NCBI GenBank assembly: GCA_943326015.2
Contig: CALPRQ020000028.1
Coordinates: 1-54,131, forward strand
Direction: 5' to 3'
DNA from: Chitinophaga pinensis
GTDB taxonomy: Bacteria > Pseudomonadota > Gammaproteobacteria > Burkholderiales > Burkholderiaceae_C
Length of the DNA: 54,131 nucleotides
Shown here piece by piece: positions 1 to 54,131 of this stretch (positions are counted from its first letter, which is position 1; the number at the start of each line of letters is the position of its first letter). The position numbers and the translations under genes are program-made. Under the pieces are notes generated by a model. It was not told the DNA's origin. It saw nothing but the letters and a program-made list of their open reading frames with translations, and made no database searches.

Positions 1-516
1 AAGGCCGAGCACGGCCCGATCGACGTGCTGGTCAACAACGCCGGCATCACCAAGGACCGCATGTTCCTGAAGATGACGCGCGAGGACTGGGATGCCGTCA
101 TCGACACCAACCTGAATTCGATGTTCAACGTGACCAAGCAGGTCGTGCCGGACATGGTCGAAAAGGGCTGGGGCCGCATCATCCAGATCTCGTCGGTCAA
201 CGGCAACAAGGGCCAGGCCGGCCAGACCAACTATTCGGCCGCCAAGGCTGGCATGCATGGTTTCTCGATGGCGCTGGCGCAGGAAATGGCGACCAAGGGC
301 GTGACCGTCAACACCGTGAGCCCGGGCTACATCGGTACCGACATGGTCAACGCCATCCGTGCGGACGTGCTCGAGAAGATCGTCGCGACCGTGCCGGTCA
401 AGCGTCTGGGCAAGCCGAGCGAAATCGCCTCCATCGTCGCCTGGCTGGCCAGCGAAGACGGCGGCTACTCGACCGGCGCTGACTTCTCGGTCAACGGCGG
501 CCTGCACATGGGCTGA
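1..516 (+). CDS. phaB: Acetoacetyl-CoA reductase PhaB, 3' part
   Basis: NADPH-dependent reduction of acetoacetyl-CoA to (R)-3-hydroxybutyryl-CoA, the second step of polyhydroxybutyrate synthesis. It is a short-chain dehydrogenase: the NNAGIT segment, the catalytic Ser in ISSVNG, the YSAAK motif (Tyr and Lys) and the NTVSPGYI segment after it are all visible. The C-terminus SVNGGLHMG is typical of PhaB. The reading frame is open from base 1, so the N-terminal Rossmann glycine motif lies outside the window and no start is given. A strong hairpin terminator follows about 45 bases after the stop. The intracellular PHB depolymerase gene lies about 15 kb away in the same window. High confidence; FabG is the alternative, but the NGNKGQAGQTNYSAAKAG context favours PhaB. 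Confidence 0.92.
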   Translation, partial: KAEHGPIDVLVNNAGITKDRMFLKMTREDWDAVIDTNLNSMFNVTKQVVPDMVEKGWGRIIQISSVNGNKGQAGQTNYSAAKAGMHGFSMALAQEMATKGVTVNTVSPGYIGTDMVNAIRADVLEKIVATVPVKRLGKPSEIASIVAWLASEDGGYSTGADFSVNGGLHMG

Positions 517-561
517 TGCCCGCAGCCAGGGATGCGCTTGCTGCGGCGTCCCGGTCTACAC

Positions 562-596
562 AAGGCCCGCACCAGCTTTTCGCTGGTGCGGGCCTT
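562..596 (+). terminator. Intrinsic terminator after phaB
   Basis: A perfect 15-bp stem (left arm 562-576, right arm 582-596) closes on the loop TTTTC. The tail after it is only moderately T-rich. It sits 45 bases after the phaB stop and before an oppositely oriented gene, so it probably ends the pha transcript and may also act from the other side. Confidence 0.8.
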
Positions 597-645
597 GGTC
601 GTTGTGTACCGGCCCAATTTGGCTCAGGGTGGTACGTTGCCACCC

Positions 646-1161
646 TCAGGGCAGGAAGTCCTGCCTCGCCGCCGGCAGCCTGGCGCTGGAGAAGTAATCC
701 GGTCCGAGTCTGGAAACGGCGGGCTCCCGGCAGCTCAGGGTCGAGAGCCGTTGGCCAGATCGCTCGACGGCCACCCCGGAGACTTCGCCTTCGCCCCGGA
801 CCCAGAACGAAAACACCACGTAGCGGTGACGACGGTGGCTGAATTCGATCCAGGCCCCGCCGCCGCCCGAAAGCGGTACGGTGGCAGCCTGGAAGCCGGA
901 GCCCTTGCCTGTTGCGGCCTGGTAGCTCAGATCGGCTGGATCACCCGGTCGACCGAAGCGATAGCTCAGTCGGCGTTCGCTGTCGTCCGATCCGCCGGCC
1001 TCGCACAGCGAGACCTGCTTGCTGCCGGTGCTGCAGGCAAAGACGACGGTTTCGCCGGCCTCGCAGGGCGCTGTGACCGCCACCGGCCTGTCGGCCAGGG
1101 CCGTTCCATAGGCCCCCAGGCTTATGGCCACCCACAGCAGCTTTTTGCTTGTACCTTGCAT
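646..1161 (-). CDS. Small exported protein of unknown function, coupled to the GH19-like gene
   Basis: The 171-residue product starts with a clear Sec signal peptide (MQGTSKKLLWVAISLG, then AYGTALA with cleavage near residue 23). The mature part has three cysteines early (CEAGETVVFACSTG ... SLCEAG) and one near the end (STLSC), suggesting a disulphide-bonded periplasmic domain, and a SYRFG motif. I recognise this as a widespread family of small hypothetical proteins but not its function. The start codon shares one base with the stop of the upstream GH19-like gene (TGATG), so the two are probably translationally coupled. A secreted partner such as an inhibitor or immunity protein for the GH19 enzyme is a reasonable inference, not shown. 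Confidence 0.72.
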   Translation of the reverse strand: MQGTSKKLLWVAISLGAYGTALADRPVAVTAPCEAGETVVFACSTGSKQVSLCEAGGSDDSERRLSYRFGRPGDPADLSYQAATGKGSGFQAATVPLSGGGGAWIEFSHRRHRYVVFSFWVRGEGEVSGVAVERSGQRLSTLSCREPAVSRLGPDYFSSARLPAARQDFLP

Positions 1162-1967
1162 CAGATCAGTTTTTCTCCGCGTAGATAGGCGGTCTGGAAG
1201 GATTCCAGGCCGTGGCGGCCGCCGTTGACCAGTTTCCGGGCCAGCGCCAGGTCGTGATCCAGCAGGGCCGTCTTGATCGAGATTTCCTTGTGCTTGAGGA
1301 AGCAGGCCAGGATCAGCCCGGCGACGGCGGGTTCGTTGGCCTGTTCGGGGTATTGTTCCAGGTCGTGCCCGATCTCGGTACCGATCTTCCGGTAGTTGTC
1401 GCGACCCGTGAGCTGGATGAAACCGCGGCCCTTGAAGCTGGCGCCATCGGGATTGCCGCGGTTGCCCAGGTCGCGCCGCTGATCGTACAGGTCGAAGGGG
1501 TGGCCGCCGGGCGAGGTGTTGAAGCGCGACTGGTATTCGTCGATCGGCTTGAAGCTGGCGGTCTCGGCCGCGATGGTGGCCAGCGCCATCAGCACCATGG
1601 GCTTGTCGGTGAGCTGGAAATGCCGCAGACCCTGCAGCACCGGTTCCAGGTTGTGCTCGATGTTGCCGATCGGGGCTGTCGGCAGCATGCGGGCCACGAT
1701 CAGCGGGGTGACCCTGTCAGCGACCGAGGGCAGGGCAGGGTCCTGGGTCAGACCAAGGCGTGTCAGGGTGCGCGGGCCGGCCTGGCCGTCCACCAGCAAG
1801 TCGCCCTCGCTGAGCTGGAAGGCGCGCAAGGCGGCGTCGGTGGCGGCCCCGAAGGTGCCGTCGGCCCCGCCGGTCGGAAAACCTCGGCCTTCGAGCGCCT
1901 GCTGCAAGGCCCGGACATCGTCGCCCTGCATCAGCTCGCCGTCCAGGATCAGTTCCAGTTTCCGCAT
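1161..1967 (-). CDS. Peptidoglycan-binding / GH19 chitinase-like (lysozyme-type) protein
   Basis: The 268-residue protein has an N-terminal PG_binding_1 repeat (about residues 10-75: VRALQQALEGRGF, DGTFGAATDAALRAFQ, DGQAGPRTL). A GH19-like catalytic domain follows from about residue 105 (LATIAAETASFKPIDEY, the YDQRRDLGN segment, FKGRGFIQLTGRDNY). The Glu in AETASF and the GRGFIQLTG strand are hallmarks of chitinase/endolysin GH19 domains that cut peptidoglycan or chitin. No signal peptide is visible, so export would need phage-like lysis, T6SS or another non-Sec route. The next gene begins on the last base of its stop codon. It may be a domesticated endolysin or an effector paired with its exported neighbour. 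Confidence 0.8.
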   Translation of the reverse strand: MRKLELILDGELMQGDDVRALQQALEGRGFPTGGADGTFGAATDAALRAFQLSEGDLLVDGQAGPRTLTRLGLTQDPALPSVADRVTPLIVARMLPTAPIGNIEHNLEPVLQGLRHFQLTDKPMVLMALATIAAETASFKPIDEYQSRFNTSPGGHPFDLYDQRRDLGNRGNPDGASFKGRGFIQLTGRDNYRKIGTEIGHDLEQYPEQANEPAVAGLILACFLKHKEISIKTALLDHDLALARKLVNGGRHGLESFQTAYLRGEKLI

Positions 1968-2066
1968 GGTGTGGTTCTCCCTGATGAAATGCAGCGAGCA
2001 GTCTTGGGCGTGCGTTGCGATCTGTCAATGCCCCGCCCGTGATCTAATAACGGCCCTTCGAACCCG

Positions 2067-2090
2067 CGCCTTGCCAGTCGAGGCGTTTTT
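2067..2090 (+). terminator. Terminator-like hairpin in the dusA leader
   Basis: CGCCTTG (2067-2073) pairs with CGAGGCG (2079-2085), with one G-T wobble and a CCAGT loop, and five T follow. No plus-strand gene ends here: the gene to the left points the other way and dusA starts 50 bases later. It is therefore either an attenuator in the dusA leader or a chance structure. Confidence 0.4.
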
Positions 2091-2139
2091 GGCAATTGAC
2101 TGGGCGATCGGTACCCTGAACTGGCGCCAGCGAGCAAAC

Positions 2140-3207
2140 ATGAGTGAGAAAATGACGGATAGCCAAGCTTCCCAAGCTGTTGTATCAAAAGCGCAAACGA
2201 GCGGGGACGCGGGTTGGAGGATGTCCGTTGCCCCGATGCTCGATTGGTCCGACAAGCATTGCCGCTACCTGCACCGGCTGATCACGCAGCACACGCGGCT
2301 CTATACCGAGATGGTGACCACGGGTGCGCTGATGCATGGCGAAGCGCGCCGCCACCTGCGCTTCGACGAGACCGAGCACCCGATCGCGCTGCAGCTCGGC
2401 GGCAGCGATCCGGCCGATCTGGCACAGTGCGCCAAGCTCGGTCAGGACTGGGGCTACGACGAGATCAACCTCAACTGCGGCTGCCCGAGCGACCGCGTGC
2501 AGCGCGGCGCCTTTGGTGCCTGCCTGATGAACTTGCCCGGCCTGGTGGCCGATGGCGTCAAGGCCATGCGCGACCGGGTGGACATCCCGGTCACGGTCAA
2601 GCACCGCATCGGCATCGACAAGATCGAGAGCTACGACTTCGTGGCCGATTTCGTCGGTCGCGTCAGCGAAGCCGGCTGCGAGGTTTTCATCGTCCATGCG
2701 CGCAACGCCTGGCTGCAGGGCCTGAGCCCGAAGGAAAACCGCGAAGTTCCGCCGCTGCGCTACGATCTGGCCTGGCGGCTGAAACGGGATTTTCCGCAGC
2801 TCACGATCGCCGTCAATGGCGGCATCAAGACGAATGAGCAGATCGCCGAGCAGCTGCAGCAGGTCGACGGCGTGATGGTCGGGCGCGAGGCCTACTACAA
2901 CCCCTGGATCATGCACGACTGGGACCAGCGCTACTACGGCGGCGAGCCCTGCGCGCTGAGCCAGGACGAGATCGAGCTGGCGATGGTGGCCTACATGGAG
3001 CGCGAGGCGGTCGAGGACGGCACCCCCTGGTACCCGATCGCGCGCCACATGCTGGGCATGCGCCACGGCCAGCGCGGCGCGCGCCGTTGGCGCCAGGTCT
3101 GGAGCAACCACAAGCTCAAAGCCCTGCCGGCGCGCGAGGTCTGGGCCATGGCGCAGGCGGTGCTGCTGGAAGATCAGCTCAAGGCGGGTGAAGGGCAGCC
3201 CTCGTAA
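2140..3207 (+). CDS. dusA: tRNA-dihydrouridine(20/20a) synthase DusA
   Basis: FMN-dependent reduction of uridine to dihydrouridine in the tRNA D-loop. The protein (355 residues from the chosen ATG) carries the DusA signature block VAPMLDWSDKHCRY and YTEMVTTGALMHG, the active-site region NLNCGCPSDRVQRGAFGACLM with the catalytic Cys, the KHRIGID strand, HARNAWLQGLSP and the phosphate-binding VNGGI / GVMVGREAYYNPW loops. The reading frame is open much further upstream, but the ATG at 2140 gives the short polar N-terminal extension usual in DusA. ATGs at 2152 and 2221 are alternatives; the last has a GGAGG too close to it. Its 3' end overlaps the convergent cyclase gene by 34 bases. Confidence 0.93.
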   Translation: MSEKMTDSQASQAVVSKAQTSGDAGWRMSVAPMLDWSDKHCRYLHRLITQHTRLYTEMVTTGALMHGEARRHLRFDETEHPIALQLGGSDPADLAQCAKLGQDWGYDEINLNCGCPSDRVQRGAFGACLMNLPGLVADGVKAMRDRVDIPVTVKHRIGIDKIESYDFVADFVGRVSEAGCEVFIVHARNAWLQGLSPKENREVPPLRYDLAWRLKRDFPQLTIAVNGGIKTNEQIAEQLQQVDGVMVGREAYYNPWIMHDWDQRYYGGEPCALSQDEIELAMVAYMEREAVEDGTPWYPIARHMLGMRHGQRGARRWRQVWSNHKLKALPAREVWAMAQAVLLEDQLKAGEGQPS

Positions 3208-4358
3208 AACACCCAGCGGTTCTTGCCGCTGCGCTTGGCCCGGTACATGGCCCGGTCGGCTTGCTCGATCAGCTTTTCGCAACTGTCGGCATGATCCGGA
3301 TAGAGCGCGATGCCGATGCTCATGCCGACTTGCAACGGCGCAGCCCCGTAAGCCACGGGCTGGCTTACCGCTTGGAGCAGACGGTCCGCTATTTCCTCGA
3401 TCTGGGCCGTATCGTCGAAATCGGGCAGCAGCAGCACGAATTCGTCACCTCCGAGCCGGGCCACCGTGTCGACCTGGCGCACGCCGTTCGACAGCAGGCA
3501 GGCGATCTCGATCAGCAGATGGTCGCCTGCCTCGTGGCCGTGCTGGTCGTTGATCTGCTTGAAGCCATCGAGATCGATGAAGCACAGTGCCAGCCTGTTG
3601 CCGTGACGTTGGGCCGCAGCCAGGGACTGGCGCAGCCTGTCCATCAGCAGATGGCGATTGGGCAGCCGGGTCAGGCCGTCATGGTAGGCGACGTTTTCCA
3701 GCAGCTGCTGGGTCTTGAGCAGACCGGCTTCGTGTTCCTTGAACAGGTCATGGGTCTTGCGCAGCACCAGGATCAGCACGGTGATCAGCACCAGGCACGA
3801 GACCCCCGACAGCATCAGCAACTGATCCTGCAATTGGCGCAAGGCGGTATCACTCTGGGTCGCCTTGAGTTCGATGCGCAGCCAGCCCATGGGCAGCACG
3901 CTGCCGACTCGTATCCACAATCTGAGCTGCTCGCCATCGACCTCGAACCACGGCATGTGCGCTGGCGGGGTGATCGACATCGGACTGAACAGGGGCACGG
4001 CCGGTCCGCTGGCCAGGCCTCGCCTGCTGACATGGGACAGCACCTGTCCCTGGTTGTCGGCCAGCAGCAGCGAGACGACCTGCTCGTTGAAGGCGGTCTG
4101 GATCAGGCGCGCTTCGAGCACGGCGAAGTCGCGTGTGATCAGGTCGCTTTCGACCGCATGGGCCAGGCCTTCGGCCAGCAGCGAGGCGGCCCGCTGCTGC
4201 CCCTCGCGTTGCAGCACATGGGACTGACGCTCCAGCCAGAACGCTCCGAGCAGCGTGAACAGCACGATCACGACCCCGGTCGATAGCAGACCAATATAGA
4301 ACAGGCGGGGCGAGTTGAAACCGCTCTGGCGCGCTTGTCGCAGTTCAGGGCTTGTCAT
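3174..4358 (-). CDS. Membrane-bound diguanylate cyclase (GGDEF)
   Basis: The 394-residue protein synthesises cyclic di-GMP. It has a TM segment near the N-terminus (YIGLLSTGVVIVLFTLLGAFW), a periplasmic sensor region of about 150 residues, a second TM (LMLSGVSCLVLITVLILVL) and a C-terminal GGDEF domain. The active-site GGDEF is at about residues 303-307 and is intact. An RxxD inhibitory site lies five residues before it (RQVD), so product inhibition is expected. The ATG at 4358 overlaps the end of the PhnD-like gene by 14 bases; a longer frame without a better start is open upstream. Overlap with a periplasmic binding protein gene suggests that ligand binding outside feeds cyclic di-GMP synthesis inside. 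Confidence 0.9.
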   Translation of the reverse strand: MTSPELRQARQSGFNSPRLFYIGLLSTGVVIVLFTLLGAFWLERQSHVLQREGQQRAASLLAEGLAHAVESDLITRDFAVLEARLIQTAFNEQVVSLLLADNQGQVLSHVSRRGLASGPAVPLFSPMSITPPAHMPWFEVDGEQLRLWIRVGSVLPMGWLRIELKATQSDTALRQLQDQLLMLSGVSCLVLITVLILVLRKTHDLFKEHEAGLLKTQQLLENVAYHDGLTRLPNRHLLMDRLRQSLAAAQRHGNRLALCFIDLDGFKQINDQHGHEAGDHLLIEIACLLSNGVRQVDTVARLGGDEFVLLLPDFDDTAQIEEIADRLLQAVSQPVAYGAAPLQVGMSIGIALYPDHADSCEKLIEQADRAMYRAKRSGKNRWVFYEGCPSPALS

Positions 4359-5211
4359 GCTTGACCACGAATTTCTCGATCTGCAGCGATTCAAGCGGCG
4401 CGTAGTCGCGCGCATAGTCGGCCCGTATCGGGCTGGGGATCTGGATGCCGTCGAGCAGCTGGCGTCCGGAATCGCTCTCGCCCAGCGCGAGGACGGCGGC
4501 GATCACGGCTTCGCGCAGCTGCGCTGCCACGCGCGGGTGGGCGACGAAGGGATGCGGCGTGTAGCCTGGCGTTTCGTGCAGGATGCGCAGCTGATCGCGC
4601 ACGCTGGGGCTTTCCCGTTCCAGGGTGTTGTTGACGCCGCCGCCGGCCACCACGTCGCCGATGATCACGGCACGGTAGACGTTGGCATGGGTCTTGACAT
4701 ATTTGGGCTGGATCCGGATGCCCTGCTGCGCCAGCCGCGAGCGCAGCAGCAGCGAGGCAGCGAAGGCGTTGGGGGCCGGAAAGGCTATTTGCTGACCGTC
4801 GAGTTCCTTGATTGACTGGATGGGACTGTCGGCACGGACTGTCAGGATACCAGTGAGCTTTTCCTTGCCATCGACCACCAGCGGCAGATAGCCTTGCGCT
4901 TTCCTGGCCATGACTTCGTGGTACGGGTTGACGAAGGCGAAGTCAGGTTGTCCTGCGAGCAAGGCATTCTCGAAATCCGGAATGCTTGACGCGATGCGCA
5001 ATTCGAAGCAAAGCCCGGTCCGACGGCCCAGCTGTTCGAGCAGCGGCGCCCATTTGCCGAGCAGCATGGCTGGAGTCAGCTGCGGAACCACATGCACCTC
5101 GTGCACCCTGTCGGCCCAGGGGTCCCCCAGGCAGTCTGCTTGTGCCATGCCGACCGTCGTCAGCCAGCCGAGCAGGAGCGCAAACAGGTGTTTCGCGGTC
5201 GAAAATTTCAT
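4345..5211 (-). CDS. PhnD-like phosphate/phosphonate-type periplasmic binding protein
   Basis: The 288-residue protein has a Sec signal peptide (FALLLGWLTTVGMAQA) and the PhnD/phosphonate-binding fold: VVPQLTPAMLLGKWAPLLEQL, DFAFVNPYHEVM, KELDGQQIAFPAPNAFAAS, HANVYRAVIIGDVVAGGGVN and a C-terminal DYAPLESLQIEKFV. No ABC permease or ATPase gene lies beside it. Instead its 3' end overlaps a membrane diguanylate cyclase, so it more likely serves as the sensory ligand-binding partner of that enzyme than as part of a transporter. Ligand unknown (phosphate, phosphonate or phosphite are typical of the family). Confidence 0.85.
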   Translation of the reverse strand: MKFSTAKHLFALLLGWLTTVGMAQADCLGDPWADRVHEVHVVPQLTPAMLLGKWAPLLEQLGRRTGLCFELRIASSIPDFENALLAGQPDFAFVNPYHEVMARKAQGYLPLVVDGKEKLTGILTVRADSPIQSIKELDGQQIAFPAPNAFAASLLLRSRLAQQGIRIQPKYVKTHANVYRAVIIGDVVAGGGVNNTLERESPSVRDQLRILHETPGYTPHPFVAHPRVAAQLREAVIAAVLALGESDSGRQLLDGIQIPSPIRADYARDYAPLESLQIEKFVVKHDKP

Positions 5212-5305
5212 TGTGGAATAAACAGGCCTTGAACCGCATTGTCGCTGCTCAAGGCGTCAAAATTCCAAATTGAAAAACCTTTGTGCGAATTTTTCTGTTG
5301 ACGGC

Positions 5306-5953
5306 TCAGGCCGCCGCCTGCAGCCCCGAAGCGAAATGCTCGCGCACCCGCCGAGCTGCGAGCGCCTCGTCGCGCGCCAGCAGCGCGTCCACGATCACGC
5401 GGTGCTCGGCCAGCGATTCCTCGATCCGCCCCTCCTTGAACAGCGAGCCCTGGCGGTTGAGCTTCATGACCTTGCGCAGGTCGGCCACGATCTGGACCCG
5501 CCAGCGGTTCTGCGCGAGTTCGAGCATGCGGCGGTGGAACTGCTCGTTGAGTTCGAAGAACCGGTCGCGCGAGCCCGTTGCGGGCTGGGCGGCCTGTTCC
5601 AGCTGGTCATGCAGGGCTTTGAGTTCGGCCAGCTCGGCATCGTCGGCCAGCCGGCACAGCGCGGCGGCCGCGTCCGATTCGAGCAGCGACAGCAGTTCGT
5701 AAACTTCACGCAAGTCTTGTTCGGATACTTCGGTCACGTAGGCGCCGCGCCTGACCTTCATCGTGACCAGGCCTTCGGCGGCCAGTACCTTGAGCGCCTC
5801 GCGCAGCGGGGTGCGGCTGATGCCGAGTTCCTCGGCGATCCGGAGTTCGTCGATCCAGCTGCCCGGCGCCAGCTCGCGGTTGTAGATGCGCTGGCGCAGC
5901 AGTTCAGCGACTTCTACATACAGTGCGCGGGGGGACAGTGAGAGGGCGGCCAT
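5306..5953 (-). CDS. GntR-family (FadR/FCD) transcriptional regulator
   Basis: A 215-residue DNA-binding regulator with an N-terminal winged helix (about residues 10-75: LYVEVAELLRQRIYNRELAPGSWIDE, AEELGISRTPLREALKVLAAEGLV) and a C-terminal all-helical FCD ligand domain (ELLSLLESDAAAALCRLAD, FFELNEQFHRRMLELAQN, EHRVIVDALLARDEALAARRVREH). The gene is divergent from methylmalonyl-CoA mutase across a 108-bp AT-rich gap. That makes it the likely local regulator of the propionate/methylmalonyl-CoA operon, sensing an organic acid or acyl-CoA. Specific ligand unknown. Confidence 0.9.
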   Translation of the reverse strand: MAALSLSPRALYVEVAELLRQRIYNRELAPGSWIDELRIAEELGISRTPLREALKVLAAEGLVTMKVRRGAYVTEVSEQDLREVYELLSLLESDAAAALCRLADDAELAELKALHDQLEQAAQPATGSRDRFFELNEQFHRRMLELAQNRWRVQIVADLRKVMKLNRQGSLFKEGRIEESLAEHRVIVDALLARDEALAARRVREHFASGLQAAA

Positions 5954-6023
5954 GGTTTGCGTGGGTTTCTAGGCGGCCTATTTTATCAGATCAAAAATTC
6001 TGCATCAATAATTATGAATGACA

Positions 6024-6029
6024 TACAAT
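6024..6029 (+). promoter_or_regulatory. Candidate -10 box of the mcm operon
   Basis: TACAAT lies 32 bases before the mutase start in the gap shared with the GntR gene. The matching -35 region (about 6001-6006) is poor, as expected for a regulated promoter. The surrounding AT-rich stretch (5980-6020) is where a GntR operator would be expected, but I see no clean dyad. Confidence 0.35.
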
Positions 6030-6061
6030 GGGGTAGTCTTGCTCACTAAGGTGCCCTTTTT

Positions 6062-8209
6062 ATGTCGTCCGAATTCAAACCCGCCACCCTGGCCGATTGG
6101 GAAAAAGCCGCTCAGAAGTCCGTCAAGGACGGCTCGCTCGACAAGCTGAACTGGCTTACGCCTGACGGCATCACGGTCAAGCCGCTCTACACCGCCGAGG
6201 ATGTGAAAGAGCTGCCCTTCACCAACACGCTGCCCGGCTTCGAGCCCTTCATCCGCGGCCCGCAGGCTACGATGTACGCGGTGCGCCCCTGGACCATCCG
6301 CCAGTACGCGGGTTTCTCGACCGCCGAGGAATCGAACGCCTTCTACCGCAAGGCGCTCGCCGCCGGCGGCCAGGGCGTCTCGGTGGCGTTCGACCTCGCG
6401 ACCCACCGTGGCTATGACTCGGACCATCCGCGCGTGACCGGCGACGTCGGCAAGGCCGGCGTGGCGATCGACTCGGTCGAGGACATGAAGATCCTGTTCG
6501 ACGGCATTCCGCTCGACAAGGTTTCGGTCTCGATGACCATGAACGGTGCCGTGCTGCCGGTGCTGGCAGGCTATGTGGTGGCGGCCGAGGAGCAGGGCGT
6601 CAGCCAGGACCAGCTGGCCGGAACGATTCAGAACGACATTCTGAAGGAGTTCATGGTCCGCAACACCTACATCTATCCGCCCGAACCGTCGATGAAGATC
6701 ATCGGCGACATCATCGAGTACACGGCGCAGAAGATGCCCAAGTTCAACTCGATCTCGATCTCGGGCTACCACATGCAGGAAGCCGGCGCCAACCAGGTGC
6801 TCGAGATGGCCTTCACGCTGGCCGACGGCAAGGAGTATGTCAAGACCGCGATCGCCAAGGGCATGGACGTGGACGCGTTCGCGGGCCGCCTGTCCTTCTT
6901 CTGGGCGGTGGGCATGAACTTCTACCTCGAGATCGCCAAGATGCGCGCGGCCCGCCTGCTGTGGGCCCGCATCATGAAGGGTTTCGACGCCAAGAACCCC
7001 AAGAGCCTGATGCTGCGCACGCACTGCCAGACCTCGGGCTGGTCGCTGACCGAACAGGACCCCTACAACAACGTGGTGCGCACCACCATCGAGGCGATGG
7101 CGGCGGTGTTCGGCGGTACCCAGTCGCTGCACACCAACTCGCTTGACGAGGCGATCGCGCTGCCGACCGAGTTCAGCTCGCGCATCGCGCGCAACACCCA
7201 GCTCATCATCCAGGAAGAGACCCACATCACCAACGTGGTCGATCCCTGGGCCGGTTCCTACCTGATGGAGTCGCTGACCCAGGAGATGGCCGACAAGGCC
7301 TGGGCCATCATCGAGGAAGTCGATGCCATGGGCGGCATGACCAAGGCGGTCGATTCGGGCTGGGCCAAGCTCAAGATCGAGGCGGCAGCCGCCGAGAAGC
7401 AGGCCCGCATCGATTCGGGCAAGGACGTGATCGTCGGCGTCAACAAGTACAAGCTGGCCAAGGAAGACCCGATCGACATCCTCGACGTCGACAACGTCCG
7501 GGTGCGTGACGGCCAGATCGCCCGCCTGCAGGCGATCAAGGCCAAGCGTGACAATGCGGCCGTCGCCGCCGCGCTCGATGCGCTGACCGCCGCCGCAGAA
7601 TCCGGCCAGGGCAACCTGCTGGATCTGGCGATCCAGGCGATCCGCCTGCGCGCGACCGTCGGCGAAGTCTCCGACGCGCTGGAAAAAATCTACGGCCGCC
7701 ACCGCGCCGACACGCAAAAGGTGACCGGTGTCTACGCCGCCGCCTACGACTCGGCCGAGGGCTGGGACAAGCTGAAGGAAGAAATCGCCGCTTTCGCCAC
7801 CGAGCAGGGCCGTCGCCCGCGCGTGATGATCGCCAAGCTGGGCCAGGACGGCCACGACCGTGGTGCCAAGGTGGTGGCCACGGCCTTCGCCGACCTCGGC
7901 TTCGACGTCGACATGGGCCCGCTGTTCCAGACCCCCGAGGAATGCGCGCGCCAGGCGATCGAGAACGACGTGCACGCGGTCGGCGTCTCGACCCTGGCCG
8001 CCGGCCACAAGACCTTGGTGCCAGCCATCATCGCCGAGCTGAAGAAGCAGGGCGCCGACGACATCATCGTCTTCGTCGGTGGCGTGATTCCGCGCCAGGA
8101 CTACGAGATGCTGTACGAGGCCGGCGTCAAGGGCGTCTATGGCCCGGGCACCCCGATCCCGGCCAGCGCCAAGGACGTGCTGGAGCAGATCAGACAGGCC
8201 ATCGCCTGA
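6062..8209 (+). CDS. mcm: Methylmalonyl-CoA mutase, single-chain
   Basis: Adenosylcobalamin-dependent interconversion of (R)-methylmalonyl-CoA and succinyl-CoA, linking propionyl-CoA to the TCA cycle. The 715-residue chain has the substrate-binding TIM barrel ([65 protein letters not shown]) and a C-terminal B12-binding domain. That domain has the DxHxxG motif (DGHDRG near residue 596, His ligating cobalt), VSTLAAG and the FVGGVIP strand. Length matches the E. coli ScpA / human MUT type. It is the first gene of a tight operon with its G-protein chaperone, both propionyl-CoA carboxylase subunits and a VOC epimerase candidate, all needed for the propionyl-CoA to succinyl-CoA route. Confidence 0.97.
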
Positions 8210-8215
8210 TCCGCC

Positions 8216-9208
8216 ATGCTGCTGTCAGGCATCACCGAGGGTAATCCGACCGTGCAGCGGCGTGCCATGGCCAAGGCCATCACGCTGCTGGAGTCGACCC
8301 GCGCCGACCACCGGCTGCAAGCCGACGAACTGCTGACCGCGCTGCTGCCGCATACCGGAGGCGCGTTGCGGCTGGGCATCAGCGGCGTGCCGGGGGTGGG
8401 CAAGTCCACCTTCATCGAGGCGCTCGGGCTGTACCTGATCGAGCAGGGCTACCGCGTCGCGGTGCTGGCGATCGATCCGTCGTCGAGCGTCTCGGGCGGC
8501 TCCATCCTGGGCGACAAGACCCGCATGGAGCAGCTCTCGGTGCACGAGCGCGCCTATATCCGGCCCAGCCCGAGCAGCGGCACGCTGGGCGGCGTGGCCG
8601 AGAAGACGCGCGAGGCGATGCTGGTCTGCGAGGCCGCCGGCTACGACATCGTGATCGTCGAGACGGTCGGCGTCGGCCAGTCGGAGACCACGGTCGCCAA
8701 TATGACCGACATGTTCTGTCTGCTGCAGCTGCCCAATGCGGGCGACGAACTGCAGGCGATCAAGAAGGGCGTGATGGAGCTGGCCGATCTGGTCGTGATC
8801 AACAAGGCCGACCTTGACCCGCTGGCCGCGACCCGGGCCCAGCTCCAGATCCAGTCCTCGCTGCGCCTGTTGGGTCACCACGGCAACCCCGAGCATGACC
8901 CTCACGACGATAGCCAGTGGCAGCCGACCGTGGTCCAGCTCAGCGCCTTGCAGGGCCAGGGCGTGGCCGAGTTCTGGCAGCAGGTCAGCCGTTTCCGGCA
9001 GCTGCAAACCGACAATGGCCGTTTCGCCGCCAAGCGCCAGCGCCAGACCCAGTCCTGGATGTGGGAGCGCATCGAGGCCGGCTTGCGCCAGCGTTTCCGT
9101 GACCACTCCGCCGTGAAGGCGCAACTCGACAACACCACCCGGCAGGTCCTGCAGGGACAACTGCCCGCTTCGACGGCAGCGCGCCAGCTGCTGGAACTGT
9201 TCAACTGA
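8216..9208 (+). CDS. meaB: Methylmalonyl-CoA mutase-associated GTPase MeaB (ArgK)
   Basis: A 330-residue SIMIBI-class GTPase that protects and reloads methylmalonyl-CoA mutase with cobalamin. Walker A is GVPGVGKST (about residue 60), the switch region includes DPSSSVSGGSILGDKTRM and ETVGVGQSE, and NKAD is the guanine-specificity motif. The start ATG is six bases after the mutase stop. This was formerly called ArgK; the context leaves little doubt about the mutase role. Confidence 0.95.
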   Translation: MLLSGITEGNPTVQRRAMAKAITLLESTRADHRLQADELLTALLPHTGGALRLGISGVPGVGKSTFIEALGLYLIEQGYRVAVLAIDPSSSVSGGSILGDKTRMEQLSVHERAYIRPSPSSGTLGGVAEKTREAMLVCEAAGYDIVIVETVGVGQSETTVANMTDMFCLLQLPNAGDELQAIKKGVMELADLVVINKADLDPLAATRAQLQIQSSLRLLGHHGNPEHDPHDDSQWQPTVVQLSALQGQGVAEFWQQVSRFRQLQTDNGRFAAKRQRQTQSWMWERIEAGLRQRFRDHSAVKAQLDNTTRQVLQGQLPASTAARQLLELFN

Positions 9209-9232
9209 TTCATCCCCCCGGAGACCACCACC

Positions 9233-10765
9233 ATGCAAGAAATCCTGCAACAACTGGAGCAGAAACGCGAGGCCGCGCGCCTCGGCGGCGGGCAAAAGCG
9301 CATCGATGCGCAGCACGCCAAGGGAAAACTGACCGCGCGCGAGCGGCTCGAAGTCCTGCTTGACGAGGGCACCTTCGAGGAATGGGACATGTTCGTCGAG
9401 CACCGCTGCACCGACTTCGGCATGGAAGGCAACAAGATCCCGGGTGACGGCGTCGTGACCGGCTACGGCATGATCAACGGCCGCCTGGTCTTCGTCTTCA
9501 GCCAGGACTTCACCGTCTTTGGCGGCGCGCTGTCCGAGGCCCATGCCGAAAAGATCTGCAAGGTGATGGACCAGGCCATGAAGGTCGGCGCGCCGGTGAT
9601 CGGCCTCAACGATTCGGGCGGCGCCCGCATCCAGGAAGGCGTCGCGTCGCTGGGCGGTTATGCCGATGTGTTCCAGCGCAACGTGATGGCGTCGGGCGTG
9701 GTGCCGCAGATCTCGATGATCATGGGTCCGTCGGCCGGCGGCGCGGTGTATTCGCCCGCGATGACCGACTTCATCTTCATGGTCAAGGACAGCTCCTACA
9801 TGTTCGTGACCGGCCCCGAAGTGGTCAAGACCGTGACCCACGAGGAAGTGACGGCCGAGGAACTCGGCGGCGCGATCACGCACACGACCAAGTCCGGCGT
9901 GGCCGACCTGGCGTTCGAGAACGATGTCGAGGCGCTGCTGATGCTGCGCCGCCTCTACAACTACCTGCCGCTGAACAACCGCGAGAAGGCCCCCGCGCGC
10001 CCGAGCGGTGACCCGATCGACCGCATGGACCTGAGTCTGGATACCCTGGTGCCGGACAACCCGAACAAGGCCTACGACATGAAGGAGCTGATTGTCAAGA
10101 CGGTTGACGACGGCGATTTCTTCGAGATCCAGCCCCATTACGCGGCCAACATCATCATCGGCTTCGCGCGCATGGATGGCCAGACGGTGGGCATCGTCGC
10201 CAACCAGCCGCTGGTGCTGGCCGGCTGCCTCGACATCAAGAGCTCGATCAAGGCCGCGCGCTTCGTGCGCTTCTGTGACGCCTTCAACATTCCCGTGGTG
10301 ACTTTCGTCGACGTGCCCGGCTTCATGCCCGGTACCTCGCAGGAGTTCGGCGGCATCATCAAGCATGGCGCCAAGCTGCTTTACGCCTACGCCGAGTGCA
10401 CGGTCCCGAAGATCACCGTGATCACGCGCAAGGCCTATGGCGGCGCCTACGACGTGATGGCGTCCAAGCACCTGCGCGGCGACGTCAACCTGGCCTGGCC
10501 GAACGCCGAGATCGCCGTGATGGGCGCCAAGGGCGCGGTCGAGATCATCTTCCGCGAGGAGAAGAAGGACCCGGCCAAGCTCGCCGAGCGCGAGGCCGAG
10601 TACAAGACCCGCTTCGCCAATCCCTTCGTTGCGGCCGAGCGCGGCTACATCGATGACGTCATCCTGCCGCACGAGACCCGCAAGCGCATCTGCCGCAGCC
10701 TGGTCATGCTCAAGGACAAGAAGATCGAAAACCCGTGGCGCAAGCACGGCAACATTCCGCTGTAA
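9233..10765 (+). CDS. pccB: Propionyl-CoA carboxylase beta (carboxyltransferase) subunit
   Basis: The 510-residue carboxyltransferase moves CO2 from carboxybiotin to propionyl-CoA, giving (S)-methylmalonyl-CoA. The two crotonase-like halves carry the oxyanion-hole glycines ([22 protein letters not shown]) and, in the C-terminal half, [24 protein letters not shown] and the final [10 protein letters not shown], a standard ending of PccB/AccD5-type proteins. It sits between meaB and the biotin carboxylase subunit, supporting propionyl- rather than acetyl-CoA as main substrate. Confidence 0.95.
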
Positions 10766-10786
10766 GTGCCTGAGGAGATAAAGAAC

Positions 10787-12838
10787 ATGTTCAACAAGAT
10801 CCTGATCGCCAACCGCGGCGAAATCGCCTGCCGCGTCATCGCCACCGCCCGCAAGATGGGCATCCAGACCGTCGCGGTCTATTCCGAGGCCGACAAGGAA
10901 GCGCGCCATGTGCGCCTGGCCGACGAGGCCGTGCTGCTGGGCCCGGCCGCGAGCCGCGAGTCCTACCTGGTCGCCGACAAGATCATCGCCGCGGCCAAGG
11001 CCACCGGCGCCCAGGCCATCCACCCCGGCTACGGCTTCCTGTCCGAGAACGAGGCCTTCGCCAAGCGCTGCGAGGAAGAGGGCATCGCCTTCATCGGCCC
11101 GAAGGCGCATTCGATCGCGGCCATGGGCGATAAGATCGCCTCCAAGAAGCTGGCCAACGAGGCCCAGGTCAACACCATTCCGGGCTACAACGACCCGATC
11201 GCCAACGCCGAAGCGGCGGTCGGCATCGCCCAGGGCATCGGCTATCCGGTCATGATCAAGGCGTCGGCTGGCGGCGGCGGCAAGGGCCTGCGCGTCGCGT
11301 TCAACGACAAGGAAGCGTTCGAAGGCTTCACCGCCTGCCAGAACGAGGCCCGCAACAGCTTCGGCGACGACCGCATCTTCATCGAGAAGTTCGTCGAGCA
11401 GCCGCGCCACATCGAGATCCAGATCCTGGGCGACAGCCACGGCAACGTGGTGTACCTGAACGAGCGCGAGTGCTCGATCCAGCGCCGCCACCAGAAGGTG
11501 ATCGAGGAGGCGCCCAGCCCCTTCATCTCCGACGCGACCCGCAAGGCGATGGGCGAGCAGGCCGTGGCGCTGGCCAAGGCGGTGCAGTACCAGTCGGCCG
11601 GCACGGTCGAGTTCGTGGTCGGCAAGGACCAGGACTTCTACTTCCTGGAGATGAACACCCGCCTGCAGGTGGAGCACCCGGTCACCGAGTGCATCACCGG
11701 CCTGGACCTGGTCGAGCAGATGATCCGCGTCGCCGCTGGCGAGAAGCTGACTTTCGGTCAGGCCGATGTCAAGCGCGACGGCTGGGCGATCGAGTGCCGC
11801 ATCAACGCCGAGGACCCGTTCCGCAACTTCCTGCCCTCGACCGGCCGCCTGGTGCGCTTCACGCCCCCGAAGGAATCGATGTGGCAGGCCGATCTGGCGC
11901 ACACGTACGGCGTGCGCGTCGACACCGGCGTGTTCGAGGGTGGCGAGATCCCGATGTTCTACGACTCGATGATCGCCAAGCTCATCGTGCACGGCAAGGA
12001 CCGCAATGACGCCATTGCCAAGATGCGCGAGGCGCTCAACGGCTTCGTGATCCGCGGCATCAACTCCAACATCCCGTTCCAGGCCGCGCTGCTCGCGCAC
12101 CCGGACTTCGTGTCGGGCAACTTCAACACCGGCTTCATCGCTCACCACTATGCGGGTGGTTTCCGCGCCGAGGACGTGCCGCACGATGACCAGGACTTCC
12201 TGGTCGCACTGGCTGCCTTCGTGCGCCGCAAGTCGCGCGAGCGCGCTACCGGCCTGTCGGGCCAGCTGCCGGGCTACGGCGTCCAGGTTGGCAAGGACTT
12301 CACCGTCATCAGCCTCGACATGGAAGGCAACCACGGCTACACCAAGGTTCATGTCGATGAGTTCATCGGCAAGACCGGCTCGGCGCTGGTGTGCGTTGGC
12401 GACAAGCGCTACCAGATCAGCTCGCCCTCGCGCCTGAACGACGTCGTCATCACCGGCGAGGTCAACGGTCAGCCGTTCACGGCTCAGATCGAGCGCGGCT
12501 CGAAGAAGAACCCGCTCGCGCTGATCGTGCAGCACAACGGCACCAAGCTCGAGTGCATGGTGGTGTCGCCGCGCATGGCCGATCTCTATCGCCAGATGCC
12601 CTACAAGGCAGCGCCCGACCTGAGCCAGTTCGTGCTGTCGCCGATGCCGGGTCTGCTGGTCGAGGTCGCCGTCAAGCCGGGCCAGAAGGTCCAGGCCGGC
12701 GAGCGCGTCGCGGTGATCGAGGCCATGAAGATGGAAAACGTGCTGTTCGCCGCCGCCGATGGCGTGGTCGCCAAGGTGCTGGCCAACAAGGGCGAGTCGC
12801 TGGTGGTCGATCAGGCCATCGTGGAGTTCGAGAAGTGA
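10787..12838 (+). CDS. pccA: Propionyl-CoA carboxylase alpha (biotin carboxylase/BCCP) subunit
   Basis: ATP-dependent carboxylation of its own biotin, for use by the beta subunit. The start at 10787 gives the standard [18 protein letters not shown] with a GAGGAG ribosome site just before it; an in-frame GTG at 10766 is less likely. Domains in order: biotin carboxylase N-domain, ATP-grasp with glycine loop [12 protein letters not shown] and [14 protein letters not shown], biotin carboxylase C-domain, a PCC-type middle (BT) domain, and a C-terminal biotinyl domain with EAMKMEN, the Lys being biotinylated (about residue 648 of 683). Its TGA overlaps the GTG start of the next gene by four bases. 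Confidence 0.95.
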
Positions 12839-13365
12839 GCGCGCCGAGCAACGCCGGGCCGTCCCAAGTTGCGAGCGCCCCCTCGGGGGGCAGCGTTAGC
12901 GTGGGGGCTCGACCCTTCAAGGTGCTGGGCATCCAGCAGATCGCCATCGGCGGTCCCGACAAGACCCGCATGCAGAAGCTCTGGGTCGACATGCTGGGTC
13001 TGGAAGTCACCGGAACCTTCAAGTCCGAGCGCGAGAACGTCGACGAGGACATCTGCGCCATGGGCAAGGGTGCCTTCAAGGTCGAGGTCGATCTGATGCA
13101 GCCGCTCGACCCCGACAAGAAGCCCGCAGTGCACACCACGCCGCTGAATCATGTGGGCCTGTGGATCGACGACCTGCCCAAGGCGGTCGAATGGCTGAGC
13201 GCCAATGGCGTGCGCTTCGCGCCGGGCGGCATCCGCCAGGGGGCCGCCGGCTACGACATCACCTTCCTGCACCCGAAGTCGAACGACCAGTTCCCGATTG
13301 CGGGCGAGGGCGTGCTGATCGAGCTGGTGCAGGCACCGCCCGAGGTGATCGCGGCGCTGGGTTGA
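12835..13365 (+). CDS. VOC-fold protein, candidate methylmalonyl-CoA epimerase
   Basis: A 176-residue protein started by GTG in a GTGA overlap with pccA. The vicinal-oxygen-chelate fold begins near residue 25 ([15 protein letters not shown] ... [10 protein letters not shown]) and continues with [18 protein letters not shown] and [10 protein letters not shown]. Position in the operon fits the epimerase that turns (S)- into (R)-methylmalonyl-CoA. Of the family metal ligands, the His of LNHVG and the Glu of LIELV are present, but the first ligand (His in the usual DHIGIAV) is Gln here. The first 25 residues are low-complexity and encoded by a GC palindrome, so the functional start may lie further in. 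Lactoylglutathione-lyase-like activity is an alternative. Confidence 0.75.
12877..12891. repeat. GC-rich palindrome at the 5' end of the epimerase gene
   Basis: GCCCCC and GGGGGC arms (12877-12882, 12886-12891) enclose TCG, and the GCAGCG...GTGGGGGC sequence continues past it. It resembles short intergenic palindromes common in Comamonadaceae genomes that are sometimes read into proteins as a [12 protein letters not shown]-like linker, which is exactly what is translated here. Family assignment of the repeat is from memory, not from a search. Confidence 0.5.
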
Positions 13366-13405
13366 TCCGGCTGGGGGGGCCAACAGGCATCCCCTTTCAA
13401 GCATG

Positions 13406-13447
13406 AAGGCGCGGTAGATTCCTCTGATTCTGCCGCGCCTTGTTTTT
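13406..13447 (+). terminator. Intrinsic terminator of the mcm-pcc operon
   Basis: A 13-bp stem with one G-T wobble (13406-13418 with 13429-13441) encloses a 10-base loop and is followed by a G and then six T. It lies about 40 bases after the epimerase stop. Confidence 0.88.
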
Positions 13448-13600
13448 TCCGGGAAACATCAGCGCTGTCGCTTCCACTCGTGCCCGTCTCAAGCTGGAAG
13501 GGCGGTGTCGTGCAGCAGGAGGTGCCTCGGAATTTGGAAGAAATCTTAAGCTGAGGGGTACGGCGGTAAACACTTGAAATTTGTTCGTGTCTTTCATGCG

Positions 13601-13658
13601 GCCCAACGCCTAAGTTCAGCTGCCGCCGTAGGCGGTCGGCTGCGACGAATAGTTAATC
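13601..13658 (-). other. attC-like integron recombination site (cassette with the 81-residue ORF)
   Basis: Read on the minus strand, the site starts with GATTAAC (R''-like, 13652-13658), which contains the TAA stop of the 81-residue ORF. It has a central CCGCC/GGCGG hairpin and ends with AACTTAGGC followed by the perfect R' core GTTGGGC (13601-13607). The right half closely follows the classic attC pattern seen in the aadA cassette. Length 58 bp is within the attC range. L-box pairing is imperfect, as is normal for attC. No integrase gene is visible. Confidence 0.62.
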
Positions 13659-13898
13659 TCCGTCTTCTCCATCAGGTTCATCAATTGGACGAGAGCCATG
13701 CACATCCTCTTCATCCCAATCATCATCATCGCCACCTTCGAGTGAGCGTTGAGAATCACGCTCCTCTTGTTCTTCTATCGCACGATAGTGCTCGGCCATT
13801 TCCATTTTTTCCTCTTGATCGGCTGCTCGTTGACTGCACTCTGGGCAATCTGGCTCATAGCAGTCGCAAGGATCTTCCATATTTTGACTTTCGCTCAT
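13653..13898 (-). CDS. Small acidic Cys-rich protein of an integron cassette
   Basis: An 81-residue ORF with ATG at 13898 and a good ribosome site (GGAG, seven bases before). It begins 21 bases after the R' core of the preceding attC-like site and stops inside its own attC, the exact layout of a gene cassette. The protein has a Cys cluster (CDCYEPDCPEC) that could bind a metal, a charged helix, and a very acidic tail (GGDDDDWDEEDVHG ... DEPDGEDGD). Base composition is clearly less GC-rich than flanking core genes. I do not recognise the family. An acidic DNA-mimic or metal-binding role would be a guess. Confidence 0.7.
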   Translation of the reverse strand: MSESQNMEDPCDCYEPDCPECSQRAADQEEKMEMAEHYRAIEEQEERDSQRSLEGGDDDDWDEEDVHGSRPIDEPDGEDGD

Positions 13899-13918
13899 AT
13901 GTTCTCCATAAACTGATT

Positions 13919-13990
13919 TACTAACGTTGGAGCTGAACCGCGAGCGGCGGCGGCACGCCGACGCGATTCGGCTCGAGCGACCGGTTAGAG
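13919..13990 (-). other. attC-like integron recombination site (cassette with the 135-residue ORF)
   Basis: On the minus strand: R''-like CTCTAAC (13984-13990) one base after the TGA of the upstream ORF, then GCTCGAGCCG and its near-complement CGGTTCAGC with one extra unpaired base, a GC-rich central hairpin, and CAACGTTAG (R' 13919-13925, GTTAGTA). The offset pairing with an extrahelical base is characteristic of attC sites, which recombine as folded single strands. Length 72 bp. The last two R' bases deviate from the GTTRRRY consensus. Confidence 0.6.
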
Positions 13991-13991
13991 C

Positions 13992-14399
13992 TCACTTCTG
14001 CTCAGCCTGGTTGCGCCACCCCGTGAATCGGATAACCCGTTTAGTCACCCTACGCCCTTCTGCGCCAATACCGAGACTAATGGACTGTTCGTCGGCTTTC
14101 GCGCCGGCGTGCCCCTTGCCTGAAAGATCATAGAACTCCTCGATTTGGACTTCAGCGGAGTTAGCGATGCGTTCGGCGATCGATAACTCCTGCGAGACGC
14201 GCGCTTGATGCGCTTGGAATTCCATGACGATCTGCTGCTTTCGCGCCTCTTCCTCTAGGCTCGCAACCCCTTGTGATTCTGCGGCATCAACATCCTCACG
14301 TGACTTTGAGAGCGCTGTATAGGCCGCCCGCAGGTAACCGGGGACAAAAAACTCGATGGCAACGTCGCCAGCGATGGAGGCAATCTTCTTTGTGTCCAT
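13992..14399 (-). CDS. Hypothetical protein of an integron cassette
   Basis: A 135-residue ORF from ATG 14399 (MDTKKIASIAGDVAIEFFVP). A GTG at 14450 would add 17 residues and lies inside the R' core itself, so both starts are possible. The N-terminal part has a hydrophobic helix (AIEFFVPGYLRAAYTAL), the middle is a charged amphipathic helix, probably coiled-coil (REDVDAAESQGVASLEEEARKQ), and the end is basic. No catalytic motif and no signal peptide seen. The stop lies directly at the R'' of the attC-like site, marking it as the cassette gene. Lower GC than its surroundings. Function unknown. Confidence 0.68.
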   Translation of the reverse strand: MDTKKIASIAGDVAIEFFVPGYLRAAYTALSKSREDVDAAESQGVASLEEEARKQQIVMEFQAHQARVSQELSIAERIANSAEVQIEEFYDLSGKGHAGAKADEQSISLGIGAEGRRVTKRVIRFTGWRNQAEQK

Positions 14400-14448
14400 A
14401 GAATGAATTTTGTGAGCTCTAACTTTGTTCTCTGGCGACAGTTCTGCC

Positions 14449-14455
14449 ACCTAAC
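14449..14455 (-). other. R' core (GTTAGGT) at the upstream boundary of the cassette pair
   Basis: On the minus strand GTTAGGT matches GTTRRRY perfectly and marks the 5' boundary of the first cassette. The sequence before it lacks an attC fold, so it may be a remnant attI or a worn attC. A 7-bp inverted repeat, TAACTTG/CAAGTTA (14470-14488), lies close by. Confidence 0.45.
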
Positions 14456-14469
14456 ATCGGAATGCCAGA

Positions 14470-14488
14470 TAACTTGTCCTGCAAGTTA
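14470..14488. repeat. 7-bp inverted repeat beside the cassette boundary
   Basis: TAACTTG (14470-14476) and CAAGTTA (14482-14488) flank TCCTG. The position 15 bases from the R' core suggests it belongs to the recombination platform (attI-like) or to a promoter operator. Nothing else is visible to decide. Confidence 0.4.
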
Positions 14489-14559
14489 CTGTTAAGATAC
14501 AGTGAGCCGCGTGCAAGGCAAGATAACAAGACAGAAATAGCAGAAGCCGACAGCTTAGT

Positions 14560-14609
14560 GGGTTGATGCGACCCATCTGGGTGTAGGCAGAGAGCCTACC
14601 GCATCGCCC
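14560..14609. repeat. Perfect three-way-junction inverted repeat
   Basis: Three helices abut with no unpaired base between them. The outer stem is GATGCG (14565-14570) with CGCATC (14600-14605), extendable by GGG/CCC at 14560-14562 and 14607-14609. Hairpin one is ACCCA (14571-14575) with TGGGT (14578-14582). Hairpin two is GTAGGC (14583-14588) with GCCTAC (14594-14599). The surrounding region 14456-14711 has no convincing ORF. It could be a structured RNA or a DNA cruciform used by a mobile element. Confidence 0.55.
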
Positions 14610-14711
14610 GGATGACCGCTATTTGGATTGGGTGGCGAGTGACGGCTACTGGCCGAGAGCCGACATCCAGAATTGGTGCGTCAAGCATCAGTCATGCCTC
14701 AGCCCGACGGG

Positions 14712-14738
14712 AAAAAACCATCAGCGTAGGGGTTTTTT
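14712..14738 (-). terminator. Terminator at the 3' end of the rnfB-like gene
   Basis: On the minus strand AAAAAACC pairs with GGTTTTTT around a short loop, and the T-run acts as the tail. The hairpin overlaps the last codons of the ferredoxin gene and ends the minus-strand phaZ-rnfB transcript. Confidence 0.75.
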
Positions 14739-15413
14739 TTGAATTTCCTGTCGGCTCGCGCGCGAGCGCGCCAACGCGGCCTCGATCATGGCTTTCTTGC
14801 GGTCGAGCATGGCCGGATCGGTGTGCTTGGAATGCTCGGCCAGGTGGGCGAGCTTTTCCTGGGCCTTGACTTGCTGGCGTTCGTGGTGCTCGACCTCCTC
14901 GCGCTTAAGACGCTCGACATGCCAGTTGTAGCGCTCGCGCGCCTGGTCGGCCTGCGCAGTCGACCAGGCCGACCATCCGGTCAGCTCGCCGCTGGCGCTG
15001 ACCAGCGAGATGCAATCGACCGGGCAGACCGGCAGGCAGAGCTCGCAGCCGGTGCACCAGGGCTCGATCACGGTGTGCATGCGCTTGTTGCCGCCCACGA
15101 TGGCATCGGTCGGGCAGGCCTTGATGCACAGCGTGCAGCCTATGCACCAGTCCTCGTCGATGATGGCCAGCGTGCGCACCGACTCCTGCCCATGCCCGGA
15201 GTCGAGCGCCTTGACCGGCCGGCCGCTGATGGCGGCCAGCCGGGCCACGCCTTCGGCACCGCCTGGCGGGCACTGGTTGATGTCGGCCTGACCCTGAGCG
15301 ATGGCCCGCGCGTAGGACGCGCAATCCGGAAAACCGCAGCGCGTGCACTGGGTCTGCGGCAGGGCCGCGTCGAGGCGAGCGATCAGCTCGCTCTCGGCGT
15401 GCGCAACCCTCAT
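14721..15413 (-). CDS. rnfB: RnfB-type ferredoxin (electron transport complex subunit B-like)
   Basis: A 230-residue iron-sulfur protein. An N-terminal Fes-type 4Fe-4S site (CTRCGFPDCASYARAI, then NQCPPGG) is followed by two 4Fe-4S ferredoxin motifs (CIGCTLCIKACPTDAI and CTGCELCLPVCPVDCI) and a long charged C-terminal helix rich in Lys/Glu/His. The N-terminal membrane anchor of enteric RnfB is missing and no other rnf gene is present, so this is the stand-alone betaproteobacterial form, probably an electron carrier for reductive or repair enzymes. ATG at 15413 chosen; an in-frame TTG at 15428 exists. It lies 22 bases downstream of phaZ. Confidence 0.88.
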   Translation of the reverse strand: MRVAHAESELIARLDAALPQTQCTRCGFPDCASYARAIAQGQADINQCPPGGAEGVARLAAISGRPVKALDSGHGQESVRTLAIIDEDWCIGCTLCIKACPTDAIVGGNKRMHTVIEPWCTGCELCLPVCPVDCISLVSASGELTGWSAWSTAQADQARERYNWHVERLKREEVEHHERQQVKAQEKLAHLAEHSKHTDPAMLDRKKAMIEAALARSRASRQEIQKKPLR

Positions 15414-15435
15414 CACGTCAGCGCTCAAGCCTGGA

Positions 15436-16956
15436 TCACCGTTTCTTGCCGACGGCGCTGCTGCGGCGGTAGCCGGAGCGCGGCTGTGCAGCGGCAGCCG
15501 GTGCCTGCATTTCCTGCAACTCTTGTGCTGCTGCCGGCTCGGCAGCGACGGCTTCCTGCGCGATAGCCTCGACGCTGGCCGGAGCCGCGATCGAAACCGT
15601 TTCGACCTTGACCGGTGCCTCCAGCGCCAGTGCAGGAGCGGCGACCTCGATCGCCATTTCGATCTGCTTCGGGGCTGCAGCCTTGAGCTGGCCGTTCTGG
15701 TGTTCGAGGATGAACTGCTTCACCACCGGATAGACCTGGTTGCGCCAGCGGCTGCCGCTGAAGATGCCGTAGTGACCTGCGCCCTTGACCTCGAAGTGAC
15801 GCTGCTCATCGCTCACGATGCCCGTGCAAAGACCGTGCGCGGCGCGGGTCTGGCCGCTGCCCGAGATGTCGTCGAGTTCGCCTTCGACCGTCAGCAGACC
15901 GGTGTGCCGGATGTCCTGCGGCTTGACCAGTTCCTTGACGCCCTCAGGGTTGCGCACCTCCCAGGTGCCGTTGACCAGCTTGAAGTCCTGGAACACGGTC
16001 TGGATGGTCTCCAGGTAGTAGTCCGCGTCCATGTCGAGCACCGCGTTGTACTCGTCATAGAACTGGCGGTGCGCCTCGGCGCTGTCGCTGTCACCCTTGA
16101 TCAGGTGATTGAAGTAGTCGTAATGGCTGTTGGCGTGGCGGTCCGGGTTCATCGCGATGAAGCCGGTGTGCTGCAGGAAGCCCGGATAGACGCGGCGGCC
16201 GGCGCCCGGGAAGTTGTTCGGCACCCGGTAGATCACGTTGTTCTCGAACCACTCGAAGGGACGGTGCACCGCGAGGTTGTTGACCTCGGTCGGCGACAGG
16301 CGCGCATCGATCGGGCCGCCCATCATGGTCATCGACAGCGGGGTCTTCTCGCCGCGGCTGGCCATCAGCGAGACGGCCGCCAGCGTCGGCACGGTCGGCT
16401 GGCACACGCTCATGACATGGCAGTTGTCGTAGCGGCCCTGCAGGTAGCGGATGAACTCCTGCAGGTAGTTGACGTAGTCGTCGAGGTGGAACTCACCTTC
16501 GGACAGCGGCACCAGGCGGGCGTTTTTCCACTCGGTGATGTAGACCTTGTGGTCTTTCAGCATGGTGCGCACCGTCTCGCGCAGCAGCGTGGCGTAGTGG
16601 CCCGACAGCGGCGCGACGATCAGCACCACCGGCTGGCCCTTGAGGCGGATCAGCGTCTCGGGGTCGTCGCTGAAGCGCTTGAAGCGCAGCAGGTCGCAGA
16701 AGGGCTTTTGCATCTCGATCCGTTCCTGGATCGCGATCTGCACTCCGTCGACGTCGACGGTGCGGATGCCGAACTCGGGCTTCTCGTAATCCTTGCCCAG
16801 GCGGTGCACCAGGTCGAAACCGGCTGCCATGCGCTGCGACAGCGGCGTCATGCCGACCGGCAGCATGGGGTTGGTGAACATCTTGGCCGTCACCTTGGCC
16901 AGGTCGGAGAACGGCTCGATCAGGGAGCGTTGGGTTTCGTAGATCTGGTAAAGCAT
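15436..16956 (-). CDS. phaZ: Intracellular polyhydroxybutyrate depolymerase PhaZ
   Basis: Mobilises stored PHB granules by thiolysis or hydrolysis. The 506-residue protein starts with the conserved MLYQIYETQRSLIEPFSDLA and has the alpha/beta-hydrolase core. The lipase box carries Cys in place of Ser (VCQPTVPT), as in Ralstonia eutropha PhaZa1. Asp in VEGELDDISG and His in GAGHYGIF complete the triad. From about residue 410 a long Ala/Pro/Glu-rich tail (about 90 residues) follows; the family is usually near 410-420 residues, so the tail is extra and may bind granules. Two PhaR-type dyads lie 19-61 bases upstream of the start. Confidence 0.93.
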   Translation of the reverse strand: MLYQIYETQRSLIEPFSDLAKVTAKMFTNPMLPVGMTPLSQRMAAGFDLVHRLGKDYEKPEFGIRTVDVDGVQIAIQERIEMQKPFCDLLRFKRFSDDPETLIRLKGQPVVLIVAPLSGHYATLLRETVRTMLKDHKVYITEWKNARLVPLSEGEFHLDDYVNYLQEFIRYLQGRYDNCHVMSVCQPTVPTLAAVSLMASRGEKTPLSMTMMGGPIDARLSPTEVNNLAVHRPFEWFENNVIYRVPNNFPGAGRRVYPGFLQHTGFIAMNPDRHANSHYDYFNHLIKGDSDSAEAHRQFYDEYNAVLDMDADYYLETIQTVFQDFKLVNGTWEVRNPEGVKELVKPQDIRHTGLLTVEGELDDISGSGQTRAAHGLCTGIVSDEQRHFEVKGAGHYGIFSGSRWRNQVYPVVKQFILEHQNGQLKAAAPKQIEMAIEVAAPALALEAPVKVETVSIAAPASVEAIAQEAVAAEPAAAQELQEMQAPAAAAQPRSGYRRSSAVGKKR

Positions 16957-16974
16957 GGCGGGACTCCAATAGGT

Positions 16975-16989
16975 TGTTGCACTGCAACA
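16975..16989 (-). promoter_or_regulatory. PhaR-type operator, proximal copy
   Basis: TGTTGC and GCAACA arms around a 3-base spacer form a perfect dyad 19 bases upstream of the phaZ start. PhaR proteins bind TTGC/CTGC-N3-GCA(A/G) dyads and are released by PHB. Its position next to the start codon suggests repression of phaZ. Confidence 0.65.
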
Positions 16990-17002
16990 TTATCGCAGGC
17001 TG

Positions 17003-17017
17003 TGTTGCGTTGCAACA
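17003..17017 (-). promoter_or_regulatory. PhaR-type operator, distal copy
   Basis: A second perfect TGTTGC-N3-GCAACA dyad, centred 28 bp from the first, so the two lie close to the same helix face. The arms are identical to those of the proximal copy, supporting a real cooperative operator. Confidence 0.65.
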
Positions 17018-17024
17018 TTTTTTG

Positions 17025-17040
17025 TTTCGTGATCACGAAA
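17025..17040. promoter_or_regulatory. 16-bp perfect palindrome upstream of phaZ
   Basis: TTTCGTGATCACGAAA is a perfect palindrome eight bases beyond the distal PhaR-type dyad. It would lie at or above the -35 region of the phaZ promoter and may bind a second regulator. Confidence 0.45.
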
Positions 17041-17062
17041 TTCAGTACCGCCAAGAATAACA

Positions 17063-17088
17063 AAAAACGCCGCATAAGCGGCGTTTTT
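17063..17088. terminator. Bidirectional terminator between the aminotransferase gene and phaZ
   Basis: A perfect 11-bp stem (AAAAACGCCGC with GCGGCGTTTTT, loop ATAA) has A and T runs on both sides. It ends the minus-strand aminotransferase transcript about 30 bases after its stop and insulates the phaZ promoter. Confidence 0.88.
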
Positions 17089-17116
17089 ATCGCTTGCAGC
17101 ATTTATTGCTGCAAAC

Positions 17117-18313
17117 TTACATCACCTTGGCGATGGCTTGGCAGACGTAGTCGATGTTCTTGCTGTTGAGCGCAGCCACGCACATGCGGCCGGTGTCGGT
17201 GCCGTAGACGCCGAATTCGTTGCGCAGGCGCACCATCTGGTCCTTGGACAGACCCGAGTAGCTGAACATGCCGATCTGGGTCGTGATGAAGCTCATGTCC
17301 TGCTGGACGCCGGCGGCTTTCAGGCCGTCGACCAGCTTCTGGCGCATGGCCTTGATGCGCACGCGCATCTCGCCGAGTTCCTGCTCCCACTGTGCGCGCA
17401 GTTCGGGGTTGCCCAGCACGGCCGCGACTACCGCGCCGCCGTGGATCGGCGGGTTGGAGTAGTTGGTGCGGATCGCGATCTTGAGCTGGCTCAGCACGCG
17501 GGCGGCTTCTTCCTTGTCCGAGGCCACCACCGACAGCGCGCCGACGCGCTCGCCGTACAGGCTGAAGCTCTTGGAGAAGGAGGTCGAGACGAAGATGTCG
17601 AGGCCGGCGGCGACGAACTGGCCGATCACGGCGCCATCTTCGGCGATGCCGTAGCCGAAGCCCTGGTAGGCCATGTCGAGGAAGGCGGTCAGGCCACGCG
17701 CCTTGACGACGGCGATCACCTGCTCCCACTGCTCGGGCGTGATGTCGTAGCCGGTCGGATTGTGGCAGCAGGCGTGCAGCACGACGATGGTGCCGGACTC
17801 AGCCGCGTTCAGGTCGGTCAGCATGCCATCGAAGTTGACACCGCGCTTCTCGGCATCGTAGTAGGCGTAGCTGCCGACTTCGAAACCGGCGTTCTGGAAG
17901 ATGGCGCGGTGGTTTTCCCAGGACGGGTCGGAGATCAGCACCTTGGCGTTGGGCGTGACCTTCTTGAGGAAGTCGGCGCCGATCTTCAGGCCGCCGGTGC
18001 CGCCGATGGCCTGCACGGTCGAGACCCGGCCGGACTGGACGACGTCCGAGTCGGCGCCGAACACCAGCGCCTTGACCGCGTTGTCATAGGCCACGATGCC
18101 GTCGATCGGCAGGTAGCCACGCGCGGCGGGCTTTTCCATCATGGCCTTCTCGGCTGCCTGCACGCACTGCAGCAGCGGCAGCTTGCCGTTGTCGTCGAAG
18201 TACACGCCCACGCCCAGGTTGACCTTGTTGGGGTTGGTGTCGGCGTTGTACTGCTCGTTCAGACCCAGGATCGGGTCGCGGGGTGCCATTTCGACGGCGG
18301 AAAACAGAGACAT
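17117..18313 (-). CDS. tyrB: Aromatic-amino-acid / aspartate aminotransferase (class I, TyrB/AspC type)
   Basis: A 398-residue PLP enzyme moving amino groups between aspartate or aromatic amino acids and 2-oxoglutarate. The N-terminus MSLFSAVEMAPRDPILGLNEQY is typical of the Ib subgroup. Also visible are GVGVYFDDNG, the HACCHNPTGYD loop, DMAYQGFGYG, the PLP lysine in STSFSKSFSLYGERVG and the substrate-binding Arg region TDTGRMCVAAL. In betaproteobacteria this gene often sits beside uvrB, as it does here apart from the intervening chemoreceptor. AspC versus TyrB cannot be settled by eye. Confidence 0.92.
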   Translation of the reverse strand: MSLFSAVEMAPRDPILGLNEQYNADTNPNKVNLGVGVYFDDNGKLPLLQCVQAAEKAMMEKPAARGYLPIDGIVAYDNAVKALVFGADSDVVQSGRVSTVQAIGGTGGLKIGADFLKKVTPNAKVLISDPSWENHRAIFQNAGFEVGSYAYYDAEKRGVNFDGMLTDLNAAESGTIVVLHACCHNPTGYDITPEQWEQVIAVVKARGLTAFLDMAYQGFGYGIAEDGAVIGQFVAAGLDIFVSTSFSKSFSLYGERVGALSVVASDKEEAARVLSQLKIAIRTNYSNPPIHGGAVVAAVLGNPELRAQWEQELGEMRVRIKAMRQKLVDGLKAAGVQQDMSFITTQIGMFSYSGLSKDQMVRLRNEFGVYGTDTGRMCVAALNSKNIDYVCQAIAKVM

Positions 18314-18419
18314 GTCGAAGTCCTGAAAGAGGGGGGAGGAAAAGACAGGGAGCGGGCTTTCGCAGGGGACAAGCCCGCTTGAGGCGACCGTATTCTAGCG
18401 GCTGGCGCTGCTGGGGCGC

Positions 18420-20024
18420 TCAAGTCGATGGCAGCGCGGGCAGCGGCGCCGTGGCATCCGCGAGCCGGAACGATGCCGTCAGCTGGGCCAGCTGGCGCGC
18501 CTGTTCCTGCAGCGAGGTCGATGCAGCCGAGGTCTGCTCGACCAGCGCCGCGTTCTGCTGCGTCGAGTCGTCGAGCTGCGACACCGCGCCGTTGATCACG
18601 CCGATGCCGCTGGACTGCTCGCGGCTGGCCGAGGCGATCTCGTCGACGATGCTGGCCACGCGCCGGATGCTTTCGACGATCTCCTGCACCGTCGCGCCGG
18701 CCTCGGTGACCTGGCGCGAGCCCGTGCCGACCTTGTCGACCGAGGTTGAGATCAGTCCCTTGATTTCCTTGGCGGCCTGGGCGCTACGCTGCGCCAGGCT
18801 GCGCACTTCGCTGGCGACGACCGCGAAGCCGCGGCCCTGCTCGCCAGCGCGCGCGGCTTCCACGGCCGCGTTGAGCGCCAGGATATTGGTCTGGAACGCG
18901 ATGCCGTCGATCACGCCGATGATGTCGGAGATGGTCCGCGACGAGTGGTTGATCTCGTTCATGGTCTGGACCACCTGGGACATGACCGCGCCGCCGTGGC
19001 TTGCGACCTGTGACGCCTGGCTCGCGAGCCGGTTGGCCTGTTCGGCGCTGTCGGCGTTCTGGCGCACCGTGCCGGCGAGCTCGTCGGACGCCGATGCCGT
19101 CTGCTGCACCGAGATCGACTGCTGCTCGGTGCGGCGCGACAGGTCGAGCGTGCCGGCCGCGACTTCGGTCGCCGCGCCTGCGATCGCGTTCGAGCCGCGC
19201 TGGACCTCGCTGATCAGGTGATTCAGACCCCGCCGCATCGCTTCCATGTGCGTGAGCAGCTGGCTGATCTCGTCCTGCCCCAAGTGCGGCACGGCGCGCG
19301 AGAGGTCACCGCCGGCGATCGCGGTCGCCGTCTCGTCGGCCAGCGCGAAGCCCGAGCGCAGCCGCCGCATCAGCACGACGGTCAGCCAGGTGGCCGGGAG
19401 GCAGCCGATGACCAGACAGGCGACGAATACACCGAGCGCCAGGTCGTAGCGTGACTGTGCGGCCTGGGCCGCCTCATCGGCAAACTGCACCTGGTAGTCG
19501 CGGAAGGCCTCCAGCGCCTTGATCGCGGCCTGGCCTTCCTCGCGCCCAGCCTTCAGGAATGCCGCCATCAGGGATGCACTGAATTCGCCGGCCTTGATCG
19601 CAGAGACGGTCGTGTCGAGCTGCTGGCGCCAAGGCTCGCGCGCGGCCCGCGCGGCCGACAGCAGCGCCCGGCTCTGCTCGGTCGTCACGCTGCGCTCCAT
19701 TTCCTTGAACAACTCGTTGGCCTTGGCGCGCGTCGCGGCTATCGTGTCGATGTGCAGGGTGGTCGGGTGGTCGTGGATGTCGGCCAGCGCCGAGCCCGGC
19801 TGGTGCTGGAAAGCCAGCAGGACCTGCAGCCGGTTCTGCACGATGGCGTTCATCGAGGCATCGGCGAGCAAGGCGGGCTTCATCGCGCCTTCGTGGACGG
19901 CATGCAGGCTTTGCCTGGCCGCGTTGAGTCCCCACAGGCTGACGACGAGCACCAGCGAGAAGACCAGCCAGTAAATGACGACGACTGCGGTGAAGCGCTG
20001 AGTGATTCGGAATTTGTCTAGCAT
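18420..20024 (-). CDS. Methyl-accepting chemotaxis protein
   Basis: A 534-residue transmembrane chemoreceptor. TM1 is near residues 11-33 ([23 protein letters not shown]), followed by a periplasmic four-helix bundle of about 160 residues, TM2 ([22 protein letters not shown]), HAMP ([17 protein letters not shown]) and a long signalling coiled coil. The hairpin tip that binds CheA/CheW is intact ([32 protein letters not shown]). No C-terminal CheR-tethering pentapeptide is seen. The ligand cannot be inferred. It is divergent from uvrB across an AT-rich 141-bp gap. Confidence 0.95.
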
Positions 20025-20165
20025 GGATTGAATGGGGATTTTTTGAATAAATTTTATATCATTTCATCAAAAATTAATGTGAAAAATATGGAGAAATGAT
20101 TATTTTGCCGGGTGCCTTCCTGCCTGTAAGAGTGGTTCCCGATGCCTTGTGAAACAATCCCCGCC

Positions 20166-22250
<2,085 letters not shown>

Positions 22251-22301
22251 TTGCGGCTGGGGTCGCAGGGGGTAAATGGGATTTGGCGGACAATCCCGCC
22301 C

Positions 22302-22958
22302 ATGCCTCATGACCTCACCCGCATCTACCTGATCGAGGACGATCCGACCGTGCTGCACTTCGTCGAGCAGACCCTGGTCGGGCGCCCGCAATGGCGGCTT
22401 GTCGGGCATTCCGACAGCCTGGCGCATGGCCGGCTGGTGGCACCGCACAGCCTGGCCGATGTGTTTCTGGTCGATCTGGGCCTGCCCGACGGCCGTGGCG
22501 AGGAGATGCTGCGCACGCTCTCGATCGCGCGGCCTGACGCCGAGCTGCTGGTGTTCACCGTCTTCGGCGACGAGAGCCGGCTGCTGGAAGCCCTGCAGTG
22601 CGGTGCGACCGGCTATGTGCTCAAGGGTTGCAGCAGTGATGAGCTGATTGCCGCCATCAGCCAGGTGCGGGAGGGCGGGGCGCCGATCTCGCCGCTGCTC
22701 GCGCGCATGCTGCTCAAGCAGTTCCGTCGGCCCGAGGCCAGCCAGCCGACGGGTGATGACAGCCGGCCATCGTTGTCCGAGCGCGAGACCGACGTGCTCA
22801 AGCTGGTCGCGCAGGGCTATGTCAACAAGGAGATCGCAGCCAAGCTTGGCATTGGCGCGGCCACGGTCAGCACCCACATCAAGAACCTCTACCGCAAGCT
22901 GGCGGTGCACACCCGGGTGCAGGTGGTCAAGGTGGCACAGGAGCGCGGACTGCTCTGA
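22302..22958 (+). CDS. NarL/LuxR-type response regulator
   Basis: A 218-residue regulator: receiver domain (YLIEDDPT, phospho-acceptor Asp in VFLVDLGLPDGRG, Lys in YVLKGCSSDEL) and a C-terminal LuxR helix-turn-helix (LSERETDVLKLVAQGYVNKEIAAKLGIGAATVSTHIKNLYRKL). The start at 22302 follows the uvrB stop by about 50 bases; a longer in-frame start would overlap uvrB sequence and gives a non-family N-terminus. The stop shares a base with the kinase start (TGATG), so the pair is translationally coupled. Target genes unknown. Confidence 0.93.
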   Translation: MPHDLTRIYLIEDDPTVLHFVEQTLVGRPQWRLVGHSDSLAHGRLVAPHSLADVFLVDLGLPDGRGEEMLRTLSIARPDAELLVFTVFGDESRLLEALQCGATGYVLKGCSSDELIAAISQVREGGAPISPLLARMLLKQFRRPEASQPTGDDSRPSLSERETDVLKLVAQGYVNKEIAAKLGIGAATVSTHIKNLYRKLAVHTRVQVVKVAQERGLL

Positions 22959-23776
22959 TGGCCTGCTACATCGGCGCCAACTGGATCATGCTGATGGCAG
23001 CCGGCTTGCTGGTGCTGCTGGCCTTGTTCCTCTGGCTGCTGCGGCGCTCGAACCGTTCCATCCAGGAAGTGCGCCGGCTCAACGCGACGCAAGCCGACCG
23101 CATCGCGGCGCGCGAGGCCGAACTGCTGGCGGCGTTCGAGAAGCTCAAGGCCGCCGAGCAGCAAAGCCTGCTCGAAGGCGAGCGTCGTCGCATGATGCGC
23201 GACATGCACGACGGCCTGGGCAGCCAGCTGGTGCAGACGCTCAACCTGGTGCGCAACGCCAAGGGCGAGCTCAAGCCCGAGCGCGTCGCTGCCATGCTGC
23301 AGCAGGCGCTCGAAGAGCTGCGCTTGATGCTGGACTCGCTCGAACCGATGGAGGGCGACCTGCCCGCCATCCTGGGCACCCTGCGCCTGTGCGTGGGGCC
23401 TGCGCTGGAAGCCGCCGGGATCGAACTGGACTGGCGGGTCGAGGAGACCGCGCCGATCGCCGATCTCGATGCGCGCGGCGTGATGCACCTGTTCCGCTGC
23501 GTGCAGGAGGTGCTGGCCAACGTGGTCAAGCATGCCCGCGCCAGCCGGGTCAGGGTGCGGACCTGGGATGGCGCCGATGGCAGGGTCTACCTCGCGATCG
23601 AGGACGATGGCCAGGGCGCGAGCGTTGCCGTCGCGCCGGGCCAGGTGGTGCGCATCGTCGGCCGTGGCCTGAGCAACATCCGCAACCGCGCCGAGCAGAT
23701 CGGCGCCCATGTGCGCTTCTACGATGCCGCACCGGGACTCGGCGTCGAGTTCCGTTTCGCGGCTCGGGCCGTCTAG
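22958..23776 (+). CDS. Sensor histidine kinase, NarX/DegS-type (HisKA_3)
   Basis: A 272-residue kinase. One N-terminal TM helix (MLMAAGLLVLLALFLWLLRR) is followed by a coiled-coil linker and the HisKA_3 dimerisation domain with phospho-His in MMRDMHDGLGSQL. The HATPase domain has an N-box (CVQEVLANVVKHARASRV), G1 box (IEDDGQG) and G2 box (GRGLSNIRNRAEQIGA). There is no recognisable sensor domain, so it probably senses within the membrane or through a partner protein. It is the cognate partner of the response regulator it overlaps. Confidence 0.92.
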   Translation: MACYIGANWIMLMAAGLLVLLALFLWLLRRSNRSIQEVRRLNATQADRIAAREAELLAAFEKLKAAEQQSLLEGERRRMMRDMHDGLGSQLVQTLNLVRNAKGELKPERVAAMLQQALEELRLMLDSLEPMEGDLPAILGTLRLCVGPALEAAGIELDWRVEETAPIADLDARGVMHLFRCVQEVLANVVKHARASRVRVRTWDGADGRVYLAIEDDGQGASVAVAPGQVVRIVGRGLSNIRNRAEQIGAHVRFYDAAPGLGVEFRFAARAV

Positions 23777-23814
23777 TCCTGGCTGGCGCTGGGGCCGTCG
23801 GGGGGGCTAATGCC

Positions 23815-23827
23815 GACTAAAACAGTC
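23815..23827 (+). promoter_or_regulatory. IscR type-1 binding site, upstream copy
   Basis: GACTAAAACAGTC matches the core GACTRWWWYAGTC of the type-1 (2Fe-2S IscR) site at every position and is followed by GGGAT. It overlaps the expected -35 region of the iscR promoter, fitting autorepression. Confidence 0.75.
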
Positions 23828-23837
23828 GGGATTGATG

Positions 23838-23843
23838 TATACT
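23838..23843 (+). promoter_or_regulatory. Candidate -10 box of the isc operon
   Basis: TATACT lies between the two IscR-type boxes, about 85 bases before the iscR start. The -35 (near 23815) is buried in the first box. Confidence 0.55.
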
Positions 23844-23844
23844 C

Positions 23845-23857
23845 GACCGAAACGCTC
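23845..23857 (+). promoter_or_regulatory. IscR type-1-like site, downstream copy
   Basis: GACCGAAACGCTC keeps the RWWWY core and the dyad shape and is followed by GGGATT, like the first copy. It lies exactly 30 bp downstream of that copy, three helical turns, overlapping the expected transcription start. Confidence 0.6.
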
Positions 23858-23927
23858 GGGATTCACTGCGATCCTCGTTGCAGGTGCGACGAGGTCAGGT
23901 CTTCCGGGTCATTTCCAGGAGTTTGCC

Positions 23928-24461
23928 ATGCGTCTCACCACCAAAGGCCGTTTCGCCGTCACTGCCATGATCGACCTGGCCCTGCGTCAGGGCAGCGGTC
24001 CGGTGACGCTGGCCGCGATCAGTCAGCGCCAGCAGATTTCCCTGTCCTACCTCGAGCAGCTGTTCGGCAAGCTGCGCCGCAACCAGTTGGTCGAATCCAC
24101 CCGCGGTCCCGGCGGCGGCTACACTCTGAGCCGCAAGGCCGATGAGATCACGGTGGCCGACATTATCGTCTCGGTCGACGAGCCGATCGACGCGACCGGC
24201 TGCAGCGGCAAGCACAACTGCCTGGGCGACGGCACGCCCTGCCTGACACATGACCTCTGGGACCAGCTCAACGCCAAGATGGTCGAGTTCCTGAGCTCGA
24301 TCACGCTGCAAAAGCTGATCAACGAGCAGCTTGCCAAAGGCGTGGTGATCGAGCAGGTGCCCCAGATCCGGCGCGCGATTTCCTCCGCGCCGGTGGTCAA
24401 GCCGATCCGCGTCAATGCCCCCAATTCTGTCTTCGCGCTCGGGATCGCCGCGGCCAAGTGA
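23928..24461 (+). CDS. iscR: Iron-sulfur cluster regulator IscR
   Basis: An Rrf2-family repressor that carries a 2Fe-2S cluster and senses cluster supply. The ATG at 23928 has an AGGAG ribosome site and gives the standard [19 protein letters not shown]. The winged helix includes [33 protein letters not shown]. The three cluster cysteines are in [22 protein letters not shown]. At 177 residues it is slightly longer than the E. coli protein because of its C-terminal tail. First gene of iscRSUA-hscBA-fdx, preceded by two IscR-type boxes. Confidence 0.96.
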
Positions 24462-24504
24462 ACCGCCCCAGCTTCCAAGCGCATCACCATTACAGGACGA
24501 CACC

Positions 24505-25725
24505 ATGAGCCTCACCCCGCATCTGCCGATCTACCTCGACTACAGCGCCACCACGCCCTGCGATCCGCGCGTGGTCGACCAGATGATTCCCTGGTTGCAC
24601 GACCATTTCGGCAACCCGGCTTCCCGCAGCCACGCCTGGGGCTGGGAAGCCGAGCAGGCGGTCGAGACCGCGCGCGAACAGGTCGCCGCCCTGATCGGTG
24701 CCGATCCGCGCGAGATCGTCTGGACCAGTGGCGCGACCGAATCCAACAACCTCGCGCTCAAGGGTGCCGCCCATTTCTATAAAGGCAAGGGCAAGCACCT
24801 GATCACGGTCAAGACCGAGCACAAGGCCGTGCTCGACACCTGCCGCCACCTTGAGCGCGAAGGCTTCGAGGTCACCTACCTCGATGTGCAGGCCGACGGT
24901 CTGGTGGATCTGGATGCCTTCAAGGCCGCGATCCGCCCCGACACCATCCTGGCCAGCGTGATGTTCGTCAACAACGAGATCGGCGTGATCCAGGACATCT
25001 CCGCCATCGGCGCGATCTGCCGCGAGAAGGGCGTGATCTTCCACGTCGATGCCGCGCAGGCTACGGGCCGCGTCCATGTCGACCTGGCCAGCCTGCCGGT
25101 CGACCTGATGAGCTTGACCTCACACAAGACCTACGGCCCCAAGGGCATCGGCGCGCTCTATGTGCGCCGCAAGCCGCGCATCCGCCTGGAAGCGCAGATG
25201 CACGGCGGCGGTCACGAGCGCGGCATGCGCTCGGGCACCCTGCCGACGCACCAGATCGTCGGCATGGGCGAGGCCTACCGGATCGCCAAGGCCGAGATGG
25301 ACACCGAACTGCCGCGCATCCAGGCGCTGCATGACCGCATGTTCAAGGCCCTGGCTGGCATCGAGCAGGTGTTCCTGAACGGCCACGAGACCCGCCGCAT
25401 TCCGCACAACCTCAACATGAGCTTCAACTATGTCGAGGGCGAGTCGCTGATCATGGGCATCAAGGGCCTGGCGGTCTCGAGCGGCTCGGCCTGCACCTCG
25501 GCCAGCCTGGAACCCAGCTATGTGCTGCGCGCCCTGGGCCGCAGCGACGAGCTGGCTCACAGCAGCCTGCGCATGACCATCGGCCGCTGGACCACCGAGG
25601 AAGAAATCGACACCGCGGTCGAGGCCATCCGGACCAATGTCGCCAAGCTGCGCGAGCTCTCGCCGCTGTGGGACATGTACCAGGACGGCATCGACATCTC
25701 GACCATCCAGTGGGCCGCCCACTGA
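24505..25725 (+). CDS. iscS: Cysteine desulfurase IscS
   Basis: A PLP enzyme that takes sulfur from cysteine for Fe-S cluster and tRNA thiolation. The 406 residues start at [23 protein letters not shown]. Motifs: [28 protein letters not shown] lysine in [11 protein letters not shown], and the persulfide cysteine in the mobile loop [22 protein letters not shown]-terminus [11 protein letters not shown] is the usual IscU-binding end. 43 bases separate it from iscR. Confidence 0.97.
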
Positions 25726-25750
25726 TCCCGCACTGAACAGGAGAACGAAC

Positions 25751-26140
25751 ATGGCTTACTCTGACAAGGTCGTCGACCACTACGAAAACCCCCGCAACGT
25801 CGGCAGCTTCGACAAGGGCGACGAAGATGTGGGCACCGGCATGGTGGGTGCACCCGCCTGCGGCGACGTCATGAAGCTGCAGATCAAGGTCAACCCGGCC
25901 ACCGGCGTGATCGAGGATGCGCGCTTCAAGACCTATGGCTGCGGCTCGGCGATCGCATCGAGCTCGCTGGTGACCGAATGGGTCAAGGGCAAGACGCTGG
26001 ACCAGGCGGCTCAGATCAAGAACAGCGAGATCGCCGAGGAGCTCGCGCTGCCGCCGGTCAAGATCCACTGCTCGATCCTGGCCGAGGACGCCATCAAGGC
26101 CGCTGTCGACGACTACAAGAAGAAGCACGTCGCCGCCTGA
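25751..26140 (+). CDS. iscU: Fe-S cluster scaffold IscU
   Basis: The 129-residue scaffold on which the 2Fe-2S/4Fe-4S cluster is built. MAYSDKVVDHYENPRNVGSF start, ligand cysteines in [26 protein letters not shown] and PPVKIHCSILAEDA, and the HscA-recognition motif LPPVK are all present. The ribosome site AGGAGAAC precedes the ATG. Confidence 0.97.
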   Translation: MAYSDKVVDHYENPRNVGSFDKGDEDVGTGMVGAPACGDVMKLQIKVNPATGVIEDARFKTYGCGSAIASSSLVTEWVKGKTLDQAAQIKNSEIAEELALPPVKIHCSILAEDAIKAAVDDYKKKHVAA

Positions 26141-26178
26141 TCCACTGACCCCGACCGACCCCTTATCCTGCGCTTACC

Positions 26179-26502
26179 ATGTCCGTCACCCTCACCGAAG
26201 CCGCCGCCAAGCATGTCACCAAATACCTGAGCCGTCGTGGCAAGGGCGTCGGGGTGCGGTTGGGCGTCAAGACCACCGGCTGCTCGGGCCTGGCCTACAA
26301 GCTCGAGTACGCCGACGATGTCGCCTCCGAGGACGTGGTGTTCGAGGACAAGGGCATCCAGATCCTGGTCGATCCCAAGTCGATGGCCTATCTCGACGGC
26401 ATGACGCTGGACTTCGTGCGCGAGGGCCTGAACGAAGGCTTCCGCTTCAACAACCCCAACGAGCGCGACCGCTGTGGCTGCGGAGAGTCCTTCCGTGTCT
26501 GA
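26179..26502 (+). CDS. iscA: A-type Fe-S carrier IscA
   Basis: A 107-residue A-type carrier that passes clusters or iron to apo-proteins. The three conserved cysteines are in [13 protein letters not shown] and [10 protein letters not shown] near the C-terminus. It overlaps the GTG start of hscB by eight bases. Confidence 0.96.
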
Positions 26503-27034
26503 CCGGCCGGTTGCTCCCGCGTCCAGCCTGCAGGACGATGACTTCAAGTTGTTCGGCCTGCCGACTGGCTTTGCACTGGATCGCGCCGCGCTCGACGAGC
26601 GCTGGAAGGCGCTGCAGCGCCAGGCCCATCCCGATCGCTTCGCGGCCCAGGGTGCTGCCGCCCAACGCGTCGCTATGCAATGGTCGGTGCGCATCAACGA
26701 GGCCTATCAGCGCCTGAAAGACCCCTTGAAGCGCGCGGGCTACTGGTGCGAGCTCAACGGCACCCCGATCAAGGCCGAGAGCAACACCGCGATGCCGGCT
26801 GCCTTCCTGATGCAGCAGATGGAGTGGCGCGAGGCGCTCGAGGAGGCTGATGGCGCTGACGCCATCGAGGCCTTGCTCGACCAGACCCAGGCTTTCCGGC
26901 GCGACATGCTGGACCAGCTCGGCCGCACCATTGACCAGCAGCGCGACGCGGCTGCGGCCGCCCAGCAGGTCAGGGCGCTGATGTTCGTCGAGCGTTTCGC
27001 CGACGATCTGCACAGCCGGCTCGATCGCTGCTGA
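26495..27034 (+). CDS. hscB: Fe-S assembly co-chaperone HscB
   Basis: A J-domain co-chaperone delivering IscU to HscA. The 179-residue protein has [25 protein letters not shown] in [29 protein letters not shown] and the C-terminal IscU-binding helices ([15 protein letters not shown]). The GTG at 26495 has GGAGAG eight bases before it and overlaps iscA; a GTG seven codons upstream is also open. Confidence 0.93.
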
Positions 27035-27161
27035 TTCTTTCTGGCTTTTCCTTGTCCAGCGCCGGAAAATCCGGCTCCCGGCAGGGGCTTCGCCGCCTGC
27101 GACAATAGCGGGTTTTCCAAGTCTGAGTCTTTTCATGCGGGCTGCTCGCCCGCCTTGCTCC

Positions 27162-29063
27162 ATGGCCCTGCTGCAAATCTCCGAACCCGGCCAGACGCCC
27201 GACCCGCATCAGCGGCGCGTGGCCGTCGGCATCGACCTCGGCACCACCCATTCGCTGGTCGCCTCGGTGCGTCACGGCTTGCCCGAATGCCTGCCCGACG
27301 AGCAGGGCCGGGTGATCCTGCCCAGCGTGGTGCGCTATCGATCGCCCGGTCAGGGCTCCGGCCGCCAGATCGGCTGGGACGCGCTCGCTGCCCAGGTGGA
27401 CGACCCGCACAACACCATCAGCTCGGTCAAGCGCCTGATGGGCCGCAAGCTGTCCGACCTGCAAGCCCAGGGCGTGGCCGCCAAGCTGCCCTATACCGTC
27501 GTCGATGGCCCCGGCATGGCGGCGGTCCGGACCGTGGCCGGCGACAAGTCGCCAGTCGAGGTCAGCGCCGAGATCCTGGCCACGCTGCGTTTCCGCGCCG
27601 AGGACAGCTTCGACAATGAGCTGTTCGGTGCCGTCATCACGGTGCCGGCCTATTTCGACGATGCCCAGCGCCAGGCGACCAAGGACGCCGCGCAGATGGC
27701 CGGTCTCGAAGTGCTGCGCCTGATCAACGAGCCCACCGCGGCGGCGATCGCCTACGGCCTGGACCAGGGCTCGGAAGGCGTCTACGCGGTCTATGACCTG
27801 GGCGGTGGCACCTTCGACGTCTCGATACTGCGCCTGACCCAGGGCGTGTTCGAGGTGCTGGCCACCGGCGGCGATTCCGCGCTGGGCGGCGACGACTACG
27901 ACCGTGCGCTGGCCGACTGGCTGCTGCAGCAATGTGGTTACAGCCTCAAGGCGGGCGAACTGCCGGCCGGCGAGCGTGCCCGCCTGCAGGCCGAGGCGCG
28001 TCGCGTCAAGGAAGTGCTGTCCGCCCATGCCGACGACGGCGTGGCGGTTCGCTTCGAGGTCCTGCTCGACGGCAAGACCCTGGCGCGCGAAGTCACCTAC
28101 GCCGAATTCGCCCACGCCTGCGCCGAACTGACGCAGCGCACCATGGTGGCCGTCAAGCGCGTGCTGCGCGATGCCAGGCTCGACAAGTCCGAGGTCAAGG
28201 GCGTGGTGATGGTCGGCGGCTCGACCCGCATGCCGGTGGTGCAGCAAGTGGTCGGCGAATTCTTCGGCCAGCCGCCGCTGACCAACCTGAATCCGGACGA
28301 AGTGGTGGCGCTCGGCGCCGCGATCCAGGCCAACCAGCTCGCCGGCAACAACCCCGAAGGCGACCTGCTGCTGCTCGACGTCATTCCGCTCTCGCTCGGT
28401 ATCGAAACCATGGGTGGCTTGGTCGAGCGCATCGTGCCGCGCAACACCACCATCCCGACTGCGCTGGCGCAGGACTTCACGACCTTCAAGGACGGGCAGA
28501 CCGCGCTGGCGCTGCATGTGCTGCAGGGTGAGCGCGACCTGGTGGCCGACTGCCGCAGCCTGGCGCGCTTCGAGCTGCGCGGCATCCCGCCGATGCCGGC
28601 CGGTGCCGCGCGCATCCGCGTCACCTTCACCATCGACGCCGACGGCCTGCTGACCGTGGGCGCGAAAGAGCAGGGCAGTGGGGTCGAGGCCCAGATCGTG
28701 GTCAAGCCCAGCTACGGCCTGTCGGACGAGCAGATCGCCGCCATGCTGCAAGACAGCTTCGTCACCGCGCAGCAGGACATGGCCGCGCGCGCGCTGGTCG
28801 AAGCCCGGGTCGAAGCCGAGCGCATGCTCGATGCGACCCGCAGCGCGCTGGCCGCCGACGCCGACCTGCTCGAAGCCGAGCAACTTGCCCAGATCGACCG
28901 CCTGCTGGGCGAGACCGAGGCCATCCGCACCAGCTCGAATGATGCTGCTGCCATCGAGGCCGCCACCGAAGCATTGGCCAAGGGCACCGAACCCTTTGCC
29001 GCGCTGCGCATGAACCGCGGCATCGCCCGCGCCCTGGCCGGCCAAAACGTGGAGAATTTCTGA
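27162..29063 (+). CDS. hscA: Fe-S assembly chaperone HscA (Hsp70 type)
   Basis: The specialised Hsp70 that helps release clusters from IscU. 633 residues starting with the family [11 protein letters not shown]. ATPase motifs [25 protein letters not shown] and [11 protein letters not shown]; substrate domain with [14 protein letters not shown] and a helical lid. The C-terminus lacks the EEVD of DnaK, as expected. The 127-bp gap before it contains a small GCCGG-aaaat-CCGGC hairpin (27061-27075). Confidence 0.96.
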
Positions 29064-29064
29064 C

Positions 29065-29403
29065 ATGCCGATCATCAAGATCCTGCCCCATCCCGAATAC
29101 TGCCCGCAAGGCACCGAGATCCAGGCCCTGCCGGGCACGACCATCTGCGAGGCGCTGCTCGACCACGAGATCGAGATCGAGCATGCCTGCGACATGAGCT
29201 GCGCCTGTACCACCTGCCACGTGATCGTGCGCTCCGGAATGGAGAGCCTCAACGAGGCGACCGAGGAAGAAGAAGACCTGCTCGACAAGGCCTGGGGGCT
29301 GGAGCCCCAGTCCCGCCTGAGCTGCCAGGCGCGCCTGGCCAAGCAGGACCTCACCATCGAGATCCCGCGCTACACCATCAACCACGCGCGCGAGCACCAC
29401 TGA
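29065..29403 (+). CDS. fdx: ISC-type 2Fe-2S ferredoxin
   Basis: A 112-residue adrenodoxin-like ferredoxin supplying electrons for cluster assembly. Ligand cysteines in HACDMSCACTTCHVIV and LSCQARLA; acidic patch EEEEDLLDKAWGL. It starts one base after the hscA stop and is the last clear isc gene; iscX is not seen. Confidence 0.95.
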   Translation: MPIIKILPHPEYCPQGTEIQALPGTTICEALLDHEIEIEHACDMSCACTTCHVIVRSGMESLNEATEEEEDLLDKAWGLEPQSRLSCQARLAKQDLTIEIPRYTINHAREHH

Positions 29404-29416
29404 AAGCGGCAATCCC

Positions 29417-30142
29417 ATGCGCCAGATCGTTCTCGATACCGAAACCACCGGCCTGTCGGCCATCGACGGCGACCGCATCATCGAGATCGGCTGTGTCGAG
29501 CTGCTCAATCGCAAGCTGACCGGCAACAACCGCCATTTCTATCTGCACCCCGAGGACCGTGCCATCCACGAGGAGGCACAGCGGGTGCACGGGATCTCGA
29601 TCGAGTTCCTGGCCGACAAGCCCAAGTTCCGGGCCATCGCGGACGATCTGCTCGACTACTTGCAGGGCGCCGAGCTGATCATCCACAATGCGCCGTTCGA
29701 CATCGGCTTCCTGAACGAGGAGCTGCGCCGGCTCAACCGCGGCCGGATCACCGATCTGATCGGCGGAGTGATCGACACCCTGGCCATGGCCAAGGAGATG
29801 TATCCGGGCAAGCGCAATGGCCTCGATGCGCTGTGCGACCGGCTCGGGGTTGACAATTCGAGCCGCAACTTCCACGGCGCCTTGCTCGACGCCGAACTGC
29901 TGGCCGATGTCTACATCAACCTGACGCGCGGCCAGAACGCGCTCTCGATGGAGGTGGAAACGGGCGAGGCGGGCGCAGACGGTCAGATGGTGGCGGTCGA
30001 CCTGAGCCGCTTCGAGCTGCCGGTACTGGGATTGAGCGAAGCCGAACTGCAGGCGCATGAGTCGCTGCTGGCCGACTTGGACAAGGCCAGCAAGGGCAAG
30101 ACCGTATGGCGTCGGCTGGAGACACAAGCAGTGGCCGCCTGA
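29417..30142 (+). CDS. dnaQ: DNA polymerase III epsilon subunit (3'-5' exonuclease)
   Basis: The proofreading exonuclease of the replicative polymerase. The DEDDh residues are all visible: VLDTETTG (Asp, Glu), IIHNAPFDIGFLN (Asp) and NFHGALLDAELLADVY (His, Asp). 241 residues with the usual C-terminal polymerase-binding tail. It follows fdx by 13 bases and may be co-transcribed with the isc genes. Confidence 0.95.
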   Translation: MRQIVLDTETTGLSAIDGDRIIEIGCVELLNRKLTGNNRHFYLHPEDRAIHEEAQRVHGISIEFLADKPKFRAIADDLLDYLQGAELIIHNAPFDIGFLNEELRRLNRGRITDLIGGVIDTLAMAKEMYPGKRNGLDALCDRLGVDNSSRNFHGALLDAELLADVYINLTRGQNALSMEVETGEAGADGQMVAVDLSRFELPVLGLSEAELQAHESLLADLDKASKGKTVWRRLETQAVAA

Positions 30143-30208
30143 TGGCATCAGGCCGACACAAGGCGCGCTACTTGCACCCGGGCATCGCCCGGGTTTATGA
30201 TGGACTTT

Positions 30209-30230
30209 ATACGTAACTTACGCAAAATAA
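30209..30230. promoter_or_regulatory. TACGTAA-type motif upstream of the recombinase-like gene
   Basis: TACGTAA followed by TTACGCAAAAT lies 20-40 bases before the start of the recombinase-like gene in an AT-rich leader. Similar TACGTAAAAT sequences form the palindrome at 35973-36011, so the two loci may share a regulator. Spacing differs, so this is tentative. Confidence 0.35.
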
Positions 30231-30249
30231 AATTTACATCATTTAAACA

Positions 30250-31317
30250 ATGTCAACCAATCAGAAACCCGAGAAAAACCAAGTTGGCACGCCACTGGAT
30301 TGGTTCGAGTCCTGGCTGCTGCAACGCTCGGTCGAGCGGGAAAACCCGCTCACGCCCGAAGCAGCCGAACCCTACCGCTACATCTGGTCATCCTGGTGCC
30401 AATGGCTGCTCGGCAGACCTGGACAGAAGACAGAGCAGGGCAGCTGGACCGATCTCGTGCTGCAGGCCAGCCCGGCCGATGCGATGGAATTCCTGCTCGA
30501 CCGCGTCAAGCCTGCCACCCAGCGCAACGGCAGCGCGCGTGAGATCTCGATCGTCACCCGCGAGCGCTACTGCATGGTGCTGCGCGGCGTCTACGACCAC
30601 CTCAGGCAGCTGGAGTTGCTGACCGAAAATCCCATGAAGCGCCTGTACGAACTGGCCGGCGAGGACCGGCCGGACGCCGAGGTGTTGCCCGATTCGGTCT
30701 GGAATCACCTTGAACGCCTGGCACGCCAGGAGCCTGGTGACCGCTCGCCGTTTGTGCTGCGCGACCGCGCGCTGATCTGGCTCATGCTCGATGTGGCGCT
30801 GACACCAGCGGAGCTGTCCGCACTGAATCTGGGCCAGCTCGACGAGGCGCCCGCCATCGCGATGGCGGGCGAGGGCGGTTCAGCCAACGCAATAGCGATC
30901 CGGCTGCAGGGGAACAGGGCGGCGCAACGCCGCGACCTGCAACTGAGCGAACAGGCGTCGGCCGCCTTGCGCGACTGGCTGGCAGTCAGGACCGACACGC
31001 TGGAAAAAGGCCACCCCGATGCGCTCGTCGTGTCCGAACTGGTGTTCTTCACCGAGCGGCGCAAACCGCTGTCGCGCCGTGTGCTGTTCCACCTGACCTC
31101 CAAGCTGATCGCTGCTGCCTGCCAGGCAACGGGTCATGAACTGCCGCGCCACCTGGGGCCGCTGGTGCTGCGCAATACCGCCATCCTGCATTGGCTCAAG
31201 GCTGGCATGCCACAAGAGGAGGTGCTGCGGTGCGCCGGCTATCAGGGCAGGATTTCGCTGGAGCACCTGCGCGCGCATCTGCCGCGCGACAGCGGCCAAG
31301 CGCAGCCGATCGAATGA
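30250..31317 (+). CDS. Tyrosine-recombinase-like protein with a lost active site
   Basis: A 355-residue protein with the two-domain layout of phage integrase/Xer recombinases: a SAM-like core-binding domain (about 20-125) and a C-terminal domain of matching length. The catalytic residues are mostly gone. The Arg-I motif reads ALTPAEL instead of GLRISEL. The HxLRH motif reads PLVLRNTAILHWL, keeping only the Arg. The final GH...Y motif reads GYQGRISLEHLRAHLP with no Tyr. It therefore probably binds DNA without cutting it, or is decaying. The frame is intact and codon use is normal, favouring a maintained non-catalytic role. ATG at 30250; the leader carries a TACGTAA motif. Confidence 0.78.
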   Translation: MSTNQKPEKNQVGTPLDWFESWLLQRSVERENPLTPEAAEPYRYIWSSWCQWLLGRPGQKTEQGSWTDLVLQASPADAMEFLLDRVKPATQRNGSAREISIVTRERYCMVLRGVYDHLRQLELLTENPMKRLYELAGEDRPDAEVLPDSVWNHLERLARQEPGDRSPFVLRDRALIWLMLDVALTPAELSALNLGQLDEAPAIAMAGEGGSANAIAIRLQGNRAAQRRDLQLSEQASAALRDWLAVRTDTLEKGHPDALVVSELVFFTERRKPLSRRVLFHLTSKLIAAACQATGHELPRHLGPLVLRNTAILHWLKAGMPQEEVLRCAGYQGRISLEHLRAHLPRDSGQAQPIE

Positions 31318-31393
31318 AACGGTAGTTCACGGCCCTATCTGTGCCAGACTGCAAGCAACACGCCAACCAGTACCGAATCCGAATCCACACTGC

Positions 31394-33121
31394 ATGGAAC
31401 ACAACATTCCCCTGATCACCACGCTCGTTTCAGGCTTCAGCGTCGCGCTCATCCTGGGTTTCATCGCCGAGCGCATCAAGGTGCCGGCACTGGTCGGCTA
31501 CCTGGTGGCTGGCATCATCATTGGCCCGGGCACGCCGGGATTCGTGGCCGATGTCCATCTGGCCGCCCAGTTGTCCGAAATCGGCGTCATGCTGCTGATG
31601 TTCGGCGTCGGCCTGCATTTCTCGCTCAAGGACCTGCTGGCGGTCAAGCGCATCGCCGTGCCCGGTGCCGTGGTGCAGATGAGCCTGGCCACCCTGCTCG
31701 GCATGGCCGTGGCCTGGTGGTGGGGCTGGAGCTGGGGCGCTGGTCTGATTTTCGGCCTGTCCTTGTCCTGCGCCAGCACGGTGGTGTTGCTCAAGGCGCT
31801 GGAAGCCCGTGGCGTGCTCGACAGCATGAACGGCCGCATAGCAGTCGGCTGGCTGGTGGTCGAGGATCTGGCGACCGTGCTGGTGCTGGTCCTGCTGCCG
31901 CCGCTGTCCGGCATGCTGGGTGGATCGGCCGTCGAAGTGGCTGGCGCCCAGCCGCTCTGGCTCACGATCGGCAAAACCCTGCTCCAGGTGGCGGCCTTCA
32001 TCGTCATCATGTTGGTGGCCGGGCGTCGCGTGCTGCCCTGGTTGCTGTGGCAGATTGCACGAACCGGCTCGCGCGAGCTGTTCACGCTCTCCGTGATCGT
32101 CGCTGCCATCGGCATCGCCTACGGTGCGGCCCAACTGTTCAGCGTCTCGTTTGCACTCGGCGCGTTCTTCGCCGGCATGGTCATGCGCGAGTCCAAGTTC
32201 AGCCACCGGGCCGCGACAGAATCCTTGCCGCTGCGCGATGCCTTCTCGGTGCTGTTCTTCGTCTCGGTGGGCATGCTGTTCGAGCCGGGCATCCTGCTGG
32301 AGCAGCCGCTGCATGTGCTGGGCGTGGTGGCCATCATCATCTTCGGAAAGTCGATTGCAGCCTTCGGCCTGGTGCTGGCTTTTCGCTATCCGCTCAACAC
32401 GGCGCTGACGGTCTCGGCCAGCCTGGCGCAGATCGGCGAGTTCTCCTTCATCCTGGCTGGACTGGGGCTATCGCTGGGCCTGCTGCCAGCCGAAGGCATG
32501 AGCCTGGTGCTGGCCGGAGCGCTGATCTCGATTGCGCTGAACCCGCTGCTGTTTGCCGCCATCGAGCCGCTGCGGCGCTGGATTCTTGCACGCTCGGACC
32601 TGGCCCGCAGCCTGGAGCAAAGAGCCGACCCCTATGCCGAGCTGCCGATGAGCACCGAGCGCAAATACCTGCAAGGACAAGTCGTTCTGGTGGGCTATGG
32701 CCGGGTCGGAAAGCGGATTGCCGGTGCGCTGGAGGAGAGCGGCATTCCCTACGTGGTGGCCGAACAGAATCGTGAACTGGTCGAAGACCTGCGCCAGCAG
32801 GGCAAGGTGGCCGTATCAGGCAATGCCGCCGATCCGATGGTGCTGATCCAGGCCCATATCGCCGAGGCCGCCATGTTGGTGGTGGCGACGGCCGATCCGT
32901 TCAATGTGCGTCAGATGGCCGAAACGGCAAGAAAGCTCAATCCCGGCATAGAAATCGTGCTGCGCACGCATAGCGAGGATGAGTCGGTGCTGCTGCGCAG
33001 GGATGGCATCGGCACGGTCTTCCTGGCTGAAGAAGCACTGGCCCAGGGCATGACCGAGCATGTGCTGGAGCGCATGGGAGTGCAAACAGACGCAAAAGAC
33101 CCCGCGTCATCCCATGCCTGA
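31394..33121 (+). CDS. ybaL: Kef/YbaL-family cation:proton antiporter with RCK (TrkA-N) domain
   Basis: A 575-residue inner-membrane monovalent cation/H+ antiporter. Residues 1 to about 390 form the CPA2 transporter (GFIAERIKVPALVGYLVAGI, LLMFGVGLHFSLKDLLAVK, SCASTVVLLKALEARG, AIGWLVVEDLATVLVLVLLPP). From about 420 a cytosolic RCK domain with nucleotide-binding VLVGYGRVGKRIAGAL regulates it. The N-terminal block is much closer to YbaL than to KefB/KefC as I recall them. The start MEHNIPLITTLVSGF is well inside a longer open frame. Confidence 0.9.
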   Translation: MEHNIPLITTLVSGFSVALILGFIAERIKVPALVGYLVAGIIIGPGTPGFVADVHLAAQLSEIGVMLLMFGVGLHFSLKDLLAVKRIAVPGAVVQMSLATLLGMAVAWWWGWSWGAGLIFGLSLSCASTVVLLKALEARGVLDSMNGRIAVGWLVVEDLATVLVLVLLPPLSGMLGGSAVEVAGAQPLWLTIGKTLLQVAAFIVIMLVAGRRVLPWLLWQIARTGSRELFTLSVIVAAIGIAYGAAQLFSVSFALGAFFAGMVMRESKFSHRAATESLPLRDAFSVLFFVSVGMLFEPGILLEQPLHVLGVVAIIIFGKSIAAFGLVLAFRYPLNTALTVSASLAQIGEFSFILAGLGLSLGLLPAEGMSLVLAGALISIALNPLLFAAIEPLRRWILARSDLARSLEQRADPYAELPMSTERKYLQGQVVLVGYGRVGKRIAGALEESGIPYVVAEQNRELVEDLRQQGKVAVSGNAADPMVLIQAHIAEAAMLVVATADPFNVRQMAETARKLNPGIEIVLRTHSEDESVLLRRDGIGTVFLAEEALAQGMTEHVLERMGVQTDAKDPASSHA

Positions 33122-33126
33122 GTCCA

Positions 33127-33150
33127 GCCGGCTGTCACTGGGCAGCCGGC
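33127..33150. terminator. Hairpin between the antiporter and HiPIP genes
   Basis: GCCGGCTG (33127-33134) pairs perfectly with CAGCCGGC (33143-33150) a few bases after the antiporter stop. The T-run after it is weak. Placement between convergent genes suggests a terminator. Confidence 0.55.
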
Positions 33151-33172
33151 AGTTTCCTCGATCCCGAGACAG

Positions 33173-33520
33173 TCAGGCTTTCTTGGCCCACAGGACGCAC
33201 CAGCCGCTCGGGTTGATCGGCCCCTCGACCAGCTTGCAGGTGCTCGATTCGGCCTGGAAATGCATGCACAAGCTGCATTGCTGATCCCCTTTGGGCTGCT
33301 CCTGATACTGGACGGTTTCCTTTTTCACTTTGTTCGTGGCGGCTGGGGCGTTTTCGGTAGCTGTCGCGGCAGGAGCAGGAGCAGCAGGCGGCGCTGTGCT
33401 GGCTGAGTAGCCGCTGTTCTTCGAGTCACAGCCGGAAAACAGGGCCGGCATGCACAGGCTTGAACCGAGTGCCAATGTGCCGCGCAGTAGCTCCCGACGC
33501 GATGGAATGTCTTGTCTCAT
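33173..33520 (-). CDS. High-potential iron-sulfur protein (HiPIP), Tat-exported
   Basis: A 115-residue periplasmic electron carrier with one 4Fe-4S cluster. A twin-arginine signal (PSRRELLRGTLALGSSLCM) is followed by ALFSGCDS, which resembles a lipobox, then a 25-residue Ala/Pro/Thr linker and the HiPIP fold. The four ligands have family spacing (CSLCMHFQAESSTCKL, PSGWCVLW). A strong GGGAGAG ribosome site supports the start at 33520. It may be membrane-tethered by a lipid on the Cys, with the linker as a leash; this is inference. Confidence 0.88.
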   Translation of the reverse strand: MRQDIPSRRELLRGTLALGSSLCMPALFSGCDSKNSGYSASTAPPAAPAPAATATENAPAATNKVKKETVQYQEQPKGDQQCSLCMHFQAESSTCKLVEGPINPSGWCVLWAKKA

Positions 33521-33570
33521 GGTTTGCTCTCCCTGGTTGAATGGCTTCAAGTGACAGCCATCGCTCATTC

Positions 33571-34071
33571 TCATGTGATAGGGATCGGCTGATCTGTACG
33601 TTGCGACACAGAAAGGTGTTCCGGGGTCGCGAGCATTTGGTGATAGGTGATGTAGACATCTTCGCGTTCGTAACCCAGCGACTCGTACAGACTTTGTGCA
33701 ACCCGGTTGGTGGTGGCGGTATCCAGTGTCAAGCGCTGAGCACCTTCACGGGAGAAGTGATCGGTGATGTAGTTCATCAGATACCGGGCATACCCATTTT
33801 TTCTCGCCGATTTGCTCACATACAGGTCGGACAGGTAGTAGTAAGGACGCATCGCCAGCGAACAAATGGCGGGATACAGCTGCGAAAACCCGACAGCTGT
33901 GCCTTCTTCATCAAGCAACAAGAAGATTCTGGAGCGTGCTTGCGCCAGGTTCTGCTGAATAAAGGCGCGGCTGGCTGCCAGATCCGTTTCCTGTTGGTAG
34001 AAAATGCGATATTCGTTGAACAATGCAGCGAGGATGTCCAGTTGTGCTTCGTCGCAGTGGATGACTTGCAT
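33571..34071 (-). CDS. GNAT-family N-acetyltransferase
   Basis: A 166-residue acetyl-CoA-dependent transferase: MQVIHCDEAQLDILAALFNEYR start, beta-strands IFLLLDEEGTAVGFSQLYPA and YYYLSDLYVSKSARKNGYARYLMNYI (the Q/RxxGxG/A acetyl-CoA loop, here ARKNGYAR), and VAQSLYESLGYERED at the end. Substrate unknown. ATG at 34071 fits the family better than the longer frame that starts at 34137. It ends 50 bases upstream of the HiPIP gene on the same strand. Confidence 0.88.
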   Translation of the reverse strand: MQVIHCDEAQLDILAALFNEYRIFYQQETDLAASRAFIQQNLAQARSRIFLLLDEEGTAVGFSQLYPAICSLAMRPYYYLSDLYVSKSARKNGYARYLMNYITDHFSREGAQRLTLDTATTNRVAQSLYESLGYEREDVYITYHQMLATPEHLSVSQRTDQPIPIT

Positions 34072-34127
34072 GGGGTACTTCTTTCGACGGGCCGTTCGGC
34101 CGTCGGGCAGGGGACCGAGCAGCCATG

Positions 34128-34162
34128 AAAAAAGCACTCAGGCGGTGTGCGCTGAGTGCTTT
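34128..34162 (-). terminator. Terminator of the tRNA-Val cluster
   Basis: On the minus strand an 11-bp perfect stem (34152-34162 with 34131-34141) has a 10-base loop and ends in a run of T. It begins five bases after the CCA of the last tRNA. Confidence 0.9.
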
Positions 34163-34166
34163 GATC

Positions 34167-34241
34167 TGGTGGGCGATACATGGATCGAACATGTGACCCC
34201 TGCAGTGTGAATGCAGTGCTCTACCGCTGAGCTAATCGCCC
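34167..34241 (-). tRNA. tRNA-Val(CAC), promoter-distal copy
   Basis: The cloverleaf is complete: acceptor GGGCGAT/ATCGCCC, D stem GCTC/GAGC, anticodon stem CTGCA/TGCAG with loop TTCACAC (anticodon CAC, reads GUG), T stem ACATG/CATGT with TTCGATC, discriminator A and encoded CCA (34167-34169). Confidence 0.96.
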
Positions 34242-34279
34242 TTGGCTACCTTCTCAAGGGAAGGCAGTCAGGTATGGTT

Positions 34280-34354
34280 TGGTGGGCGATACATGGATCG
34301 AACATGTGACCCCTGCAGTGTGAATGCAGTGCTCTACCGCTGAGCTAATCGCCC
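34280..34354 (-). tRNA. tRNA-Val(CAC), middle copy
   Basis: Identical to the 34167-34241 copy over all 75 bases, including encoded CCA. Starts exactly 113 bp from it. Confidence 0.96.
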
Positions 34355-34392
34355 TTGGCTGCCTTCCCAAGGGAGGACAGTCAGGAATTTTC

Positions 34393-34467
34393 TGGTGGGT
34401 AATACATGGATCGAACATGTGACCCCTGCAGTGTGAATGCAGTGCTCTACCGCTGAGCTAATCACCC
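34393..34467 (-). tRNA. tRNA-Val(CAC), promoter-proximal copy
   Basis: Same anticodon, arms and CCA as the other two, but the acceptor reads GGGTGAT with ATTACCC, one G-T wobble, so it differs from the other copies at two positions. First gene of the cluster. A TAGAAT -10-like hexamer lies just upstream (34476-34481 on the minus strand), without a clear -35. Confidence 0.95.
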
Positions 34468-34557
34468 GAAGCCGCTATTCTATGCCGAAAAAACCTGGCC
34501 TCGGAGCAGGGCGTGGATTTTTTTGAATCGGGACGGGCAGGGCGCCTGCAGCCGGAA

Positions 34558-35838
34558 TCAGTCCTCGCCCCGGGCCTGTTCCAGCGCCTGCAAGGCGCCC
34601 ACGCGCCGCTTGGCGTCACCGTGGTAGTACATGCGCACGGTGATGGCCGGGTCCTTGTGGCCCAGGCGCTCGGCAGCGTCAGCGATCGGGAAATGGCCGT
34701 TGATCGCCTCGGACGCGCCCGAATGCCGGAACCAGTGCGGCGAGATCTGGCGCAGTCGTTCCGCCAGTGACTGGACTTCGAGGTCTTCAGGCGAGGGGTG
34801 CGACGCCAGCAGCCTGTCGGCGGCAGCGGCGCCCAGTTCCTTGATCTCGCCGAACAGCGCGCGCGGCGTCATCGAGGGGTAGTGACTGCCACTGCGGCGC
34901 AACGAAACCACCGCCGGAATATCGGTCTCGTGCCGCTGCGGCAGCGATGGCAGGCCCAGCGCCTCGCGGTAGGCGATGAGTTCCTTCATCACGGCAGGAG
35001 TGATTTCGACCGCGCGTACCTTGCGACCCTTGCCGTGGACCGAGGCGAACCAGACTCCGCCGCGCTGGCGGAAGTCGCTCATGCGCAAGCCGGACAGTTC
35101 CGAGATCCGCATCCAGAGGTTGAACAGTGCGACCGTGATCCAGCGCAGCCGGATGGCACGCTGCTGCTGGATGGTCGTTTCTGCCTGCTGCAGCATCTGG
35201 TCGGTGGTCGCGAGCAGGCGCAGGTAGGCGGTGGGCTCGAACACGCGATCGGTCTTGGCGTCGTGCTTGACGATGAAGCGCCCGAGGTCGGAGAACGGGT
35301 TGAAGTCGAGCAGCGCGTCGTCGGCGGCGGAGCGCTTGGTGTTGTTGAACTTGTAGAGCGATGACAACGCCGCGATGGTCTGCGCGACCGAGCGATGCGA
35401 CTTGGGGCGCGCAAAGGGGTTGCTGGCAACCCCGAAATGGTTGGGCAAGGCCTTCGGGCGGCGGTCCTGCCAGAACGGCGCCGGACCGGTGCGCGCCAGC
35501 TCGAACTGGCCCACACCGGAGGCCCTGATCGCCGCGTTGCGGGGGGCGCCGTCGTCCAGCGCTTCATGCGTCAGCGCACGCAGGAAGTCGTGCGCGTCCG
35601 CAGGGCCGGCGCGTCGCAGCAGGTCGGCGTGGTGGCCATGGGTCTGTTCGAGGAAATACAGCCAGTAAGCCGCGACGCGCTGGTAGGCGCGATGCGTGTG
35701 CGGGCTCTTGCGCCTGAAGGGTTCGAGCCAGTTGCCGACTGCGGTCAGGTCGAACAGCAGACCGGGCTGCTGCCTGGCGTCGGCCGGAAGCACGAATCCG
35801 TCCAGGATCTCGCCGTCATGTTCGTGGTGGTCGGGCAT
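34558..35838 (-). CDS. Tyrosine recombinase/integrase, complete active site
   Basis: A 426-residue site-specific recombinase. The core-binding domain spans about residues 30-190 (SPHTHRAYQRVAAYWLYFLEQ). The catalytic domain keeps the full set: Arg in WMRISELSGLRMSDF, Lys in the hairpin VHGKGRKVRAVEI, HxxRH in SPHWFRHSGASEAI, His in ERLGHKDPAIT and the Tyr nucleophile in VRMYYHG. It is longer than XerC/D (about 300) because of an extended N-terminal domain and an insert before HxxRH. It is divergent from a coiled-coil protein gene across 206 bp that hold a dif-like site and a palindrome. It lies upstream, not downstream, of the tRNA cluster, so it is not a standard tRNA-island integrase. Confidence 0.92.
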   Translation of the reverse strand: MPDHHEHDGEILDGFVLPADARQQPGLLFDLTAVGNWLEPFRRKSPHTHRAYQRVAAYWLYFLEQTHGHHADLLRRAGPADAHDFLRALTHEALDDGAPRNAAIRASGVGQFELARTGPAPFWQDRRPKALPNHFGVASNPFARPKSHRSVAQTIAALSSLYKFNNTKRSAADDALLDFNPFSDLGRFIVKHDAKTDRVFEPTAYLRLLATTDQMLQQAETTIQQQRAIRLRWITVALFNLWMRISELSGLRMSDFRQRGGVWFASVHGKGRKVRAVEITPAVMKELIAYREALGLPSLPQRHETDIPAVVSLRRSGSHYPSMTPRALFGEIKELGAAAADRLLASHPSPEDLEVQSLAERLRQISPHWFRHSGASEAINGHFPIADAAERLGHKDPAITVRMYYHGDAKRRVGALQALEQARGED

Positions 35839-35932
35839 TTTTCACTTGTTGAGGCTGCTTGAGGTCGCTTGGGATGCTGATCTGGATTGTGCCGCGTTTG
35901 TGGAGCGGCATCACCCTGCCGGATAAGACCCA

Positions 35933-35960
35933 GGTTCCGATAATTCACATTATCGGAAAT
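35933..35960. other. dif-like tyrosine-recombinase core site (or dyad operator)
   Basis: GGTTCCGATAA (35933-35943), a 6-bp centre TTCACA (35944-35949) and TTATCGGAAAT (35950-35960). The 11-6-11 layout and the ATAA/TTAT inner ends with GGT and AAAT outer ends match the architecture of Xer dif sites. The inner nine bases of the arms (TTCCGATAA and TTATCGGAA) are perfectly complementary, as expected for one recombinase acting alone. It lies 95 bp upstream of an intact recombinase gene. A symmetric operator is the alternative reading. Confidence 0.55.
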
Positions 35961-35972
35961 TCAAAAAACAAA

Positions 35973-36011
35973 TACGTATTTTTATTACGTAATACGTCAT
36001 GAAAATACGTA
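35973..36011. promoter_or_regulatory. 39-bp TACGTA palindrome
   Basis: Two 18-bp arms (35973-35990 and 35994-36011) around AAT match at 16 of 18 positions when one is inverted. ACGT occurs at 35974, 35987, 35994 and 36007, giving spacings of 13, 7 and 13. It lies just before the coiled-coil protein gene and probably covers one or both divergent promoters. Likely binding site for a dimer-of-dimers regulator, perhaps the coiled-coil protein itself. Confidence 0.6.
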
Positions 36012-36044
36012 AAATCCCTTCTGCTAGGATCACAAGGAAAAACC

Positions 36045-37109
36045 ATGAGCACAGAGCAAAAGACGCCCCCCCAGGAAATCGAGAACACCGCCGCCGATGT
36101 CGAAACCCGGTTGCAGCAGACCTTGCAAAGCTTGCTCGCTCCCATGGCCGCGCAGCAGGTCACGGCGCGCGAGGCCTACGCCGCCATGACGCGCGTCGTG
36201 GCCCGCATCGAAGGCGATGTCCCGAGCGGCGCCCGGCTGGTCGGCCTGCTGCAGCTTTTCAACGCCCAGCGGCCCGCCGGCTTGCCGGCGATCCCGGCCG
36301 GGACGGCTGGCGTGGCGCAGGACTGTGTGGCGGCCTATCGAAGATCGCTGGTGCGTGCGAGCGCCCAGGGCGTGGCGCACCCGTCGCTGCCGGTGGACAT
36401 GATCGAGGGGCTCAATCGCTGGCTCGAGCGCCTGCTGAAGCTGATGAAGGATGAGATCCGCCGTCCCTACGAGGCCGAGGCGATCAGCCTGCGCGCGCGG
36501 CTGGATGAAGAACTTGCCGCCATGCGGCTGGCCGCCGAGGCCGAACGGCAAACGGCGCGTGCCGCCCTGCAGGAAACGGAAAACCGGCTGCAGCAAAGCC
36601 AGCAACAAGCGCAGGATCTACAACGTCAATGCGAGGCGCTGGAGCAGCGCATGGCCGATCTGAACCAGGGCCTGCAGGCCGCTATCGCTGAAAACCGGGA
36701 GCTGTCAGCCCGCGCGGCCGTGCTGCAGTCCAAGGCGCAGGAATCGGAAAAGCGCCAGGGTGAGCTCGATGCTGCGCTGCGCGTGGCTCAGTCGGCCAGT
36801 GACGAGGAACGGCGCCAGCGACTGCTGGCGATCGACAGCGCGCGGGTGGTCGAGCAGGAGCTCGCACGCGAAAGGGAAAAGCGCAAAGCCGCCGACTCGC
36901 TGGCCCGCACGCTGGAGAAATACCTGGAGGAAGAAAAGGCCCGGGCTGCGGCGCTGCAAGTCGCCTTGTCGGAGGCCCAGCTCAAGAGCTTCCAGCACGC
37001 CAAAATCGAAGAGATGCCGGCCTCCGCCAAGACCGGTCCGAACCGGATCAAGCCGGCAAGACGCACCATCGCGGCTCCCGCCCCGCTACGCAGAAAAACG
37101 CTGCGCTGA
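36045..37109 (+). CDS. Long coiled-coil, KfrA-like putative DNA-binding protein
   Basis: A 354-residue protein with good ribosome site AAGGAAA. The first 110 residues are mixed helical (AAQQVTAREAYAAMTRVVARIEG, VPSGARLVGLLQLFNAQR) and could hold a winged-helix like the KfrA N-terminal domain. From about 135 to 325 there is continuous heptad-rich coiled coil (Ala/Glu/Gln/Arg). The last 30 residues are strongly basic (KTGPNRIKPARR, PLRRKTLR). The layout resembles plasmid KfrA proteins, which bind their own promoter and help partition. It is divergent from a recombinase and next to a dif-like site and large palindrome. KfrA membership is a structural guess; sequence identity was not tested. Confidence 0.7.
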   Translation: MSTEQKTPPQEIENTAADVETRLQQTLQSLLAPMAAQQVTAREAYAAMTRVVARIEGDVPSGARLVGLLQLFNAQRPAGLPAIPAGTAGVAQDCVAAYRRSLVRASAQGVAHPSLPVDMIEGLNRWLERLLKLMKDEIRRPYEAEAISLRARLDEELAAMRLAAEAERQTARAALQETENRLQQSQQQAQDLQRQCEALEQRMADLNQGLQAAIAENRELSARAAVLQSKAQESEKRQGELDAALRVAQSASDEERRQRLLAIDSARVVEQELAREREKRKAADSLARTLEKYLEEEKARAAALQVALSEAQLKSFQHAKIEEMPASAKTGPNRIKPARRTIAAPAPLRRKTLR

Positions 37110-37152
37110 GCCGTACGACGCGCAGCATGGCTCGCGGTCCGGCGCCCTTCCC

Positions 37153-37887
37153 TTACCAGGTGGGCGGTCCGGTCCGGGCGCGCAAGGCCCGACGGATCGG
37201 GTCGGCAATGTCCCGGCGACCTGCACCAACGGCAAAGTCCAGTGCGGTGAGGCCCTGCTGGTTCTTGATCGTGACATCGGCGCCCGATTCAAGCAGCAGG
37301 CGCACGGAATCCGGGTGGCCGTAGCGGGCGGCCATCATCAGCGGCGTCGACTCGTTGGGAGAAGCCGCATCGATGTAGGCGTGCTGCTCCAGCAGCAAGT
37401 CGATCATCTCGACGCTGACCGGACTCGCGTGGGTCGCCGCGTAATGCAGCGGCGTCCAGCCGGGCTGGTTGACTTCGGCGCCCTGCCGGATCAGCAGCCG
37501 CATCAGACCGACATGCCCGCGCAGCGCAGCCAGCATCAGTGCGTTTTCTCCGCTGGCGTTCAGCGCATCGAGGTCCAGCCCAGGTTGCTGGATCAGGAAC
37601 TCGGCCGCCCGCAGCGAATCCAGCTTCAGCGCCAGCAGCAGCGGCGCCTGGCCGTTCTCGTCCAGGGTGTTGAAGTCGAAGCCGCGCTGCTGCAGGCGGC
37701 GCAGGGTGGCGACATCGTCCAGGCGCAAGGCGCGCAGGAAGTCCTCGTAGGCGCCGGCCGCAGCGGGTTGACACAGGCCGGCGGCGAAGGAGCCCGCGAC
37801 CAGTAGACGGATCAGCGCAGCGCGGCGGTCGAGTCCGGCGGTCGTGGGTCGATCGGGAGCTGGGTGTTGCAGGGAGGCGTGCTGCAT
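37153..37887 (-). CDS. Exported ankyrin-repeat protein
   Basis: A 244-residue protein with an N-terminal signal (LIRLLVAGSFAAGLCQPAAAG) and about five ankyrin repeats from residue 50 (NGQAPLLLALKLDSLRAAEFL, SGENALMLAALRGHVGLMRLL, WTPLHYAATHASPVSVEMIDL, ESTPLMMAARYGHPDSVRLL, GLTALDFAVGAGRRDIA). A periplasmic protein-binding role is likely; partner unknown. It is the last gene of the mltG-tmk-holB-pilZ-tatD series, 48 bases after tatD. Confidence 0.87.
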   Translation of the reverse strand: MQHASLQHPAPDRPTTAGLDRRAALIRLLVAGSFAAGLCQPAAAGAYEDFLRALRLDDVATLRRLQQRGFDFNTLDENGQAPLLLALKLDSLRAAEFLIQQPGLDLDALNASGENALMLAALRGHVGLMRLLIRQGAEVNQPGWTPLHYAATHASPVSVEMIDLLLEQHAYIDAASPNESTPLMMAARYGHPDSVRLLLESGADVTIKNQQGLTALDFAVGAGRRDIADPIRRALRARTGPPTW

Positions 37888-37935
37888 GGGGATGTGGGCG
37901 TGACAGGGGACCAGAGGGTGGCGAACGGTCGCGGG

Positions 37936-38748
37936 TCAGGCGCTGGCCATGTCACGGAACAGCGCCAGCGTGTTGGCGCTAGTTGCCCGCGCAACGGCCT
38001 CGATCGACAAGCCCTTGAGATCGGCCAGTTTCTGGGCGACATGGGGCACGTAGGCCGGCGTGTTGGTCTTGCCCCGGTAAGGGACAGGTGCCAGGTAGGG
38101 GCTGTCGGTCTCGATCAGGCAACGATCCAGCGGCACGAAGCGCGCGACCTCGTGCAGGTCGGTCGCATTCTTGAAGGTCAGGATGCCGGAAAACGAGATA
38201 TGGAAACCCAGTTCCAGCGCGGCACGGGCCACCTCGACCGATTCGGTGAAGCAGTGGAAGACGCCGCGCGCCTGCGGCAGCGTCCCTGCCCCTGTCGGGC
38301 TGAAACCACCCTCTTCCTTCAGGATCGCCAGCGTGTCGTCAGACGCGCTGCGGGTGTGGATCACCAGCGGCAGATCGGTCTGGCGCGCGGCACGGACATG
38401 GGCCCGGAAGCGATCGCGCTGCCATTCCATGTCGGCCAGGCTGCGCTCGCCCAGGCGATAGTAGTCCAGCCCGGTCTCGCCGATACCGACCACGCGCGGG
38501 CGTTGCGAGAGTTCGACCAGTTCCTCGACGCTGGGCTCGCGCACGCCCTCGTTGTCGGGGTGCACGCCCACGGTGGACCAGAGCATCTCATGGCTGAGGG
38601 CCAGTTCATGCACGCGGTCGAACTCCTCCAGCGTGGTGCAGATGCACAGCGCGCGCTCGACCTGCGCCTGGCGCATGGACTGCAAGATTTCCGGCAGTTG
38701 CGCGCGCAGTTCGGGAAAGCTCAGATGGCAATGGGAATCGATGAACAT
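37936..38748 (-). CDS. tatD: TatD-family metal-dependent hydrolase
   Basis: A 270-residue TIM-barrel hydrolase, family members being Mg-dependent 3'-5' DNases or D-aminoacyl deacylases. Metal ligands: FIDSHCHLSF, Glu in VVGIGETGLDYY, His in LVIHTRSA, His in GVFHCFTES and Asp in LIETDSPYLAPVPYRGK. The gene order holB-pilZ-tatD is typical of proteobacteria, so this is probably the YcfH-type member. Confidence 0.93.
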   Translation of the reverse strand: MFIDSHCHLSFPELRAQLPEILQSMRQAQVERALCICTTLEEFDRVHELALSHEMLWSTVGVHPDNEGVREPSVEELVELSQRPRVVGIGETGLDYYRLGERSLADMEWQRDRFRAHVRAARQTDLPLVIHTRSASDDTLAILKEEGGFSPTGAGTLPQARGVFHCFTESVEVARAALELGFHISFSGILTFKNATDLHEVARFVPLDRCLIETDSPYLAPVPYRGKTNTPAYVPHVAQKLADLKGLSIEAVARATSANTLALFRDMASA

Positions 38749-38768
38749 AGGAAAAAGAAAAAACCGTT

Positions 38769-39137
38769 TCAGACGGTCTGGTTGCTGCGGTCGGATGCGA
38801 GGTGCGCGCCCAAGATGGTCTCGATGCGCGACTTGAGCTGGCGCGACTTGTCATCGGCGGGAAAGCTGATGCCGATGCCCTGGGTGCGCCCGCCGGAGGC
38901 GCCGGCCGGCGTGATCCAGGCCACCTTGCCCGCCACCGGATAGCGCTGCGGGTCGTCCGGCAGGGTCAGCAGCAGGTAGACGTCCATGCCCAGATGGTAT
39001 TCGCGCGCGGTCGGCACGAAGATGCCACCTTCTGCGAACAAGGGGATGTAGGCCGCATAGAGCGCGCCCTTTTCCCGGATCGCCAGCTGAATCACGGCGG
39101 GGCGGGCGACCTGGTCTGAAGCGGCGGGCGTGCTCAT
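38769..39137 (-). CDS. pilZ: PilZ-domain protein (type IV pilus assembly PilZ type)
   Basis: A 122-residue single-domain protein: LQLAI-like start, ALYAAYIPLFAEGGIFVPT, GMDVYLLLTLPDDPQRYPVAGKVAWITP and GIGISF. It lacks the RxxxR c-di-GMP motif, as does the founding Pseudomonas PilZ, which acts in pilus biogenesis with PilB/FimX. It lies between holB and tatD, the usual place of pilZ. Confidence 0.9.
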   Translation of the reverse strand: MSTPAASDQVARPAVIQLAIREKGALYAAYIPLFAEGGIFVPTAREYHLGMDVYLLLTLPDDPQRYPVAGKVAWITPAGASGGRTQGIGISFPADDKSRQLKSRIETILGAHLASDRSNQTV

Positions 39138-39144
39138 TGGAAGA

Positions 39145-40188
39145 TCAGTTCAAGGCCAGCGCCGAGCGGGCCCTGCCGGCCCAGGCCTCCTGCAGCAAAC
39201 CGGCGTTGTAGGGGTGCTCGACCGAGCGTGCCGCCTGCTGCAGCGCCTTGTGCCATTGCAGCAGCGCGGCAAGCCCTGGTGCGCGTGGCAGATCGGCAGC
39301 GGCGAAGAAGCGCGGCTCGCCCTGGCTGGCAACGACCATCAGGTCGTGGCAGAGCTTTTGCAGCAGGTCGAGCTGGCGTGCCGGTGCCCAGTCGGCAATG
39401 GCTGACCAGTCGCCGCGAGCAACGGACTGCGGCAGCTGAGCCCAGCCCGAAGCCGGCAGCCCGAGCCGCGCCAGCGTCAGCGCCTCGTCGGGACGACCGC
39501 CTGCGGCCTGCAACCAGGTCGCCAGCGCTGCGCGCGTGGGCGGCTTGCCGGCAAAGGCCTGATCGCCCTGCACGGCGGTCTCCAGCCAGGCCAGCGCTTC
39601 AGCCTGTGCCGGCCATTCCAGCGTATGCGCCTGGCAGCGGCTGCGCAGGGTCGGCAGCAGCGCATGGGCGGCATCGGTCGCGAGCACGAAGCGCAAGGCA
39701 CCCGGCGGCTCTTCCAGCGTCTTGAGCAGGGTGTTGGCCGACTCCATGTTGAGCCGGTCGGCCGGATAGACCAGCACCACCTTGGTATTGCCACGCGAGC
39801 GGGTGAACTGGGTGAAGGCCACCGCTTCCCGGGTCGCATCGACGCGGATGAACTTGCCGGGCTTGAGCTCCTTCTTGTCGATCTTGTCCTGGGTGCGCTC
39901 ATCCAGCGGCCAGCCGAGTTCGATCGCCAGCGTTTCGGGCATCAGCACGAACAGGTCGGGATGGGTACGCACGTCGACTGCGTGGCAGCTGTCGCAGCGA
40001 CCGCAGGCGCCCTGCTCCGGGCTCGGTGACTCGCACAGCCAGGCGCGCGCCAGCGCCAGCGCCAGCGCGTACTGGCCCAGCCCGGGCGGGCCGCTCAGCA
40101 GGACGGCGTGGCCGCGCTGCTGTTGCAAGGCGATCAGCTGGCGCTGCAGCCACGGCGGCAGCAACAGGCCGTCGGTGAATTCGTTCAT
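39145..40188 (-). CDS. holB: DNA polymerase III delta' subunit
   Basis: The 347-residue clamp-loader stator. AAA+ fold with degenerate P-loop ([12 protein letters not shown], lacking the Lys, as delta' does not hydrolyse ATP), a zinc module ([10 protein letters not shown] with an upstream Cys), [25 protein letters not shown] and the sensor LPTLRSRCQ. Its ATG overlaps the tmk stop by three bases (ATGA); the longer in-frame start at 40212 is less likely. Confidence 0.94.
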
Positions 40189-40826
40189 GCCTGCCCCCAG
40201 CGGCGTTCGCAATGCTGCAGCACCTGCTCACGCACGGCGTCCAGGCTCAGGCTGGCATCGATGCGAGCGAAACGCTGCGGCGCCTGTGCCATGCGCGCGG
40301 CATAGCCACCAGCCACCCGGTGGAAGAAGGGTTCGGCCTCTGATTCGAACTTGTCGGGCGTGCGCGCACCCGCCAGACGAAGCGCAGCGAGCGCCGGCGG
40401 CAGGTCGAACCAGAAGCAGAGCTCTGGCTCCAGCAGGCGGTCCTGTCCAGGGAGCTGCTGCGCCCATTGCTCCAGCTGCTGCAAGACCTGCAGATCGAAG
40501 CCGCGGCCATGGCCCTGGTAGGCAAAGGTCGCGTCGGTGAAACGATCGGAGATCACGACCTCGCCACGCGCGAGTCCCGGCAGGATCACCTGCTGGATAT
40601 GGTCGCGCCGGGCCGCGAACATCAGCAGTGCCTCGCTCAATGGGTCCATGGCGTCATGCAGCAACAGTTCGCGCAGTTTTTCCGCCAGCGGCGTGCCGCC
40701 AGGCTCGCGCGTCAGCGTGACTTGCCGGTCGCGCGCGCGGAACCAGTCGGCCACCGCAGCGATATGGGTGGACTTGCCGGCACCGTCGATGCCTTCGAAA
40801 CTGATGAACAAACCGGTTTGCGTCAT
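40185..40826 (-). CDS. tmk: Thymidylate kinase
   Basis: Phosphorylates dTMP to dTDP. 213 residues: P-loop [30 protein letters not shown] (dTMP binding), [16 protein letters not shown] and the LID segment. It overlaps holB and follows mltG by 15 bases in the same transcript. Confidence 0.96.
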
Positions 40827-40841
40827 GTGGGGCCTTGGGAA

Positions 40842-41873
40842 TCAACGATCCAGAATATAGCGGCGCACCGCGCGGTTGTGTTCTTCGAGCGTGGCGCTGA
40901 ACTGGCTGGTGCCGTCGCCACGCGCAACGAAATAGAGCGCCTGGCTGGCGGCCGGACGTAGCGCAGCGCGGATCGAGGCCAGGCCCGGCATGGCGATCGG
41001 CGTAGGCGGCAGGCCGGCACGGGTGTAGCTGTTGTACGGCGTGTCGGCCAGCAGGTCGCGCTTGCGCAGGTTGCCGTCGAAGCCAGCCCCCAGGCCGTAG
41101 ATCACGGTCGGGTCGGTCTGCAGCCTCATCCCCAGGCGCAGGCGGTTGATGAAGACGGCCGCGATCAGGGGACGGTCGGCGCTGGCGCCGGTCTCCTTCT
41201 CGATCACGCTGGCCAGTATCAGCGCCTCATCGGCTGACTTGAGCGGCAGATCCGGCGCGCGATCAGCCCAGGCCTGCGCGAGCTGGCGCTGCATCGCGGC
41301 CGCGGCCTGGCGCAGCACGGCCGAGGCCTTGTCGTGCTTGGGATAGAGGTAGGTGTCAGGGAAGAAGCGGCCCTCGGGGTGCTGGCCCGGCAGGCCCAGC
41401 GCGCGCATGAGATCGGCGGGCTGCTGCAAGGCCGATTCGGGCAGGTCCCAGCTCAGTTGCTCGGCGCTCTTGAGCGCCTGCAGCAGCTGGCGATAGTTCC
41501 AGCCCTCGACCAGGGTGACGCGGCGCAGTGCCTGCTCGCCACGCACCAGGCGGTCCAGCAGCTGCAGCGGCGTCATGCCGACCGGGATCTCGTAGCTGCC
41601 CGCCTGGACCTGGCGCGACTGTCCGGACAGGCGCAGCCAGCCATACAGCAGCCAGGACGGAGCACGCACCCCCGCATCGTGCATCTGCTGCGCGACCTGA
41701 CGCGCCGAAGAACCGGTGGGAATGTTGAGATCCAGCGGTGCCGATCCGGCACCCGCCAGCTCCAGCGGCCGGTGCAGCCACCAGGCGGCTCCAGCAGCGG
41801 CCATCACGGCGACAGCCAGCAGGCCGGTCATGCCAGGAATCCACCTATTTTTCACTCGATGCTGCACAACCAT
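40842..41873 (-). CDS. mltG: Endolytic murein transglycosylase MltG
   Basis: Cuts nascent peptidoglycan strands at the inner membrane, setting glycan length. 343 residues from the ATG at 41873: a short cytosolic tail, one TM (GMTGLLAVAVMAAAGAAWWL), a LysM-like segment and the YceG catalytic domain. The catalytic Glu is in LASVIEKETG, with DPTVIYGLG and YNSYTRAGLPPTPIAMPG. The open frame extends further upstream into the divergent ygfZ region, so the start could be the GTG shortly inside it. Confidence 0.93.
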   Translation of the reverse strand: MVVQHRVKNRWIPGMTGLLAVAVMAAAGAAWWLHRPLELAGAGSAPLDLNIPTGSSARQVAQQMHDAGVRAPSWLLYGWLRLSGQSRQVQAGSYEIPVGMTPLQLLDRLVRGEQALRRVTLVEGWNYRQLLQALKSAEQLSWDLPESALQQPADLMRALGLPGQHPEGRFFPDTYLYPKHDKASAVLRQAAAAMQRQLAQAWADRAPDLPLKSADEALILASVIEKETGASADRPLIAAVFINRLRLGMRLQTDPTVIYGLGAGFDGNLRKRDLLADTPYNSYTRAGLPPTPIAMPGLASIRAALRPAASQALYFVARGDGTSQFSATLEEHNRAVRRYILDR

Positions 41874-41945
41874 CCGGCCTTTGGGAAAATCGAAGCCCGC
41901 AATGATATTCGACCGCCATGCAGGCGGCCCACGGACACTGCCACC

Positions 41946-42923
41946 ATGAGCGCCATCCCTACTCTTACCCCAATGCCCGCTGCCTTCAAGGCGGCTCCCT
42001 TGTTTGACAGCACCAGCGTCCACGGTCTGGCCCGACTGGACCACTGGGGCGTGATCCGTGCCCAGGGCGCCGATGCGGTGTCTTTCCTGCATGGGCAGCT
42101 GACGCAGGACTTCGCCTTGCTGGGCCAGTCCGAGGCGCGGCTGGCGGGCTACTGCTCGGCCAAGGGCCGCATGCTGGCCAGCGTCATCGGCTGGAAAACC
42201 GGACCCGAGGAGGTCCTGCTGGCCTGCAGCCGCGACCTGCTCGCGCCCACGCTCAAGCGCCTGTCGATGTTCGTCATGCGCGCCAAGGTCAATCTCAGCG
42301 ACGCCTCGGCCGAGTTCGCCCTCTACGGCGCGGCGGGATCAGCCTTGCCTGCCGAACTTCCCACCAACCCTTGGAGTCGGCTGGAGGCTGCACCGGGGAG
42401 CTGGATCCGCCTGCCGGCAGCCGAAGGCGTGGCGCGCGCCCTGCTCTGTCTGCCAGCCCAACAAGCCCAGTCCGAAGCGCTGCCCGCCAATCTGGCGCCT
42501 GCGCTCTGGCAATGGCTGGAGGTGCACAGCGGCATCGCCATGGTCAGCGCACCGGTGATCGAGGAATTCGTGCCGCAGATGCTCAATTACGAATCGGTCG
42601 GCGGCGTCAACTTCAAGAAGGGCTGCTACCCGGGCCAGGAGGTGGTCGCGCGCAGCCAGTACCGTGGCGCACTCAAGCGCCGCGTGCAGATCTTCCATGC
42701 CGAGGCCGAGCCGAAGGTCGGGCAGGAGGTCTTTCATGCGAGCGATGCCGATCAGCCCTGCGGGACTGTCGTTGCCGTGGCGCCACACCCGGTGCAGGGC
42801 TGGGATGCCATCGTCTCGCTGCAGACCAGTGCGCTCGATGGCCAGGTGCTGACCCTGGGTTCGGCCGCTGGCGCCGCGCTGCTGCTGCTGCCCCTGCCTT
42901 ACGAGCTGCTGCAGGACATCTGA
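41946..42923 (+). CDS. ygfZ: Folate-binding Fe-S maintenance protein YgfZ
   Basis: A GcvT-like protein that uses tetrahydrofolate to help keep certain 4Fe-4S enzymes intact, notably MiaB. The signature K-G-C-Y-x-G-Q-E is present (VNFKKGCYPGQEVVARSQYRG). N-terminal GVIRAQGADAVSFLHGQLTQDF and AGYCSAKGRMLAS are family-typical. 325 residues; divergent from mltG with a 72-bp gap. Its 3' end overlaps the convergent kinase gene by 25 bases. Confidence 0.93.
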   Translation: MSAIPTLTPMPAAFKAAPLFDSTSVHGLARLDHWGVIRAQGADAVSFLHGQLTQDFALLGQSEARLAGYCSAKGRMLASVIGWKTGPEEVLLACSRDLLAPTLKRLSMFVMRAKVNLSDASAEFALYGAAGSALPAELPTNPWSRLEAAPGSWIRLPAAEGVARALLCLPAQQAQSEALPANLAPALWQWLEVHSGIAMVSAPVIEEFVPQMLNYESVGGVNFKKGCYPGQEVVARSQYRGALKRRVQIFHAEAEPKVGQEVFHASDADQPCGTVVAVAPHPVQGWDAIVSLQTSALDGQVLTLGSAAGAALLLLPLPYELLQDI

Positions 42924-45172
42924 TCGCGAGCATCAATCGTGCCGCTGCACAGTATGCGCAACGATGCCAGGTCCAGTTGCAGCGCGAGATCGCGGACGGT
43001 GCTGCAAAACGCTCCCAGCTCAGGATCCACTTCGAGTCCGTCCATCATTTCGAGAATGTCGGAGATCTGTCCGTTGTCGACCAGGCTCAGCAGCCGAGCC
43101 AGCAGGTCCTTGCCGGGGTAGGCCAGCGTTCCGAACCTGGCCGCCGGTGCGACCTGGCAGCCATCTGATCCGATCTCCGGCGGAATCGGGTCGGCATCCT
43201 GTTCGTCCTGGCTCCACTCCACTTCGTCGGACGGCGCGGCTTGGCAGCTCATGCAGAAGCTGAAGCAACTGCCTTTTCCGGGCTCGCTCTGCAGCGCCAA
43301 CTGTCCGCCCATGAGCCCGACCAGTTGGCGCGAGATCGCCAGGCCCATCCCCACCCCCCTGTGGTCCGACAGATGAGCTTCCTGGCCGCGTTCGAAAGGC
43401 TGGAAGATACGCTGCTGGTCTTCCAGTGCGATTCCAGGACCGGTGTCGCTGACGGCAAAACTCAGCTTCCAGTCCTCGCTCATCAGGACGGGATCGATCC
43501 GGCAAGTCAGCTCGATGACACCGTTGCGACAGTAGTTCGCGGCATTCGTCAGCAGGTTGCTGAGCACCTGAAGCAGGCGCCGCTCGTCGATGGAAAAGAC
43601 AGCATGGGCAGGGCCTTGCGCATGGAAAATGAGTCGGTTGCCGTTGAGCTGGGCCAGTACCCGGGCTCGCCGCTCGATGCGCTCGACCAGGGTGGACCAG
43701 CGCTGTGCCGAACAACGCAGACCTTGCTTGCCCGCCGTCCCCTGCGCATAGTCCAGGATCTCATCGATCATCGAAAGCAGCTGACCGGCATCCTGCCTCA
43801 TCGCTGCGACCATCTGCCTGGCGCGCTCCGGCATGGCGGTTTGCGCCAGCAGCCTGATCTGCCCCAGGAGGGTGCTCAGGGGCGAGCGCAGTTCGTGGCT
43901 CATCTGGGACATGAAACTCAGGCGGGCAGCGCTCTCGGCCCTGGTGCGCGACAGATCGCCTTGGATTTCCCGCAAGCGCCGGATCATGCTGATCAGGATG
44001 AAGGATGAGGTCAGCGCGAGGGCGACCGGGTTGCCGAGCGCCTCGATTTCGCTGAAGTCGAGCCAGCCCACCACGGACCAGAATCTCAGCAGCTCGATCG
44101 CGGCCAGCAGCATGAAGCTCTGCAGCAGGAGCTTGGCCGTCGGAGAGCCCTTGCGCCAGGACATGATCGTTAGACTGACTATCAGCAGCATCCAGGCGAT
44201 GAGGGCGTAGGACCAGAGTACCGTGCCCGACCGATAGTCGATGAACAGACTCCACAGCACGCCACAGTAAAAGACGGTGAGGACGGATCGAAAGACCGCA
44301 TGGGTCAGCCGGTGGCTGGGAAGGTCCGGCATGAAGGCACGCAGGAAGAGCGAGTCCGCGCCGACGCTGACAGCGGTGCCAAGCACGAGCATCCTGGGGT
44401 CGAATGGCAGGCTGGCAGGCCACAGATAGGTCTGTAGCAGGCCGGAGCGGGTCAACTCGACCAGGATCTCAGCCGCAATGAAAAGGCCGAAATACAGGAA
44501 TATGTTCTCGCGCAGGATCCGGTAGGTGCCGATGCTGTAGAAAAAGCACAGCAGCATGCAGCCCGTCGCCAGGGCCTGGAACAACTGCAGCCGCTGCGCC
44601 TGGAAATAGCCGATCTCGGGCGACTGGAGTTTCGGTGCAAACTCGACGATGGTCTCGGAGGCAACCCGCAACCAGAGTGTCTTGCTCTCGCCGGGCTCGA
44701 ACTCCAGCCTGAAGGTCGGCTTGGGCAAGGGCACCGGTTTGGCATTCAGGGCAAGCCGGGTGCCGCTGCGCCCCAGAAGCAGGGGGGCGCCGGTTGACGC
44801 AAGCTGGAACAGGCTGACCTCCTGCAGCCGCGCATGCCCTACCGACAGCAATCGGTCCAGCCGCACCTGGCCGAGGTTGACCAGATCGAGGCGAATCCAG
44901 AACGCCCTGCGGTCAAATCCGCGCGATGTGGCAGGCGGGCGCTCGCGGTCCCATTCGCAGGCGCCGCCCAGTATCTGCTCGATGCTGGCCTCTGCCCGGG
45001 ACAGGCAGACCTGAATGTGCCGTGACAGATCCAGTCCTTGCGCCCGGGCAATGTCCAGCGGCAATTGCCCCTCTGCCGTGGCCGCAGCCATGGCGCTGCC
45101 CAGCCCCAGCCCAAGCAGCAGACCGAGCCGGATCAGCCAGCGGCGCACGCAGTGGATGCAGCGCTCAGGCAT
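42899..45172 (-). CDS. 7TM-receptor histidine kinase (7TMR-DISM type)
   Basis: A 757-residue sensor kinase. Signal/TM (LIRLGLLLGLGLGSAMAAA), a periplasmic 7TMR-DISMED2 beta domain (about 40-185: FWIRLDLVNLG, VSLFQLASTGAP, LWLRVASET), seven TM helices (about 200-390), a HisKA domain with phospho-His in MSQMSHELRSPLSTLLGQIR and a HATPase domain (LSNLLTNAANYC, VSDTGPGIALE, GVGMGLAISRQLVGLMGG). A C-terminal tail of about 110 residues is unassigned and may be a phosphotransfer remnant. The ATG at 45172 overlaps the regulator gene; a GTG at 45190 is also open. Partner of the REC-AraC regulator upstream. Confidence 0.92.
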   Translation of the reverse strand: MPERCIHCVRRWLIRLGLLLGLGLGSAMAAATAEGQLPLDIARAQGLDLSRHIQVCLSRAEASIEQILGGACEWDRERPPATSRGFDRRAFWIRLDLVNLGQVRLDRLLSVGHARLQEVSLFQLASTGAPLLLGRSGTRLALNAKPVPLPKPTFRLEFEPGESKTLWLRVASETIVEFAPKLQSPEIGYFQAQRLQLFQALATGCMLLCFFYSIGTYRILRENIFLYFGLFIAAEILVELTRSGLLQTYLWPASLPFDPRMLVLGTAVSVGADSLFLRAFMPDLPSHRLTHAVFRSVLTVFYCGVLWSLFIDYRSGTVLWSYALIAWMLLIVSLTIMSWRKGSPTAKLLLQSFMLLAAIELLRFWSVVGWLDFSEIEALGNPVALALTSSFILISMIRRLREIQGDLSRTRAESAARLSFMSQMSHELRSPLSTLLGQIRLLAQTAMPERARQMVAAMRQDAGQLLSMIDEILDYAQGTAGKQGLRCSAQRWSTLVERIERRARVLAQLNGNRLIFHAQGPAHAVFSIDERRLLQVLSNLLTNAANYCRNGVIELTCRIDPVLMSEDWKLSFAVSDTGPGIALEDQQRIFQPFERGQEAHLSDHRGVGMGLAISRQLVGLMGGQLALQSEPGKGSCFSFCMSCQAAPSDEVEWSQDEQDADPIPPEIGSDGCQVAPAARFGTLAYPGKDLLARLLSLVDNGQISDILEMMDGLEVDPELGAFCSTVRDLALQLDLASLRILCSGTIDARDQMSCSSS

Positions 45173-46064
45173 CTGACTGGCCGTCGTCACAAGATTCGAC
45201 GGATCGTGACTGGCGAAACTCGCGCGGCGAACATTGGTAACGCTCCTTGAAGGCCTTGGCGAAGTTCGATGAAGTCGAGAAGCCGAGGTATTCGCTCAGG
45301 TTGGCGACCGGGGTCTGGGTTGTCCTGAGAAAATGGGCCGCCTGCTGCAGGCGCTCCTCGCGCAACCACGCCGACACGGGCTGGTCGAAATGGGCCTGGA
45401 ACGCACTGTTGAGCCGGCGCTCGTTGCTGCAGAGGATGGATGCCAGCTCCCGGGTGGAAGGCGGCTTGGCAAGATGCTGTCGCAGGTATTCCACGGCCGT
45501 CTTGACCAGCAAGCTGTCCTTCTTTTCGGTCTGTTCGGTCTGAAGCGATTGGCCGGCTTGACCAGGCGCTGCCTGGACCGAGCAGGTCTGCATGCGGCTG
45601 CGATAGGCTGTCGCGAGTCCCAGGTGAATGCGTATCCGCGTCAGCACCTCCACGTCGTTGAAAGGCTTGGAGACGAAGTCCACCGCGCCCAGTTCCAGTC
45701 CCTCGATGCGGCGATCCACGTCATTCGCCGCAGACAGGAAGATCACCGGAATGTCACGGGTCCGCTCGCTGGTCTTGAGCAGACGACAGGTGGCAAAACC
45801 GTTCATGACCGGCATGTTCACATCCAGCAGTATCAGGTCCGGTTGCAGCAGTTCCGCCTTGTTCAACCCATCGCGACCGTTGAAGGCCACGCTGACCCGC
45901 AGCTTCGTCGAAGTCATCAGCTCGATGAGTTGCCGCAGATCCACCAGGGAGTCGTCTATCAGCAGGATATGGGGACGCTTCTCTGGCATGCGGACTGTTG
46001 CGGGAGAGAAAGCCTGCGGCGCCAGAATGCTCTTCTGCTGCACAGGAATCTTTTCTTGCGCCAC
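45165..46064 (-). CDS. Response regulator with AraC-type output domain
   Basis: A 299-residue regulator. Receiver at about residues 30-150 (ILLIDDSLVDL, phospho-Asp in LILLDVNMPVMNGF, VIFLSA, FVSKPFND), a linker, and an AraC/XylS double helix-turn-helix at about 190-290 (AVEYLRQHLAKPPSTRELASIL, VSAWLREERLQQAAHFL, NLSEYLGFSTSSNFAKAFKERYQCSPREFR). Start is GTG 46064, or ATG 45989 just before the receiver. It is divergent from the TolC/HlyD/adhesin locus across 71 bp that hold an inverted repeat, so it probably controls that locus and itself. Confidence 0.92.
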   Translation of the reverse strand: MAQEKIPVQQKSILAPQAFSPATVRMPEKRPHILLIDDSLVDLRQLIELMTSTKLRVSVAFNGRDGLNKAELLQPDLILLDVNMPVMNGFATCRLLKTSERTRDIPVIFLSAANDVDRRIEGLELGAVDFVSKPFNDVEVLTRIRIHLGLATAYRSRMQTCSVQAAPGQAGQSLQTEQTEKKDSLLVKTAVEYLRQHLAKPPSTRELASILCSNERRLNSAFQAHFDQPVSAWLREERLQQAAHFLRTTQTPVANLSEYLGFSTSSNFAKAFKERYQCSPREFRQSRSVESCDDGQSDA

Positions 46065-46086
46065 GGGAATGATGATCTTGAGATGC

Positions 46087-46125
46087 TCAATCTAAAATAT
46101 CTCCCATCTTAAGTGTATAGATTGA
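46087..46125. promoter_or_regulatory. Inverted-repeat operator between the regulator and TolC genes
   Basis: TCAATCTA (46087-46094) and TAGATTGA (46118-46125) are perfectly complementary and separated by 23 bp; centres are 31 bp apart, three helical turns. Flanking bases also agree (TGAGCA vs TGAACA). This fits two half-sites for a dimer of the adjacent AraC-type regulator. Confidence 0.6.
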
Positions 46126-46135
46126 ACAAATCAAA

Positions 46136-47716
46136 ATGGAAATGAATTTCCAACAACCCTCACGATCTGAAACGCGGTCGGCCTCTCATCGGCAGAACAA
46201 GAGCAGGCGGCTCTTCAAGTTACTGGCCATCGCCGCTGCTGCAGCCGCCCTGAGTGCCTGTGGTTCGATCGTCCCCAACCCCCTTGAAGCGCAGCAACTG
46301 GCACAGACCAATCTGAGCGACCGCGCGGCGGCACAGCGTGACGTCGAGCCCATCAGCGGGGCACTGACGCTGGACGAGGCCATGGCGCGCGCGCTCAAGT
46401 ACAACCTGGAGCGCCGCACCCGGCTGATGGAAGAGGCGCTGGCGCTCAACCAGCTCGATGTCAGTCAGCTCGACATGCTGCCCCGGCTGATGGCGCAGGC
46501 GGGCTACAGCGACCGCAACCGCGAGCGCGCGACCTACAGCATGCCTTACCAGCCCAAATACGGCCCTCGATCGACCAGCTCCTCGTTCTCGTCGGAAGCC
46601 AGCCACGGCACCGCCGACCTGGGCCTGACCTGGAACATGATCGACGTCGGCCTGGGCTACTACGGTTCCCGGCAACAGGCCGACCGGGTGCTGATCGCCA
46701 GCGAGAAGCGCCGCAAGGCCATGCACCTGCTGATGCAGGATGTGCGCACCGCCTACTGGCGCGCCGCGAGCGCCCAGAAGCTGCGCGGCGATGTGGCCAG
46801 AACGATTGTTGCGGCCGAGGAGGCGTTGGCCGACTCGCGCAAGGTCGAGGCCGAGCGCATCCGCAGCCCGCTCGACGCGCTGCGCTATCAGCGCCAGTTG
46901 CTCGAGAACCTGCGCCTGCTCGAGGGCATCGAGCAGGAACTCTCGATCGCGCAGGTCGAGCTGGCTGCGCTGATCAACGCGCCGCTGGGGCAAACCATCA
47001 GAATCGCCGAAGCAGAGGTCAGTCTGGCGGATGATGGCGTGCTCAAGCTGCCCCTTGAACGCCTCGAAGAATCCGCGCTGGAAAACAACGCCGATCTGCG
47101 TGAGCAGCATTACAACGGCCGCGTGGCGCGCGAGGAGGTGCGCAAGACGATGGCGCGCCTGTTCCCGAACCTGAGCTTCAACTACGGGCTCAAGTATGAC
47201 TCCGACCGCTATCTGGTGTACAACCACTGGAACGAGGCTGGCGTGCAGCTGTCGTTCAACCTGTTCAACCTGCTCACCGGCCCGACCCAGATCAAGCTGG
47301 CCGAAACCGGTGTCGCATTGGCTGACCAGCGCCGCGTCGCCACCCAGATGGCCGTGCTCGCGCAAGTCCACCTGGCGCGCCTGCAACTGCTCAACGCGCG
47401 CAGCCAGTTCCTGCGCGCCGATGCGATCTACGGCACCGACCAGAAGATCGCCGAACAGGTGCGCAACCGGGCCAGCGCCAAGGCGCAAAGCCAGCTCGAC
47501 CAGGTCGCCAACGAGACGACGGCGATCCTGAGCCTGCTGCGCCGCTACCAGGCGCTGGCGCAGGTCCATGTGGCCGAGAACCGCCTGATGGCCAACTTGG
47601 GTCTGGAGCCACGCATCGGCAGCACCAGCGAACTCAGCCTGGCCGAATTGACCCGGCAGATCAGCGCCAATGCCAAGCCCTGGGCGGCCTTGCAGCCGGC
47701 ACGGGCTGCACGGTGA
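46136..47716 (+). CDS. TolC-family outer-membrane efflux/secretion factor (lipoprotein)
   Basis: A 526-residue outer-membrane channel subunit. A long basic N-terminus leads to a lipoprotein signal with lipobox LSAC (AAAAALSACGSI). Then come two TolC/OEP repeats of long helices (LTLDEAMARALKYNLERR, VRTAYWRAASAQKL, LAALINAPLG, LEESALENNADLREQHYNGRVAREEVRKTMARLFPNLSF). Paired with the periplasmic adaptor next to it (one-base overlap) and followed by a giant adhesin, it is probably the outer-membrane part of that protein's export route. An ABC or RND inner-membrane pump is not in the window. Confidence 0.9.
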   Translation: MEMNFQQPSRSETRSASHRQNKSRRLFKLLAIAAAAAALSACGSIVPNPLEAQQLAQTNLSDRAAAQRDVEPISGALTLDEAMARALKYNLERRTRLMEEALALNQLDVSQLDMLPRLMAQAGYSDRNRERATYSMPYQPKYGPRSTSSSFSSEASHGTADLGLTWNMIDVGLGYYGSRQQADRVLIASEKRRKAMHLLMQDVRTAYWRAASAQKLRGDVARTIVAAEEALADSRKVEAERIRSPLDALRYQRQLLENLRLLEGIEQELSIAQVELAALINAPLGQTIRIAEAEVSLADDGVLKLPLERLEESALENNADLREQHYNGRVAREEVRKTMARLFPNLSFNYGLKYDSDRYLVYNHWNEAGVQLSFNLFNLLTGPTQIKLAETGVALADQRRVATQMAVLAQVHLARLQLLNARSQFLRADAIYGTDQKIAEQVRNRASAKAQSQLDQVANETTAILSLLRRYQALAQVHVAENRLMANLGLEPRIGSTSELSLAELTRQISANAKPWAALQPARAAR

Positions 47717-48519
47717 TGCGCATGCTCCGACTCACTGCCCTGCTCCGCCGGACCTGCTGGCTGCTGGCAGGCCTGCCAGTCGTGGGTGTCGCCTACGCGC
47801 AGGCTCCGGCTACCGCGTCGGCGGCCAGTCCCGCCAAGCCAGCGCTTGAACGCCAGGAAATCCGTGCCCAGCTGTTGCCGCGCCGCTACACGACGATCGC
47901 CGCCGAAATCGGCGCCAAGGTCAACCGGCTGCCGGTCCCTGAAGGCGGTGCCTTCAAGGCCGGCCAGCTGCTGGTGAGCTTCGACTGCTCGCTGCAGCAG
48001 GCCCAGCTGCAGAAGGCGCAAGCCGAGCTCGACGGCGCCGAACAGAGCCACAAGACCAATCTGCGCCTGGCCGAGCTCAACTCGGTCGGACAGCTCGAGC
48101 TCGACCTGTCCAAGGCCGCGCAGACCAAGGCCAGGGCCGAAGTCGGCGCCAACCGCACGATGCTGGGAAAATGCAGCATCGCCGCACCCTACGCGGGCCG
48201 GGTGGCCGAGCAGAAGGTGCGCGAGCAGCAGTACGCCCAGCCGGGCCAGGCGCTGCTCGACATCCTCGATGACAGCGTGCTCGAACTCGAATTCCTGGTG
48301 CCATCGGCCTGGCTGGGCTGGCTGCGCGTCGGCTCGACCTTCCAGGTCGATATCGACGAGACACGCAAGAGCTATCCGGCCAAGTTCATCCGCATCGGCG
48401 CGCGCGTCGATCCGGTCAGCCAATCGGTCAAGGTCGCTGCCGCGATCGACGGCCGTTTTCCCGAGTTGATCGCCGGCATGAGCGGGCGCGTCAAGGTCAC
48501 GCCGCCTGCCGCGCGCTAA
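47716..48519 (+). CDS. HlyD/RND-type periplasmic adaptor protein
   Basis: A 267-residue membrane-fusion protein. Signal peptide (LLAGLPVVGVAYAQA), first half of the biotinyl-lipoyl domain (GAKVNRLPVPEGGAFKAGQLLVSFD), a short coiled-coil hairpin (LQQAQLQKAQAELDGAEQ, LDLSKAAQTKARAEVGAN), second half (CSIAAPYAGRVAEQKVREQQYAQPGQALLDIL) and a beta-barrel. Its short hairpin and lack of TM resemble RND adaptors rather than HlyD of T1SS. The ATG shares a base with the TolC gene stop; a GTG one codon earlier is possible. Confidence 0.88.
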   Translation: MRMLRLTALLRRTCWLLAGLPVVGVAYAQAPATASAASPAKPALERQEIRAQLLPRRYTTIAAEIGAKVNRLPVPEGGAFKAGQLLVSFDCSLQQAQLQKAQAELDGAEQSHKTNLRLAELNSVGQLELDLSKAAQTKARAEVGANRTMLGKCSIAAPYAGRVAEQKVREQQYAQPGQALLDILDDSVLELEFLVPSAWLGWLRVGSTFQVDIDETRKSYPAKFIRIGARVDPVSQSVKVAAAIDGRFPELIAGMSGRVKVTPPAAR

Positions 48520-48603
48520 GTCAGATCCACCGCCGGACATTCCCCGCCTCACCCTGGCGCGCCTTCGCCACGGCCGCCTTCGAAACCCCGAGAGACCTCC
48601 AGC

Positions 48604-51600
48604 ATGAACCATATCTACCGCAGCGTCTGGAACGAGATCACGCGCACCTATGTCGCAGCCGCGGAAACCGTGCGCGGCAAGGGCAAGCGCAGCAAGAACA
48701 GCCGCTCGGTCGAGGACGGCGAGGCAGCCCTGGCAGCCGGCCTGGACTTGACGGGTGCAAGCAGTGAACAAGGCCCGCCCGCGCGACCGGCCGGGCTGGG
48801 GTTCGGCGGCTTCAGGTCGATGGCGCTGGAGCAGCGCTTCATGTTCGACGGCGCAGCGCTCGATCACGCCATCGACACCCTGGACAAGCCGGCGCCCGAG
48901 CCGGCCGCCAAGGCGCCCCACCTGCTCGACGTCCAGCCGGTCACGGTGCGCGCAGCCGATCCGGCACTCAACGGCGGGCGCAAGGAAGTCGCTTTCGTCG
49001 ATACCGGGGTGGCGGACTACCAGACCCTGGTCGATGGCGTGCGCGCGGGCGTGGAGGTGGTGCTGATCGATTCGGCCCGCAGCGGCCTGGACCAGCTGGC
49101 AGACTGGGCCAGCAACCATGACGGCTATGACGCGATCCATGTGCTGAGCCACGGCACCGAGGGCCTGCTGCAGCTCGGCCGCGACAGCCTGAACCAGGCC
49201 AGCCTGGCCGAGACGGCGGTCGCCACCGAGTTCGCCGCGCTGGGACGGACGCTGACGGCGGACGGTGACCTGTTGCTTTACGGCTGCTCGGTCGCCTCGG
49301 GCCAGGCGGGCCAGGACTTCATCGCCCGCCTGGCCGCGATCAGCGCCGCCGATGTCGCGGCATCCACCAACCTCACCGGCGGGAGCGAAGGCGCAGGGGA
49401 CTGGGTACTCGAAAGCCAGACCGGCAGCATCGAGGCGCAGACGCTGGTCGACGCAGACTACGACCATACGCTCGGTCCCGTCGACACGACCCCGCCGACG
49501 ATCACGATCACCAGCGACAAGACCACGCTGGCGGTGGGTGAATCGGCGACCATCACGCTGACGCTGTCGGAGGCGGCCTCCACGTCGTGGCCCGGCAACT
49601 TCGATCAGTTCGACCTGACGATCACCGGCGGCTCACGGACTGGCTGGACCAAGGTCAGTAACACGGTCTACACCACGACCTTGAAGTCTGAAGCCACGCT
49701 CGGCCATGACACGGCCATCTTCGTGGCTGCCGGAGCCTTAAAGGACGTTGCCGGCAACAACAATACCGCCTCCAACATCCTGACGCTGACGCACATCGAC
49801 GCCCCCCCAGCATCCAGCGACGTGACACTGACCTACATTGACACCGCGGCCGATGACAGCTTCGCCGCGAACGTCGGTACGATGACTGCCAGCGGCACCG
49901 GTCTGATCTTTTCCTTCGTCAGCGGCGGTTCGACTGAGAGCTACAGCGCCGATGGGGTGAGCTACGACCGGATGAAGACCGGCAGCTACGGCACGCTCTA
50001 CCTGCAATCGACCACCGGCCAGTACCGCTTCGAGCCTGCTGATGCGGCAATCGAGACCGCGACGGCCAGCGCGAGCGAGGTCTTCGCGCTCCAGGTCACG
50101 GACGCGAACAACGCCACGGTCCAGGCCAAGGTGACGGTCAACGTCACCGGGATTGACGACGCCAGCACCATTACGCTGGGTACGCTGGCCGACAGTCCCG
50201 AGCAGGTCGCGACGGTGATTGCGCCGAACGCGACCATCACCGACCGCGATGGCATCACCAAGATGGTGGTAAGCATAGAAAACAACAAGACGGGCGACAC
50301 GCTCGCTGCTGATGCCGCGCTGCTCACGAACTATGGCGTGACGGCCAGCTACAGCAGCAGCGCCGGTACGCTGACGCTGACCAAGAACAGCGGCATCGGC
50401 ACGGCGGCGCAATTCCAGGACCTGCTGCGCAGCGTGACCTTCCAGAGCAAGAGTAACCTGGATGCCCCCGACACGGCCGACCGTTCCTTCGTCGTCAAGA
50501 CCGGGACCTCGGCGGTGATGCCGTACTTCATGAACCCCGACGGCAAGATCCGCTATTACGAGTATGTGTCGGAGCCGTTGATCTACTGGATGGCCGCGCG
50601 CGATGCCGCCACACAGCGGTCCTACAACGGCATGACCGGCTATCTGGCGACCATCACATCGGGCTCGGAAAGTCAGTTCATCCAAGGCAAGATCAACGGC
50701 GTGACCTGGATCGGCGCGTCGGACAGCGAAACCGAGGGCACCTGGAAATGGGTCACTGGTCCGGAAGCCGGCACCATTTTCTTCCTGCAGAACCCTTACG
50801 TGGATGCCAGCAACCTGGGCAGAGGTGGCGTGAACAACGTGATCGACGGCGTCGAGCAGTTCAGCAACTGGGAAAACAACGGATCCAGCATCATCGAGCC
50901 CAATCGCTACAACTACCCGACGGCCGATGAGGACTACGCCCACCTGATGGGAAACACCTTCTGGAACGACCTGCCCAACTCAGGCACTACCGGCTCTTAT
51001 GCCCCGGCCGGCTACCTGGTCGAATATGGCGGCTACGCCGGCGACCCGACGGTCAGCGCCGTGATGTCATTGCCCGACGTGGCGCGTGGAATATTCAAGG
51101 TCAATCCGGTCAACGACAAGCCAAACGTCACCCCCAACTACCTGTCAGGCGCCAATTACCAATACACGGAAAACGCTGCCCCGATGGCCATCAACCCGAA
51201 TGCGGTGGTGTCCGATCCCGACCTGCCCGCCAACCTCAACGGCGGCTATCTGGATGTGTATTACAGCCGTGCCACTGAACCCAAATATGCCGGTGACCGG
51301 CTCAGCCTGATCCAGACCACGGGCGGCATCACGGTCTCGGGCAACGAGGTCAGCTATGCCGGCAACGTGATCGGTACGCTTGATGCGACAAAAAATCCCG
51401 TCTGGTCGAGTACGGGCAACGTCAACCCCACGCTCAGGATCAACTTCACGACCGACAAGGCGACCGTCGCCGCCGTGCAGGCATTGGCACGAGCGGTCGC
51501 CTTTTCGAACAACTCTGAAAATCCCTATGCCATTGCTTCGACCGATACTGGGAACCCCTATTCCAACAATCGTGCCATCAGTATCGTGATCAACGACGGC

Positions 51601-54131
51601 GGCAATATCGGCTCCGGTGGCGCCCAGTCCAGCACCGAGGCCAAAACCGTGATCGCCGTCGTCCCGGTCAACGATGCGCCCAGCGGCACCAGCAAGACCC
51701 TCACCGTGCTCGAGGACGGCAGCAAGACTTTCGCGGCAACCGACTTCGGCTTCAGCGATACCAGCGAGAGCAACACGCTGCTGGCCGTCAGCATCAGCAA
51801 GCTGCCCAGCGCGGGCACGCTCAAGCTCAACGGCGTGGATGTGACCGCGAACCAGTCGATCCTCGCGGCCAACTTGGTCAATCTGGTCTATGCCCCGGCG
51901 GCCAACGGCAGCGACAACGGCTATGCGACGATAGGCTTCAAGGTGCAGGACAACGGCGGCACGACCAACGGCGGCATCGACACCAGCGTCGAGGCCACGC
52001 TGACGATCAACGTTACGCCGGTCAACGACGCACCGACCGGCACCAGCGCGACGATCACCCTGCCCGAGGATGGCAGCAAGACCTTCTCGGCGGCCGATTT
52101 CGGCTTCGCCGATGCCACCGACAACCCGGCCAACGACCTGAAGGCCGTCATCATCAGCACCCTGCCGACGGCGGGCACGCTCAAGCTCAACGGCACTGCG
52201 CTGACGCTGAACCAGTCGATCGCTGTGGCCGACCTGGGCAATCTGGTCTATGCGCCGGCGGCCAACGCCAACGGCACGGGCTACGCGACGATAGGCTTCA
52301 AGCTGCAGGACAACGGCGGAGTCGCCAACGGCGGCGCCGACACCAGCGTCCAGGCCATGCTCACGATCAACGTCACGCCGGTCAACGACCCGACGACGGT
52401 CACGGGCGGCACCAGCGGCAGCGGCGCCGAGGACACCGTCCTCACCGGCACCCTGACCGCCACCGATGCCGACGGCCTGACTGACGGTAGCGTCTTCACC
52501 GTCAGCACCGCCGCCAGCCACGGCACGGCCAGCATCAACCCGGCGACCGGTGCCTGGAGCTACACCCCGGCTGCCGACTACAACGGCTCGGACAGCTTCA
52601 CGGTGACGATCACCGACGACACCGGCAACCCCACCACCCAGGCCATCAGCCTCACCGTCACCCCGGTGGCCGACATCGTCGCCGACACCTTGACCACCAG
52701 CGAGGACACCGCCGTCTCGGCCAACGTCATCACCGGCACCAACGGCGCATCGGCCGACAGCTTCGAGGGCACGCCGGTGCTGAGCGCCGTGACCCAGGGC
52801 GCGCACGGCTCGGTGACCTTCACCGCCGCCGGTCTGATGACCTACACCCCAGCTGCCAACTGGAACGGCACGGACAGCTTCAGCTACACCGTGACCTCCG
52901 GTGGGGTGACCGAGACGGCCACCGTCACGGTCAACGTCGCGGCGGTCAACGACGCGCCGACCGGTACCAGCGCAACGATCACCCTGCCCGAGGACGGCAG
53001 CAAGACCTTCTCGGCGACCGACTTCGGCTTTGCCGACGCCAGCGACAGCCCGGCCAACAGCCTGCAGGCCGTCATCATCAGTCAGCTGCCCACGGTCGGC
53101 ACGCTCAAGCTCGACGGCGTAGCGGTGACTAAGGATCAGTCGATCGCGGTGACCGACCTGGGCAAGCTGGTCTATGCGCCGGCTGCAGACGCCAACGGCA
53201 ACGCTTACGCGACGATAGGCTTCAAGCTGCAGGACAATGGCGGCGCCACCAGCGCGGCGGCCACGCTGACGATCAACGTCACACCGGTCAACGACGCGCC
53301 GACGATCATCGATCTGAACGGAGACAGCGGCAGTTTCGCTGCGGGCAGCTCGGAGTACATCGACGCTCAGCCTGGCACCATCGGTGCAGCCACCATCACC
53401 GATATCGACTCGAACAATTTCGACACCGGGTATCTGCTGATCAGGCAGTCCACCACGAACGGCAGCGGCAGCTTCCTGACTGATCTGGCTGACGACACCA
53501 TCAAGTTTGGCGGCACGGAAAGCGAAGCCGGAGCCACGCCTGCCGCCGGTGACAAGGTGTTCTACAACGGCGGCGGCATCTGGATAGAGATCGGCACGGT
53601 CGATTCGGCCGGCCAGAATGGCGCGAACCTGCGCATCAGCTTCAATGCGAACGCAACGCAACTTGAGGCCGGAGACCTTGTCAAGGCTCTGAAATTCACG
53701 GCACCGGCGGCCGGGACCTGGACTTACGAGGTCACCGTCAACGACGGCGATGGCGGCACTTCACTGGCCTCGAGTTTCACGATGACCGCCACGTCCGGCG
53801 TCAACGACCCGGCCGTGATCGCGGGTGACGCCACCGGCGCGGTGACCGAGGACCTCAACGTCAACGAGGGCCAGCTGACCGACTCCGGCGCGCTGACCCT
53901 CACCGATGCCGACAGCGGTCAGGCCAAGTTCCTGACCGGCGCGTCCGACATCAGCGCCGCCAGCGGCACCCTGGGCCAGCTCTCGATCACCGAGGCCGGC
54001 GTCTGGACCTACTCGGTCGACAACGCCAAGGTGCAGTACCTCAAGGCCGGCCAGACCAGGACCGAGACCTTCACGGTCCAGTCGGTGGACGGCACGACCC
54101 AGCAGGTGGTCGTCACCATCACCGGCGTCAA
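48604..54131 (+). CDS. Giant DUF4347 / C-type lectin / cadherin-VCBS repeat surface protein, 5' part
   Basis: At least 1,842 codons, open at the window edge. Order: an ESPR-like N-terminus (MNHIYRSVWNEITRTYVAAA, then RGKGKRSK) with no hydrophobic core after it; an LEPR-like motif (LEQRFMFDGAAL, residue 75); DUF4347 (about 128-289, VLSHGTEGLLQLG, LLLYGCSVASG); an Ig-like domain (298-399); VCBS-like segments; a C-type-lectin-like domain (about 640-812, WIGASDSETEGTWKW, WNDLPNSG, GYLVEYGGY); cadherin-like domains with NDAP linkers; and a VCBS repeat from about 1,732. It is probably a cell-surface or biofilm adhesin exported by the TolC/adaptor system upstream. The C-terminal secretion signal lies outside the window. 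Confidence 0.9.
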   Translation, partial: MNHIYRSVWNEITRTYVAAAETVRGKGKRSKNSRSVEDGEAALAAGLDLTGASSEQGPPARPAGLGFGGFRSMALEQRFMFDGAALDHAIDTLDKPAPEPAAKAPHLLDVQPVTVRAADPALNGGRKEVAFVDTGVADYQTLVDGVRAGVEVVLIDSARSGLDQLADWASNHDGYDAIHVLSHGTEGLLQLGRDSLNQASLAETAVATEFAALGRTLTADGDLLLYGCSVASGQAGQDFIARLAAISAADVAASTNLTGGSEGAGDWVLESQTGSIEAQTLVDADYDHTLGPVDTTPPTITITSDKTTLAVGESATITLTLSEAASTSWPGNFDQFDLTITGGSRTGWTKVSNTVYTTTLKSEATLGHDTAIFVAAGALKDVAGNNNTASNILTLTHIDAPPASSDVTLTYIDTAADDSFAANVGTMTASGTGLIFSFVSGGSTESYSADGVSYDRMKTGSYGTLYLQSTTGQYRFEPADAAIETATASASEVFALQVTDANNATVQAKVTVNVTGIDDASTITLGTLADSPEQVATVIAPNATITDRDGITKMVVSIENNKTGDTLAADAALLTNYGVTASYSSSAGTLTLTKNSGIGTAAQFQDLLRSVTFQSKSNLDAPDTADRSFVVKTGTSAVMPYFMNPDGKIRYYEYVSEPLIYWMAARDAATQRSYNGMTGYLATITSGSESQFIQGKINGVTWIGASDSETEGTWKWVTGPEAGTIFFLQNPYVDASNLGRGGVNNVIDGVEQFSNWENNGSSIIEPNRYNYPTADEDYAHLMGNTFWNDLPNSGTTGSYAPAGYLVEYGGYAGDPTVSAVMSLPDVARGIFKVNPVNDKPNVTPNYLSGANYQYTENAAPMAINPNAVVSDPDLPANLNGGYLDVYYSRATEPKYAGDRLSLIQTTGGITVSGNEVSYAGNVIGTLDATKNPVWSSTGNVNPTLRINFTTDKATVAAVQALARAVAFSNNSENPYAIASTDTGNPYSNNRAISIVINDGGNIGSGGAQSSTEAKTVIAVVPVNDAPSGTSKTLTVLEDGSKTFAATDFGFSDTSESNTLLAVSISKLPSAGTLKLNGVDVTANQSILAANLVNLVYAPAANGSDNGYATIGFKVQDNGGTTNGGIDTSVEATLTINVTPVNDAPTGTSATITLPEDGSKTFSAADFGFADATDNPANDLKAVIISTLPTAGTLKLNGTALTLNQSIAVADLGNLVYAPAANANGTGYATIGFKLQDNGGVANGGADTSVQAMLTINVTPVNDPTTVTGGTSGSGAEDTVLTGTLTATDADGLTDGSVFTVSTAASHGTASINPATGAWSYTPAADYNGSDSFTVTITDDTGNPTTQAISLTVTPVADIVADTLTTSEDTAVSANVITGTNGASADSFEGTPVLSAVTQGAHGSVTFTAAGLMTYTPAANWNGTDSFSYTVTSGGVTETATVTVNVAAVNDAPTGTSATITLPEDGSKTFSATDFGFADASDSPANSLQAVIISQLPTVGTLKLDGVAVTKDQSIAVTDLGKLVYAPAADANGNAYATIGFKLQDNGGATSAAATLTINVTPVNDAPTIIDLNGDSGSFAAGSSEYIDAQPGTIGAATITDIDSNNFDTGYLLIRQSTTNGSGSFLTDLADDTIKFGGTESEAGATPAAGDKVFYNGGGIWIEIGTVDSAGQNGANLRISFNANATQLEAGDLVKALKFTAPAAGTWTYEVTVNDGDGGTSLASSFTMTATSGVNDPAVIAGDATGAVTEDLNVNEGQLTDSGALTLTDADSGQAKFLTGASDISAASGTLGQLSITEAGVWTYSVDNAKVQYLKAGQTRTETFTVQSVDGTTQQVVVTITGV
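51670..53289 (+). repeat. Internal domain repeats of the giant surface protein
   Basis: Three copies of a 114-120 residue unit start at NDAP (51670, 52024, 52948), with shared EDGSKTF, DFGF, LPTAGTLKLNG-type and LVYAPAA motifs. Two different tandem-type repeats (52384-52947: EDTVLTGTLTATDADG, YTPAADYNG; EDTAVSANV, YTPAANWNG) sit between copies two and three. Copies two and three are very alike at DNA level in their first 90 bases. Confidence 0.85.

Follow-up and report, generated by a model that had tools for sequence, protein, structure and literature searches.

The window analyzed here, a stretch of 54,131 nucleotides, comes from a genome (G000) of Malikia, a genus of water bacteria in the family Comamonadaceae. 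In it, a gap of 206 bp (35839 to 36044) separates an intact tyrosine recombinase open reading frame (ORF), designated REC, from a divergent plus-strand ORF at 36045 to 37109 that encodes a coiled-coil helper protein. The locus was compared with those of four further genomes, namely, Malikia sp. STC_66, M. granosa, M. spinosa, and one Burkholderiales MAG, which together with G000 make up the Malikia set (n = 5; G000 to G004). Its features are as follows.

34558 to 35838, minus strand: tyrosine recombinase REC, 426 aa, PF00589 match of 56.3 bits; proposed single chromosome-dimer recombinase
35885 to 35899, no strand assigned: conserved block GATTGTGCCG[C/T]GTTT, from the alignment of five Malikia species
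35919 to 35926, plus strand: CCGGATAA, another direct repeat that resembles the arms, to the left of the core, found in all five Malikia sequences
35933 to 35960, no strand assigned: proposed core recombination site, with arms at 35933 to 35943 and 35950 to 35960 and the center at 35944 to 35949
35973 to 36011, no strand assigned: accessory region with ACGTAATACGT at 35987 to 35997; proposed helper-protein site and operator
36045 to 37109, plus strand: divergent KfrA/TnpT-like helper, 354 aa, with an N-terminal helical domain and a long coiled coil
37153 to 37887, minus strand: ankyrin-repeat gene, a right anchor of the ancestral dif slot
37936 to 38748, minus strand: tatD, a right anchor of the ancestral dif slot

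As the initial annotation had proposed, the gap holds a dif-like site of 11-6-11 architecture, GGTTCCGATAA TTCACA TTATCGGAAAT, at 35933 to 35960, in which the arms are perfect mirror images over their inner nine bases. Of 2000 dinucleotide shuffles of the gap, 3 contained a perfect 9-6-9 repeat. The whole window contains three such repeats (at 17064, 30848, and 35935), compared with 0.7 on average in 30 shuffles, so that symmetry by itself is weak evidence. Conservation is stronger evidence for the site than symmetry is: 23 of its 28 columns are invariant among four Malikia species (G004 was left out of this count because of an insertion), which is the maximum for any 28-bp stretch of the gap (mean, 13.9 invariant columns). 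The right arm reads TTAACGGAA in G002 and TTAACAGAA in G001 and G003, and the G004 site carries an inverted insertion that yields a longer palindrome; perfect arm symmetry is therefore a feature of the window species and not of the genus. Each of the five genomes has one copy of the site (search with up to 3 mismatches).

The accessory region is a 39-bp element adjoining the coiled-coil gene. It forms a 19-nt imperfect inverted repeat and ranks second in conservation within the gap, after the core site. Its motif, ACGTAATACGT, is exact in 4/5 Malikia genomes, in G066, in G183, and on plasmid pA81; a single base differs in M. spinosa (G003) and Acidovorax sp. T1 p1, and two bases differ in G702 and G430. 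Sequence comparison did not recognize it in Tn4651, G566, G490, or G165. No plasmid match was found to the Malikia site region.

All of the active-site residues of REC (R244, K273, H368, R371, H394, and Y404) are in place. Its orthologs in the other four Malikia genomes are 85 to 92% identical, a level of similarity absent from the 55 non-Malikia genomes surveyed; ten further genomes gave only weaker matches. The dN/dS ratios are 0.08 to 0.24 for REC and 0.17 to 0.40 for the helper gene, and by this measure both are under purifying selection. REC scores 63.1 and 50.1 bits against the NCBIfam equivalogs for XerC and XerD, below their curated cutoffs of 335.15 and 329.6, respectively, and 29.8 bits against the XerS model (cutoff, 267). 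A Foldseek search with a weak structural model of REC (mean pLDDT, 53.6) placed XerH chains in the first six positions, and searches of PDB sequences returned only weak matches, all to XerD or to an archaeal XerC-like protein. On inspection, unscored, the C-terminal FtsK contact region of XerD is not evidently shared by REC.

The helper is 65 to 88% identical in the other four Malikia genomes. Its AlphaFold model consists of four helices followed by a single helix of 195 residues (117 to 311), a predicted fold that is consistent with the KfrA type. The Malikia helper alone does not match PF11740 (KfrA_N), and a profile-profile comparison matched it to KfrA_N-type helpers with a probability of 87% (E = 3.8e-6). 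No plasmid match to the helper protein was found.

The XerCD/dif system is among the most conserved systems of circular bacterial chromosomes. Models for XerD and XerC were run against 60 genomes, chosen as one per genus apart from Malikia, and none of the five Malikia genomes, which are drafts of 84 to 99% completeness, gave a match above about 95 bits. XerD scored >320 bits in 50 of the 55 non-Malikia genomes, and both proteins were lacking in only three of them (G012, which is 65% complete, G051, and G054). The seven PF00589 proteins of G000 comprise REC, a catalytically decayed recombinase homolog at 30250 to 31317, P4-type integrases, a phage-type integrase, and a companion of one integrase. 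That a single recombinase acts on both arms of the site, as the initial annotation suggested, is plausible because neither XerC nor XerD was found in the genus; the argument from symmetry on which the suggestion had been based does not carry over to the sister species, whose arms differ at one or two bases.

Searches for dif gave a parallel result. The first pattern, a dif consensus, matched only 10/60 genomes and was replaced by one derived from the Rhodoferax dif as printed in PMC2731167. With up to 3 mismatches, canonical dif was found in 13/17 other family members and in 0/5 Malikia genomes, and the broader first pattern likewise gave 0/5. On a family dif matrix, the Malikia sites score 4 to 9 bits versus 36 to 53 for real dif sites, and the Malikia site is not the top match in any of the five stretches. 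Both patterns and the matrix scores rule it out as a canonical dif, and scores this low do not point to descent from dif. The gamma domain of FtsK is kept in all 60 genomes, including the five Malikia genomes.

The position of the module on the chromosome is informative. The gene order MltG-Tmk-HolB-(PilZ)-TatD-ankyrin is kept in 16 relatives, picked for having dif or few contigs; the exceptions are that PilZ was not detected in G018 and G030, that the ankyrin gene was not detected in G009, and that G013 is cut by its stretch. Canonical dif lies within 2 kb of tatD-ankyrin, on the tatD strand, in 10 of these 16 relatives. It is about 5 kb away in G030, about 16 kb away in G008, and elsewhere in G007 and G014, and it was not found within the stretch in G011 and G022. 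In Malikia, this dif slot is occupied by the REC-site-helper module.

The polarity of KOPS (counted as GGGNAGGG) also changes at the Malikia site. Summed over the five stretches, which are related and hence not independent, 19 motifs on the left point inward and 1 points outward, and 41 on the right point inward and 13 outward. The switch at the site has a P value of 0.013 in G002 and 0.019 in G001, and the best KOPS switch in each of three long Malikia contigs falls at the site. None of four control contigs from G000 has a switch below P = 0.08, and a positive control of 14 canonical dif loci from relatives gave inward-to-outward ratios of 31 to 3 and 36 to 1. GC skew over the site contigs is weak, with no clean flip. 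The location of the terminus is drawn from KOPS and synteny because the Malikia genomes are drafts only. The presence of the module in the ancestral dif slot, at the KOPS switch, points to a role in chromosome dimer resolution.

Relatives of the module occur in other genera and on plasmids. In G066, which belongs to another genus of the same family, REC and the helper are 54.5% and 38.5% identical, respectively, to the Malikia proteins, and the site between them, TTCCGATAA ATTACA TTATCGGAA, has perfectly symmetric arms. In G702, the same arms surround GTTAAA and adjoin a gene for a KfrA_N-type helper. The initial annotation had named absence of the site wherever a homolog of the recombinase occurs as evidence against its reading; the site accompanies all five Malikia orthologs and the G066 homolog, and its arms stand beside REC relatives in both G066 and G702. 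The suggestion of a self-contained module holds to the extent that the recombinase, the site, and the divergent coiled-coil gene are conserved together in 5/5 Malikia genomes and that the arms recur in these two genomes. The module, which had been described as unrecognized, is of a recognizable kind, a KfrA/TnpT-like helper with a tyrosine recombinase. pA81, Acidovorax sp. T1 p1, G183, and G430 carry further divergent pairs of helper and recombinase genes, in which other arms surround a six-base center. G066 has both XerC and XerD, and KOPS do not switch at its module; because of this coexistence away from a KOPS switch, the module is not in itself a chromosomal system. In a tree of recombinases that contains no XerH or XerS, the Malikia and G066 proteins group together (100/99), joined next by a Rhodoferax ferrireducens plasmid recombinase and then by that of G165, with TnpS on a very long separate branch.

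G165 (87% complete) shows the Malikia-like pattern in a second genus, with a different module. It has no XerCD match above 105 bits, and genes for a KfrA_N-type helper and a recombinase 29% identical to REC form an operon behind TTGTGATTA CTTATA TAATCACAA, a 9-6-9 repeat. To the left of this site, 10 KOPS run inward and 2 outward; to the right, the numbers are 3 and 1 (P = 0.06). The flanking genes have counterparts adjoining canonical dif in G014 and G007, and about 2 kb from the G165 site lies a homolog of the decayed recombinase.

Several described systems resemble the Malikia module in part. XerH/difH and XerS/difSL, as presented in the available sections of PMC5357621 and PMC2731167, each consist of one recombinase adjoining its dif-like site at the terminus in genomes without XerCD. 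Malikia REC likewise lies beside its dif-like site, with no XerCD found, but it has 426 aa compared with 354 to 362 aa for XerH and XerS, and its module adds a divergent coiled-coil helper gene and an accessory motif. The Malikia site bears no resemblance to those difH sequences that are printed in PMC2731167. In the XerL/dif system of Legionellales, according to the available part of PMC9765430, a single recombinase replaces XerCD and the dif arms are uninterrupted long inverted repeats. The Malikia module is similar in its inverted-repeat arms and in the proposed substitution of one recombinase for XerCD, whereas xerL lies >400 kb from dif in Legionella pneumophila and a helper gene goes unmentioned in that part of the paper. 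The TnpS-TnpT/rst system of Tn4651-type Tn3 elements, from the accessible text of PMC7157771 and PMC4619425, shares the divergent recombinase and coiled-coil helper, the core between them, and a second repeat on the helper side; unlike it, Malikia has no Tn3-family transposase among the ORFs scanned (26970 to 42092), and its helper lacks a direct KfrA_N match. Plain membership in the TnpS/TnpT group was rejected because no transposase was seen nearby and TnpS sits on its long separate branch.

The KfrA-linked pairs (pA81, Acidovorax sp. T1 p1, and G183) have in common with Malikia the divergent arrangement, the 6-bp center, and a ACGTAATACGT-like motif on the helper side. They differ in having other arms and in being plasmid-borne or in the company of XerCD-positive chromosomes, and their function on plasmids is only presumed. 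With XerCD/dif itself, the Malikia site shares the 11-6-11 architecture, low GC content, a noncoding gap, KOPS convergence, and the same slot and strand; it differs in its 4 to 9 bits on the family dif matrix and in the lack of a detected XerC or XerD. No description of dimer resolution in Malikia or of a KfrA-linked chromosomal system was found in the open-access literature, subscription journals being mostly outside the search.

The reading that we favor, with a probability of roughly 0.8, is that a plasmid-type recombinase-site-helper module settled in the dif slot in the ancestor of Malikia, where chromosome dimer resolution is now its task, and that xerC, xerD, and dif were lost. The module, its conservation, its location, the convergence of KOPS, and the failure to find XerCD and dif are features of the sequences themselves. 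For the direction of events, we infer establishment of the module and loss of XerCD/dif. In the proposed mechanism, FtsK, with its retained gamma domain, would act on sister chromosomes joined as a dimer, following the converging KOPS to the terminus and bringing two sister sites together there. Four REC subunits would bind both arms of each site, use Y404 to cleave the DNA on both sides of TTCACA, and exchange strands, thereby resolving the dimer. The helper, bound at ACGTAATACGT, may shape or regulate the complex, and it probably controls its own promoter.

Another history would be that a domesticated element or plasmid remnant entered at dif through XerCD, in the manner of an IMEX, and was kept for some other reason, with dimers resolved by another recombinase or not at all. 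Mobile DNA is known to enter chromosomes at dif (per the available part of PMC9765430), relatives of the module occur on plasmids, and the G066 module lies at a place without a KOPS switch. However, searches turned up neither a second flanking site nor a dif remnant (one site per genome; dif with ≤3 mismatches), the module holds the same slot under purifying selection in five species, XerCD was detected in 0/5 Malikia genomes, and KOPS still switch at the site, all of which make this history improbable. There is next to no chance that Malikia does have XerC, XerD, and dif but that they are hidden by gaps in the assemblies or by divergence beyond the reach of the models. Every one of the five genomes is a draft, but two genes would have to be missing from five assemblies that are 84 to 99% complete, and the same models give XerD >320 bits in 50/55 other genomes.

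The remaining alternatives concern how the site is used. Its position between divergent genes, next to the operator-like ACGTAATACGT element, would suit a mere operator of the two promoters that is not a recombination site. Such a role would be very unlikely given that the nine-base arms and six-base center recur beside related recombinases with changed centers (G066 and G702), that other recombinase-helper pairs keep the six-base center with different arms, and that the Malikia site lies in the dif slot. It is also doubtful that REC binds only one arm and another protein, such as the decayed homolog at 30250 to 31317, binds the other, as XerC and XerD do on dif. The asymmetric arms of G001, G002, and G003 and the decayed-protein homolog near the G165 site would fit such a division, but both the window and G066 have perfectly symmetric arms, and the decayed homolog went undetected in the 20-kb stretches from G001 and G004, two genomes in which it may lie elsewhere, and in the G066 stretch.

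If a plasmid-style module did replace XerCD/dif in the same slot, this would be a case of a selfish maintenance module taking over a host function. The Malikia case would make it possible to test whether FtsK can drive an unrelated recombinase and what role a KfrA/TnpT-like coiled coil plays in strand exchange. Hidden dimer-resolution systems in genomes that lack XerCD might be found by looking for recombinase-helper pairs at KOPS convergence.

A broader proposal is that, in Burkholderiales, the dif slot has repeatedly been taken over, and XerCD displaced, by KfrA-linked plasmid-type modules (in Malikia and G165 at the least), which would form a class of chromosomal dimer-resolution systems with a dedicated coiled-coil helper. 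We regard this as tentative and put it somewhat short of even odds. Among non-Malikia genomes with a REC-family match, 15/28 lack XerCD (clustered in about five lineages) versus 3/55 in the general sample. This wider pattern is a lead only, because in G529 and G627, which lack XerCD and have more distant REC relatives, KOPS do not switch at the REC gene; extension of the takeover to these two genomes was rejected on that ground. G439, G490, G566, G054, and G574 have too few KOPS motifs or no convergent switch.

Two other origins for the module were considered and rejected. A tRNA-targeted island was set aside, since the tandem tRNA-Val array that has REC on its 5′ side is part of a conserved housekeeping neighborhood and the search for a second site turned up none. 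A phage origin was rejected in view of a protein search that found no relatives in viral contigs and of phage records that gave four matches, all weak and partial. At the nucleotide level, exact core arms occur in 21 viral contigs, 3 of which have a REC-like ORF near the site.

No XerC/XerD-level match was found in the Burkholderiales genomes G439, G483, G651, G708, G784, G490, G529, G566, G627, G656, G610, G668, G696, G054, and G051. The sole XerD-model match genome-wide in G566 is a helper-linked recombinase, and an 11-6-11 palindrome is located upstream of it. Exact TTCCGATAA-N6-TTATCGGAA sites occur in viral contigs L225, L238, and L240, with recombinase-like ORFs nearby.

The site region of the Malikia genome G004 (stretch L038) contains an insert of ~20 bp in inverted orientation, which results in a longer palindrome. 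Its sequence looks as if it had been produced by template switching, and it could be an assembly artefact.

In G066, a genome with XerC and XerD from another genus of the same family, a dif-like sequence sits closely 3' of its tyrosine recombinase gene (REC):

L159 9441-9468 (G066): dif-like sequence, 23 bits, the top score within 46 kb

It might mark entry of the G066 module through Xer recombination.

Two features of the window:

34167-34467, - strand: three tandem tRNA-Val(CAC) genes, immediately 3' of the window's own REC
30250-31317, + strand: tyrosine-recombinase-like protein (355 aa) with most active-site residues missing

The latter protein has a homolog with 85% identity in G002 and a partial homolog at a contig end in G003 (both Malikia), along with a 33% homolog close to the module of G165, a further genus; 22 plasmid records match it.
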